In this document: positions 1-42,544 of the stretch, piece by piece
Numbering within the stretch: the first letter of the stretch is position 1
Layout of the letters: each line of letters starts with the position of its first letter
From: Prochlorococcus sp. AG-418-G18
Lineage (GTDB): Bacteria; Cyanobacteriota; Cyanobacteriia; PCC-6307; Cyanobiaceae
Assembly: GCA_003214215.1 (NCBI GenBank)
Contig: QCLX01000011.1
Span: 1 to 42,544, forward strand
DNA length: 42,544 nt
Direction of reading: 5' to 3'
Position numbers and translations under genes: made by a program
Notes under the pieces: generated by a model
What the model saw: only the letters and a program-made list of their open reading frames with translations
Told to the model about the DNA's origin: nothing
Database searches by the model: none

Positions 1-116
1 GACTTCAAGGCGCATGTGGTAGTTGCCCAAGTAGCACTATGACTCTAAAAATGGGTATTGAAAGAAAGTTAAAAGAAATGATTCCTGAAATAAGCGAAGT
101 TGTCCAGGTTTTATAA
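1..116 (+). CDS. NifU-like Fe-S scaffold protein, C-terminal end (partial)
   Basis: Only the last 37 codons are present, in the frame starting at base 3, and they end with TAA at 114-116. The peptide opens with [12 protein letters not shown], which holds the CxxC pair of the NifU C-terminal domain, and then [13 protein letters not shown], a standard continuation of that domain. The family assembles or carries Fe-S clusters in the cytoplasm and passes them to apoproteins; in cyanobacteria stand-alone NifU-C proteins serve photosystem I and other Fe-S proteins. The 5' part lies outside the window, so full length is unknown. Confidence 0.85.
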
Positions 117-139
117 AAAATTTTTAACTCAAATATATA

Positions 140-397
140 TTATTTAGTTTTTAATTCCTTCAACAAAGATGATTCCATATCAAGGCAATCAATTGGAAGT
201 CCTTGACCAATAGCGATTAAAAGAGGTGCAAGAATTCCTAAAGTAAAAACTAAATTTGATTGGCTTACATCATATTTACTCAAAGTAAAAGTTATCAAAT
301 AAATAATTGAAAAATAAGCATGTAGTGAAAAAAATTCTTTTGGCTTTAAAACTGGCCATCTTAAAGTATTTCCCAAGAAATATAAAAAACCTGTCAT
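140..397 (-). CDS. small conserved-type membrane protein, function unknown
   Basis: An 85-residue protein on the - strand, convergent with the NifU-like gene. It has two hydrophobic stretches, about residues 27-40 and 48-65, so it probably spans the membrane twice, with a charged C-terminus (KELKTK). I recognise no family and no catalytic motif. It is accepted as a gene because it fills the space between two coding units with a clean ATG start and membrane-protein composition. It could still be a chance frame. Confidence 0.5.
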   Translation of the reverse strand: MTGFLYFLGNTLRWPVLKPKEFFSLHAYFSIIYLITFTLSKYDVSQSNLVFTLGILAPLLIAIGQGLPIDCLDMESSLLKELKTK

Positions 398-547
398 AAA
401 TAAATAGTTAAATGAAGATTAAACCAAATATAAACATAAACCTTTTTAGAGACTATTTATAAAAAAATTTACCTAAGATAATAATTAAAAAAACATTAAA
501 TCTTCGTTTCTATTTGTAAAAGCTAGACATCCATAGAATAATACGTT

Positions 548-651
548 TATAATAATTTTGTAGCAATCGCTACTTTTCGTTCACCCTCATTTGAGGGCGC
601 AGTTCGAGTCATACCATGGAACGGGGGATGGCCGTGTTGTCACATCGAAAC
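548..651 (+). promoter_or_regulatory. promoter and GC-rich leader of the DUF4278 gene
   Basis: A perfect TATAAT lies at 548-553, which would place the transcription start near 560. The following 90 bases are much richer in G+C than the flanking DNA. They contain the inverted repeat CCCTCA-TT-TGAGGG (584-597). Two in-frame ATGs (616 and 628) precede the start preferred for the gene at 652. The contrast in composition and the hairpin suggest a selected untranslated leader, but no known riboswitch or sRNA family was recognised. Confidence 0.5.
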
Positions 652-825
652 ATGACTACTTTAACTTACAGAGGTAAAAACTACGTTCAAAACAAAGAAG
701 CTGTTAAAAAGCAACTTGTTGAACTTACCTACAGAAGGAACGTATACACCAACAGAATGGATGACGCTTCTTCAAGTAATGAAAAAGCAGATTTAAATTA
801 CAGAGGTGTAAATTACACTAAGTAA
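652..825 (+). CDS. DUF4278 domain protein with three YRG-type repeats
   Basis: A 57-residue protein if started at ATG 652; starts at 616 or 628 would add 12 or 8 residues that look like leader, not domain. It contains three versions of one short motif: LTYRGKNY (about 4-11), LTYRRNVY (25-32) and LNYRGVNY (48-55). The YRG(x)xY signature is that of DUF4278, a small cyanobacterial domain of unknown function. No membrane segment or catalytic site is visible. A strong Rho-independent terminator follows closely, so the gene is transcribed alone. Start choice rests on where the domain begins, not on a clear Shine-Dalgarno site. Confidence 0.75.
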   Translation: MTTLTYRGKNYVQNKEAVKKQLVELTYRRNVYTNRMDDASSSNEKADLNYRGVNYTK

Positions 826-844
826 TTTAATTTAAAAAGAACAT

Positions 845-870
845 GCCCCTTTTTCAGGGGCTTTTTTTTT
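845..870 (+). terminator. Rho-independent terminator of the DUF4278 gene
   Basis: A six-pair stem GCCCCT/AGGGGC (845-850 with 856-861) closes a five-base loop and is followed by nine T residues. Confidence 0.9.
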
Positions 871-901
871 GGCTATATTTATCAAGAGTCCTTTAAAAAA
901 T

Positions 902-1696
902 ATGACTGAAAGTTGCTGTAATACAAACACATCTAATAAAGCATCTAATCAATTCGATCATAAAGATGCGATTCAAGAAAGATATGGTTCAGCCGCACTA
1001 GAAAAAGAAAGTTGTCTTTGTACACCAGTTGGGTTTAATCCCGTTTTACTTGAATCAATTCCTCAAGAGGTTATAGAAAGAGACTATGGATGTGGTGATC
1101 CAACAAAATATGTTCAAAAAAATGATATAGTCTTAGATCTTGGAAGTGGTAGCGGCAAAAATGCTTTCATTTGTGCCCAAATTGTTGGAAAAGAAGGGAA
1201 AGTTATTGGAGTCGATCAGAATCCTGACATGCTTTCTTTATCAAGATCAGCCTCTAAAGAAGTTGCAAAAAATATAGGTTTCAACAATACAGAATTTCTT
1301 GAAGGATCAATTGAAAAACTTGATGAATTAGATAAAGATTTAAATCCATTAATCGCAGATAAATCAGTTGATATTATTTTAAGTAATTGCGTTTTAAACT
1401 TGGTAAGTCCAGAATCTAGAAATAACCTTCTAAATAACATACAAAGAGTTTTAAAAAATAATGGAAGAATTGCAATTAGCGATATCGTCTCTAACAAAAA
1501 AGTTCCTTTAAGATTGCAAAATGATCATGATTTATGGACAGGATGTATTAGTGGAGCATGGTATGAGCCAGAGTTTATAAGTGATTTTAAAGAACTAGGA
1601 TTTAAAAATTTAAAATTTGCAGAAAGGAGTGCTGAACCTTGGAAAGTAATTGAGGATATTGAATTTAGAACAGTAACTTTAGTGGGCAATATTTAA
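902..1696 (+). CDS. arsM: ArsM-type arsenite S-adenosylmethionine methyltransferase
   Basis: This 264-residue cytoplasmic enzyme would methylate trivalent arsenic using S-adenosylmethionine. The SAM-binding motif I, VLDLGSGSG, is at about 77-85 and the acidic motif GVDQN at 103-107. Three cysteines known to bind As(III) in the family are present in their usual settings: C64 in GCGDP, C163 in SNCVLNL and C215 in TGCISGA. The N-terminus also carries CC (5-6) and CLC (38-40). Start 902 is preferred over an upstream ATG at 869, which lies inside the preceding terminator's T-tract. The class V aminotransferase follows 35 bases later and may be cotranscribed. The substrate is inferred from the cysteine pattern. 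Confidence 0.8.
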   Translation: MTESCCNTNTSNKASNQFDHKDAIQERYGSAALEKESCLCTPVGFNPVLLESIPQEVIERDYGCGDPTKYVQKNDIVLDLGSGSGKNAFICAQIVGKEGKVIGVDQNPDMLSLSRSASKEVAKNIGFNNTEFLEGSIEKLDELDKDLNPLIADKSVDIILSNCVLNLVSPESRNNLLNNIQRVLKNNGRIAISDIVSNKKVPLRLQNDHDLWTGCISGAWYEPEFISDFKELGFKNLKFAERSAEPWKVIEDIEFRTVTLVGNI

Positions 1697-1731
1697 AAAA
1701 TTCAAGAGTTGAAAATATAATATAAATTTCT

Positions 1732-2907
1732 ATGAGAAATAATCTAAGAGATCAAATACCCGCATTAAAAAATAAGTATTATTTCAACTATGGCGGTCAA
1801 GGACCATTACCAAAATCTTCTCTAGAAGCAATAGTTAAAACTTGGGAAATTATCCAAGATTTAGGACCATTTACCAATGATATGTGGCCTTTTATTTACA
1901 AAGAAATATTGACCACAAAAAGAATTATTGCGCAAAAATTAGGTGTCAATTCAAAGAATGTTGCTTTTACCGAAAATATCTCTTCCGGTATGATTTTGCC
2001 CTTTTGGGGAATAAAAGTAGAAGAGGGGGAAGAGTTGTTAATAAGTGACTGTGAACATCCTGGAGTAGTGGCGGCAAGTCGAGAATTTTGCAGAAGAAAT
2101 AAATTAATATTCAAAATTTTGCCAATCCAAAAAATTAAACATCTAAACGACGAAAATATAATTTTAGAGATTTTGAAAAATCTAAATAGTAAGACTAAGA
2201 TCCTAATTATTTCTCATATCTTATGGAACTTTGGATATAAAATTCCTTTAAAACAAATTTTTATCGAATTAAAAAAAAATCGAGAAGATTCTTATTTACT
2301 TGTTGATGGTGCTCAAACCTTTGGGCACATAAATATTGAAAAAGAAGTTTTTTATTCTGATTTATATTCAATAACTTCTCATAAATGGGCATGTGGACCA
2401 GAAGGACTTGGAGCCATTTATGTCTCAGATAGATTTATTGATGAAACAGATCCAACAATAATTGGTTGGAAATCATTAAAAAAAGAACAAGGTATTTATG
2501 AGCCTTCAGATAATCTTTTTCATGTTGATGCAAGGAAATTTGAAATAGCTACCTCCTGTATTCCTTTACTTGCTGGGCTCCGGAATTCTTTAGATCTTTT
2601 GGATAAAGACTGCCATGAAAAAGAAAAAAACAAACATATCAAAAAATTATGTGGAAAACTTTGGGATGAATTAAATCAATCAAAGGGTGTTGAATTAGTT
2701 TTAGAAAAAAAATATTTAAATGGGATTGTTAGTTTTAATATCGAAAATATTAAAGATAAGGATAAATTTGTAAAGAAACTTGGAGAAAAGAAAATCTGGA
2801 TTAGAGTTTTAGAAGATCCAAAATGGTTTAGAGCATGTGTACATCAAATGACTACAGAAGCTGAGATTGATTTACTTGCTAGAGAAATAAAAAAAATATT
2901 GACTTAA
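1732..2907 (+). CDS. class V aminotransferase (cysteine desulfurase / isopenicillin-N-epimerase-like)
   Basis: A 391-residue PLP enzyme of fold type I. The Schiff-base lysine is K218 in SITSHKWACGPEG, the cofactor-binding DGAQ is at 192-195, and a histidine that stacks on PLP lies in CEHPG (about 107-111). The family includes cysteine desulfurases, selenocysteine lyases, kynureninases and epimerases, and the substrate cannot be settled here. No clear desulfurase active-site cysteine loop was identified. It follows the ArsM-type gene on the same strand and converges with the dehydrogenase gene downstream. Confidence 0.8.
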   Translation: MRNNLRDQIPALKNKYYFNYGGQGPLPKSSLEAIVKTWEIIQDLGPFTNDMWPFIYKEILTTKRIIAQKLGVNSKNVAFTENISSGMILPFWGIKVEEGEELLISDCEHPGVVAASREFCRRNKLIFKILPIQKIKHLNDENIILEILKNLNSKTKILIISHILWNFGYKIPLKQIFIELKKNREDSYLLVDGAQTFGHINIEKEVFYSDLYSITSHKWACGPEGLGAIYVSDRFIDETDPTIIGWKSLKKEQGIYEPSDNLFHVDARKFEIATSCIPLLAGLRNSLDLLDKDCHEKEKNKHIKKLCGKLWDELNQSKGVELVLEKKYLNGIVSFNIENIKDKDKFVKKLGEKKIWIRVLEDPKWFRACVHQMTTEAEIDLLAREIKKILT

Positions 2908-2932
2908 AGATCTATTGATATAAAAAAAAAGT

Positions 2933-3637
2933 TTACCAAGGTATCTCCGAGTTGTCCCATGCAATAAATTTTCCTGTAGATTCTGGTGATTGATTTTTAA
3001 TAATATTGATCAAGAATTGGGAGGATTTTTCTTTACTAAATAATTTATGTGCTGGAACAAATTTATGAAAAGGTCTAGATAAATCAGTATCAACTGTTCC
3101 TGGATGAAGCAATGTGATAGTAGCCTTTGGGAAACGTCTAGCCCATTCAATACTTAAAGATTTAAAAAACTGATTTTGCGCAGATTTTGCAGCTCTATAT
3201 GAATACCAACCTCCAGTTTGATTATCTCCAATGCTACCAACTCTTGCGCTTATACTTGCAAAATTAAAATCAAAATCTTTTGGTATAAATTCTTCAATCG
3301 CTTTAGCTAATAAAATAGGAGAAAAGGCATTTATTGAAAAACTTTCCATCATATTTTTTTTATCAAGATGTTGTAATCTTTTTTCTGGTTGAAGAGAATC
3401 ACTATGAAGTCTACCTGCAGCATTAACAACTAGCCTTAATTTTGAAGGATGATTTGATATTTTATTTTTCAACTGCAAAAGGGATTGAGAATCCTCTATA
3501 TCTAATTCCCAAAAAGGATTAAATTCACTTTTTCTTCCACACAAAACAACATCTAAATCTTTTTCACTTTCATTAAGATCTTTAGCTAGTTGTGTTCCAA
3601 TTCCACCTGCGCCTACAACTAAGGCTAAGCCTTTCAT
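2933..3637 (-). CDS. short-chain dehydrogenase/reductase (SDR)
   Basis: A 234-residue NAD(P)-dependent oxidoreductase. The nucleotide-binding motif is GAGGIGTQL (about 9-17), the NAAG motif is at 72-75, the structural Asn of the active site is in INAFSP (about N103), and the catalytic YxxxK is Y147/K151 in SYRAAKSAQ. Compact size and HPGTVDTDLSRPF near the C-terminus resemble the C-factor (CsgA)-like SDR group. The substrate is unknown. It is convergent with the aminotransferase and about 80 bases downstream of murE on the same strand, so joint transcription with murE is possible but not shown. Confidence 0.85.
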   Translation of the reverse strand: MKGLALVVGAGGIGTQLAKDLNESEKDLDVVLCGRKSEFNPFWELDIEDSQSLLQLKNKISNHPSKLRLVVNAAGRLHSDSLQPEKRLQHLDKKNMMESFSINAFSPILLAKAIEEFIPKDFDFNFASISARVGSIGDNQTGGWYSYRAAKSAQNQFFKSLSIEWARRFPKATITLLHPGTVDTDLSRPFHKFVPAHKLFSKEKSSQFLINIIKNQSPESTGKFIAWDNSEIPW

Positions 3638-3718
3638 TTTATTTAAAATAACTCCATTGATTCTAAGAAACTTTTCTTGTGATTTGCGTAAAGATCTTTC
3701 TTATTTGATTAGGAAATT

Positions 3719-5254
3719 TTATTGAGATTTATTTTTTTCTTTTAATAATTTATAAGCTATTTTTCTATCATCAAAATTAATAACTTTATCATTGAGAATT
3801 TGGTAGTCTTCATGTCCTTTTCCTGCAATTAAAACAATATCTTTTTTATTGGCAAATTTAATAGATTCATTTATTGCTTTAAATCTATCAATTTCAATTG
3901 TTATTTTTTCTCTTTTTTTTATACCCATCAAAATATCATTTACTATCTTTTGGGGTTCTTCTGATCTTGGATTATCTGAAGTTATAAAAAGTTGATCAGA
4001 CAACTCTTCAGCTATTGATCCCATTAAAGGCCTTTTACTACGATCACGATCTCCGCCACAGCCAAAAACAGTTATTAGTTTCCCTTCACAAAGTTTTTTA
4101 ATTGATTGCAAAACTTTTTTTAATCCATCGGGAGTGTGGGCATAATCAACAATTACTGTTGGAAGAGATCTTGAAACATCATTATTATCAATTTGTATTT
4201 TCTCCATTCTCCCAGGAGCACCTGGGAAAGATTGAATTAACTTTGATAAATCTTTTAAAGAAAAATTAAGTTTATACAAAATTGTTATTGCTTGAATCGA
4301 ATTCATTAAATTAAATTCACCGACAAGTGGAACAAAAAGTTTAATTTTTTCCCTAGGTGTATGAAAAATACAGGTGGAACCACTTTCAGTAAATTTTTTA
4401 TCTGTTACGAAAAAAACATCATCATTTTCAAATTCACTTTCAGTAATCTTGGTAGAGACTAATAAAGATCTTTTTTCAAGATCAGATGATAATTTAGATA
4501 TCCAATGGTCATCATGATTTAATACACAAATCCCATCTTTTTCTTTTAAGTAAGGTGGGAAAAATAATTTTCTTTTTGTTTGAAAATATGATTCCATATC
4601 TGAGTGATAATCAAGATGATCTTGAGTTAAATTAGTAAAAATAGCCGCCTCAAATTCGCAGCCTGATATCCTGTTTTGAGCAATAGAATGAGAACTTACC
4701 TCTAATATCGCGAATTCAGATTCTGCCTCAACAGCAGCATTTAATTTCTTTTGGAGTTTATCGGCGAAATCAGTTGTGTGAAGAGCCACTTCTGAAAAGC
4801 CAGGCCATCTATTGAGCAAGGTCCCAAATAATGCAGTCTTTTTCCCTAATTTTTTTAAAAGATATTCTAATAAAAAAGTAATTGTCGTTTTTCCATTTGT
4901 ACCCGTAACACCAATAAGTTTAAGTTTTCTTGAAGGCCTATTCCAAAACTCAGCGACTATTTGACCAAAAATATAATCTAAATTATCCTCTATAACCAAA
5001 ATCCTTTCTCGATCAATAGATCCAATTTTCTCTTTTGCAGCAGACCCAATAATTGCAGCCTCTGCACCATTTTCAATTGCCTCAATACAATATTTTCCAC
5101 CATCAACATTTAAACCAGGCATACCTAAAAATAAAGTTCCTTTTTGTACTTCTTTAGAGTTAAATGAAATATTATTTATTTCATGATCGATTAAATCTAA
5201 TGAAGGAATAATTCCTACCAAATCTAAAAGTTTATGTAATTTTATATATCTCAT
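3719..5254 (-). CDS. murE: UDP-N-acetylmuramoyl-L-alanyl-D-glutamate:meso-diaminopimelate ligase
   Basis: This 511-residue cytoplasmic enzyme adds meso-diaminopimelate to the peptidoglycan precursor with ATP. The P-loop GVTGTNGKTT is at 115-124. The central Mur ligase domain carries TTDFADKLQ and TQDHLDYH. The C-terminal DNPR motif (in SDNPRSEEP, near residue 425) selects meso-diaminopimelate over lysine. Length is normal for MurE. The upstream glutaredoxin-like gene ends only 8 bases before it, and yidD lies above that, so the three form a likely envelope-related operon. Confidence 0.97.
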   Translation of the reverse strand: MRYIKLHKLLDLVGIIPSLDLIDHEINNISFNSKEVQKGTLFLGMPGLNVDGGKYCIEAIENGAEAAIIGSAAKEKIGSIDRERILVIEDNLDYIFGQIVAEFWNRPSRKLKLIGVTGTNGKTTITFLLEYLLKKLGKKTALFGTLLNRWPGFSEVALHTTDFADKLQKKLNAAVEAESEFAILEVSSHSIAQNRISGCEFEAAIFTNLTQDHLDYHSDMESYFQTKRKLFFPPYLKEKDGICVLNHDDHWISKLSSDLEKRSLLVSTKITESEFENDDVFFVTDKKFTESGSTCIFHTPREKIKLFVPLVGEFNLMNSIQAITILYKLNFSLKDLSKLIQSFPGAPGRMEKIQIDNNDVSRSLPTVIVDYAHTPDGLKKVLQSIKKLCEGKLITVFGCGGDRDRSKRPLMGSIAEELSDQLFITSDNPRSEEPQKIVNDILMGIKKREKITIEIDRFKAINESIKFANKKDIVLIAGKGHEDYQILNDKVINFDDRKIAYKLLKEKNKSQ

Positions 5255-5262
5255 ATGAAAAA

Positions 5263-5565
5263 TTATTTCTCCAGAATGGTACTAATATTTTTTTGAAACC
5301 AATTCTTTAATTGATCATCTTTTAATCTTGGAGAAATGCGAGGCAATTCTATAATCTCCTCGGACCTAATTCCTTCAACAGCAATAACAGGTACTTCATA
5401 ATCATATTTTTTATATTTATCTTTATATAAATCGACCCTATCAATATCAATTTCTTTAAGCTCCTCCAGATTAGGGAATAACTCATTAAGATTTATTTTT
5501 GCCAGTTTATTTTTTAATGAATCACAAAGGCAACATCCCTGCCTAACAAAAATAAATATTTTCAT
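5263..5565 (-). CDS. glutaredoxin-like (DUF836-type) thioredoxin-fold protein
   Basis: A 100-residue protein with an N-terminal beta strand (KIFIFV) followed by a CxxC redox pair in GCCLCDSL (C11 and C14). Size and motif fit the glutaredoxin-like DUF836 family, cytoplasmic thiol-disulfide proteins of unclear substrate. It sits between yidD and murE on the same strand with gaps below 10 bases, an arrangement that suggests one transcript. Redox activity is inferred from the motif. Confidence 0.8.
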   Translation of the reverse strand: MKIFIFVRQGCCLCDSLKNKLAKINLNELFPNLEELKEIDIDRVDLYKDKYKKYDYEVPVIAVEGIRSEEIIELPRISPRLKDDQLKNWFQKNISTILEK

Positions 5566-5569
5566 TCAT

Positions 5570-5806
5570 TTAGTCAGGCACAGGGTCACATCCACAGGGA
5601 GTTAAAGGATGACATCTGCTTAATCTTCTTAAAGTTAACCACCCTCCCTTCCAAGGACCATGTCTAGTAATTGCCTCATATCCATAAGAGCTGCAACTTG
5701 GAATAAATCTACATCTTGGTCCGAACAAAGGAGAAAACCACTTTTGATAGAACGAAATCATAAAAAGAAGTATAGAAGTAATTGATTTATTAATAGTTTT
5801 GAACAC
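5570..5806 (-). CDS. yidD: membrane protein insertion efficiency factor YidD
   Basis: A 78-residue protein with an N-terminal amphipathic or hydrophobic segment (residues 9-25) and the conserved core [19 protein letters not shown] followed by HGPWKGGWL and the cysteine-containing C-terminal [13 protein letters not shown]. These are YidD family hallmarks. YidD acts at the inner membrane and assists YidC/Sec-dependent insertion. It is the first gene of the - strand unit leading to murE and is divergent from rpsD. Confidence 0.95.
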
Positions 5807-5900
5807 TTTAATGATGTAAAATAATATTTCAGTAGTAATTAGTTTAATTGAATTTAATCAATTATCCAATTTATTGCAAATTTCTATTTAATTTAAAATT

Positions 5901-6509
5901 ATGTCAAGATACCGCGGCCCCAGATTAAGGGTTACGCGTCGCTTGGGAGAACTACCAGGTCTCACCAGGAAAGCTTCAAAGAAGTCTAATCCTCCAGGTC
6001 AGCACGGCCAAGCCCGTCGCAAGCGATCAGAATATGCTATTCGTCTAGAAGAAAAGCAGAAACTTAGGTTTAATTATGGAGTTTCTGAAAAACAACTAGT
6101 TCGTTATGTAAAAAAAGCGAGAGCGCAAGAAGGATCTACAGGAACTAACCTACTAAGACTTTTAGAAAACAGACTTGATAATATTTGTTTTAGATTAGGT
6201 TTTGGAGGTACCATTCCAGGCTCAAGACAATTAGTAAATCATGGCCATGTAACCGTTAATGGAAAGGTTCTTGATATTGCTGGTTATCAATGCAAATCAG
6301 GCGATGTAATCGCAATTAAAGAAAACAAAGCAAGCAAAAAACTTGTAGAAGGTAATATAGAATTCCCTGGTTTAGCAAATGTCCCACCTCATCTTGATTT
6401 AGACAAACCTAAATTAACGGGGAAAATAAATGGTAAATGCGATAGAGAGTGGGTGGCTCTTGAAATAAACGAACTACTAGTTGTTGAATATTATTCAAGA
6501 AAAGTTTAA
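5901..6509 (+). CDS. rpsD: 30S ribosomal protein S4
   Basis: A 202-residue primary 16S rRNA-binding protein. The N-terminus [20 protein letters not shown] is standard for cyanobacterial and plastid S4, and the S4 RNA-binding domain covers about 90-160 ([28 protein letters not shown]). It is a single gene with a strong terminator just downstream. Codon use is noticeably less AT-rich than its neighbours in the first 200 bases, as expected for a highly expressed ribosomal gene. Confidence 0.98.
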
Positions 6510-6530
6510 TACTACTTTTCTTTGGATTAT

Positions 6531-6560
6531 TAAATCTCTCATAAAAAAATGAGAGATTTA
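6531..6560 (+). terminator. hairpin terminator of rpsD
   Basis: A 12-pair AT-rich stem TAAATCTCTCAT/ATGAGAGATTTA (6531-6542 with 6549-6560) closes a six-A loop, followed by a T-rich stretch. It separates rpsD from the sulfur amino-acid genes. Confidence 0.75.
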
Positions 6561-6584
6561 ATTTAATTCTTATTTTTAAAAATA

Positions 6585-7748
6585 ATGGAAAGTAAGGAAA
6601 ATAATATAAAAAAACCAGGTTTTAAGACCTTATCTATTCACCATGGGGAAACATTTGCAGAAAAAACCGGATGCATTATGCCTCCTATTTTTTCTACATC
6701 TACTTTCAAACATGGAAATAAAGATAATTTCGACTACACAAGATCAGGTAATCCAAACTTTAGAATTCTAGAAAGCGTCCTTAAATCAATAGAAGATTCA
6801 AAATACTGTACAGTTTTTGGATCTGGAATTAGCGCAGTAACTGCAATTTCATCAACACTAAAATCAGGTGACAAGATACTCTGCGAGTCAAATCTCTATG
6901 GTTGTACAGTGAGGATGTTCGAAAAAGTTTTCAAGAAATTTGGACTAGAAGTTTTATACACAGATTTTACAAAAGAAAATAATATCAAAAAGATTTCATA
7001 CTTCGAGCCAACCTTGATATGGCTAGAAAGTCCAACTAATCCACTTTTGAAAGTACTTGATATTAAGGCGATTTGCGATGAAGCGAATAAACTCGAAATA
7101 CCAGTAGTTGTAGACAACACATTTTCTACAGCGCTTATTCAAAAACCATTGGACCTTGGTGCAACACTATCGGTTGTAAGCACCACAAAATTCATTAATG
7201 GACATAGTGACGCACTTGGTGGAGCAGTACTTACAAATAATGAGGAATGGAATAATAAGATGCTTTTCTCTCAAAAAGCTCTCGGGCTTCAACCATCTCC
7301 ATTTGATAGTTGGCTCATTACGAGAGGAGTAAAAACTCTTCCGTTAAGAATCGAACAACAAACTAAAAGTGCAGAATTTATTTCTGAAGAATTAGGTAAT
7401 CATAAAATTATTAGTAAAGTAATTTACCCTTTTAATCAAGAACATCCGCAATTTAATTTAGCAAAATCGCAAATGAAATCTGGAGGTTCAATGATCACCC
7501 TTAAATTAAGTTTAAATAAAGAAGATACTTTTAAATTTTGCAAATCTCTCAAATATTTCTCTCTAGCAGAAAGCCTTGGAGGAGTTGAAAGTTTAATTTG
7601 TCACCCTGCAACGATGACTCATGCTTCTGTTGATGACAAAACAAAAAATCTACTAGGGATAGATGATGCTCTTGTCAGATTATCAATTGGATGTGAAGAT
7701 ACAAACGATTTAATCTCGGACATTTTATTTGCTTTAAATAAATTCTGA
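6585..7748 (+). CDS. metB: Cys/Met-metabolism PLP enzyme (cystathionine gamma-synthase/lyase type)
   Basis: A 387-residue fold-type-I PLP enzyme. The PLP lysine is K202 in STTKFINGHSDALGG, the substrate-binding YTRSGNPN is at 51-58, and the aspartate pairing with the pyridine nitrogen is in VVVDNTF (about 174-180). Family members join activated homoserine to cysteine, or cleave cystathionine. Motifs alone do not distinguish synthase from lyase or O-acetylhomoserine sulfhydrylase. Stop is followed 3 bases later by a second, more divergent member, with cysK next, forming a sulfur amino-acid block. The symbol is by context. Confidence 0.8.
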   Translation: MESKENNIKKPGFKTLSIHHGETFAEKTGCIMPPIFSTSTFKHGNKDNFDYTRSGNPNFRILESVLKSIEDSKYCTVFGSGISAVTAISSTLKSGDKILCESNLYGCTVRMFEKVFKKFGLEVLYTDFTKENNIKKISYFEPTLIWLESPTNPLLKVLDIKAICDEANKLEIPVVVDNTFSTALIQKPLDLGATLSVVSTTKFINGHSDALGGAVLTNNEEWNNKMLFSQKALGLQPSPFDSWLITRGVKTLPLRIEQQTKSAEFISEELGNHKIISKVIYPFNQEHPQFNLAKSQMKSGGSMITLKLSLNKEDTFKFCKSLKYFSLAESLGGVESLICHPATMTHASVDDKTKNLLGIDDALVRLSIGCEDTNDLISDILFALNKF

Positions 7749-7751
7749 AAA

Positions 7752-9221
7752 TTGAGAGATTTACTTAAAAAACCTATATGGCAAAATTTAGAGTTAGGAT
7801 ATGCAATCCCTGATAGTATTCATGCCGTTTCTGTAGCATTACCAACTTGGAATGATGTAATAAATTACGAGGAAAAAGATCAAGAATGCATGAATTTACT
7901 GAAGTCAATTTACCCACGATTCGGGCTAAACCCCATAGTGAAAAGATTATGCGAAAAAGTAAAAGAGCAAAATTACTACAACAATAAAAGTATCTGGCCA
8001 TACCCGAATGCAAGCTTAGCTTTTAAAGCTAAAAAATACATTGATAGAAATACTTCTGAACAATTCTCGTTAATAGAAAAAAGAAATAATTTAGCTTTCT
8101 TAATAACTGAAAAAGAAGGAAGTATTTATGCAAAATATTTTTGGCAACATACTGGTCTTGGTCTATCTTCAAGAGCTGCCGCTATAGAACTCGGTCTTGA
8201 AGATTGCCCTCCAAAATCTTACGTAAATGAATGTTCTCTAAGAATAAAAAATAGAATTTCTAAATCTACAAAAATTGACTCTAATGATATTCACTTAACT
8301 TCATCTGGAATGTCTGCATTGCATACATCATTAGAAATCATATATAAATTATTTCCAGCTAAACCAACACTTCAAGTTGGTTTTCCATATGTAGATGTAC
8401 TTAAATTACCAATGAAAATCTTTCACGGAGCAAAGTTAATTACAGAAGAAAATTGCGCGGATATTGAATTAGAAATCAAAAGAATAAATCCATCAGCATT
8501 AATTATTGAACTTCCAAGTAATCCAATGCTCAAATGTGTAAACATTAAAAAAATTTCAAAAATTGCAAAAAAGCTAAATATTCCTCTAATTGTTGACGAT
8601 ACAATTGGTTCGAATTTAAATATAAATTCCATAGAACATGCAGATATAGTTTTTACTTCACTTACAAAAATTTTTTCAGGTAGTGGTGATATTCTTGCCG
8701 GATCATTAATACTAAATCCAAAAAGCAAATGGATTGATCAGTTTAGAAATGCATTAAACGAGATTAATATTCCAATACTTTCCGATGGAGATATAGTTTA
8801 TCTAGAGAATGTTAGTAGAGATGTGAATCAAAGAGTTTTTGAACAAAATAAAGCATGTTTAGAATTAAAAAAAAGATTAGAGACTCATAGCGAGATTAAA
8901 AATATTTTCCATCCTGAAAATTGTCCAAATTTTAATTCTTTACTTACTTCTAATGGGGGATACGGCTGCTTATTATCGTTTGAATTAAATGGAGGATTGA
9001 ACAAAGCTAAAAAATTTTATGATTCTCTAAAAGTATCTAAAGGACCTAGTTTAGGTACAAAATTTACTCTAGTTTGTCCTTATGTTTTACTAGCTCATTA
9101 TGACGAGTTGGATTGGGCTGAAAGTTTTGGTATACCCTCGCACCTTATTAGAGTATCAGTTGGATTAGAAGACCAAGATCAATTATGGAAAACCTTTTCT
9201 GAAGCACTAAATAATTTCTAA
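7752..9221 (+). CDS. second, divergent Cys/Met-metabolism PLP enzyme (cystathionine gamma-synthase-like)
   Basis: This 489-residue protein starts with TTG, three bases after its upstream paralogue, so translation is probably coupled. It is about 100 residues longer than the usual 380-400, with an N-terminal extension of about 180 residues before the catalytic core. The PLP lysine is K306 in TSLTKIFSGSGDI and the cofactor aspartate is in LIVDDTIGS (about 279-287). SSGMSALHTS (184-193) matches the phosphate-binding loop. The YTRxGNP motif of the first enzyme is not evident. A cystathionine synthase or lyase role is inferred from fold and position next to cysK; the real substrate could differ. 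Confidence 0.75.
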   Translation: MRDLLKKPIWQNLELGYAIPDSIHAVSVALPTWNDVINYEEKDQECMNLLKSIYPRFGLNPIVKRLCEKVKEQNYYNNKSIWPYPNASLAFKAKKYIDRNTSEQFSLIEKRNNLAFLITEKEGSIYAKYFWQHTGLGLSSRAAAIELGLEDCPPKSYVNECSLRIKNRISKSTKIDSNDIHLTSSGMSALHTSLEIIYKLFPAKPTLQVGFPYVDVLKLPMKIFHGAKLITEENCADIELEIKRINPSALIIELPSNPMLKCVNIKKISKIAKKLNIPLIVDDTIGSNLNINSIEHADIVFTSLTKIFSGSGDILAGSLILNPKSKWIDQFRNALNEINIPILSDGDIVYLENVSRDVNQRVFEQNKACLELKKRLETHSEIKNIFHPENCPNFNSLLTSNGGYGCLLSFELNGGLNKAKKFYDSLKVSKGPSLGTKFTLVCPYVLLAHYDELDWAESFGIPSHLIRVSVGLEDQDQLWKTFSEALNNF

Positions 9222-9305
9222 ATTCCTAGTATTTACCGTATAGAAACTTATATACTCTTTTTCTGAATAATAGTTAGTATTAATATATATTTTCTCAATA
9301 TATAA

Positions 9306-10292
9306 ATGGCAAAAATTTATGAGGACAACAGTTTTGCTATTGGAAACACTCCATTAGTAAAATTAAAATCAGTTACTAAAAACGCGAAAGCTACAGTACT
9401 TGCAAAAATTGAAGGTAGAAACCCCGCTTATAGTGTCAAATGTAGGATCGGCGCAAACATGATCTGGGATGCAGAGAAAAGTGGGAAACTTACAAAAGAC
9501 AAAACTATTGTTGAGCCAACTTCTGGGAATACAGGAATTGCTCTAGCTTTTACTGCTTCAGCAAGAGGTTATAAACTGATCCTTACAATGCCAGAATCCA
9601 TGTCAATTGAAAGAAGAAGGGTTATGGCAGTGTTGGGTGCTGAAATTGTTTTAACAGAGGCATCTAAAGGTATGCCTGGAGCAATAGCTAAGGCTAAAGA
9701 AATTGCAGAAAGTAATCCTTCTCAATATTTCATGCCAGGTCAATTTGATAATCCAGCAAACCCTGAAATTCATTTCAAAACTACTGGACCAGAAATCTGG
9801 GATGATTGCGATGGTGAAATTGATGTCCTAGTTGCAGGGGTTGGAACTGGCGGCACAATTACAGGAGTTTCAAGATACATTAAGCAAGAGAAGGGCAAGA
9901 ATATTACTTCTGTAGCTGTAGAACCATCACACAGTCCTGTTATTACACAGACAATGAATGGAGAAGAGGTTAAATCCGGACCACATAAAATCCAAGGAAT
10001 TGGAGCAGGATTTATTCCTAAGAATCTTGACTTATCAATTGTTGATAAGGTCGAACAAGTAACAAATGACGAATCAATTGAGATGGCTCTTAGGTTAGCT
10101 AAAGAGGAAGGTCTATTAGTAGGAATATCTTGTGGGGCTGCCGCTGCTGCTGCTGTTAGATTAGCTGAACAAGATGAATATGCTGGGAAGACAATTGTAG
10201 TTGTTCTACCTGATTTAGCAGAGAGATATTTATCGTCAATTATGTTTACTGAAGTTCCAAGCGGAATCATTCAAGAACCAGTCAAAGCCTAA
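9306..10292 (+). CDS. cysK: cysteine synthase A (O-acetylserine sulfhydrylase)
   Basis: A 328-residue PLP enzyme that makes L-cysteine from O-acetylserine and sulfide. K45 in [11 protein letters not shown] is the PLP lysine, TSGNTG at 72-77 binds the substrate carboxylate, and [10 protein letters not shown] is the phosphate-binding glycine loop. Length and order match CysK. It is transcribed with or just after the two Cys/Met PLP enzymes, with an 84-base AT-rich gap that may hold its own promoter. It converges with queA, with the two stop codons only 2 bases apart. Confidence 0.96.
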
Positions 10293-10294
10293 AG

Positions 10295-11419
10295 CTATTT
10301 TTTCTCCAGTAATGAATCTGGTGAAATATACATAGCATCGCCATAAGAGAAAAATCTATATTTTTCTTTTATGGCTTTTTTATACAAATCTAATAATCTT
10401 TCCCTACCAATCATTGCACTTACTAATAGTAATAATGAACTTTTAGGAAGATGAAAATTAGTTAATAATCCATCAACTACCTTAAATTTATAACCTGGCT
10501 TAATTACTAAATCCACGTATTTCGCTATAGGAATAAAGTCATTAATTTCGTTAGAATAACAACTTTCAAGAGCTCTCACGCTAGTTGTCCCAATAGCAAT
10601 TATTCTTCTATCTGTTTTCTTTATTTTTTTTATTTCCTCCACTACTTCCTCATTAACACTTACCCATTCTTTATGAAGTTTTAAGTCACTTAGATCTTCT
10701 TGATCAATTGGTTTAAATGTTCCATAGCCCACATGCAAAGTTATCGGTAAAATTATTACTCCTTTTTTTTTAAGATTGAAAATAAGACTTTTGCTTAAGT
10801 GTAAACCAGCAGTTGGCGCGGCAACGGCTCCTGGATTAGATGCATACTCAGTTTGATAACTATTCTCATGAAAATATTGTTCTTCGGAATTTTTTATATA
10901 AGGTGGGAGAGGGATTTCCCCGTATTTATCAAGAAGGTCATTCATTGCATTGAGATCAGTTATATTTTCAGGAAATTTAATAAATCTCCCTCCAGTTTCT
11001 TCATCAACCCCATCAACCATCAAATTAATATCTTGTGCAGAAGGAGATTTTAATATTATTTTTCTATTTATTTTTAACTTTTTTGCTGGTTTTGCCAAAC
11101 ATAACCAAACACATTCATGGGATCTTTCTAAGACTAATAATTCGACTAACGTCCTATTTTCTAATTGAACCTTTAACCTTGCCTTCATTACTTTAGTGTT
11201 ATTTACAACCACAAGATCGCCTTTTCTAAATTCATCTAAAAGATTCTTGATGAATTTATTAGTTAAGCAATTCTCTTCTAAAACACTATTCCTAACTATC
11301 ATCAATCTTGATTCATGTCTAATTGCAGAAGGTTTACTAGCAATTAATGAAGGATCAAGTAAATAATCATAAGCTTCAAGCTTATAATCTCTTTCTTCAT
11401 TATTAATTTGAGAAATCAA
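10295..11419 (-). CDS. queA: tRNA preQ1(34) S-adenosylmethionine ribosyltransferase-isomerase
   Basis: A 374-residue QueA, which transfers and rearranges the ribosyl group of SAM onto preQ1 at tRNA position 34, making epoxyqueuosine. Recognisable blocks are YDYLLDPSLIASKP at the N-terminus, VVNNTKVMKARL, PGAVAAPTAGLHLS and LHVGYGTFKPI in the centre, and VDGLLTNFHLPKSSLLLLVS near the C-terminus. Length is normal for the family. It lies 6 bases downstream of the E2 gene on the same strand. Confidence 0.96.
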   Translation of the reverse strand: MISQINNEERDYKLEAYDYLLDPSLIASKPSAIRHESRLMIVRNSVLEENCLTNKFIKNLLDEFRKGDLVVVNNTKVMKARLKVQLENRTLVELLVLERSHECVWLCLAKPAKKLKINRKIILKSPSAQDINLMVDGVDEETGGRFIKFPENITDLNAMNDLLDKYGEIPLPPYIKNSEEQYFHENSYQTEYASNPGAVAAPTAGLHLSKSLIFNLKKKGVIILPITLHVGYGTFKPIDQEDLSDLKLHKEWVSVNEEVVEEIKKIKKTDRRIIAIGTTSVRALESCYSNEINDFIPIAKYVDLVIKPGYKFKVVDGLLTNFHLPKSSLLLLVSAMIGRERLLDLYKKAIKEKYRFFSYGDAMYISPDSLLEKK

Positions 11420-11425
11420 TTAAAT

Positions 11426-12793
11426 TTAGGAGACAAGAGTCTCAGGCTCATCTTCAATTAGGGAAGCCAAGTCTTTTAAGAATGAAGCTCCATCAGCTCC
11501 ATAGATCACTCTATGATCAGCTGTTAGATTTACTTGCATTATTTTTTTAACAGATATTGAACCATCACTATTAGCAACAACGGTTGGTTTCGATGATGCT
11601 ATGGCTAAAATAGCACCGGTACCTGGAGGAAGGATTGCGTCAAATCTATCAACTCCAAACATCCCAAGGTTAGATAAAGTGAAGGTTCCCGTTGAGTATT
11701 CATCAGGTTCTAATTGTTTTGATCTTGATCTTTTTACGAGATCTTTCCATTCCCTAGACAATTCAAATAAATCAGTATTGCATGGCTCTTTTAAAACTGG
11801 AGTTATTAGTCCACCATCTTCCATCGCAACAGCAACAGCAATATTTATATTTTCTGGATAAGAAATTCCATTCTCTGAAAAACTTGAGTTAACTTGAGGA
11901 TGTTTCTTTAGTGTCTTTGCAACTGCCTTTACTAGTAAAGCAGTCATAGTAACTCCGTTCTGTTTTACTTTTTTGTAGAAATTATCTAATTTATCTGTAT
12001 TAATAGAGTATCCAACCCTAAAACATGGCACATCTAAACTAGATTCCATATTTTTATTTACCGCTTTTTGAAGAGTATTAAATTGAATTGTTTCTCCGGG
12101 ATTACCAAAACTATTTCCTGAAGTTTCTGGTTTACTTTCAACTCCCAAATTTGCACCAGGTATACTTGCAGGCGAACCACCTTCACCTATCCATGGTATA
12201 GAGACTGGTTGGCCATTAGCTTTTAAAATATCATCGGCTTGAATCCTTCCGTGAGGTCCGGATCCATGAACCTTTGCTAAATCAACACCCATTTGAGAGG
12301 CAAGTTTTTTAGCTCTTGGAGATGCAATCACCCTCGAAGAAACATTACTCGTAGCAGCATTTATTTGATCACTATTAAAAGATGAGACTGCCTTTTCACT
12401 CATTAATACGACTTCTTTTTCTTGTTTTTCAACAATTTCACTTTGAACCACAGGTTTTTCTTCAGTTTTATTACTTACTAATTCAAGTTGATCCGAACTA
12501 GAAACTTCGGGTTGATTTCCTTTATTTTGTTCTTGAACAGAAGCTATCTCATCCTCATTTTCTACAATAAGACCGATAGTCTCTCCTACTGGTGCAGTGC
12601 TGCCAGCAGGCATTAAAACAGCCGCAAGATATCCATCTTGAAAAGATTCAACATCCATATCTGCCTTGTCAGATTCAACAACCAAGACAGATTCACCTCT
12701 TTCAACTTTATCTCCTGGATTTTTCAACCATTCCACAATCTTGCCCTCCGTCATAGTAGAACTCAAGGCAGGCATGAATATTTCGTGAGACAT
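11426..12793 (-). CDS. pdhC: dihydrolipoamide acetyltransferase, E2 of pyruvate dehydrogenase
   Basis: This 455-residue E2 moves acetyl groups from the E1 active site to CoA. A single lipoyl domain covers about 1-75 with the lipoylated lysine K43 in VVESDKADMDVES. A Glu/Val/Ser-rich linker follows (about 85-150). The E1/E3-binding domain holds ASPRAKKLASQMGVDL and GSGPHGRI (about 158-188). A second linker precedes the catalytic domain, which ends with TADHRVIYGADGASFL, containing the catalytic His of the DHR motif. lipB, which supplies the octanoyl precursor of lipoate, lies upstream on the same strand two genes away. Confidence 0.95.
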   Translation of the reverse strand: MSHEIFMPALSSTMTEGKIVEWLKNPGDKVERGESVLVVESDKADMDVESFQDGYLAAVLMPAGSTAPVGETIGLIVENEDEIASVQEQNKGNQPEVSSSDQLELVSNKTEEKPVVQSEIVEKQEKEVVLMSEKAVSSFNSDQINAATSNVSSRVIASPRAKKLASQMGVDLAKVHGSGPHGRIQADDILKANGQPVSIPWIGEGGSPASIPGANLGVESKPETSGNSFGNPGETIQFNTLQKAVNKNMESSLDVPCFRVGYSINTDKLDNFYKKVKQNGVTMTALLVKAVAKTLKKHPQVNSSFSENGISYPENINIAVAVAMEDGGLITPVLKEPCNTDLFELSREWKDLVKRSRSKQLEPDEYSTGTFTLSNLGMFGVDRFDAILPPGTGAILAIASSKPTVVANSDGSISVKKIMQVNLTADHRVIYGADGASFLKDLASLIEDEPETLVS

Positions 12794-13011
12794 AAGAAAA
12801 TTGTTATTGCATAAGTTTCAAGGGATTTCTACCAAACTTCCTAAAGTTTTTATGGTTAAGAACCCTTTAAACTCTTGTTTTAATTATACGAAATCATGTT
12901 CACAGTGGGAACTCTTAAAACTTAAGAAAGTAATAATTTAGATCGATTAGAATTTAAAACTTTTCGAAATTAAGATTTACTTATATTTATCAAAAATACT
13001 AAATCTTCTCT

Positions 13012-13455
13012 TTAATTATTATCTATAGATTGAATAACTCCATCTTTAACCGTAATCGATACTTGCATTTTTTCAATAAGATTGTCTCCCACAGTGACGT
13101 CACAGAAACTATCCACTTGCCCTTGATCAACAATTTCGTCCATTTTTAATTCGCGAACTTGACTCTGTTGTTGAAGAAGATTTCTTTTTTGTTCTTCAAT
13201 TTCATTTCGTTTTGCTGCGACTTGTTGTTGCACCTGACTAACCTGTTCTTGAACCCTTGGATCTAGGGGATTAACCGATTGGGATCTAATATTATTTACT
13301 ATTTGCTGACCCTCTTGCTCCAGTTGCGATAATTGCTGATCAATGTTTGAAATTGCTTTACTTAATTCTTTTTCAGCATCTTCCTTCCAAGTTGGTGTAA
13401 CTACAGCTTTAATAGCTATTGAGCGCTTTATAGATATTGAGTTTTTTGTTTCCAT
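13012..13455 (-). CDS. YlqD family protein
   Basis: A 147-residue protein with a long central coiled-coil stretch rich in Gln and Glu (about 30-98), flanked by beta-forming ends. The N-terminal SIKRSIAIKAVVTPTWKEDAEKEL and the C-terminal DNLIEKMQVSITVKDGVI resemble the YlqD family found in Firmicutes and cyanobacteria, whose function is unknown. It lies between the E2 gene and the acyl synthetase gene on the same strand, with an empty 220-base gap on its E2 side, so it is probably the end of a transcript. Confidence 0.75.
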   Translation of the reverse strand: METKNSISIKRSIAIKAVVTPTWKEDAEKELSKAISNIDQQLSQLEQEGQQIVNNIRSQSVNPLDPRVQEQVSQVQQQVAAKRNEIEEQKRNLLQQQSQVRELKMDEIVDQGQVDSFCDVTVGDNLIEKMQVSITVKDGVIQSIDNN

Positions 13456-13493
13456 AAAAAATTAAATTACCTTTTCAATATAGATAGAACAAA

Positions 13494-15437
13494 TCAAATT
13501 TTCTTACTAAATTTGTTTTCATACATATTTTCTATTTTTAATGAATACTTTTTTTCTATTTCTTTTCTTTTTTGTTTAAGAGTTTGTGTTAATAACCCAT
13601 TTTCTAGAGTAAAGGCATCAACAAAATAACAATCTAATATTTGTTCTTCTGATCTTGCTCCTAATCGACTTTTAAGCAAATTATTAATTTGTGATTTGAA
13701 AAATGTACCAATTTTCTTATTCAGGTTTAATTTTGAAAGGTCTTCTTCCAAAAACTTGCTTTTAACCAATTCGACATTAGGAACTACAAGGGCTGTTAAA
13801 CATTTCTTATCTTGTCCTACTAATTGAATCTGATTAATAAATTCAGAACTAAGAATTTCAGTCTCTAGCGGATTCGGTTCTATATTTTCACCACTTGATA
13901 GCACTATTGTATCCTTGGCTCTTCCTGTTATAAAGAGAGAACCATTTGGTATTAGAAAACCTAAATCACCAGTATCAAACCAACCATCCTTTGATAAAAC
14001 ATCATTTGTAGCTATTTCATTATTAAGATAACCTTTCATTACTTGCGGGCCCCTAACAAGAATTTTCCCGACTTCTCTGAACTTCAGAATCTTTTTTTTA
14101 TCATCATTCACTATTTTGATTTCAGTAAATGAAAGAGGCTGCCCAGATGATCCTCTAACATTTAATTCTCTTCTCCTACAAGTTAATACTGGACTAGTTT
14201 CTGTGAGTCCATATCCCACCAAAACATCTACACCTAAAGATTCAAAAAAAAGATCTACATGTTCTGGCAATGCACCTCCACCATTAATGGGAAATTTCAG
14301 TTTTTCTCCGCATAGTTGTCTAAGAATATTCGGCCATAAAAAAATAGTAGACAATTTATGTAAAGGATATCGGCTAATAACAGAACCCAGTAAGGGGATT
14401 TTTGATTTAATAGTTATTTGATTTATATCTATATTTCTTATCTTTCTAAGACTTCTTTTGAAAACCGAACTATTACTTATCAAAAACTTAATAAGTTTTT
14501 GCTTTTTGGAAGGCATTTTTTTCAAAGCCTGAAAAAAACCATCATGTATTGCTTCCCACAGTCTCGGTACAGTAGCCATGACAACAGGTTTTATTTGTGT
14601 AATATCATCTTTAAGAAATTTTGGAATTGTATAGTATTGAGAACAACCGCATGAAAAAAAGAAGTATTCAGCACTTCTCTCATAAGAATGCCAGATAGGC
14701 AAAACGCTTAATACAGAGGTCCCTGGTACTGGATCAGCGATATAGGCTAAATTGATTATTTGATGTAAAAAATTTGCATGAGTCAAAGGCACACCTTTAG
14801 GTTTTCCGGTCGTCCCAGAAGTGTAAAGAATAGTAGCGACGTCATCAATTTCTGGATTAAATTTTTCAAGATTATTATTTTGTAAATTTTCTTTTTCTAC
14901 TGAACTTATGAATGTACTCCAACTTATTAAACTTTCAAATTGTTCATCTTCTAAATTAATTATAAATTTCAGTCTTTTTTTTAATTCTTCTTTGTTGTTT
15001 AACTTTAGCCAAATTTCCTTAGATTGAACTATTAGTCCTACTGAATTAGAGTGCCCAATAATATAGTCTAATTCTACTGAAGGAGAATTAATACCTCTCA
15101 CTGCATTTATAGCTCCTAAACGCATTAAGCCTTGATCTACTGCTAGCCATCTTGGAGAATTTTCAGATATTACAGTAACTACATCCCCCTTTTTTAAACC
15201 ATAATTTTCGAAAGAAAAAGAGACTTTTGTTATTAAATCAGCCAGCTCAGAATAAGAAAATTTTTCTTTGTATTTCCCTCTTAAATCGCAAACAGCTAAA
15301 GTATCACCACATTTAAATTTTAATTTTTCCCAAATTTGATCTATATGATCAAGGTTCTTAATAAAATCTCTATTTTTGGCAAATGTATTTTTTTTAGAAA
15401 GAGGTTTGGCTGCAGGCCAATACGCTAAATCACCCAT
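13494..15437 (-). CDS. aas: long-chain acyl-ACP/acyl-CoA synthetase (AMP-forming)
   Basis: A 647-residue ANL-superfamily enzyme that activates fatty acids through an acyl-adenylate. The P-loop motif ILYTSGTTGKPKGVPLTHAN is near 205-225, the GYGLTETSPV motif is near residue 410, and the WFDTGDLGF motif with TGRAKDTIVLSSGENIEP lies near 490-525. Cyanobacteria use their single long-chain enzyme as an acyl-ACP synthetase that recycles free fatty acids released from membrane lipids; that specificity is inferred from lineage. Next upstream gene is lipB, 27 bases away, also on the - strand. Confidence 0.88.
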   Translation of the reverse strand: MGDLAYWPAAKPLSKKNTFAKNRDFIKNLDHIDQIWEKLKFKCGDTLAVCDLRGKYKEKFSYSELADLITKVSFSFENYGLKKGDVVTVISENSPRWLAVDQGLMRLGAINAVRGINSPSVELDYIIGHSNSVGLIVQSKEIWLKLNNKEELKKRLKFIINLEDEQFESLISWSTFISSVEKENLQNNNLEKFNPEIDDVATILYTSGTTGKPKGVPLTHANFLHQIINLAYIADPVPGTSVLSVLPIWHSYERSAEYFFFSCGCSQYYTIPKFLKDDITQIKPVVMATVPRLWEAIHDGFFQALKKMPSKKQKLIKFLISNSSVFKRSLRKIRNIDINQITIKSKIPLLGSVISRYPLHKLSTIFLWPNILRQLCGEKLKFPINGGGALPEHVDLFFESLGVDVLVGYGLTETSPVLTCRRRELNVRGSSGQPLSFTEIKIVNDDKKKILKFREVGKILVRGPQVMKGYLNNEIATNDVLSKDGWFDTGDLGFLIPNGSLFITGRAKDTIVLSSGENIEPNPLETEILSSEFINQIQLVGQDKKCLTALVVPNVELVKSKFLEEDLSKLNLNKKIGTFFKSQINNLLKSRLGARSEEQILDCYFVDAFTLENGLLTQTLKQKRKEIEKKYSLKIENMYENKFSKKI

Positions 15438-15464
15438 ATTAAATTGATTTTGAAATTTTAATTT

Positions 15465-16115
15465 CTATTTTGATATAAAATCAAAATTAAATTCTTCCTC
15501 GATGGTTTTTTTAACAATTCTCTTGACTTCTTGAATATTTAAATTTTTGTTGTAATCAATCATATTTGCCATAAGACAATTTTCTATTCCACAAGGAACA
15601 ATCTTATTAAAGTTTTCTAATTCGCAGTCAATATTGATTGAAAATCCATTTATCGTAATCCATCTTTTACACCCAATTCCAATTGATGCGATTTTCTTAT
15701 TTCCTATCCAAACACCAGTAAACCCTTTTCTAGAGTGACAATCGATATTAAAAGCTCCAAGGATTTTTATAATAATTTCTTCAATTTTTCTTAAGTACCA
15801 ATTTAAATCTTTATTAAAATTTTTCAAATCTAAGACCAAATACGTTACTAATTGTCCTGGCATATGACAAGTTACCTCACCACCTCTATCAATCTTAAAA
15901 ACATCATATTTATCATCATTTAGAGAAAATAGTAAATTATCGTAATTAGATCCTCTCCCCAATGTATAACAGAGTTGATGCTCCCCTATCCAAATAAAAT
16001 CAGGGTTAGAATTATCTAAAATCAATGCCTCCTGATATTCTTTTTGTAATTTATAAACATCATTAAAAGAAGAAATATTATCAGGTTGTTTAATTATTGC
16101 TGTTCTATTATCCAT
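15465..16115 (-). CDS. lipB: lipoyl(octanoyl) transferase
   Basis: This 216-residue protein moves octanoyl groups from ACP to lipoyl-domain lysines. Visible family blocks are YTLGRGS and [20 protein letters not shown] (first third), [20 protein letters not shown] with the catalytic lysine of the KIA(S/A)IG motif, and [13 protein letters not shown] with the acyl-carrying cysteine. Size is usual for LipB. The E2 subunit encoded two genes downstream is an obvious acceptor. It is divergent from hpf. Confidence 0.93.
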
Positions 16116-16159
16116 ATTTAAGTAGATTTAGAAAGTAAGTAAATATTTTTAGATTTGTT

Positions 16160-16744
16160 ATGAAAATTTTAATCCATGGAAAGAATCTTGAGCTCACTGG
16201 AGCATTAAAAGAATATACTGAGGCAAAGATAGAAAAAGCAACTCATCACTATAAAGATATCGTTAAAGAAGCCGACATACACCTTTCAATAGAAAAGAAC
16301 CCAAGAGTCTCGTTCCAAACTGCAGAAGTTACTATTTTTGCAAATGGTATTGTTATTAGAGCTGAAGAAAAAACTGAAAATCTATACTCAAGCATTGATT
16401 TAGTTTCAAATAAACTTTGTAGAAAATTACGTAAATATAAAGAAAGAAACAATAAAACAATTCATAATAAACAATTTAAAAATAAAGATTCTTTACCAAT
16501 TGAAAGTATGGAATCAAATTTTTTAGATAAAGCTTTTTTTAAAGAAGGAACTGAAGCAAGTCTGCCTGAGCCATCTATAAAAAATAAATACTTTGAAATG
16601 ACTCCAATTTCATCAGACGAAGCAAGAAAACAATTAGATCTAATTGATCATGATTTTTATGTTTTTCGAAACAAGAAAAATAATGAACTTCAAGTTATAT
16701 ATAAAAGGAATCATGGAGGTTATGGATTGATTCAATCTAAATAA
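16160..16744 (+). CDS. hpf: ribosome hibernation-promoting factor (long HPF / LrtA)
   Basis: A 194-residue protein with two domains. The N-terminal part (about 1-100) has the beta-alpha fold of HPF/YfiA and starts MKILIHGKNLELTGALKEY. The C-terminal dimerisation domain (about 140-194) contains FEMTPISSDEARKQLDLIDHDFYVFRN. Long HPF joins 70S ribosomes into inactive 100S dimers. In cyanobacteria this gene is known as lrtA, a light-repressed transcript. The next gene begins 7 bases after its stop. Confidence 0.93.
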   Translation: MKILIHGKNLELTGALKEYTEAKIEKATHHYKDIVKEADIHLSIEKNPRVSFQTAEVTIFANGIVIRAEEKTENLYSSIDLVSNKLCRKLRKYKERNNKTIHNKQFKNKDSLPIESMESNFLDKAFFKEGTEASLPEPSIKNKYFEMTPISSDEARKQLDLIDHDFYVFRNKKNNELQVIYKRNHGGYGLIQSK

Positions 16745-16751
16745 TTTTTAA

Positions 16752-17408
16752 ATGCCCAATATAGAATATGAATTAAACGAGAAAATTCATGCGATTATTA
16801 TTAACCCTTATTTATCATGGGAAGATTTCTGTGTGAATTGCGATTTAATAAGAAAATACAATATCAAAAATATTTCTACTTCACTAAATTATTTAACTGA
16901 TCTTAAAAACTGTTTGGGTAATTACAGTGTGGATATAAACGCACTTATTTCTTACCCTTTAGCAGATTTACCAGTTTCATTTATTGAAGAATTAGTTTGT
17001 TTTGCAAAAGATAAGGGTGCAAAAGGAATTGAATATATCCCAAACTTTATCAATTTATCCAAAAAAAATTTAGAAACTTTCGCTGCTGAAATTGAGCAAG
17101 TTAAATTATCTGGATTACCAGTTTCAATAATCATAAATAAATCAAAACTACAAGAAGAGGTTTTTATTAATGCGATAGAAATATGTTTGGAATTAGGAAT
17201 AAAAAATTTTCAATTCGGGGACGGGTTTGGATCTCCTCTTACATCTAATGATGTCCCCGAAATACTAAAAATAACAGGCTCTCAAAATCAAATAAAAGTT
17301 GTAGGTGGTATAAAAAAACTGACACAAGTTATTGATTTGTTTGATAATGGAATTAGTTGCGTTGGAACTTCTAATTTTTGTGAGATTTTCCAAGAAGTAA
17401 ATTTTTAA
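16752..17408 (+). CDS. deoC: DeoC-like deoxyribose-phosphate aldolase, divergent active site
   Basis: A 218-residue TIM-barrel protein in the position and size range of DeoC (about 220 residues), which cleaves 2-deoxyribose-5-phosphate. The stretch IKVVGGIKKL near the C-terminus corresponds to the family's GGI motif, and the FGDGFGSPLT segment to the usual VKTSTGFG segment. At that second place I do not see the Schiff-base lysine of standard DeoC: Gln or Phe occupies the site. The protein may therefore have altered or no aldolase activity. It lies between hpf and recO, with its stop directly abutting the recO start. Confidence 0.72.
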   Translation: MPNIEYELNEKIHAIIINPYLSWEDFCVNCDLIRKYNIKNISTSLNYLTDLKNCLGNYSVDINALISYPLADLPVSFIEELVCFAKDKGAKGIEYIPNFINLSKKNLETFAAEIEQVKLSGLPVSIIINKSKLQEEVFINAIEICLELGIKNFQFGDGFGSPLTSNDVPEILKITGSQNQIKVVGGIKKLTQVIDLFDNGISCVGTSNFCEIFQEVNF

Positions 17409-18194
17409 ATGTCTGGTTCTGGTGAGTGCAGACTAGAGGGTCTCTGTATTAAAGCTTCTCCATTAGGCGAGAATGATAGATTAATAACTATTCTTACTGA
17501 TGAGCAGGGGATTGTTCGATTAGCGGTACCTGGTGCTAGACGTCCTAAAAGTAGTCTTGCCGCAGCTACTCCATTAACATATTTAAGTCTGCAAATTTTT
17601 GGAAAAAGAAATCTTAAATCTGTACGTCAAATTAAAATATTAAAAAGCTATTCTGGTCTAGGGAAAAATATTGAATGTCTTGCAGCCGCTCAAGCAATAA
17701 ATGAATTAACTTTTTTATTAGTAGGTAATAATGATAAGCAACAAAACTATTTATCTTGTGTTCTTGCACATCTAGATAGGATTTATTTGTATGAAGAATC
17801 TAAAGAAGAAGATATTAAAATGCTCTCAATGAGTATTCAATCTTTAATCCATCTATTAGCCATTGGGGGTATAAATTTACCAATTCATCATTGCTGTAAA
17901 ACTGGAGAACCTATTATTCCGCCTTTAGGAAATTGGGAATGGCGTTGTTATTATTTGCCAAGTGAAGGTTTTTCGTCAATTGAAGATCCTCAAAGTAATC
18001 TAAAAATAAATGCATCTGAAGTTGCTCTATTACAGAGACTTCTTTTCCCAGAATTACCAATAAAATCTAATGGAGAGTTGTTGGGGCCCAAAAAAGTCTG
18101 GCTTAAAATATTATTCATTATTGAGACATGGATCTCTACTCAATTAGAGAAGGAGCTATCTTCACTAAAAATGTTGAGAGAAATATATAGTTAG
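17409..18194 (+). CDS. recO: DNA repair protein RecO
   Basis: A 261-residue RecO, which helps load RecA on SSB-coated DNA through RecFOR. The N-terminal OB-fold segment reads EGLCIKASPLGENDRLITIL and continues into the RLAVPGARRPKSSLAAAT loop (about 33-50). The C-terminal helical domain contains HCCKTGEPI. The ATG follows the deoC-like stop without any spacer, so translational coupling is likely. Confidence 0.9.
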   Translation: MSGSGECRLEGLCIKASPLGENDRLITILTDEQGIVRLAVPGARRPKSSLAAATPLTYLSLQIFGKRNLKSVRQIKILKSYSGLGKNIECLAAAQAINELTFLLVGNNDKQQNYLSCVLAHLDRIYLYEESKEEDIKMLSMSIQSLIHLLAIGGINLPIHHCCKTGEPIIPPLGNWEWRCYYLPSEGFSSIEDPQSNLKINASEVALLQRLLFPELPIKSNGELLGPKKVWLKILFIIETWISTQLEKELSSLKMLREIYS

Positions 18195-18270
18195 CATTTT
18201 CATTAAGCATTAAAAAATATGATCATGGCGCCTTTGCCTGTTAACTTAATAAATAGTTAATTCAATAAAT

Positions 18271-19437
18271 GTGGTTCATATTGCCTGGTTGGGAAAAAAA
18301 TCCCCTTTTTGTGGAAATGTAACTTACGGTAATTCAACTACTCAGGAATTAAAGGCCAGAGGGCATAAAATTAGTTTTATTCATTTCGACAATCCCTCTA
18401 GTTCAAATTCATCAGAACCATTATTTCTTGCAAATGATCCTGATGTAAGTCTCCCATATTTAATTAAATCTCAAGTTTATACAATACCCTCGCCAAGGGC
18501 AGAAAAAGAGCTAAGGCTATCATTGGAAAGATTAAAACCTGACATAGTACATGCAAGCCTAACTTTATCTCCTTTAGACTTTAGACTTCCAGAGCTTTGT
18601 AATGAAATTAATGTTCCTCTTATAGGAACATTTCATCCACCATTTGATGCAAAAAATAGAAATCTAACTGCGAGCACTCAACAATTAACATATCAACTTT
18701 ATGCTCCCTCTTTAGCAAAGTTCGATAAAATAATTATTTTTTCTGAACCTCAAAAAAATGTTCTTGAGAAATTAGGAGTACCTAAAGAAAAACAAATAAT
18801 TATTCCAAACGGTGTTGACGAAAATATTTGGAGACCTTTTTGCAAAAAAAGTAAAAAATATGATCAGGTAAAAAACAAACTTGGAAATGAAAGAATCTTC
18901 TTATATACGGGAAGGATTGCAAATGAGAAAAATATCGAGGCACTTTTACGTTCTTGGCGCCAAACAAAAACTCAAAATTGCAAATTAGTTATTGTGGGGG
19001 ATGGACCAATGAAGCCAACACTTGAAAATAGTTTTTCTAACCTTGGTAATGAGAAATTAATTTGGTGGGGTGCCGAATTAGATTTAGAAACTAGGATAGC
19101 AATAATGCAAATAGCAGAAGTATTTTTCTTACCAAGCTTAGTAGAAGGTTTATCATTATCACTTTTAGAGGCAATGTCTGTTGGTACTGCTTGTGTAGCT
19201 ACAGATGCCGGAGCTGATGGTGAGGTTTTAGATAAAGGAGCAGGAATAGTAATTTCAACTGATAATGTGGCTGCACAATTGAAAACTATAATCCCAATTC
19301 TTGTGGAACATCCTTCATTTACAAAAGATCTTGGTGAAAAAGCTAGAGAAAGAGTACTTGAGAGATATACAATTAATAAAAATATAAATTCACTTGAAAA
19401 AGTTTATACGAACTTAAAAGATAATTATAAAACCTAA
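18271..19437 (+). CDS. GT4-type glycosyltransferase
   Basis: A 388-residue GT-B-fold glycosyltransferase starting with GTG; no in-frame ATG precedes it. The N-terminal domain opens HIAWLGKKSPFCGNVTYG. The nucleotide-sugar side shows LYTGRIANEKN (about 210-220), VIVGDGPM, and the E-x7-E type motif in LVEGLSLSLLEAMSVG, followed by ACVATDAGADGEV. Acceptor and sugar are unknown; lipid or surface-glycan glycosylation is the usual role for this group. It is convergent with proC, and the two reading frames overlap by 4 bases at their ends. Confidence 0.85.
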   Translation: MVHIAWLGKKSPFCGNVTYGNSTTQELKARGHKISFIHFDNPSSSNSSEPLFLANDPDVSLPYLIKSQVYTIPSPRAEKELRLSLERLKPDIVHASLTLSPLDFRLPELCNEINVPLIGTFHPPFDAKNRNLTASTQQLTYQLYAPSLAKFDKIIIFSEPQKNVLEKLGVPKEKQIIIPNGVDENIWRPFCKKSKKYDQVKNKLGNERIFLYTGRIANEKNIEALLRSWRQTKTQNCKLVIVGDGPMKPTLENSFSNLGNEKLIWWGAELDLETRIAIMQIAEVFFLPSLVEGLSLSLLEAMSVGTACVATDAGADGEVLDKGAGIVISTDNVAAQLKTIIPILVEHPSFTKDLGEKARERVLERYTINKNINSLEKVYTNLKDNYKT

Positions 19438-20267
19438 CGAAACTCTTTACTTCTATTACTAGCTGAAACTATTGATTCAATTAATGCTGACCTTACACTC
19501 TTTTTTTCTAAAACCCTTAAAGCAGAAATAGTTGTTCCACCTGGAGAGGTTACTAAATTTTTAAGCTCAGAAGTAGTAAGTTTATTTTCCTTTATTAGAC
19601 ATATAGTCCCTAGTATCATTTCCATAACAAGTTCCTCTGAAATTATTTTTGGTAATCCCCCGCTTAATCCTCCATCACTTAATGCTTCTATAATTAAAGC
19701 AATAATTGCAGGACCTGATGAAGTTAAAGCTAAAAATATATCAAGGTAATCTTCAGTAAATTCATAAATCTTACTAGTATTTTCAAATAATTTTTTTGTA
19801 AAATGTTTCTGATCTTCTGTGATTTCTTTTCCCCAAGAAATCCCTGTTAAACCTTTTCCAATAGTTATAGGAATATTTGTAACCACTCTTACACATTTAT
19901 GATTAGGGAACTTTTGAGAAAGTCTATTTATTGAAACCCCCGCAAGAATTGAAACTATTAAATTGTCCTTGTTTTTAATATGATGGGCTTCACTAATCTC
20001 ATTAAATTGTTGGGGTTTTATCGAAAGAAGTTTGTATTGACAATCCCAAATTATTTTTGACTCTTTAGAACCTGATCTATAAACGTTTATATTATATTTA
20101 TAATTTTTTTTTATATTTTCTAAACTTTTTTCTGAATTTACAAGACAAAAAACATTCTCTGGCTGAATTAATTTGTTATCTAAAAGAGGAGTTACTATAG
20201 CACTTGCAATATTACCAAAACCAATAATCGCAATTTTATCAGTCACAGATAAATCATGAATAAGCAC
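19434..20267 (-). CDS. proC: pyrroline-5-carboxylate reductase
   Basis: This 277-residue NAD(P)H enzyme makes the last step of proline synthesis. The Rossmann motif [10 protein letters not shown] is at about 15-24. The C-terminal dimerisation domain carries [20 protein letters not shown] and [17 protein letters not shown], a diagnostic ProC block. Its start overlaps the 3' end of sepF by 14 bases on the same strand. Linkage pipX-pipY-sepF-proC is widely conserved in cyanobacteria. Confidence 0.95.
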
Positions 20268-20829
20268 TTAATTTAGAATTACCCCATGCTGGTTCAGGAG
20301 TAGTATTTTTGCCTAAACTATATTGTGGTGTGTTTTCTGTAGACACAGAAGAAGGAGAAGCTTCCTCTGGGGAAGAACTAGTTACATTTACACAACTTGG
20401 AGCAAAAAGAAAAATACTTTCACCGACTCTCTCTTGATGTCCATCAATTGCATATGTACCCCCAGCAATAAAATCAACTGCTCTTTGAGCCTGATCAGGG
20501 TCCATCATGGTTAAATTAAGGATTACTGTTTTTCTCTCTCTTAATGCTTGTATAGCTTGAGGCATCTCATCGAAACTTCTTGGTTCCATTAAACTTACTT
20601 CTGAAGATGAATTTGAGATACCGGGCATTCCAACTACTTTTGATGATCTGTTGTTGTTCATAAAATCGAATGGATTTGAACTAGCAAGAGCATTTGAATT
20701 TCTTTGACTTTGTTTGAAATCATTAACATCATTTAGTTCTTCGTGTGATTCATAATCCAAATCATCAAAATCATCATCGAGATACTCATCCCCTGCAACA
20801 ACTGCTTTTAACTTAGAAATAAGTGACAC
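20254..20829 (-). CDS. sepF: cell division protein SepF
   Basis: A 191-residue FtsZ-binding division protein. An N-terminal membrane-targeting helix ([13 protein letters not shown]) is followed by an acidic linker (about 14-75). The folded SepF core lies at about 80-150 with [39 protein letters not shown] and [21 protein letters not shown] Ser/Pro-rich tail ends the protein. It overlaps the proC start. Two inverted repeats lie in its upstream region. Confidence 0.95.
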
Positions 20830-20851
20830 CTTTTAAATCCTCTTGAAATTG

Positions 20852-20900
20852 ATTACTAAGGTTATAGAACCTTAAGTAATAGATTCATTTTTAAATGAAT
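20852..20900. promoter_or_regulatory. two adjacent inverted repeats between pipY and sepF
   Basis: The first is ATTACTAAGGTT (20852-20863), a four-base spacer, then AACCTTAAGTAAT (20868-20880), perfect except for one extra A. The second is ATTCATTT-TT-AAATGAAT (20883-20900), a perfect eight-base stem. Neither is followed by a clear T-tract on the - strand. They may be an attenuator, a processing site or operators for sepF. Confidence 0.45.
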
Positions 20901-20980
20901 AAACTACCTATACTTAAATAACGTTACTTACACTTTACTGCAAGTTTATAGATAAAAATTTTATAAAAAAAAATAACTTA

Positions 20981-21616
20981 TTAGGATCTTTCTCCAAAAA
21001 TTAACGATCCTAATCTTAACCAAGTTGATCCAGCGTCAATAGCTTCCTTCCAATCTCCTGACATTCCCATTGAACAATCTGGAAGTTGAAATGAATCCGC
21101 GAGTATGCGACATTTTTTAAACAATTCTGAATTTTCTTTTGAGCCAAGTCCTTTAGGATTAATAGTCATCAAACCGGTTAATGTGATATTTTGCAATTCT
21201 TGAATTTCATCCCATTTCGCTATTAAAAGTTCAGGAATAAATCCTCCTTTAGTAGGATCATCATTCAACTTAACCTGCAACATTATCAATGGATTTTTAT
21301 TCTCTTCATAGGAAATATTAGAAATCTTTTGCAACTTTTCAAATGAATCTACAGAATGAATGTATTTAAAATTTTGAACTATCTTTCTAATTTTATTACT
21401 TTGTATTCGTCCAATAAAGTGCCAATTTATTATCTTAAGGTCTTTTAGGATTAATTGCTTTTCATAAGCCTCTTGAAATTTACTCTCACCAAAATCATTC
21501 TGACCTATATTTTGAATAGTCTTGATTTCTTGACTTTTAAATCCTTTACTTACCGCAAGAATATTTACATTTGATGGGATTTTATCTTTTATTTTTAAAT
21601 AATTTGAAGGGTCCAC
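20981..21616 (-). CDS. pipY: PLP homeostasis protein PipY (YggS family)
   Basis: A 211-residue single-domain PLP-binding protein of the COG0325 family, which maintains vitamin B6 and amino-acid balance. K24 in ILAVSKGF is the PLP lysine. Family blocks are QNDFGESKFQEAYEK, WHFIGRIQSNK, LTGLMTIN, SMGMSGDWKEAI and WLRLGSLIFGER. Its ATG lies 3 bases after the pipX stop on the same strand. This pair is the known cyanobacterial pipX-pipY operon, which ties B6 metabolism to PII signalling. Confidence 0.95.
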   Translation of the reverse strand: MDPSNYLKIKDKIPSNVNILAVSKGFKSQEIKTIQNIGQNDFGESKFQEAYEKQLILKDLKIINWHFIGRIQSNKIRKIVQNFKYIHSVDSFEKLQKISNISYEENKNPLIMLQVKLNDDPTKGGFIPELLIAKWDEIQELQNITLTGLMTINPKGLGSKENSELFKKCRILADSFQLPDCSMGMSGDWKEAIDAGSTWLRLGSLIFGERS

Positions 21617-21619
21617 CTT

Positions 21620-21886
21620 TTATAAAAAAGTTTGTGTAAATAAATTCTCCCATTTGGATAGATCTTCAGATCCTGTTCTTCTTGCTCTTTGAAGGTTTAA
21701 TTCGGCTTGATTACGGGCATCTAAATAAGGTATAACTTCAAAAAAAACCTCCCTTTGTCTAATTTCCACTAAAAAAAACATTTTTTGGGCATATAAGGTC
21801 GCATAGATATCTCTCCCATCATTTCCCGGAGATACTTGGTACAACATTCCAAATGTTGGGTGGTTTAAATAACGCTCGGAACTCAA
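21620..21886 (-). CDS. pipX: PII-interacting coactivator PipX
   Basis: An 88-residue cyanobacterial regulator that binds either PII (GlnB) or the transcription factor NtcA and so couples nitrogen status to gene expression. The Tudor-like N-terminal domain (about 1-55) includes LNHPTFGMLYQV, followed by LYAQKMFFLVEI. Two C-terminal helices include DARNQAELNLQRARRTGS. Length is as expected (about 89). Confidence 0.96.
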   Translation of the reverse strand: MSSERYLNHPTFGMLYQVSPGNDGRDIYATLYAQKMFFLVEIRQREVFFEVIPYLDARNQAELNLQRARRTGSEDLSKWENLFTQTFL

Positions 21887-21904
21887 ACTAAAATATTGTG
21901 TTAT

Positions 21905-22819
21905 TTATAATGCACCATACAGTTTTCTAAGAAAAATTGCTATGCAAATAAAACAAATCGATAATGTATTAACAATCACATTGAGAGATGTCGAAGGATA
22001 AAAAGTTTTAAATCTATTAGTTTTTATATTAATTCTCTTCTTAGAGAGCAATGATTCTGCTCCTTGATCAATTCTCAGAAGTATATTCTGAAATAACCTT
22101 TCTACTAAAATTAATAAAATATTAAAAGATTTCTTTAATCCTAATTTTCGAAAATTTATTGATCTCACTGACACTGATTTAATTATATTTTGAAATTCTT
22201 CTTGTACTAAGGGAATAAAACGCAATGCAATTAATAATTGAAAAAGCCATTTATTAATTGGTAATCCAAAATTTCTTAATGGATACAGAAACCAATTTAA
22301 TCCCCATACAATATCTTCTTGTAATGTAGTTAAAAGCATCAAATTAACGCTGTGGATAACAGTAAATATCAAAGTAGAGGTTTTTATCCCAAGTTCAAAA
22401 GCTTTTCTAGATAAGTTAAAAGGACCAAAATTTATAAACCATATCTTCAGCGGAGGAATTTGAAAAATATTCCATTTTGCATCGCTTTCCACTACTACTT
22501 GCAATTCGTTGGGATTTCTCAAGTAGCTATCAAGAGATTGAATATCAGAAGAAGCAAGTATTGATATAAATCCAATTAATAACGATAAACATGAGAGAAA
22601 CAATAATGATCGCCACCATACCCTAGATGGCAACAAACTAAAAAAAGTAATTAATAATAAACATCCCACTAAGCATGATCTCCATATTGGACCTGCCCAA
22701 ATCGGAGTGATTAAAAATATCATTACTATAATTATTTTTAATCTGCTATCTATAATTCTAAGCCAACTTCTATTGCCAAAAACATATTGACCGACAGAAA
22801 ACTCAGTTAGTAAATTCAT
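21905..22819 (-). CDS. ecfT: EcfT/CbiQ-type energy-coupling factor transporter transmembrane protein
   Basis: A 304-residue inner-membrane protein with several hydrophobic spans (about 28-45, 48-85, 140-165 and a last one near 280-297). The [18 protein letters not shown] opening and the cytoplasmic helix region with [17 protein letters not shown] and a later RGAES-like element ([12 protein letters not shown]) fit the T component of ECF vitamin and metal transporters. The transported compound depends on an S component not seen here. Its start overlaps the end of der by 4 bases. Confidence 0.85.
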
Positions 22820-24192
22820 ATATCTTTTTGAATTAACTCAATATTTTCCCTTTCGACTTCTTTATTTAATGCTCTTTGTTGTTTCCCTCTCCAAAGTAAC
22901 ATAATAGGAGTGCCTTCAAAGCCTAAATTTAATCTAATTTGTTTTTCAATATATCTCCTATAAGTTATTCCAAATAATTTAGGATCGTTTACAAAAAGAG
23001 TAAAAGTGGGGGGTTTGTTCTTTACTTGAGTACCGTAATAAAGCCTTCCTTGCTTTCCGCTTCTTTTCGTAGGAGGACTTTTCCAACTAATAGACTCTTT
23101 AAGCACTTCATTAACCACTGATGTTGTAACTCTTCTTCTATGTTGATTAACAGCATTAAGAGCATGTTCAAAAATATTCTCAACTCTTTGTCCAGTTAGC
23201 GCCGATATGAAAATCATTTTTGACCAGTGCAAAAAATAAAGTTTAGATCTTAGTTCTTTTTCTACTTGATAAATAGTTGAACTATTTTTTTCAACAAGAT
23301 CCCATTTATTGACTACGATTATGCAAGCTCTACCTTGTTCCTCTATTCGACCTGCCAATTTCTGGTCTTGATCAGTTACTCCATCTATAGCATCTATAAC
23401 TAATACACAAACATCACTTCTATCTATAGATTTGAAAGCCCTATTAATACCAAAGAATTCAGTCCCATATTTAACATTTTTCTTTCTTCTAATCCCTGCA
23501 GTATCAACAATCTTCCATTGATTATCTCCTCTTTTAATAAGTGTATCTATTGAATCTGTGGTCGTTCCACTAATATCACTAACAATTGCTCTTTTTTCTC
23601 CTGAGATTGAATTTAACAAACTAGATTTACCAACATTTGGCCGGCCAATTATTGACATCATTATTTTTTCTTCTTCTTCTTGAATATGATTTTCAGGAAG
23701 TTCGCTAATAACAAGATCTAAAAGATCGCCTGTACCTGAACCATGAATAGCAGAAACAGGGTAAGGTTCGCCCAACCCTAATTTCCAGAACTCTGAAGCT
23801 AAAGAGACTCCAAGAGTAGTCGATTCGCATTTATTAACAGCAACAATTGTTTTACAGCTTGAGTTTCTTAACCATTTTGCTATTGATAAATCACCATCAG
23901 TAACACCTTGATTTCCATCTACCACTAGTAAAGCGAGTGAAGCCTCTTCTAGGGCCAAGAAAACTTGTGTTCTTATCTCTGGAAGAAATTCACTATCGTC
24001 ATCAAAAACTAAACCTCCAGTATCAACTATTTGAAATTCCTTAGCTCCCCATGATGCATTTTGATAAGTTCTATCTCTCGTAACACCAGGTTTATCAAAT
24101 ACTATTGCATCATTACTTTGGCAAATACGATTCACTAAGGTAGATTTCCCAACGTTAGGTCTTCCTATGATTGCTATTGTTGGAAGAATCAA
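22816..24192 (-). CDS. der: ribosome biogenesis GTPase Der (EngA)
   Basis: This 458-residue protein has two tandem G domains and a C-terminal KH-like domain. The first P-loop is GRPNVGKST (10-18) and the second GRPNVGKSS (near 182). DTGG and DTAG switch motifs and VNKCE and VNKWD base-specificity motifs follow in each domain. Der acts in 50S subunit maturation. ecfT overlaps its end, so the two are likely cotranscribed. Confidence 0.97.
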
Positions 24193-24265
24193 TTCTTCTC
24201 TCCAAAGAAAGTAGTTTCCATTACAACTATACCTTTAATGCAATCATTTACCTTACTAAAAAAAT

Positions 24266-24751
24266 TTATTTGATTTCTGGATCTCCTAAATGCCCTCTTA
24301 CTGGATTAACAGGTGGAGAACTTGCATTAGGTAAAACATAATTCTTATTTGAAAAGTAATCATTTTCAAGAGCCCAATAAATCAACCAATTTACTGCAGT
24401 AGCTCTTCTGGTTCTTCTTGGATAGAGTTCATTAATCTTATAACCTTTAAAATTAAGGGAATTTTTCAATTCCTGTTTATATTCTTTTGGAATTGAACGC
24501 GTCAAATGTACTGATGCTTTTCGCTCTGAAATAACTTGAGGAGCCTTTACAAATTTTTCTGACCAATAAGTAGGAGTTAATGCACTCGTAACCCAATCAT
24601 TTGTAGTTCTTTCTCTATGATAAAAAAGTCTTTCCCAAACCAATTCACAAACAAAAACGTCACTAACTTTATCTTCAAGAATAAGAAATAATAGTTCTTT
24701 ACATATTGGCCATGTAAATTGATTTTCAACGAATTTTTCTTTTTTATTCAT
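24266..24751 (-). CDS. DUF1823 family protein
   Basis: A 161-residue protein conserved in cyanobacteria and chloroplast lineages, of unknown function. The family look is set by an N-terminal region of acidic and aromatic residues (LILEDKVSDVFVCELVWERL), YWSEKFVKAPQVI, and a C-terminal arginine-rich part (LYPRRTRRATAVNWL). No membrane segment or catalytic motif is visible. It overlaps the cobI stop by 1 base, so coupling with cobI is likely. Confidence 0.8.
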   Translation of the reverse strand: MNKKEKFVENQFTWPICKELLFLILEDKVSDVFVCELVWERLFYHRERTTNDWVTSALTPTYWSEKFVKAPQVISERKASVHLTRSIPKEYKQELKNSLNFKGYKINELYPRRTRRATAVNWLIYWALENDYFSNKNYVLPNASSPPVNPVRGHLGDPEIK

Positions 24752-25506
24752 TAATCGAACCTTATCAAAATCAAGGAAAAATAAGGCATAACATCCTTTT
24801 TATAGTTAGATGCATATTGAATAATTTGATCAGGCATGCCAACACTTAAAGCAATTAATGATTTATTGATGAGATCCTCTTTTTTCAATATTTCCCTGAC
24901 TAAATTCCATCTTTTCCCAACTTTCATAATTGCCAAGACCATTTTATTTTCTCTACTTTCCTCAATTAAGGATATTAATTCTGAATTAGAAGAGGGGCAC
25001 TCTTTGATTATTAAAGTCTCACCTTTTTTAACTAAATCAAAATCATTCAAAGCTGCTGCTGCTGATAGAGAAGAAATACCAGGTATAGTTTTGGTAATGA
25101 TTTCTGGATAATTATGCTTTATTATCCTCAAAATATTAGAAGAACTCGCAAATATTGAGGTATCCCCTAGACAAAGTAAAACAACTGATTCACCATTTTT
25201 TATAAATTTCACAATTTTTTCTGCAGCGTTAGACCATGTTTCATCAGGATCAAAATCCTTCCTAGCCATTGGAAAGATGATAGGTATATTTTTTTTAAAT
25301 TTGGTGTATTTCTTGACTATTTCTGCAGCGAAACTCTTTTTATTATCATCTGATATTGGGAAAAATATAACTTTCGCTTTTTTAATTGCATCCACAGCAG
25401 CAATTGTTAAAAGCGATGGATCTCCAGGCCCAACACCAACGATGATCAATTTTGGTAAATCAGTTTTATATATATTAAGTAAGCTTAAAAACTTGTTTAT
25501 TATCAT
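24751..25506 (-). CDS. cobI: precorrin-2 C20-methyltransferase
   Basis: A 251-residue SAM-dependent enzyme of the corrin ring pathway to cobalamin. The SAM-binding glycine loop IIVGVGPGDPSLLTIAAVDA lies near 20-40, LLCLGDTSIFASSSNIL near 110-127, and PGISSLSAAAALN follows, all typical of the tetrapyrrole methylase family. Substrate choice (precorrin-2, or its cobalt form CbiL) comes from the family similarity and cannot be separated here. miaE lies 16 bases upstream on the same strand. Confidence 0.88.
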   Translation of the reverse strand: MIINKFLSLLNIYKTDLPKLIIVGVGPGDPSLLTIAAVDAIKKAKVIFFPISDDNKKSFAAEIVKKYTKFKKNIPIIFPMARKDFDPDETWSNAAEKIVKFIKNGESVVLLCLGDTSIFASSSNILRIIKHNYPEIITKTIPGISSLSAAAALNDFDLVKKGETLIIKECPSSNSELISLIEESRENKMVLAIMKVGKRWNLVREILKKEDLINKSLIALSVGMPDQIIQYASNYKKDVMPYFSLILIRFD

Positions 25507-25522
25507 TTTTATTTTATTATCT

Positions 25523-26131
25523 TTAGCTATGTACCCTTGGTGTCATAAAAGTTTCAGCTAGTATTTCTGACTCAATTTCAGACAATTCATCTAACCTTTT
25601 GAAAGTTTGATTTTTAGAGAATTTAGTTTGCGCTAGTTTCCAATAAACTCCAAAATGCCTTGCCTCACTCTCAAGCAGAGACTTATAGAGAACCCTAAAA
25701 GATTTTTCTTCGGAATTCAGTGCAAGCAAGCTTAATCTTTCATGACTTCTTGCTTCAATCAGTCCTGCGATTAAGAAACTATCAAGCATTCTATTGGGCT
25801 CTTCTTTTCTTATATTCTTGGACAATTCAGCTCCATATGGAGGCGGTTTTAAGGACTTAAGAGAATGTCCAAGATCCTTTAAAAAATAAAGTATTTTTTC
25901 AAAATGCTCTAATTCCTCTCTCGCAATAGGACTTAGAACTTCTGCCAGATTTGGTTCTGATGGATACCTAAACATCAATTGAATAGCTACTCCTGCTGCT
26001 TTTCTTTCACAATGAGCATGATCAATAAGAATATTTATTGGATTAGACAATGCAAGTTTGATCCACTCATCTGAGGTTAATGACGATAAATATTTAATAT
26101 GAGAGGAAGGCCTTTTAAAATCTACTAGCAT
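25523..26131 (-). CDS. miaE: tRNA-(ms2io6A37)-hydroxylase MiaE
   Basis: A 202-residue ferritin-like non-haem di-iron protein that hydroxylates ms2i6A at tRNA position 37. Iron-ligand patterns are ExxH in CERKAAGVA with REELEHFEKIL, then GLIEARSHERLSLL and ESEARHFGVYW. These match the MiaE four-helix bundle. The stop of aroQ abuts its start, so they share a transcript. Confidence 0.9.
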   Translation of the reverse strand: MLVDFKRPSSHIKYLSSLTSDEWIKLALSNPINILIDHAHCERKAAGVAIQLMFRYPSEPNLAEVLSPIAREELEHFEKILYFLKDLGHSLKSLKPPPYGAELSKNIRKEEPNRMLDSFLIAGLIEARSHERLSLLALNSEEKSFRVLYKSLLESEARHFGVYWKLAQTKFSKNQTFKRLDELSEIESEILAETFMTPRVHS

Positions 26132-26578
26132 TTAATCTTTACTACCTAAATACCCAATTATTCCATAAAGAGCTAAGGAATAACTTGATATGCCGAATCC
26201 ACTAATAATTCCTATAGCTTTATCTGTAAGAAAAGATTCTTTACGAAAATCTTCTCTACTAAAAATATTTGAAATATGTAATTCTACAAATGGAATTTTT
26301 GATCCAATTAAGGCATCTCGAATGGAAATCGAGGTATGAGTAAAAGCGCCAGCATTTATAAGAATACCTTGTATATTTTTTGCAGAATCCTGAACCTTAT
26401 CAACTATTTCTCCTTCATGATTACTCTGAAAACATTCAAGATTAACACTTTTTTCTCGAGCAACTTTAGTTAAATCTTTTTCTATATCACTCAATGTTTT
26501 ATTTCCATAGATTTCAGGTTCTCTGGTACCCAAAAGATTTAGATTCGGTCCATTTATCAATAAAATATTCATTTTCAA
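26132..26578 (-). CDS. aroQ: type II 3-dehydroquinate dehydratase
   Basis: A 148-residue small dehydroquinase of the shikimate pathway that works as a dodecamer. The N-terminal block is [21 protein letters not shown] with the catalytic tyrosine near residue 24 and arginine near 19. [12 protein letters not shown] and [17 protein letters not shown] (Asn and His in the active site) follow, then [16 protein letters not shown]. It is first in the - strand run towards proC, divergent from the tRNA genes. Confidence 0.96.
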
Positions 26579-26673
26579 TAAAGTCTTTTCTATTAAATGC
26601 TATCTAGAAAGAAACAAAAAAACCAAAACATTTTCACACAAAGTGACCATTAACTGATAAGTTCAAATAGTGG

Positions 26674-26755
26674 GGGTCGGTGCCCGAGTGGTTAAAGGGG
26701 GCGGACTGTAAATCCGCTGGCTCTGCCTACGTTGGTTCAAATCCAACCCGGCCCA
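26674..26755 (+). tRNA. tRNA-Tyr(GTA)
   Basis: An 82-base class II tRNA with a long variable arm. The acceptor arms GGGTCGG and CCGGCCC pair (one G-U). The anticodon GTA is at 26708-26710 in ACTGTAAAT. The T-arm is GTTGG-TTCAAAT-CCAAC. The discriminator is A and CCA is not encoded. It lies 10 bases upstream of tRNA-Thr. Confidence 0.97.
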
Positions 26756-26765
26756 CTTTAAAATT

Positions 26766-26837
<72 letters not shown>

Positions 26838-26895
26838 CTCGCGGGATAGCTTGGTATCAGTGAGATTACCACTATCGCAGAAAGAAATTATTCAG

Positions 26896-26935
26896 AAGTG
26901 GACGTCCGTTTTCGGGTCCACTTTTTTGTTTTTAA
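26896..26935 (+). terminator. hairpin with T-tract after tRNA-Thr
   Basis: Stem AAGTGGAC/GTCCACTT (26896-26903 with 26926-26933) encloses a 22-base loop and runs into a T-rich tail. It lies 58 bases after tRNA-Thr and probably ends the tRNA transcript, or a short RNA from the region just before it, upstream of the integrase. Confidence 0.65.
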
Positions 26936-26977
26936 GGCAGATATCTGGAGGTGCATCACACAAACGATGACACCAAA

Positions 26978-27943
26978 ATGGCAACAATCAGAAGAAGCGG
27001 CAGCGGCTGGCAGGTCCTTATCAGAAGTAAGAATTATGTCGGCCCGAGGTCAAGAACTTTTCTTTCCAAGGATCTGGCCCAATCATGGACTAATGCAGTC
27101 GAAGAGAGAACAAAAAAGGTTTTAAATAATATTCCCCTCACCCTGGGAGAGGCAATCAATGACTATATAAATGGTCCGCTGCTGCTCCACCGAAGTGCGG
27201 AGAATGAGAAATATCCTCTTAAAGTGACTGCTTCAAGCTGGCTGGGAGATATTCCACTAAGTGATCTACAGATAAAGCACTTTGCAGTCTGGAGAGATGA
27301 ACGATTACTAAAGGTGAAACCAAATACAGTAATGAGAGAACTGAGGATATTAAGAGTATTGCTGGACTGGGTAAAAGATGAGAGAGGAGCTGAAATAAAG
27401 GATAACCCCGCAAGGCATCTGAGAGTGAGGGGAACCGGAGATGCAAGAGCTCCATTTTTCACGAATGAAGATGAAAAAAGACTACTATTTGAACTGTCTC
27501 AGATGTCCAACCCAAATCATCTGAGACTCACAAAGCTTGCTCTGACAACTGGCTTTCGCCGCTCCGAACTTCTGAGCCTGACTTGGAGAAATATCAATTT
27601 AGAGAAAAACACAATCTATGTTCAAAGAAAGGAATGTGCAGCCAGAGGAAGATCGAGTTCCATGAGAATGGTTCCCTTACCTCACAAAGCAAAAGATCTT
27701 TTAAGAAGTTTTAAAAATAAAGAGGGAAAAATAATAAACCTCACGGAAGGATCTGCAAGAAACGGATTTGAAAGTGCAAGAAAGAAAGCAGGTTTAGAAT
27801 CTCTCAGATTTCATGACCTAAGGCACATTGCCATAAGTAGAATGTGGAGTTATGGAATGAATGCTCTAGAGATAAGTGCATGCAGTGGTCATAAAGATAT
27901 AAAAATGTTGATGAGATACAGTCATTATCAACTTACTTATTAG
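26978..27943 (+). CDS. tyrosine recombinase (tRNA-targeted integrase)
   Basis: A 321-residue site-specific recombinase that would insert and excise the island at tRNA-Thr. The N-terminal part (1-50, WQVLIRSKNYVGPRSRTF) looks like an arm-binding domain. A core-binding domain spans about 55-150. Catalytic residues are R194 (TGFRRSELLSLTW), H279 and R282 (FHDLRHIAISRM), H305 (CSGHKD) and nucleophile Y314 (LMRYSHY). All are present, so it may be active. Start 26978 is chosen because the domain begins there; a GTG-like upstream frame adds nothing. The coding sequence is clearly richer in G+C than the R-M genes that follow, which points to separate origin. Confidence 0.9.
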   Translation: MATIRRSGSGWQVLIRSKNYVGPRSRTFLSKDLAQSWTNAVEERTKKVLNNIPLTLGEAINDYINGPLLLHRSAENEKYPLKVTASSWLGDIPLSDLQIKHFAVWRDERLLKVKPNTVMRELRILRVLLDWVKDERGAEIKDNPARHLRVRGTGDARAPFFTNEDEKRLLFELSQMSNPNHLRLTKLALTTGFRRSELLSLTWRNINLEKNTIYVQRKECAARGRSSSMRMVPLPHKAKDLLRSFKNKEGKIINLTEGSARNGFESARKKAGLESLRFHDLRHIAISRMWSYGMNALEISACSGHKDIKMLMRYSHYQLTY

Positions 27944-28041
27944 CTTATTTAAAGCTCCAACGGGGGGGGGAGTTAAAGAAGTCTGCAACACGTATAAAAG
28001 TAAGAAGAAATTTTTATTAAAATTTCAAACGTGAAATTGAA

Positions 28042-28767
28042 CTAAACCTTTTTAACATCCCTTTTAAAGTTTCTTGCATTTTCACTTTCTTGAGATTTTA
28101 TATCCCCCTTACCGAAAAAAGCCCAACGAGGTTGGGGAATCTCGAGTGCGCGTTGAGTGGCTTTTCTACTATCGATTAGATCAAACCACGCTTTTAAATT
28201 AAGCAATCCATCCACTGGGACATTTGCCCAATAATAAGTTCTTGCCCAAGGATAAGTAGCAATATCAGCAATTGTAAATTCGTTACTGACGATAAATTCA
28301 TGTGATGCAAGTTGTTTATCAAGCACTTCAAATAAACGACGACTTTCATCTACATAACGCCTTATAGAAAACTGATTATTCTCGCCGTTTAAAGCAGCAA
28401 TCCTTTGAAAATACATCGCTTGACCCATCATTGGACCTATTCCACCAACTTGAAACATCAGCCATTGCATTGCTATAGATTTTTCATTGGCATTCCTAGG
28501 TAAGAACTTATTATATTTTTCGGCAAGATACCATAAAATTGCTCCACTCTCGAAAACACGGAAATCATTATTTGAACGATCAATAATAGAGGGGATTCTT
28601 CCATTGGGATTTATATTTTTGATGTAATATTCATCCTTCTGTTCGTTCTTTGAAAAATCAATATAAGTTAAATCATATTCAATACCAGCTTCCTCAAGAA
28701 AGATGATTGGTTTCCATCCATTCATAGTTGGCGCAGTATAAACATGTATATCTTTTTGAGAAGTCAT
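28042..28767 (-). CDS. glutathione S-transferase (YfcG/Ure2-like)
   Basis: A 241-residue cytoplasmic thiol transferase. The N-terminal thioredoxin-fold domain (about 3-85) starts DIHVYTAPTMNGWKPIIFLEE (the motif split here: YTAPTMNGWK then PIIFLEEAG) and contains the cis-proline motif NPNGRIPSI. The helical domain (about 95-215) carries the N-capping box FTIADIATYPW. These traits match GSTs of the YfcG type that reduce disulfides. ATG 28767 is used; an upstream ATG at 28818 overlaps the nuclease gene. It follows the restriction nuclease gene by 16 bases on the same strand and is likely cotranscribed with it. Confidence 0.85.
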   Translation of the reverse strand: MTSQKDIHVYTAPTMNGWKPIIFLEEAGIEYDLTYIDFSKNEQKDEYYIKNINPNGRIPSIIDRSNNDFRVFESGAILWYLAEKYNKFLPRNANEKSIAMQWLMFQVGGIGPMMGQAMYFQRIAALNGENNQFSIRRYVDESRRLFEVLDKQLASHEFIVSNEFTIADIATYPWARTYYWANVPVDGLLNLKAWFDLIDSRKATQRALEIPQPRWAFFGKGDIKSQESENARNFKRDVKKV

Positions 28768-28783
28768 TAAGTTATTTCTTTTA

Positions 28784-29674
28784 TTAAAAGTTCTTTGGGA
28801 TATAAATATCTTCCTCAAGAGTTTTCATGAATTTAGCATTACTTCTCCATTGGTTATATTGACGTTTATTTCTTGTTGTCAATCCAGTGTCATAAAAAAC
28901 ATCTTTGTTTTTTAAAAAACCTAGCCAATCATCTAAAACTATTTTTTTGAGAAATTTCAAACCATAAAAACCTCTTTTCTGATCAAAAAGACCAACAACA
29001 ATTCCATAAACACCAAATTTTCTTCTTATTCTTTCTTCAAGAGATACAGCAGCATTCTTTCCCTCAAACTGCACTTTTATAGGAAGATTATTTTCAACAA
29101 TATTTTCTCTAAAAGTTTTAAAGCTTGAGTCTGATCCATACCATTTATATATAAGAAGATTATTTTTCTGGAACTCTCTTGGAACACTCAATCCCTTTGA
29201 ATATCTTAGATCTTTATCGAAGTTATATTTTATTGAGATATCCGAATTATTTTCCTCCAATGATAGGCCTATATTTGTGGAGTCATTTATATAGGTTGGA
29301 ACATGTTCCCCGGACATAGAATAATAGATACCTTTTTCTAAATCATTCCTTTTAACACCCAAAGCCTCAACAAATTTCCACATATTTTTATAAGCATTTC
29401 CTTTCCTAAAAAGATCGTAGGATTCATCACAAAAAATTCTATAAGCTGGCCCCCAGTCACCCCAAGAAATTTTTTTAGATTCAATCTTACACTCAAAGCC
29501 ATCTAAATCTGCATTTCCATCAGCATCAATTTTTCCGCCCAAATTTGATTCCAGCCAATGTCCTTTTTTACCTTTATGATTTTTTATTAGATTATCTGAT
29601 TCTGGAAACCTTCCTACAACGTTTTTAAGAAAACTTTCAATAATCTTGGCTTTTGATTCTTCTTTGGAAATCAT
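28784..29674 (-). CDS. LlaMI-like type II restriction endonuclease (PD-(D/E)XK)
   Basis: A 296-residue protein. Near the N-terminus GHWLESNLGG (E42) is followed by NADLDGFECKIES, giving acidic residues D56/D58 and the E61-C-K63 catalytic signature, then KISWGDWGPAYRIF. This order of GHWLE, DLxGxExK and GDW is what I recall of the LlaMI / MutH-Sau3AI-like nuclease group; the exact family needs a search. It is downstream of the C5 methyltransferase on the same strand (117-base gap), so it is the probable partner. The cut site is unknown. LlaMI itself cuts CCNGG. Confidence 0.7.
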   Translation of the reverse strand: MISKEESKAKIIESFLKNVVGRFPESDNLIKNHKGKKGHWLESNLGGKIDADGNADLDGFECKIESKKISWGDWGPAYRIFCDESYDLFRKGNAYKNMWKFVEALGVKRNDLEKGIYYSMSGEHVPTYINDSTNIGLSLEENNSDISIKYNFDKDLRYSKGLSVPREFQKNNLLIYKWYGSDSSFKTFRENIVENNLPIKVQFEGKNAAVSLEERIRRKFGVYGIVVGLFDQKRGFYGLKFLKKIVLDDWLGFLKNKDVFYDTGLTTRNKRQYNQWRSNAKFMKTLEEDIYIPKNF

Positions 29675-29791
29675 TTATTTTAACAAAAGATTTTTAATCT
29701 TTATAAAAATAAAATTTTATATTTTTAAGAAAATAATTTTTTGATTTATTACGTCATCTTCATATTTTAGAAATAAAGATTTTCAATATTA

Positions 29792-30709
29792 CTAAAGATA
29801 CTCAACTATCTTTTTTGCAATTGCACGAATTACTGGCACTGAAACAGAATTCCCAAACTGTTTATAAGCTTGCATATCACTTACTGGAATTTTGAATCCT
29901 TCAGGAAATCCCTGTAATTTTCTTGCTTCATTTGGAGTAAGCATTCTAGGAGTTTCTTTACCATCATCAATCCATATTTCAGAACCATCTTTGTAGTATC
30001 TTGCAGAAATAGTACTTGTATATTCTGAATCTTTATTAAATAATGAGTATCCAAAACCATATCCTCTTTTACGATTATTCTCTTTCCTTCTTATAGCACT
30101 CTCCCACATTCTGCTGGAAATTGTGTATTTTTCAGGAATATTTTCATCCAGTATTTCTCCTAACTTAGTTTTGATATTTAAAGGATCAGGAAATTGAAAA
30201 AATATAAAGTCTATATATCCAAAAATAAAAATTCTTTCTCGATTTTGTGGAACCCCAAAATCTTTAGCATTTAAAATTTTATACTCAACCGTTTGATATC
30301 CTAATTCCCTTAAAACACTCATGATTGTGTTAAATGTTTTTCCACTATCATGACCTCTTAAATGTTTTACATTTTCCAATAAAAATGCTTTCGGCTTATG
30401 GTATTTGAGTATCCTTGCAATATCAAAAAACAAAGTTCCTCTTGTATCTTGAAATCCTTTCTTTAAACCAGCTTGAGAAAAAGCTTGACAAGGAAATCCG
30501 CCAACTAACAAATCATGCTTTGGAATCTCTTTTTCATCGATTTTTGTTATGTCTCCATAAGGGACTTCACCAAAATTAGCCTCATAAGTAATTTGAGAAA
30601 ATTTGTCCCACTCAGAAGAAAAAACGCATTCACCACCAAGTTCTTCAAAGGGAATCCTGATGCCGCCTATTCCCGCAAAAAGATCAATAAATTTAAACTT
30701 GCTAACCAT
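29792..30709 (-). CDS. dcm: DNA (cytosine-5) methyltransferase of a type II R-M system
   Basis: A 305-residue C5 methyltransferase that transfers methyl groups from SAM to cytosine in a short recognition site. Motif I is DLFAGIGGIR (9-18), motif IV holds the nucleophile C74 in GGFPCQAFSQ, motif VI is LLENVKHL, motif VIII is PQNRERIFIFGY, and motifs IX/X are RKLQGFPEG and YKQFGNSVSVPV. Target domain (about 195-255) is short and unrecognised. It shields the host from the nuclease encoded downstream and shares a divergent intergenic region with a second PD-(D/E)XK protein. Confidence 0.95.
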   Translation of the reverse strand: MVSKFKFIDLFAGIGGIRIPFEELGGECVFSSEWDKFSQITYEANFGEVPYGDITKIDEKEIPKHDLLVGGFPCQAFSQAGLKKGFQDTRGTLFFDIARILKYHKPKAFLLENVKHLRGHDSGKTFNTIMSVLRELGYQTVEYKILNAKDFGVPQNRERIFIFGYIDFIFFQFPDPLNIKTKLGEILDENIPEKYTISSRMWESAIRRKENNRKRGYGFGYSLFNKDSEYTSTISARYYKDGSEIWIDDGKETPRMLTPNEARKLQGFPEGFKIPVSDMQAYKQFGNSVSVPVIRAIAKKIVEYL

Positions 30710-30957
30710 TCTTATTTTCTTTAATTTAATAGAGATAAATTACAAAAAACCATGTTCTAATTTTAACTTTTTTAAAAGGTTTTAAAAGAACTTGTTTTGG
30801 GATAAAAATTAGTAATATTTAATAATTAAATTAGACAAAAATAATTTACTTGTAATGAATTATCAAAGATAAACCAACCTTAAAGTAATACAGATAAAGA
30901 CTAGAGCTATAATTTTGAAAATTTTATTAAATAAACAACTTTAAACTATTTAAAAAA
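30710..30957. promoter_or_regulatory. divergent intergenic region of the R-M cassette
   Basis: About 250 AT-rich bases separate the methyltransferase (-) and the second nuclease (+). The region must hold both promoters. I see no controller (C) protein gene and no obvious C-box. Confidence 0.4.
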
Positions 30958-32004
30958 TTGATGAATATTACAAGGGATCAAATTATAGATAGCCTATATA
31001 AAATAATGTGTACAAGCACAACCACGGCTATTGATAATAAAGTTTCAAATAATGATTATTTCAAAAGAAGAGTTTTAGGATTCAAAGCAGAGATTGAATT
31101 TGAAGAGGAATTAAAAAAATCAGATTTTAGCTTTCTAAAAGGGGGTATATTACTTTCCCCTAGGCTTGATGGAAGCAAAGATATGAAAAACAAATTTGCA
31201 TACATCACAATTGACTCATTACATCAAAATCAATATTTAGGGATATATTCCGGCATTTCCAAGTGGGATGAAATAGAAATTTTATATTATGCAAAAATTA
31301 ATTTGGAAGACTGGAGAGAAGAAAATTATGAAGTAAAAGAAAATAAGGGGGCAAAATTAGTAAACAAAAAGATACTTGTTCCAAGCTTTAAATTATTTAA
31401 ATTTGATAGAAATTCAAATTCTTTTAAAGAGAGTTTTGAAAACAATTTCTCAGATATTTTAAAAATAGGAAATAAAAGAACAAAAAAATCATCTAAGTTT
31501 CATTTGAGGAAAAGAGAACACTTTGATTATTTCAAAAATTATGATCTTGAAACTCTAAAAAAAATTTATGCCGAGAGATATTTTCTTGATAAAAAAAAGA
31601 ATGAAGATGTAATAGTTAATACTATTGATCTAGATGGATTTATTATTAAAAAAGAAAAAACATTTATTGTAGAAATCAAAGAAAAAACGCCAATAAAACC
31701 AGAAAATATTAAATCAATGAGCAATAAACATTTTTGGTCGTATGGTTGGGATACAAGAAGAATATTATGGTACTCAGAAGTTCAAAAAAAGACCGGTTTT
31801 GAGATTTTTTATATAGTCAGACAAATTGAGAATAGAAAAGATAGAAAATTTGTTCAATGGGATGGTATTTCTTTAAATGATTATTTAAAGGGGATTTCAT
31901 GGAGCAACTCAACAGGAGGAGGTGGAGGCGGTGACACTTTAACTGTGCCTTATAATCATTTTCTTAGTCTTCAAAAATTATTAGATAAAACATATTTATT
32001 TTAG
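30958..32004 (+). CDS. putative PD-(D/E)XK restriction endonuclease, unassigned family
   Basis: A 348-residue protein divergent from the methyltransferase. A nuclease core is suggested by D224/D226 in TIDLDGF followed by IVEIKEK (E239, K241), with an upstream helix glutamate (E45 in GFKAEIEFEEEL). Near the C-terminus six glycines (320-325) run into DTLTVPYNHF, a pattern that may hold DNA or a nucleotide loop. I recognise no named family. It is AT-rich like the methyltransferase and lies tail-to-tail with vsr. It could be the true restriction partner or an independent nuclease. Confidence 0.6.
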   Translation: MMNITRDQIIDSLYKIMCTSTTTAIDNKVSNNDYFKRRVLGFKAEIEFEEELKKSDFSFLKGGILLSPRLDGSKDMKNKFAYITIDSLHQNQYLGIYSGISKWDEIEILYYAKINLEDWREENYEVKENKGAKLVNKKILVPSFKLFKFDRNSNSFKESFENNFSDILKIGNKRTKKSSKFHLRKREHFDYFKNYDLETLKKIYAERYFLDKKKNEDVIVNTIDLDGFIIKKEKTFIVEIKEKTPIKPENIKSMSNKHFWSYGWDTRRILWYSEVQKKTGFEIFYIVRQIENRKDRKFVQWDGISLNDYLKGISWSNSTGGGGGGDTLTVPYNHFLSLQKLLDKTYLF

Positions 32005-32012
32005 TTTTTAAA

Positions 32013-32438
32013 CTATCTTTTTTTGATAAATTTTTTAAAAATTTGCTCTAAATTTATTTTTTTATTTCTTATTTCACATTCCCAGATAATAATAATTTTC
32101 CAACCCTTTGAAGACAAATTTTCTTGATTTATCTTATCTCTATTGATATTTTCATTGAATTTTTTATTCCAGAATTCCTGTCTTGTTTTTGGAGTGGAAG
32201 CATACTTGCAATTCTGATGCCTATGCCAGAAACATCCATGTACAAAGATAACAGTTTTATATTTTGGGAGGACAATATCAGGAGACCCTGGTAAATTTTT
32301 TGAATGAAGTCTGAATCTATATCCCATTGAATGGAGAACTTTTCTAACCTTGATTTCAGGCTTTGTATTCTTCGATTTAATGGCAGACATATTCCTTGAT
32401 CTCTGCTCACTTACCTCATGTATTACTTCACTACTCAT
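32013..32438 (-). CDS. vsr: very short patch repair endonuclease
   Basis: A 141-residue Vsr-type nuclease that nicks 5' of the T in T:G mismatches left by deaminated 5-methylcytosine. The N-terminal block MSAIKSKNTKPEIKVRK, catalytic D54 in GSPDIVLPKYK, the zinc and active-site region HGCFWHRHQNCKY (His 68, His 72, Cys 77) and WECEI near the end are family hallmarks. Length fits (about 135-155). It accompanies the C5 methyltransferase of the same island, in which case it would limit C-to-T mutation at that system's sites. Confidence 0.93.
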   Translation of the reverse strand: MSSEVIHEVSEQRSRNMSAIKSKNTKPEIKVRKVLHSMGYRFRLHSKNLPGSPDIVLPKYKTVIFVHGCFWHRHQNCKYASTPKTRQEFWNKKFNENINRDKINQENLSSKGWKIIIIWECEIRNKKINLEQIFKKFIKKR

Positions 32439-32754
32439 CTAAACAATCAGTTTTAAACAATATACTCACCATCACCCTATAGGTACCTTTATACAGTACG
32501 TGCATTATGTGTTTACACACATACCCACGTATCAGATATAAGAAGTTTAGTTGTAGTTGAGAGTGGTTTATTTTCAGTACTTACAATGATGATGTATACA
32601 CATCCAGTAAGTAGTCCCTACTCAATCTCCTGTCTTTTTCCCTTTCTCCCCGTGTTTAATGAGGGAGTTGGATAAATCATTGCAATTACTGGGATCTCAG
32701 AGGTCAGCATTTTACATGAAATTCATATATATTTAACAGAGTTTGTCTTCAGTA
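32439..32754. other. gene-poor gap after vsr
   Basis: About 316 bases. They contain an inverted repeat ATGTGT-TTAC-ACACAT (32507-32522), which resembles a small dimer-binding site, and a 29-codon frame at 32586-32675 that I do not accept as a gene. The vsr promoter should be near 32440-32500. Otherwise nothing is recognised. Confidence 0.4.
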
Positions 32755-32949
32755 ATGTCACTATCGTCATACAGGATGCATAGAATTTATCTTGCAGCGA
32801 CCATGAATTATGGTCTTGGTTCTGATGATCCAGAAGAGTTTGCTTACTACAACAAAATCAGAAAAGAGATGGATGATATGAAAAAAGAGCCAGTTAAAAA
32901 AGGTATACCCCTTATTAATTGGGATACCCCCAAAGGAATAGATAAATGA
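32755..32949 (+). CDS. small hypothetical protein, 64 residues
   Basis: No known family. The N-terminal part (SSYRMHRIYLAAT) is followed by DDPEEFAYYNKIRKEMDD and KKGIPLINWDTP. The IRKE(M/L) and I(N/D)W pattern recurs in the small protein at 34068-34247, suggesting related proteins. Start ATG 32755 is chosen; a TTG 12 bases upstream is possible. The stop overlaps the start of a tiny membrane-protein frame by 4 bases (ATGA), which argues for translation coupling. Confidence 0.6.
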   Translation: MSLSSYRMHRIYLAATMNYGLGSDDPEEFAYYNKIRKEMDDMKKEPVKKGIPLINWDTPKGIDK

Positions 32950-33041
32950 ATCTGAATACTTTTTTATTAATTGATGGGAGTCTGATGCTTATTGGTCTAC
33001 CTTTACTGATGATTCTTAAAGGCAAAAAGAAGACTCCCTAA
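32946..33041 (+). CDS. 31-residue single-span membrane microprotein
   Basis: Sequence begins MNLNTFLLIDGSLML and ends LKGKKKTP. One hydrophobic span (about 5-24) is followed by a basic tail, so the N-terminus is likely outside. The ATG overlaps the preceding stop as ATGA, and spacing supports coupled translation. A similar protein with N-x-F and KGKK at the end occurs at 39189-39278 in the same island. Too small for a family assignment. Confidence 0.5.
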   Translation: MNLNTFLLIDGSLMLIGLPLLMILKGKKKTP

Positions 33042-33045
33042 GTCA

Positions 33046-33828
33046 TTATTTAACCGCGAAAGTTACTCCCATAACGGCAGTTATATCTTTCTTAATTGTA
33101 GTCGTATCATAAGAACCCCAGCTACTTACTCTCGTGGAATTAGGAACTGTTATCTGGAAAACACCTGTATTGACTTTCTTAAGACCACCCACTTCAGATC
33201 CTGCCTGAAGGGCAATAGCCTCAGCTCTGATTCGGGCATCCTTTGCAGCTTTTGCGAGCATATCAACTCTTTTATCAGCAAGCTTTGAATATGTGAATTC
33301 TGGAGAGCTTGGTCTTACTAAAACACCATCTCCAAGAAGTTCAGTTATCTTGCTGTGGGTCTTTTGAATTCGATGAACATCATTGCTCTGGATTTCAATA
33401 CTCTGATAGGTAATCCATTCAGTTCTTATAATTTCATTTGTCTTGGGATGCTTGGTTTCATATTCTTTTATGCTGGCAGGTCCTAGATAAACTTCCTGTT
33501 TTATACCATCTTCAATTCCATTGGCTTTAAGAAAATTCATAGTCTTTTTCATTGACTCCTTATGCTTGTTGAATGAGTCGATCTGAGTCTTTCCTGTAGC
33601 CCTTACCTGCACGGACCACTTAGCAATATCACTCTCAAAACTTTCAGTACTTGCGCCTGTAACAGTGATGGAATTCTCAACCATTCTGAACCCTCTCACA
33701 AGGACCGTGGAGGCGCCTATAAATCCTCCGAGAGATAAGACAGCCATTGCGAAAACAAGTGGCGGGGTGCGGCGTATAACACCCAGAGAATCGCTTGGCA
33801 GCGACCTGAGTCTCTTAATAATTTTCAT
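33046..33828 (-). CDS. SIMPL (DUF541) domain protein, membrane-anchored
   Basis: A 260-residue protein with a basic N-terminus, one hydrophobic span at about 24-45 (PPLVFAMAVLSLGGFIGAST) and a SIMPL domain over about 50-255. Markers are ENSITVTGAS near 51, SVQVRATGKTQI, and DARIRAEAIALQAGSEVGG near 195. It is probably exported and membrane-tethered. The domain's biochemical role is unresolved; it is linked to signalling and stress in other bacteria. Base composition is visibly higher in G+C than the neighbouring AT-rich genes. It is convergent with the microprotein gene, 4 bases away. Confidence 0.85.
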   Translation of the reverse strand: MKIIKRLRSLPSDSLGVIRRTPPLVFAMAVLSLGGFIGASTVLVRGFRMVENSITVTGASTESFESDIAKWSVQVRATGKTQIDSFNKHKESMKKTMNFLKANGIEDGIKQEVYLGPASIKEYETKHPKTNEIIRTEWITYQSIEIQSNDVHRIQKTHSKITELLGDGVLVRPSSPEFTYSKLADKRVDMLAKAAKDARIRAEAIALQAGSEVGGLKKVNTGVFQITVPNSTRVSSWGSYDTTTIKKDITAVMGVTFAVK

Positions 33829-34067
33829 TGTCTATCAGTATGTGTGTAGGAGCTTTTTAACAGCTGAACCGAAAGAAAAATTATTAGAAAATCCCTGACT
33901 TTTATTCTTTCGTTTCTATCTGGCCATTAATGGAAACATCTTATGTTGATGTGCCAATTTTGGAGTCGGTTACTTATATTGCCAAATGAAATAATTGTTC
34001 GCAAGAAGTATATTTGTATTATGAGAAAAATTATTTAGAACTAAAAAATTTCTATATAAACCAAACT

Positions 34068-34247
34068 ATGGAATTATTTACTAGAGAAACTATTGGCAAC
34101 TACACAAATGATCCTTACGCAAAGAATGATCATAAATATTCCAAAGAAATGCAAGAGATAAGAAAAGAATTAAGAAAGCTAGATCAAGAAACCAAAAAAG
34201 ATGGGGGAGTGATTGATTGGAATTATATGCTCAATGACATGATGTAA
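34068..34247 (+). CDS. small hypothetical protein, 59 residues
   Basis: Predicted from ATG 34068; a TTG at 34014 would lengthen it by 18 residues. The sequence is charged and helical (YSKEMQEIRKELRKLDQETK) and ends GGVIDWNYMLNDMM. The IRKEL and IDW pattern resembles that of the small protein at 32755-32949. It shares its last base with the start of the Zn-ribbon gene (TAATG overlap), so they should be coupled. Function unknown. Confidence 0.6.
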   Translation: MELFTRETIGNYTNDPYAKNDHKYSKEMQEIRKELRKLDQETKKDGGVIDWNYMLNDMM

Positions 34248-34744
34248 TGGGGAAAAGAGGAAAGCCAAAAAGAATAATCCGATGCAGCAAGCCAACTGTT
34301 TGCCCAGAGTGCGGTAATAGAAAATTTTTAATTATTTTTTATGGTATGCCAACTCAAAAGGTTTGGGATGATACTGGGAGGTATGACTGTAGAGGATGTT
34401 GTCTACCTCCATTTGTAGAAGTTGTAGACCATAAAGATGGCAATATATATCATTGCCCAGAGCCAAAATATGTATGTAGTAAGAAGAGTTGCAGTTTAGA
34501 AGTTTATCTGAGAGAAGAGGCAGAAATAATGCCGCCAATAGATGACTCATCTTATTTCAATGGCAGTAAATGGATTGAGAGCGATTTTGTAATTCAAAGC
34601 CAACAGGCAGCAAGATTAAGAAACAAAGTTTGGGAGAATGGTGGCAATGGAGAAGAAGCATTGCAAAAAGCGTTTAAAACTAAAACTATCCGGCAACTAC
34701 ATCAACTCCAAAGAGAATTATTAGGATGTAAAAATAAGGATTGA
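34247..34744 (+). CDS. Zn-ribbon protein, unknown function
   Basis: A 165-residue protein. A basic N-terminus (GKRGKPKRIIRC) is followed by CPECGNRKF (Cys at 19 and 22) and YDCRGCC (Cys 48, 51, 52), which together form a likely four-Cys zinc ribbon, and further cysteines in YHCPEPKYVCSKKSC. The C-terminal half is helical with QQAARLRNKVWENGG and TIRQLHQLQREL. I recognise no family. A zinc-stabilised nucleic-acid-binding or transcription-accessory role is a guess based on the basic ribbon. It is coupled to the small gene immediately before it. Confidence 0.65.
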   Translation: MGKRGKPKRIIRCSKPTVCPECGNRKFLIIFYGMPTQKVWDDTGRYDCRGCCLPPFVEVVDHKDGNIYHCPEPKYVCSKKSCSLEVYLREEAEIMPPIDDSSYFNGSKWIESDFVIQSQQAARLRNKVWENGGNGEEALQKAFKTKTIRQLHQLQRELLGCKNKD

Positions 34745-34778
34745 TGAAAATTAAAGTGAATTAAAGAACTACTTTGAC

Positions 34779-35633
34779 TTAAAAAAGGTTCCCCTGAATC
34801 TCTTCACTATCATCTTTCACAGGATTACAAACTAACTTGGCATATTGCTCGGAATAAGCACAATTTTTACAGGATAGATTTGGTTCCGGGATCTTGTCAT
34901 TATTCATCAAAGAAACCATTGAATCTATTTCTTTTTCAATCCAATCAATATTCCAATCATAAGGGACTAAATATTCGTCAAAATTCATTCTTTTATTAAA
35001 TTCCTCGTCATCTCTTTTTGCATTACAAACTAAAAAATAAGATGTTTTATGAACATCAAATCCCATTCCTTTTAGAAGATATGCATAGAAATCCATCTGA
35101 ATTTTATATCCTTCATGATATGGATCATCAAGATAATCTTGTTTATCTACTCTCCCAAGTTTTGCCTGAGATTTATAATCAACGACTATTAATTGCTTTG
35201 TAATCTTATGCTGCCAGATATCATCAACTCCTCCGGTCAAAATTATGTTTGTATCCTTATGACGAAGCATTAATCCTTTATGGAGTGAATTACGCCAATC
35301 ATCTATCTCAGGATGATCAAAAGGAACTAGATGACTTAAATCATTATCGATGAATAATCTATGTGGAATTTGTCTTTCTCGGCAATAATCAAATTCTTTT
35401 TTTAACAGCAAATCAGTCGTTTCATTTAAAGTCCATCCAGGAGTTCCTGGTGGGTCTAAACCTTTTACTCTATCCAAGTAAAAACATCTTTTGCAGGTTA
35501 AAAAATTGGAAAACCTTCCTCTACTAATTTTGAAATCTTCCTTCTGATTAGGAGAATAAGAAGAAGATGCTCTTGTTCTTAATCCAGTAGCTTTTACGGG
35601 TTCCTTTTGACTATTTCTTTTAAGATCTATCAT
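34779..35633 (-). CDS. Cas4/RecB-like PD-(D/E)XK nuclease with Fe-S cysteines
   Basis: A 284-residue nuclease-type protein. Catalytic pattern: D137/D138 in LTGGVDDIW, D152-x-K154 in IVVDYKSQ, and a helix with QMDFYAYLL (Q179). Cysteines 47 and 50 (CKRC) in the N-terminal region and 255, 258, 269 (CKNC...C) at the C-terminus fit the 4Fe-4S frame of Cas4/AddB-type nucleases. Such proteins resect DNA ends or trim fragments. No CRISPR array or other cas gene is seen. It closes a - strand run of four small-to-medium genes, 9 bases after the previous stop. Confidence 0.75.
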   Translation of the reverse strand: MIDLKRNSQKEPVKATGLRTRASSSYSPNQKEDFKISRGRFSNFLTCKRCFYLDRVKGLDPPGTPGWTLNETTDLLLKKEFDYCRERQIPHRLFIDNDLSHLVPFDHPEIDDWRNSLHKGLMLRHKDTNIILTGGVDDIWQHKITKQLIVVDYKSQAKLGRVDKQDYLDDPYHEGYKIQMDFYAYLLKGMGFDVHKTSYFLVCNAKRDDEEFNKRMNFDEYLVPYDWNIDWIEKEIDSMVSLMNNDKIPEPNLSCKNCAYSEQYAKLVCNPVKDDSEEIQGNLF

Positions 35634-35642
35634 GTTTTTTAT

Positions 35643-36119
35643 TCAAATTAATATCTCTAGTTTTCCTTTTATAAAATATTCCACCTCTGCGAAACCAGAG
35701 CCTTTGGTAGTCATTCTTTTTAACATCCAATTTGCTGCTTCTTTGTGTAAAGGTGGTTGAGGTTGTTCAGATACTACAGAACAACAGTACTCAGGTACTT
35801 TTGACCAGTGACTCCATTCTTTATCCCACCAAATAGCAAAGAGTGAATAAACTTCCATATGAGATGCTTTCCATTGTGTTTCCGTAAATGATGCAACATA
35901 AAAATATGCTTTTTTTGGGGAGTACTTTTCATACAAAAAAGTTGCTACTGGAATAGTATCTTCAGGATTGCAACTCTCTAACTTATTACGGTCATGTGAA
36001 TACATCTCATCTTCATTGTGAGCCAGCTTACCTTTGGGATTCATCGCTCCAGCAAAAGCTACTACCTCATCGTGAAAGTAATCTTTTATTTGATAAGCTT
36101 CTTCTCCCATCAAAATCAT
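35643..36119 (-). CDS. hypothetical protein, 158 residues
   Basis: No family recognised. It is soluble-looking, tryptophan- and histidine-rich (FAIWWDKEWSHWSKVPEYCC), with an acidic N-terminal half (AHNEDEMYSHD) and a short basic end. ATG 36119 or the in-frame ATG 36110 could be the start. It lies 7 bases after the DUF1330 stop and 9 before the Cas4-like start, so these genes form one operon. Confidence 0.55.
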   Translation of the reverse strand: MILMGEEAYQIKDYFHDEVVAFAGAMNPKGKLAHNEDEMYSHDRNKLESCNPEDTIPVATFLYEKYSPKKAYFYVASFTETQWKASHMEVYSLFAIWWDKEWSHWSKVPEYCCSVVSEQPQPPLHKEAANWMLKRMTTKGSGFAEVEYFIKGKLEILI

Positions 36120-36126
36120 CTGAGAC

Positions 36127-36468
36127 TCACAAACCCATTGCTCTTCTTAGCTTTGCAGCTTCATCTAAACCTTCCATCACTGTAAAAGTTGAATTTTCAG
36201 TTGCTTCTTTTCTTAGCTTTGAAAGCTCTTTATATTCTTCAGATTCATAAGCTTCAACGGCTGCCCTCATTGATGGGAATTCACAAATAACGGCTAAATT
36301 GGCATCCTCAGTCCTTTCCTTCCCTTGAGGCTCTGTATCTTTTGCAAAGACTTTGCCTCCAACCTCTTTCAACCAAGGACCAACTTTATTTACATATTCA
36401 TCAAATAAGTCTTGATTAATAATTTTTGCCGTAGATATCCAGTAACCTTTAGCCCCTTTTTTGTCCAT
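36127..36468 (-). CDS. DUF1330 domain protein
   Basis: A 113-residue protein with the DUF1330 pattern: YWISTAKIINQDLFDEYV at the N-terminus, GGKVFAKDTEPQG, a central ICEFPSMRAAVEAYESEEY and a C-terminal AAKLRRAMGL. The family has a ferredoxin-like dimeric barrel fold; its substrate is unknown. It is the first sizeable gene in the operon ending with the Cas4-like nuclease. Confidence 0.8.
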   Translation of the reverse strand: MDKKGAKGYWISTAKIINQDLFDEYVNKVGPWLKEVGGKVFAKDTEPQGKERTEDANLAVICEFPSMRAAVEAYESEEYKELSKLRKEATENSTFTVMEGLDEAAKLRRAMGL

Positions 36469-36494
36469 TTATTTATATTAGTATTTGAATTAGA

Positions 36495-36629
36495 TTACAA
36501 CATCTCGTATTGATCAAATTTAATTTTTAACTTTGCTGCTTTATGGATTAATCCAACTGCCTCTTTTCTTCCAGTAGCTTGTTGAGCCTTGCGCATTAAG
36601 TCAGCATATTTTTTGTTTAGTTTTTTCAT
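36495..36629 (-). CDS. 44-residue basic small protein
   Basis: Starts MKKLNKKYADLMRKAQQATG and continues RKEAVGLIHKAAKLKIKF. It is lysine-rich and helical, ends with QYEML, and lies 26 bases upstream of the DUF1330 gene on the same strand. No family recognised. It is kept because the frame is uninterrupted, begins with ATG and fits the operon; it may be a small accessory protein. Confidence 0.5.
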   Translation of the reverse strand: MKKLNKKYADLMRKAQQATGRKEAVGLIHKAAKLKIKFDQYEML

Positions 36630-36856
36630 CAGTTTACTTTTTCAGATTTATATACACAGGTTTAATAAGTGATTGTCATTCTTTGCATTTGCTCTATGGG
36701 ATAGATCAACACAATTTGCTTATCAGAAAGTATTTGACTTTTGCAGGTGGGATTCTTTTTCAAAAATTCTTTAGCTAGCCAATATTGCTTAGTCTTATCT
36801 CTACCTGAGATCTATTAATAATAACACATTTACAAAAATAGATCTTTGAAAGATGC

Positions 36857-37150
36857 TTAACTCTCTAGATACCTACAAATAAATTCAAAGTTTTCATAGT
36901 CCATAGTTATTGTCTTAAACATATCTGTTTCTATTTTTTTATTCCCAGAATTCTGCAATTCAACTTTAATAGATGGATGTTTTATTGAGTAAGTTGGAGT
37001 AAAGCCAATACGCTTTGCACGTTTGTGCAAATCCTTTTTAAGTCGAGGATCGCATCCACAGAACAAGATAGTTGGCCTAGAAGAATTACCTATGGAAGCA
37101 TCAGCAATTCTTTGTTCTAAATCGGATGCGATATTTTCGAGAACTTTCAT
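36857..37150 (-). CDS. hypothetical protein, 97 residues
   Basis: No family recognised. It has a hydrophobic beta strand and a cysteine pair in TILFCGCDPRLKK (about 29-41), a basic helix (DLHKRAKRIGF) and an acidic end. The composition suggests a small folded cytoplasmic protein. It is separated from the operon at 36629 by 227 empty bases and probably has its own promoter in the AT-rich region near 37150-37200. Confidence 0.5.
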   Translation of the reverse strand: MKVLENIASDLEQRIADASIGNSSRPTILFCGCDPRLKKDLHKRAKRIGFTPTYSIKHPSIKVELQNSGNKKIETDMFKTITMDYENFEFICRYLES

Positions 37151-37445
37151 TCAAATTTTTTTACTGCAGGGAGGATAATTAATAACCAATATTATTTCTT
37201 GGGTTGGTTATGTAAATTATTAGATTTAGAACGTAATTAGCAGGCAAGTTTAATGGTTTCAAAAGTAGCAAGGCCATTCCCTGAGTTACGTTAAATCCTT
37301 TTTCTTCCATAAATAAAAGAAGGGGCTCATATATACATTGTAGATAGATTGTCAATTATTAAATTGGTCAAAAGGTGTTGAATCAAAAACTAAGTATTTT
37401 ATTTAAATTTTTAAAATCTAGTATTAAGTTAATAATTTAAGGTAG
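37151..37445. other. intergenic gap with no recognised gene
   Basis: Almost 300 AT-rich bases. Only a 13-codon frame beginning with ATG near 37253 is seen, too short to trust. It separates a - strand hypothetical gene from the + strand small ORF, so promoters for both probably lie here. Confidence 0.4.
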
Positions 37446-37586
37446 ATGGAAATAATTTTAAAAAGAGAGACTTCATTAGGTTTAGAATCCTATGAAGATC
37501 TAGGTTTTAATTCCGAAGAGGAACTTGAATTAGAAATTTCTAAACTTAGTAAATTTAGACCTGAATTTGATACTAACTTGAAATAA
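37446..37586 (+). CDS. 46-residue acidic small protein
   Basis: Frame starts MEIILKRETSLGLESYEDLG and continues with NSEEELELEISK. Acidic helical composition and an ATG start support it, but no family is recognised. It stands alone on the + strand in front of the light-stress cluster and faces the - strand hli operon. Confidence 0.45.
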   Translation: MEIILKRETSLGLESYEDLGFNSEEELELEISKLSKFRPEFDTNLK

Positions 37587-37687
37587 GTTAATAGCGGTTC
37601 AGAAAGTAAACGAATTATTTTATATTCTTTATCCTTTAAGTATTAGTTTAAACTTGATTTTTCCAAGTCACTTGCGCAATAAACATT

Positions 37688-37721
37688 AAAAAAAGTCAGC
37701 CTGTATCCCTACTAGCTGACT
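37688..37721 (-). terminator. terminator of the - strand hli operon
   Basis: Stem AGTCAGC/GCTGACT (37694-37700 with 37715-37721) closes a 14-base loop. On the - strand it runs into a T-tract (the A run at 37688-37694). It ends the transcript of the microprotein and hli genes. Confidence 0.85.
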
Positions 37722-37746
37722 TCCATGACTATGCAAGTTATAAAAA

Positions 37747-37854
37747 CTATACGAATGTATTTGTTGTTGTGATGCTTAAAACAACTGCAACAAAGAATAT
37801 GTAAGGAACCACCTTAAGTGGGACATATCCTTGTCTTTTAGATATGAAATCCAT
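37747..37854 (-). CDS. 35-residue membrane microprotein downstream of hli
   Basis: Begins MDFISKRQGYVPLKVVPYIF and ends SITTTNTFV. A short basic N-terminus precedes one hydrophobic span (about 15-29). The ATG follows the hli stop directly without spacer, so it is translated from the same mRNA. It may be a partner of the HliP or a photosystem-associated peptide, but this is inference. Confidence 0.65.
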   Translation of the reverse strand: MDFISKRQGYVPLKVVPYIFFVAVVLSITTTNTFV

Positions 37855-37989
37855 TTATACAAATCCCGGAATAATTTGTCCTGTTGTTAGATATGCGCCA
37901 ATAAGGGCAATAAAGCCAATCATCGCAAATCTACCATTGAGCTTCTCAGCTACAATTTTTTCCTTCTCAACTGTTTTTGTTTCGTTCAT
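37855..37989 (-). CDS. hli: high-light-inducible protein (HLIP), 44 residues
   Basis: A single-helix chlorophyll-binding protein of the thylakoid membrane. Starts MNETKTVEKEKIVAEKLNGR; the chlorophyll-binding signature ELNGRxAMIG appears as EKLNGRFAMIGF. It ends with TGQIIPGFV, a tail typical of the multi-copy HLIP group also found in cyanophages. HLIPs protect photosystems under high light and nutrient stress. Two codons downstream lies the microprotein ATG. Confidence 0.92.
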   Translation of the reverse strand: MNETKTVEKEKIVAEKLNGRFAMIGFIALIGAYLTTGQIIPGFV

Positions 37990-38116
37990 TTGTTTGGTTG
38001 GTTGTTTAGCTAAGACGCTTCCTAATGCAATCTTGAAACAAATCTAATAATTGAAAATTATAAGTGTGAGTATAATTACTTATTCTCATACCCTCTATAA
38101 GCTGAACTTATTAAAG

Positions 38117-38266
38117 CTATTTTCCTGCATTTGCATATTCGAGATTAAAAAAATATTTTTCACCATCATCATTACTGTCATCGTCATCATCATTGAAAGA
38201 GGCAATTAAGACATAAACGCCTCCCAGCCCAAGGATCATCGATAGGTAGAGAATAGGATCAGTCAT
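38117..38266 (-). CDS. 49-residue acidic single-span membrane protein
   Basis: Starts MTDPILYLSMILGLGGVYVL: one hydrophobic span (about 5-22), then an acidic loop with five consecutive Asp (NDDDDDSNDDGEKY) and a short polar tail. No family recognised. It lies between two hli units on the - strand. The acidic run may bind Mg2+ or Ca2+, or sit at the membrane surface; this is a guess. Confidence 0.55.
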   Translation of the reverse strand: MTDPILYLSMILGLGGVYVLIASFNDDDDDSNDDGEKYFFNLEYANAGK

Positions 38267-38482
38267 TATTTAATCTTGAACAATCAAAAACAAATCCGGG
38301 GAAGCTTTTTCATATCTCTATGATCTTTTAATTATTAGCTTCAACTTTAAAAATTAATTACTAGCTATTACATATCTGTATCAGAATTGCTTTAAAAGTA
38401 CCGAATTAAACATATTTTCAACCTTTTTCTTTACATAAGTTAATAAGAATGTTACGTTTGTTAACAATTAAATTATTTACTA

Positions 38483-38692
38483 ATGACTAATTCTTCATAC
38501 ATAACTACAGAATCAGGCGGAAGGCAAAATATTTTTCCAACTGAGCCTCGTCCTTATGTTGATCAATCTGTTTCTTACGACGGATATCCTCAAAACGCAG
38601 AAAAAGTTAATGGTCGTTGGGCAATGATTGGTTTAGTTGCACTTTTGGGAGCTTATGTAACTACAGGTCAAATAATTCCAGGTTTCTTTTAA
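38483..38692 (+). CDS. hli: high-light-inducible protein (HLIP), 69 residues
   Basis: The N-terminal 40 residues (TESGGRQNIFPTEPRP) form an extension before the single transmembrane helix. The chlorophyll motif is EKVNGRWAMIG and the end is TGQIIPGFF. Stop and next start overlap as TAATG, giving tight coupling to the following hli gene. ATG at 38483 is the first of the + strand hli operon; the upstream AT-rich region (38280-38480) should hold a light-responsive promoter. Confidence 0.93.
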   Translation: MTNSSYITTESGGRQNIFPTEPRPYVDQSVSYDGYPQNAEKVNGRWAMIGLVALLGAYVTTGQIIPGFF

Positions 38693-38952
38693 TGTCTCCT
38701 CTTTCAGGTTTTTTAGCTGTAATCGTATTCTTCACAGCTATCCTCGTTGCTTATCTAACAAAGCAATTTCAAAACGAAAATTTAAACTATCCAACTTCAA
38801 ATCCAATGACAAATTTAAATACTAAAGTTAAAACAATCGAAAAAGAAAAAGTTGTTGCAGAAACTCTTAATGGCAGATTCGCAATGCTTGGTCTAATTGC
38901 TGCTGTCGGAGCTTACTTAACAACAGGCCAAATAATTCCAGGTTTCGTTTAA
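38692..38952 (+). CDS. hli: HLIP with N-terminal membrane extension, 86 residues
   Basis: Unlike the usual 35-70-residue HLIPs, it begins with a separate hydrophobic span (FLAVIVFFTAILVAYLT, about 7-23), followed by a polar linker and then the standard HLIP module with EKEKVVAETLNGRFAMLG and TGQIIPGFV at the end. It may therefore cross the thylakoid membrane twice. The HLIP module closely resembles that of the - strand hli, suggesting recent duplication. Start 38692 shares a base with the previous stop. Confidence 0.9.
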   Translation: MSPLSGFLAVIVFFTAILVAYLTKQFQNENLNYPTSNPMTNLNTKVKTIEKEKVVAETLNGRFAMLGLIAAVGAYLTTGQIIPGFV

Positions 38953-39180
38953 ATGCTTTTACTCTCAGTACCATTTTACGATTTTCCATCTTCGCCCATA
39001 CTAATAATTGGCGCGATAGGAATAGTTGTAGCTCTGGCTGTATTTTTTCTGGCTTACAAAAAGTACTTTAATTCTCCATTTAACAAAGAACTTCAATTAA
39101 AGAAAAAAGCTCTATTGAAGGAGAAAACAGAACTTAACAAAAAACTTGAGAAAATAGATCAAGATTTAAAAAATTTATAG
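38953..39180 (+). CDS. 75-residue membrane-anchored coiled-coil protein
   Basis: One transmembrane span (about 16-36, ILIIGAIGIVVALAVFFLAY) follows a short N-terminal segment. The rest is a lysine-rich coiled coil (LQLKKKALLKEKTELNKKLE). The ATG directly abuts the upstream hli stop, so it belongs to the hli operon. It could scaffold or anchor the HLIPs or their assembly partners; function is not known. Confidence 0.75.
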   Translation: MLLLSVPFYDFPSSPILIIGAIGIVVALAVFFLAYKKYFNSPFNKELQLKKKALLKEKTELNKKLEKIDQDLKNL

Positions 39181-39188
39181 TGAAATCC

Positions 39189-39278
39189 ATGAACATTGAC
39201 ATTTTCCTAATCTCTTTTTTTACTTATCTCTTAGTACCAGTAGTGATGATCGCTAAGGGGAAAAAAGCAACTAACTAA
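39189..39278 (+). CDS. 29-residue single-span membrane microprotein
   Basis: Sequence starts MNIDIFLISFFTYLLVPVVM and ends IAKGKKATN. One hydrophobic span and a basic tail. It lies 8 bases after the coiled-coil gene on the same strand. The pattern MN-x-x-x-F...P...KGKK matches the microprotein at 32946-33041, so the two may form a family of island microproteins. Confidence 0.5.
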   Translation: MNIDIFLISFFTYLLVPVVMIAKGKKATN

Positions 39279-39310
39279 AAAAAGATTCAAGCTCCCAAAA
39301 ATAAGAATTT

Positions 39311-39375
39311 AAACTCTATTCAATACTTACAAAGTCGTTATAGAGTTTTCATATAAGTTTAAGGAGGCTAATCTT
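39311..39375 (+). promoter_or_regulatory. hairpin and strong Shine-Dalgarno leader
   Basis: Stem AAACTCTAT/ATAGAGTTT (39311-39319 with 39340-39348) closes a 20-base loop. AAGGAGG follows at 39361-39367, 8 bases before ATG 39376. This is the clearest Shine-Dalgarno motif I noticed in the window. Confidence 0.6.
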
Positions 39376-39562
39376 ATGACCAACCTCGCTATTGAGCTAC
39401 TGGTTTTAATTGTAGTTTTAGTAAATTTTGGAGCAATCCTTACAGCTAATATCTACTCAAAATCAGTAAAGGAATTTAGACGCAATAGATTATTTTGCAG
39501 TAAGTCTTTCAGCAATCCTTATTGCATTATCTGAGCAAAATTTGGCTCATAAAGTCAAGTGA
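39376..39562 (+). pseudogene. small membrane protein interrupted by a +1 frameshift
   Basis: The frame from ATG 39376 gives MTNLAIELLVLIVVLVNFGA and continues to KEF, then shifts into a poor frame ending at 39534. Reading +1 from about 39478 gives DAIDYFAVSLSAILIALSEQ followed by NLAHKVK and a stop at 39560-39562. The joined protein would be about 61 residues with two membrane spans. A single base change (one extra A) explains the break; assembly error or programmed frameshifting are alternatives. Preceded by a strong Shine-Dalgarno site. Confidence 0.55.
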
Positions 39563-39648
39563 TTTCAAAGAAAAATCTCAGCAAAAGTCCAATTATTATA
39601 AGTTTCTGTATAGGAACAATACAGGAAATTATTAATTCAGCTCAGCAT

Positions 39649-40026
39649 TTAACAGCATGAACAATCACTTTCAGATTCAGGATGAGAAGATTCCAAGGCA
39701 TCGGCGATATCTCTAAGCATTTCCGCCACATACCCTGGTGGACATTGAAACTTAGCTATATATTCGACACTCTTCTTCGCCATTTCTGTATATGCGGGAA
39801 TGATCAAATCATCAATCTGATTCTGAGTCGGTTTCCATATCGCTTCGCAACTGTCGGTCATCTCTAAACTTATAGTTTCTACAATATAGTTTGAACTCCA
39901 GCTGATATCAAGATCAAAAGATACATATGTAGAAGTACAAGATTTTAGTGGACATAGAGTAGTTACAGCACTCCCTAGAAATAATTTGACAGTCACAGAT
40001 GGGTCGTTTAAATTTATCTTGCACAC
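39649..40026 (-). CDS. hypothetical Cys-rich C-terminus protein, 125 residues
   Basis: No family recognised. The sequence begins MCKINLNDPSVTVKLFLG, has a beta-rich N-terminal half and a helical C-terminal half (AYTEMAKKSVEYIAKF, EMLRDIADALES), and ends in SDCSCC. The terminal cysteines could bind metal or be modified. It lies next to the right edge of the island, just left of the decayed tRNA copy. Confidence 0.5.
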   Translation of the reverse strand: MCKINLNDPSVTVKLFLGSAVTTLCPLKSCTSTYVSFDLDISWSSNYIVETISLEMTDSCEAIWKPTQNQIDDLIIPAYTEMAKKSVEYIAKFQCPPGYVAEMLRDIADALESSHPESESDCSCC

Positions 40027-40062
40027 TTCAGAATCTTTGTGCTGCAGGCAATCACGAACGGT

Positions 40063-40156
40063 CCGACCCGGACAACTTTAAATTGCCCTTGTAGCTCATC
40101 GGTGTAGCACTACCTTGGTAAGGGAGAGGTCTCGGGTTCAAGTCCTGACCAGGGTA
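40063..40156 (+). pseudogene. decayed tRNA-Thr copy with a remnant of the tRNA-Tyr end
   Basis: Bases 40085-40156 align with tRNA-Thr (26766-26837) at 65 of 72 positions by my count. Mismatches break the acceptor stem, the D-stem and one anticodon stem pair, so it should not fold as a working tRNA. Upstream, 40063-40080 also resembles the last bases of tRNA-Tyr (CCGACCCGGACA against CCAACCCGGCCCA), so the duplicated stretch covers more than one tRNA 3' end. Confidence 0.85.
40113..40145 (+). repeat. right copy of the 33-base direct repeat
   Basis: Identical to 26794-26826 within tRNA-Thr. Likely marks the far attachment site of the island. Confidence 0.7.
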
Positions 40157-40389
40157 TGAAGAGGAGAAATTCCCGAAATTGAGTTTATAAGTTCTTGAAA
40201 AAATTAAGTTTTAGATTACTAAATATAAACTAATAAGAAAATATTATTTAATTATTAAGTTATTTTTTCCCCTTTGTAAGATAGATTTAGGTTTGGATTT
40301 ATAAGAGGATATAAATCTATAATGATATTAAATTTTTTATCCTAATGTATAGGATCAAATCAATAGAAATCAACCCTACCTTTGATTAA

Positions 40390-41592
40390 GTGAAATTTAG
40401 AAAATTTTTTAATTATCCGAACAAATTTAATTTTTTTTATGTAATTAATAATTTTGCAAAAATCTATTTCAAGATTTTTCAAAGCAAAATAAATAAAAAT
40501 AAAGTGATTTTAATTAATATCTCAGAAATCCATTATTTAGAGCACGTAAGACACTATATTAAAGTAATTAATAAATTAAGTTCTGCAGAAATCTTTGTTG
40601 TTACAAGAGATATTTACATCGAAAATAGAAATATTAAAAATTTAGGAAAATTTATATTTCCAATACGGTTTCTAAAATTTACTTATTTTGTAGATTTATT
40701 TATTTCACCTTGTATTGAAGTACAGAAACCAAAAGGTTCTTATTCTATTCACGTATTTCATAATCAACCAATCAAGTACTTAGCATATCCAGAAAAATAC
40801 TTAAAGCATTTTGAAGAACATTTTATATGGGGTTCATTTATGCGTAGATGGATGGAAGATATGCTTAGTAAAAAATCATTTAGTGCGAAACTAACAAATA
40901 TTGGGAATCCTAGGATAGATTACGAACACAATAAAATTAAACCCAAAAATAAAAATACAAAAATATTGTCAATTGGGTACGCGCCTACTTGGGATAAAGG
41001 ATTATCTCTAGATATAGCTGGTTTAGATATAATAAAGAAAATACTTTCTATTAAAAATTCAATTTCATATATCAGATTACATCCTTGTTCAAGAACAACT
41101 AAGAAGGCAAACGAAAACTTCACTAATAAAGAAAATTGGTTAGATAAAATAGAAAGTATAGGTTCAAAAAATTTAGAATTTTCTCATAATATTTCTACTA
41201 TAGAGTATTTATCTAAATTAGATCTTTTAATAACAGATGTAAGCAGTATCTCATTTGAAGCATTCCTTCTTGATATCCCTGTGATTTTTTTCCATACCGA
41301 TGAGTTTTGGGATAATTACAGAAAATCTATATATAAAAATTTTCTACTAAGAGATAATTTTAATAATTTTGAAAAAAATAAATATGTTAATGGAGGCCGA
41401 TCTGCAGGAACTGTTGTTTATAATGTTGATGAATTATTAGATGTTATAAATAATATAAAGGGCAATGCTGATAAGACAAAAAGCAAGAGGAGAAAATTTT
41501 CTGAAAGTTTACTTTATAACAAGGATATATCTTCAAAGATTATCAAAAAAAGATTAGAAAAATTACTTTTTTCAAAAAATAATTTTCTTTAG
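40390..41592 (+). CDS. CDP-glycerol glycerophosphotransferase-like (TagB/TagF) protein
   Basis: A 400-residue protein with a GTG start. The family signature is in the C-terminal half: YAPTWDKG (about 199-206), an IRLHP block and the long LITDVSSISFEAFLLDIPVIFF stretch, here quoted in parts as LITDVSSISFEAF then LLDIPVIFF. Such enzymes transfer glycerol phosphate or similar alcohol phosphates from CDP carriers to glycans. Here it probably decorates a cell-surface polymer. It is convergent with the alcohol dehydrogenase, and stops overlap by 4 bases. AT-rich like surface-polysaccharide genes. Confidence 0.8.
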   Translation: MKFRKFFNYPNKFNFFYVINNFAKIYFKIFQSKINKNKVILINISEIHYLEHVRHYIKVINKLSSAEIFVVTRDIYIENRNIKNLGKFIFPIRFLKFTYFVDLFISPCIEVQKPKGSYSIHVFHNQPIKYLAYPEKYLKHFEEHFIWGSFMRRWMEDMLSKKSFSAKLTNIGNPRIDYEHNKIKPKNKNTKILSIGYAPTWDKGLSLDIAGLDIIKKILSIKNSISYIRLHPCSRTTKKANENFTNKENWLDKIESIGSKNLEFSHNISTIEYLSKLDLLITDVSSISFEAFLLDIPVIFFHTDEFWDNYRKSIYKNFLLRDNFNNFEKNKYVNGGRSAGTVVYNVDELLDVINNIKGNADKTKSKRRKFSESLLYNKDISSKIIKKRLEKLLFSKNNFL

Positions 41593-42544
41593 TATACATT
41601 TAAGTTAATTAAAGATTCATACAATATTTTCTCAATATCTCTTGTATTTACTTCGCGTATATTATTTTTTGACCGCTCTGGATTATTCATAGAATTAGAT
41701 AGTAATAATATTTCTTTAATATCATTTGGTAAATGAGATTTAAGTAAATCTGGAATTTTAAATAAAATTAGGAGATTTTTTAATTTGACTGATAATTCAT
41801 TAATATTTGGAATTTTTAAATCTTCAGCTAGTTTTGCTAATCTACCATCATCTTCATGAGAATTAAAAATCAGTATAGAAGGCAAGGCAAAACTACATGC
41901 AACCCCATGAGATAAATTAAAATTTGTTGTAAATGGATATGATATCGAATGTGCCAAAGCAGTTTTAGTACTTGAAATAGCTATTCCTGCTAAAGAGCTA
42001 CTTTTTAGCATTTCTAACCTTAAGTGTTTTGAAGTTTTATCTTTTAATAATTTAGGAAGTATTTCTAATGAAATTTTCAATGATTTTGTAGCTATCTCTA
42101 TTGATTCATTCGATGCATTTTTATTCCAAATAGATTCAAAACCATGTGAAATGGTGTCTAATCCAGCACTTATAAGAGTTCTTTCAGGAAGATATTTCAT
42201 AAAACCTTCATCATATAAAGCAATTTTAGGCCTTATAAATTCAGAAGAAATTGAACATTTTTTCTTATTTTTAATATCCCATACAGTAGCAAATTGAGTC
42301 ACCTCAGCTCCTGTACCTGCTGTTGTGGGTATGGCAATTATTGGAATAGTTTTTATATCTTTTATTTGAATTTGTTTTTCAAAAAATTCATTAATGCTGA
42401 AATTACAATCTTTTGATATGAACAAAGAAATGACCTTTGCAGTATCAATAACACTTCCCCCTCCTAACGCAACTATTGAATCTATTTTTTCATCTTTGAA
42501 GTAGCTAATATACTTTTTGATTTCAGATATGTCAGGATTAGGAC
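41589..42544 (-). CDS. iron-containing alcohol dehydrogenase, phosphonoacetaldehyde reductase-like (partial)
   Basis: The gene enters from the right edge; about 318 codons are visible. The in-frame reading from the edge contains IDSIVALGGGSVIDTAKVI, the NAD-binding signature, so the start is outside the window, not at the internal ATG at 42425. PTTAGTGAEVTQFA is the family core. Metal ligands are D and H in GLDTISHGFES, H in LAHSISYPF and H in LSHGVACSF. The FESIWNKNAS and SHGVA region resembles phosphonoacetaldehyde reductases (PhpC type), which make 2-hydroxyethylphosphonate. Substrate is inferred; other short-chain aldehyde reductases are possible. Confidence 0.78.
   Translation of the reverse strand, partial: PNPDISEIKKYISYFKDEKIDSIVALGGGSVIDTAKVISLFISKDCNFSINEFFEKQIQIKDIKTIPIIAIPTTAGTGAEVTQFATVWDIKNKKKCSISSEFIRPKIALYDEGFMKYLPERTLISAGLDTISHGFESIWNKNASNESIEIATKSLKISLEILPKLLKDKTSKHLRLEMLKSSSLAGIAISSTKTALAHSISYPFTTNFNLSHGVACSFALPSILIFNSHEDDGRLAKLAEDLKIPNINELSVKLKNLLILFKIPDLLKSHLPNDIKEILLLSNSMNNPERSKNNIREVNTRDIEKILYESLINLNVY

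Follow-up and report, generated by a model that had tools for sequence, protein, structure and literature searches.

In the open ocean, marine phosphonates contribute to the release of methane and to the supply of phosphorus. Genes for their synthesis are already on record in Prochlorococcus. The joint presence of pepM, aepY (ppd) and phpC in this genus was reported by Lockwood et al. (2022, PMC9381506), who also mention that genes for lipopolysaccharide choline phosphotransferase occur near such clusters in general. According to Acker et al. (2022, PMC8931226), nearly all phosphonate cassettes of Prochlorococcus are located in genomic islands. In strain SB the phosphonate was recovered in the protein fraction and not in the polysaccharide fraction (PMC8931226), which counts against a polysaccharide as the end point, and the same authors explain the finding by glycans on membrane proteins. 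For the activation of a phosphonate by a cytidylyltransferase, Fom1 provides the precedent (Rice et al. 2019, PMC6697681). In those parts of the Prochlorococcus work that are covered here, no enzyme is assigned to the step that attaches the phosphonate to a macromolecule.

We have analyzed the right edge of a contig of 42,544 nucleotides, taken as Prochlorococcus also for its gene content and low GC, the whole of which is referred to as the window, and find there what is probably a new, incomplete example of this known kind of cassette. In the reading that we prefer and consider probable, the edge is a pepM-ppd-ADH cassette (ADH, iron-containing alcohol dehydrogenase) that is situated at a tRNA-Thr island site and cut short by the contig end; 2-hydroxyethylphosphonate (2-HEP) would be the product, and an adjoining protein of family PF04464 would act as the transferase. 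Note that pepM is missing from 53% of the genomes that carry phpC (Lockwood et al. 2022, PMC9381506), a figure that counts against reading the edge as a cassette.

The gene pair and the cassettes of the genus

Two genes in the list of open reading frames occupy positions 40390-42544 at the right edge of the contig:

40390-41592, + strand: PF04464 transferase gene, GTG start, open reading frame of 400 aa
41589-42544, - strand: Fe-containing ADH gene, TIGR03405-like, 5' end cut by the contig end

The window is the whole contig, and its sequence stops at 42544, inside the ADH gene, whose reading frame as read (41589-42542, 317 aa) is open at the contig end. As the two genes converge with their 3' ends and overlap by 4 bases, they do not form one operon. 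The source assembly comprises 1.15 Mb in 40 contigs and is 66% complete.

In Pfam the dehydrogenase matches PF00465 Fe-ADH with 110.8 bits and PF25137 ADH_Fe_C with 83.1 bits, and its best NCBIfam model is TIGR03405 Phn_Fe-ADH with 244.2 bits, the next family reaching 147.2 bits. Residues 1-295 align to model positions 60-353, and as the match begins only at position 60 of 355, about 59 N-terminal residues are missing. The score of the window ADH lies under the curated equivalog cut-off of 423.7 bits, as do those of six pepM-linked, full-length ADHs (L019, L020, L021, L022, L024 and L029, 144-367 bits); this cut-off was passed by two of the eight related ADHs scanned, L033 with 544.6 and L032 with 434.7 bits, both from phnX or phnD loci. 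By alignment the Fe-ADH metal-ligand positions correspond to D129, H133, H198 and H212, a role that we take from what is known of FucO-type enzymes. A phylum-wide search with TIGR03405 was set aside for its lack of discrimination, with 265 of 386 genomes matching at E <= 1e-30 and 0 over the cut-off; many of the best-listed matches have about 900 aa and are presumably bifunctional AdhE. A collection of viral contigs yielded no close relatives of the ADH. An earlier, sequence-only reading of this DNA had seen a glycerophosphotransferase-like gene adjoining an iron ADH gene whose product resembles phosphonoacetaldehyde reductases. Both reading frames and their family matches (PF04464 and PF00465) bear out the former point, and the rank of TIGR03405 as the best family is in line with the latter.

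The genus set consists of 266 genomes, the source genome and 265 others. Relatives of the ADH at E <= 1e-20 were found in the source genome and in six of the others, and the PEP mutase model TIGR02320 matches nine of the 265, eight of them over the cut-off and the ninth cut by a contig end. All six ADH-carrying genomes fall among these nine pepM genomes (Fisher p 1.8e-10 over 265 genomes, kinship ignored), and in each of the six, pepM, ppd and ADH follow one another in this sequence on the same strand, with 0 to 40 bases between ppd and ADH. A ppd over the TIGR03297 cut-off is found in seven genus genomes, including the six with ADH. The motif EDKxxxxxNS is present in one reading frame in each of the nine pepM loci, and the PepM of locus L022 is a fusion of a CTP_transf_like (PF01467) and a PEP_mutase domain. 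Judged by sequence kinship, the window ADH would be of the kind that forms the third gene of pepM-ppd-ADH cassettes, the place that its relatives hold in 6/6 other carriers of the genus; its identity to the pepM-ppd-linked ADH of G015 is 41-42%.

Two of the nine pepM genomes do not have an ADH of the window type after ppd, an observation that counts against the cassette reading: in G089 pepM and ppd are followed by a different reading frame, cut after 99 aa and without a Pfam match, and G095 has pepM and a ppd-like gene without ADH. In G206 the contig end falls inside pepM.

With spacing as in the relatives, the near end of ppd would lie an estimated 180-240 bases beyond the contig end, and both ppd and pepM would then be found past 42544. 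Neither pepM (TIGR02320, searched throughout the 66%-complete source assembly) nor ppd (TIGR03297, same assembly) gave a match. However, some TIGR03297 match, mostly weak, is present in 85 of 87 near-complete genus genomes and in 219 of 266 overall. As this near-universal match is also missing here, together with a third of the genome, the absence of pepM says little. The weak matches we take to be other thiamine-diphosphate enzymes, probably of the IlvB type.

Outside the genus, the collection of genome contigs was scanned with an ADH alignment and the best 80 loci were taken. Ten of these contain pepM, of which L061 includes no more than the end, and ppd is present in every one of the ten; the ADH is situated between the two in L061, L063 and L083 and after ppd in the other seven. 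Seven further loci among the best 80 hold phnX and/or phnD, as found with one query sequence for each gene.

The PF04464 protein and its possible partners

PF04464 Glyphos_transf, the CDP-glycerol:polyglycerolphosphate glycerophosphotransferase family, is the sole Pfam match of the 400-aa protein (39.1 bits, cut-off 22.1), and the TarB model gives it 21 of the 500 bits needed. Aligned with the PF04464 proteins of L029, L030, L040 and L056, the protein shows A198-P199, H231-P232, D278, I281 and D283 as invariant residues; score and conserved residues together place it in the family. Searched alone against the PDB, the protein found no chain up to E 1. A profile of the same five rows (window, L029, L030, L040 and L056) found TarL at 5.5e-14, Cps3D at 1.2e-12 and TagF at 4.6e-11 to 1.1e-9, and also weakly matched UDP-GlcNAc 2-epimerases at 6e-4 and 4e-3. 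At E <= 1e-8 the 265 other genus genomes contain no relative, which leaves the source genome as the only carrier among the 266. No close relatives were found in the collections of genome or viral contigs, in scans that are sensitive to close relatives only and from which records near the source were possibly excluded.

The ADH may be biosynthetic while the PF04464 gene, with no functional tie to it, merely shares the island and serves to make or prime a glycan phosphodiester of the glycerol-phosphate or another type, and we consider this quite possible, although it is not what we would expect. Characterised members of PF04464 use CDP-glycerol or CDP-ribitol, island genes often swap neighbours, and the convergent genes have no operon in common. 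The gene is on the strand opposite to the ADH, and 0/9 genus pepM genomes have a PF04464 match, both of which count against a role for it in the cassette. What speaks for such a role is the situation outside the genus, where five of the ten pepM-ppd-ADH loci among the best 80 contain a PF04464 gene, placed as follows:

L028 (Methylonatrum kenyense): directly after the ADH gene
L029 (Stutzerimonas stutzeri): third gene after the ADH gene
L030: upstream of pepM, with one reading frame between
L040: after the ADH gene
L056: immediately in front of pepM, with a fused 60KD_IMP domain of the YidC type

The ADH of L056 is itself fused to an NTP_transf_3 domain. In the control, a PF04464 gene was found inside 0 of 50 ADH loci that lack pepM (Fisher p 4.6e-5 against 5/10), the two sets being unmatched for taxonomy and the pepM loci tending to sit in glycan clusters. 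The control was made up of the 50 lowest-numbered loci out of the 70 among the best 80 that lack pepM, the remaining 20 lying outside it. Thirteen of the 50 control genomes have PF04464 somewhere: in six of these genomes matches fall in the coordinate range of the locus and show in-frame stops there, which places them on other contigs, and those of the other seven are outside the locus ranges, as judged by comparing coordinates by eye. Some further matches were discarded, namely three in range in L096, which show in-frame stops when read in the locus, one of L061 that lies beyond the length of its contig, and one of L063 outside the stretch examined. Note that a phmmer search of the window protein against the reading frames of 11 loci (E <= 1) detected no pairwise similarity to the PF04464 proteins of other pepM loci, a further point against a role in the cassette; as far as the sequences indicate, the link between them is one at the level of the family.

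Within the genus, the pepM loci carry transferases of other kinds. In G015 a gene next to pepM matches LicD with 39.4 bits. G220, G077, G011 and G206 have a CDP-OH_P_transf gene (49 bits in Pfam for the L022 copy, the others being 52-73% identical) and also a gene of 387-390 aa upstream of pepM. Against the LicD model the product of the latter scores 23.7 bits in L024, over the cut-off of 22.6, 21.8 in L027 and 17.5 in L022; the L023 copy was judged by its 44% identity to that of L022, and a stretch of 164 residues of the L022 protein aligns to the LicD protein of G015 with 29% identity. On the opposite strand, facing the ADH, L022 has a sugar transferase and a Wzy_C gene, and L024 a Wzy_C gene. 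This count refers to the five loci with readable surroundings, the pepM contigs of G174, G119 and G089 being under 5 kb; in G095 no such transferase is present in the three neighbouring genes scanned. LicD is absent from the source assembly. In all five readable sister loci, then, a likely transferase for CDP-linked groups accompanies pepM, and here the PF04464 gene could take over that part, with a CMP-activated phosphonate or phospho-alcohol as the proposed substrate.

Kinship of the dehydrogenase and position in the island

The ADH was placed in two trees, a quick one of 87 rows and a careful one of 34, the latter made up of all 15 rows of the clade around the window ADH and 19 chosen others. 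The support for this clade is 99 in the quick and 100/98 in the careful tree, and besides the window ADH it contains six pepM-linked ADHs (three from the genus, together with L028, L029 and L030), seven linked to phnX or phnD, and L035, for which neither gene was found. A separate group is formed by the remaining pepM-linked ADHs, including the three others from the genus. The trees join the window ADH to neighbours of phosphonate genes, and its phosphonate kinship is well supported.

Which side of phosphonate metabolism this kinship points to is a finer matter. Inside the clade the window ADH joins the six pepM-linked rows with support of only 88 (quick) and 89/86 (careful). The window ADH and several Prochlorococcus rows are odd in composition, a property that could pull them together in a tree; by path length, however, the window ADH lies closest to L030 and L029 and not to the Prochlorococcus rows. 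The ADH might instead serve the breakdown or conversion of phosphonates with no pepM nearby, oxidising 2-HEP or reducing phosphonoacetaldehyde derived from 2-aminoethylphosphonate (2-AEP), a function that we regard as improbable. Seven near relatives do adjoin phnX and/or phnD, among them those of L033, where the phosphonoacetaldehyde hydrolase scores 324.5 bits (cut-off 220), and L032, where a phosphonate-binding protein scores 250.0 bits with the PhnD model, just under its cut-off of 261.1, and passes the cut-off of a subfamily model. The AU test leaves a grouping of the window ADH with the eight catabolic-type rows standing at p 0.156, as it does a position outside the other 14 rows of the clade (p 0.295), but in the 34-row tree these eight rows form a clade that is closed without the window ADH (100/100). 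The metal-ligand positions read DHHH in the window ADH and in all seven phnX- or phnD-linked ADHs, and DQHH in 6/6 pepM-linked ADHs of the genus; however, the pepM-linked L029 and L030, which are near the window ADH, also show DHHH. Moreover, all six other carriers of the genus are pepM-ppd-linked, and not one of the 266 genus genomes has a phnX that passes the cut-off of 220 bits; sub-threshold matches to the model exist in 75 of them, the best with about 85 bits, and are absent from the source genome. Neither phnX nor families of the phosphonate ABC transporter were detected by Pfam in the 13 other reading frames of the right third of the window, the upstream side of the ADH being off the contig. 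The choice between biosynthetic and catabolic kinship thus rests mainly on the genus, whose six other carriers are all biosynthetic and where phnX passes in 0/266.

The locus is at a tRNA-Thr island site, the two genes sitting just to the right of the second of two tRNA copies, both found with ARAGORN:

26766-26838: first tRNA-Thr(ggt) copy
40084-40157, + strand: second tRNA-Thr(ggt) copy

The stretches of the two copies are 89% identical in an alignment of 94 bases, and the 13 kb between them hold a phage-type integrase (26951-27943), a C5 DNA methylase, an LlaMI-type endonuclease and Vsr. In G005 this tRNA is likewise occupied by an element with a like integrase and with a second tRNA-Thr behind it, but to the right of the latter lie genes that are also found right of the tRNA in G133 and G253. 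DNA matches to five relatives all stop at 40154, and the stretch with the PF04464 and ADH genes has no DNA match in them. It is very improbable that the sequence beyond 40157 is chimeric or was added from a contaminant during assembly, in spite of the 40 contigs of an incomplete assembly, a GC content that falls to 0.243 and 0.275 in the two genes and a PF04464 gene found in no relative of the genus, as the matches end where a tRNA-Thr copy ends, at a natural integration boundary and not at a random point, the third-position GC of 0.177 and 0.151 is inside or at the limit of the span shown by other window genes of at least 600 bases (0.151-0.369), and the estimated contamination is 0.18%.

Proposed pathway and comparison with known systems

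If the edge is indeed the truncated cassette that we consider probable, PepM, a PEP mutase fused to a cytidylyltransferase domain, would convert PEP to phosphonopyruvate, and Ppd, a phosphonopyruvate decarboxylase, would yield phosphonoacetaldehyde. The window ADH would reduce the latter to 2-HEP, the only step with direct sequence support here. The cytidylyltransferase domain of PepM could then activate 2-HEP to CMP-2-HEP, as reported for Fom1, and the PF04464 transferase might use this CMP donor to place the phosphonyl group on a surface glycan or on a carrier linked to a glycan. It would thereby stand in for the LicD-like and CDP-alcohol-type transferases that may have this task beside pepM in the sister genomes. 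The sequence-only reading had proposed that the pair could form 2-HEP and attach it to a surface glycan. Its dehydrogenase half stands up well, given the trees and the 6/6 genus carriers that have the ADH behind pepM-ppd; glycan attachment by the PF04464 protein is suggested indirectly, by its occurrence in 5/10 against 0/50 loci.

The PF04464 partner is less familiar than the kind of cassette itself, and in the open-access literature searched we found no paper that links glycerophosphotransferases with pepM. If the pairing with pepM, ppd and ADH is functional, it names a concrete transferase family for hanging phosphonate on macromolecules. Going further, one may speculate that PF04464 (TagF/TarB-like) proteins are a recurrent, hitherto unassigned family of phosphonyl transferases, using CMP-2-HEP made by way of pepM, ppd and ADH to build surface polymers that bear phosphonate, not only in a marine picocyanobacterium but at least also in Pseudomonadota, Bacteroidota and Bacillota; we put this forward tentatively and with considerable doubt.

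Among known enzymes the window ADH most resembles the phosphonoacetaldehyde reductases of the TIGR03405 Phn_Fe-ADH (PsrA) or PhpC type, the top-scoring family by a wide margin and one whose kin adjoin phosphonate genes, although it remains below the equivalog cut-off. With the Prochlorococcus cassettes, such as that of strain SB (PMC8931226), the locus shares the Fe-ADH of the third step and the position in a genomic island, and sister cassettes are surrounded by surface-glycan genes. It differs from the pepM-ppd-pdh arrangement in that the contig ends before any pepM or ppd and a PF04464 gene converges on the ADH, where the five readable sister loci have LicD-like and/or CDP-OH_P transferase genes. 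The Pnt pathway (Rice et al. 2019, PMC6697681) offers a further parallel, in that L022 has, like Fom1, a PepM joined to a PF01467 cytidylyltransferase, with transferases of CDP-linked groups nearby; however, the PntC enzymes described there prefer 2-AEP, whereas the third gene would here lead to 2-HEP, and the window transferase is of family PF04464 and not LicD. Compared with polymerases and primases of the TagF, TarL and Cps3D type, finally, the window protein is a single chain of 400 aa with a weak family score, and the five-row profile also touches UDP-GlcNAc 2-epimerases; common to both sides are the invariant residues of the C-terminal half and the match of that profile to TarL, Cps3D and TagF.

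Second metal-ligand position of the dehydrogenases

At the second metal-ligand position of the iron alcohol dehydrogenases (ADHs), histidine is replaced by glutamine in 10 of the 16 enzymes encoded in a locus with the PEP mutase gene pepM, but in only 1 of 70 others, the window ADH being excluded from both counts. The ten stem from loci L019-L024 of the genus and from L028, L040, L056 and L088 outside it. Glutamine is present in all six pepM-linked ADHs of the genus; the window ADH has histidine (H133). The exchange may be a sign of another metal or of reductase-only use.

Gene arrangements at pepM loci

L040:4083-8474, PF04464 (glycerophosphotransferase family) gene, then a 60KD_IMP (YidC-type)/sulfatase-like domain fusion, after pepM-ppd-ADH
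L056:2793-4682, fusion of PF04464 and 60KD_IMP (YidC-type) domains, just upstream of pepM
L056:7131-8840, iron ADH with N-terminal MobA-like NTP transferase domain, adjoining pepM and ppd
L026:9110-12791 (genome G095), pepM, cytidylyltransferase, ppd-like gene

YidC-type domains accompany PF04464 in both L040 and L056, and the ADH fusion of L056 links the predicted alcohol-forming and nucleotide-activation steps within one protein. The phosphonate locus of G095 differs from the others of the genus: its ppd-like gene is shorter, its cytidylyltransferase has a weak, below-cut-off match to class-V aminotransferases, and an ADH was not found there. We infer what looks like a 2-AEP/PntC-type arrangement.

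The tRNA-Thr element

26766-40157, element of about 13 kb between two tRNA-Thr(ggt) copies
26951-27943, tyrosine integrase
28784-29674, LlaMI-type endonuclease
29792-30709, C5 DNA methylase
32013-32438, Vsr

The element further contains GST-like and DUF1330 genes. In two genomes of the genus, G005 and G008, a similar integrase and a counterpart of the stretch from about 32136 to 34000 are found at the same tRNA, and the genes between them differ from those of the window. The element resembles a tycheposon, a name used in PMC10872708.
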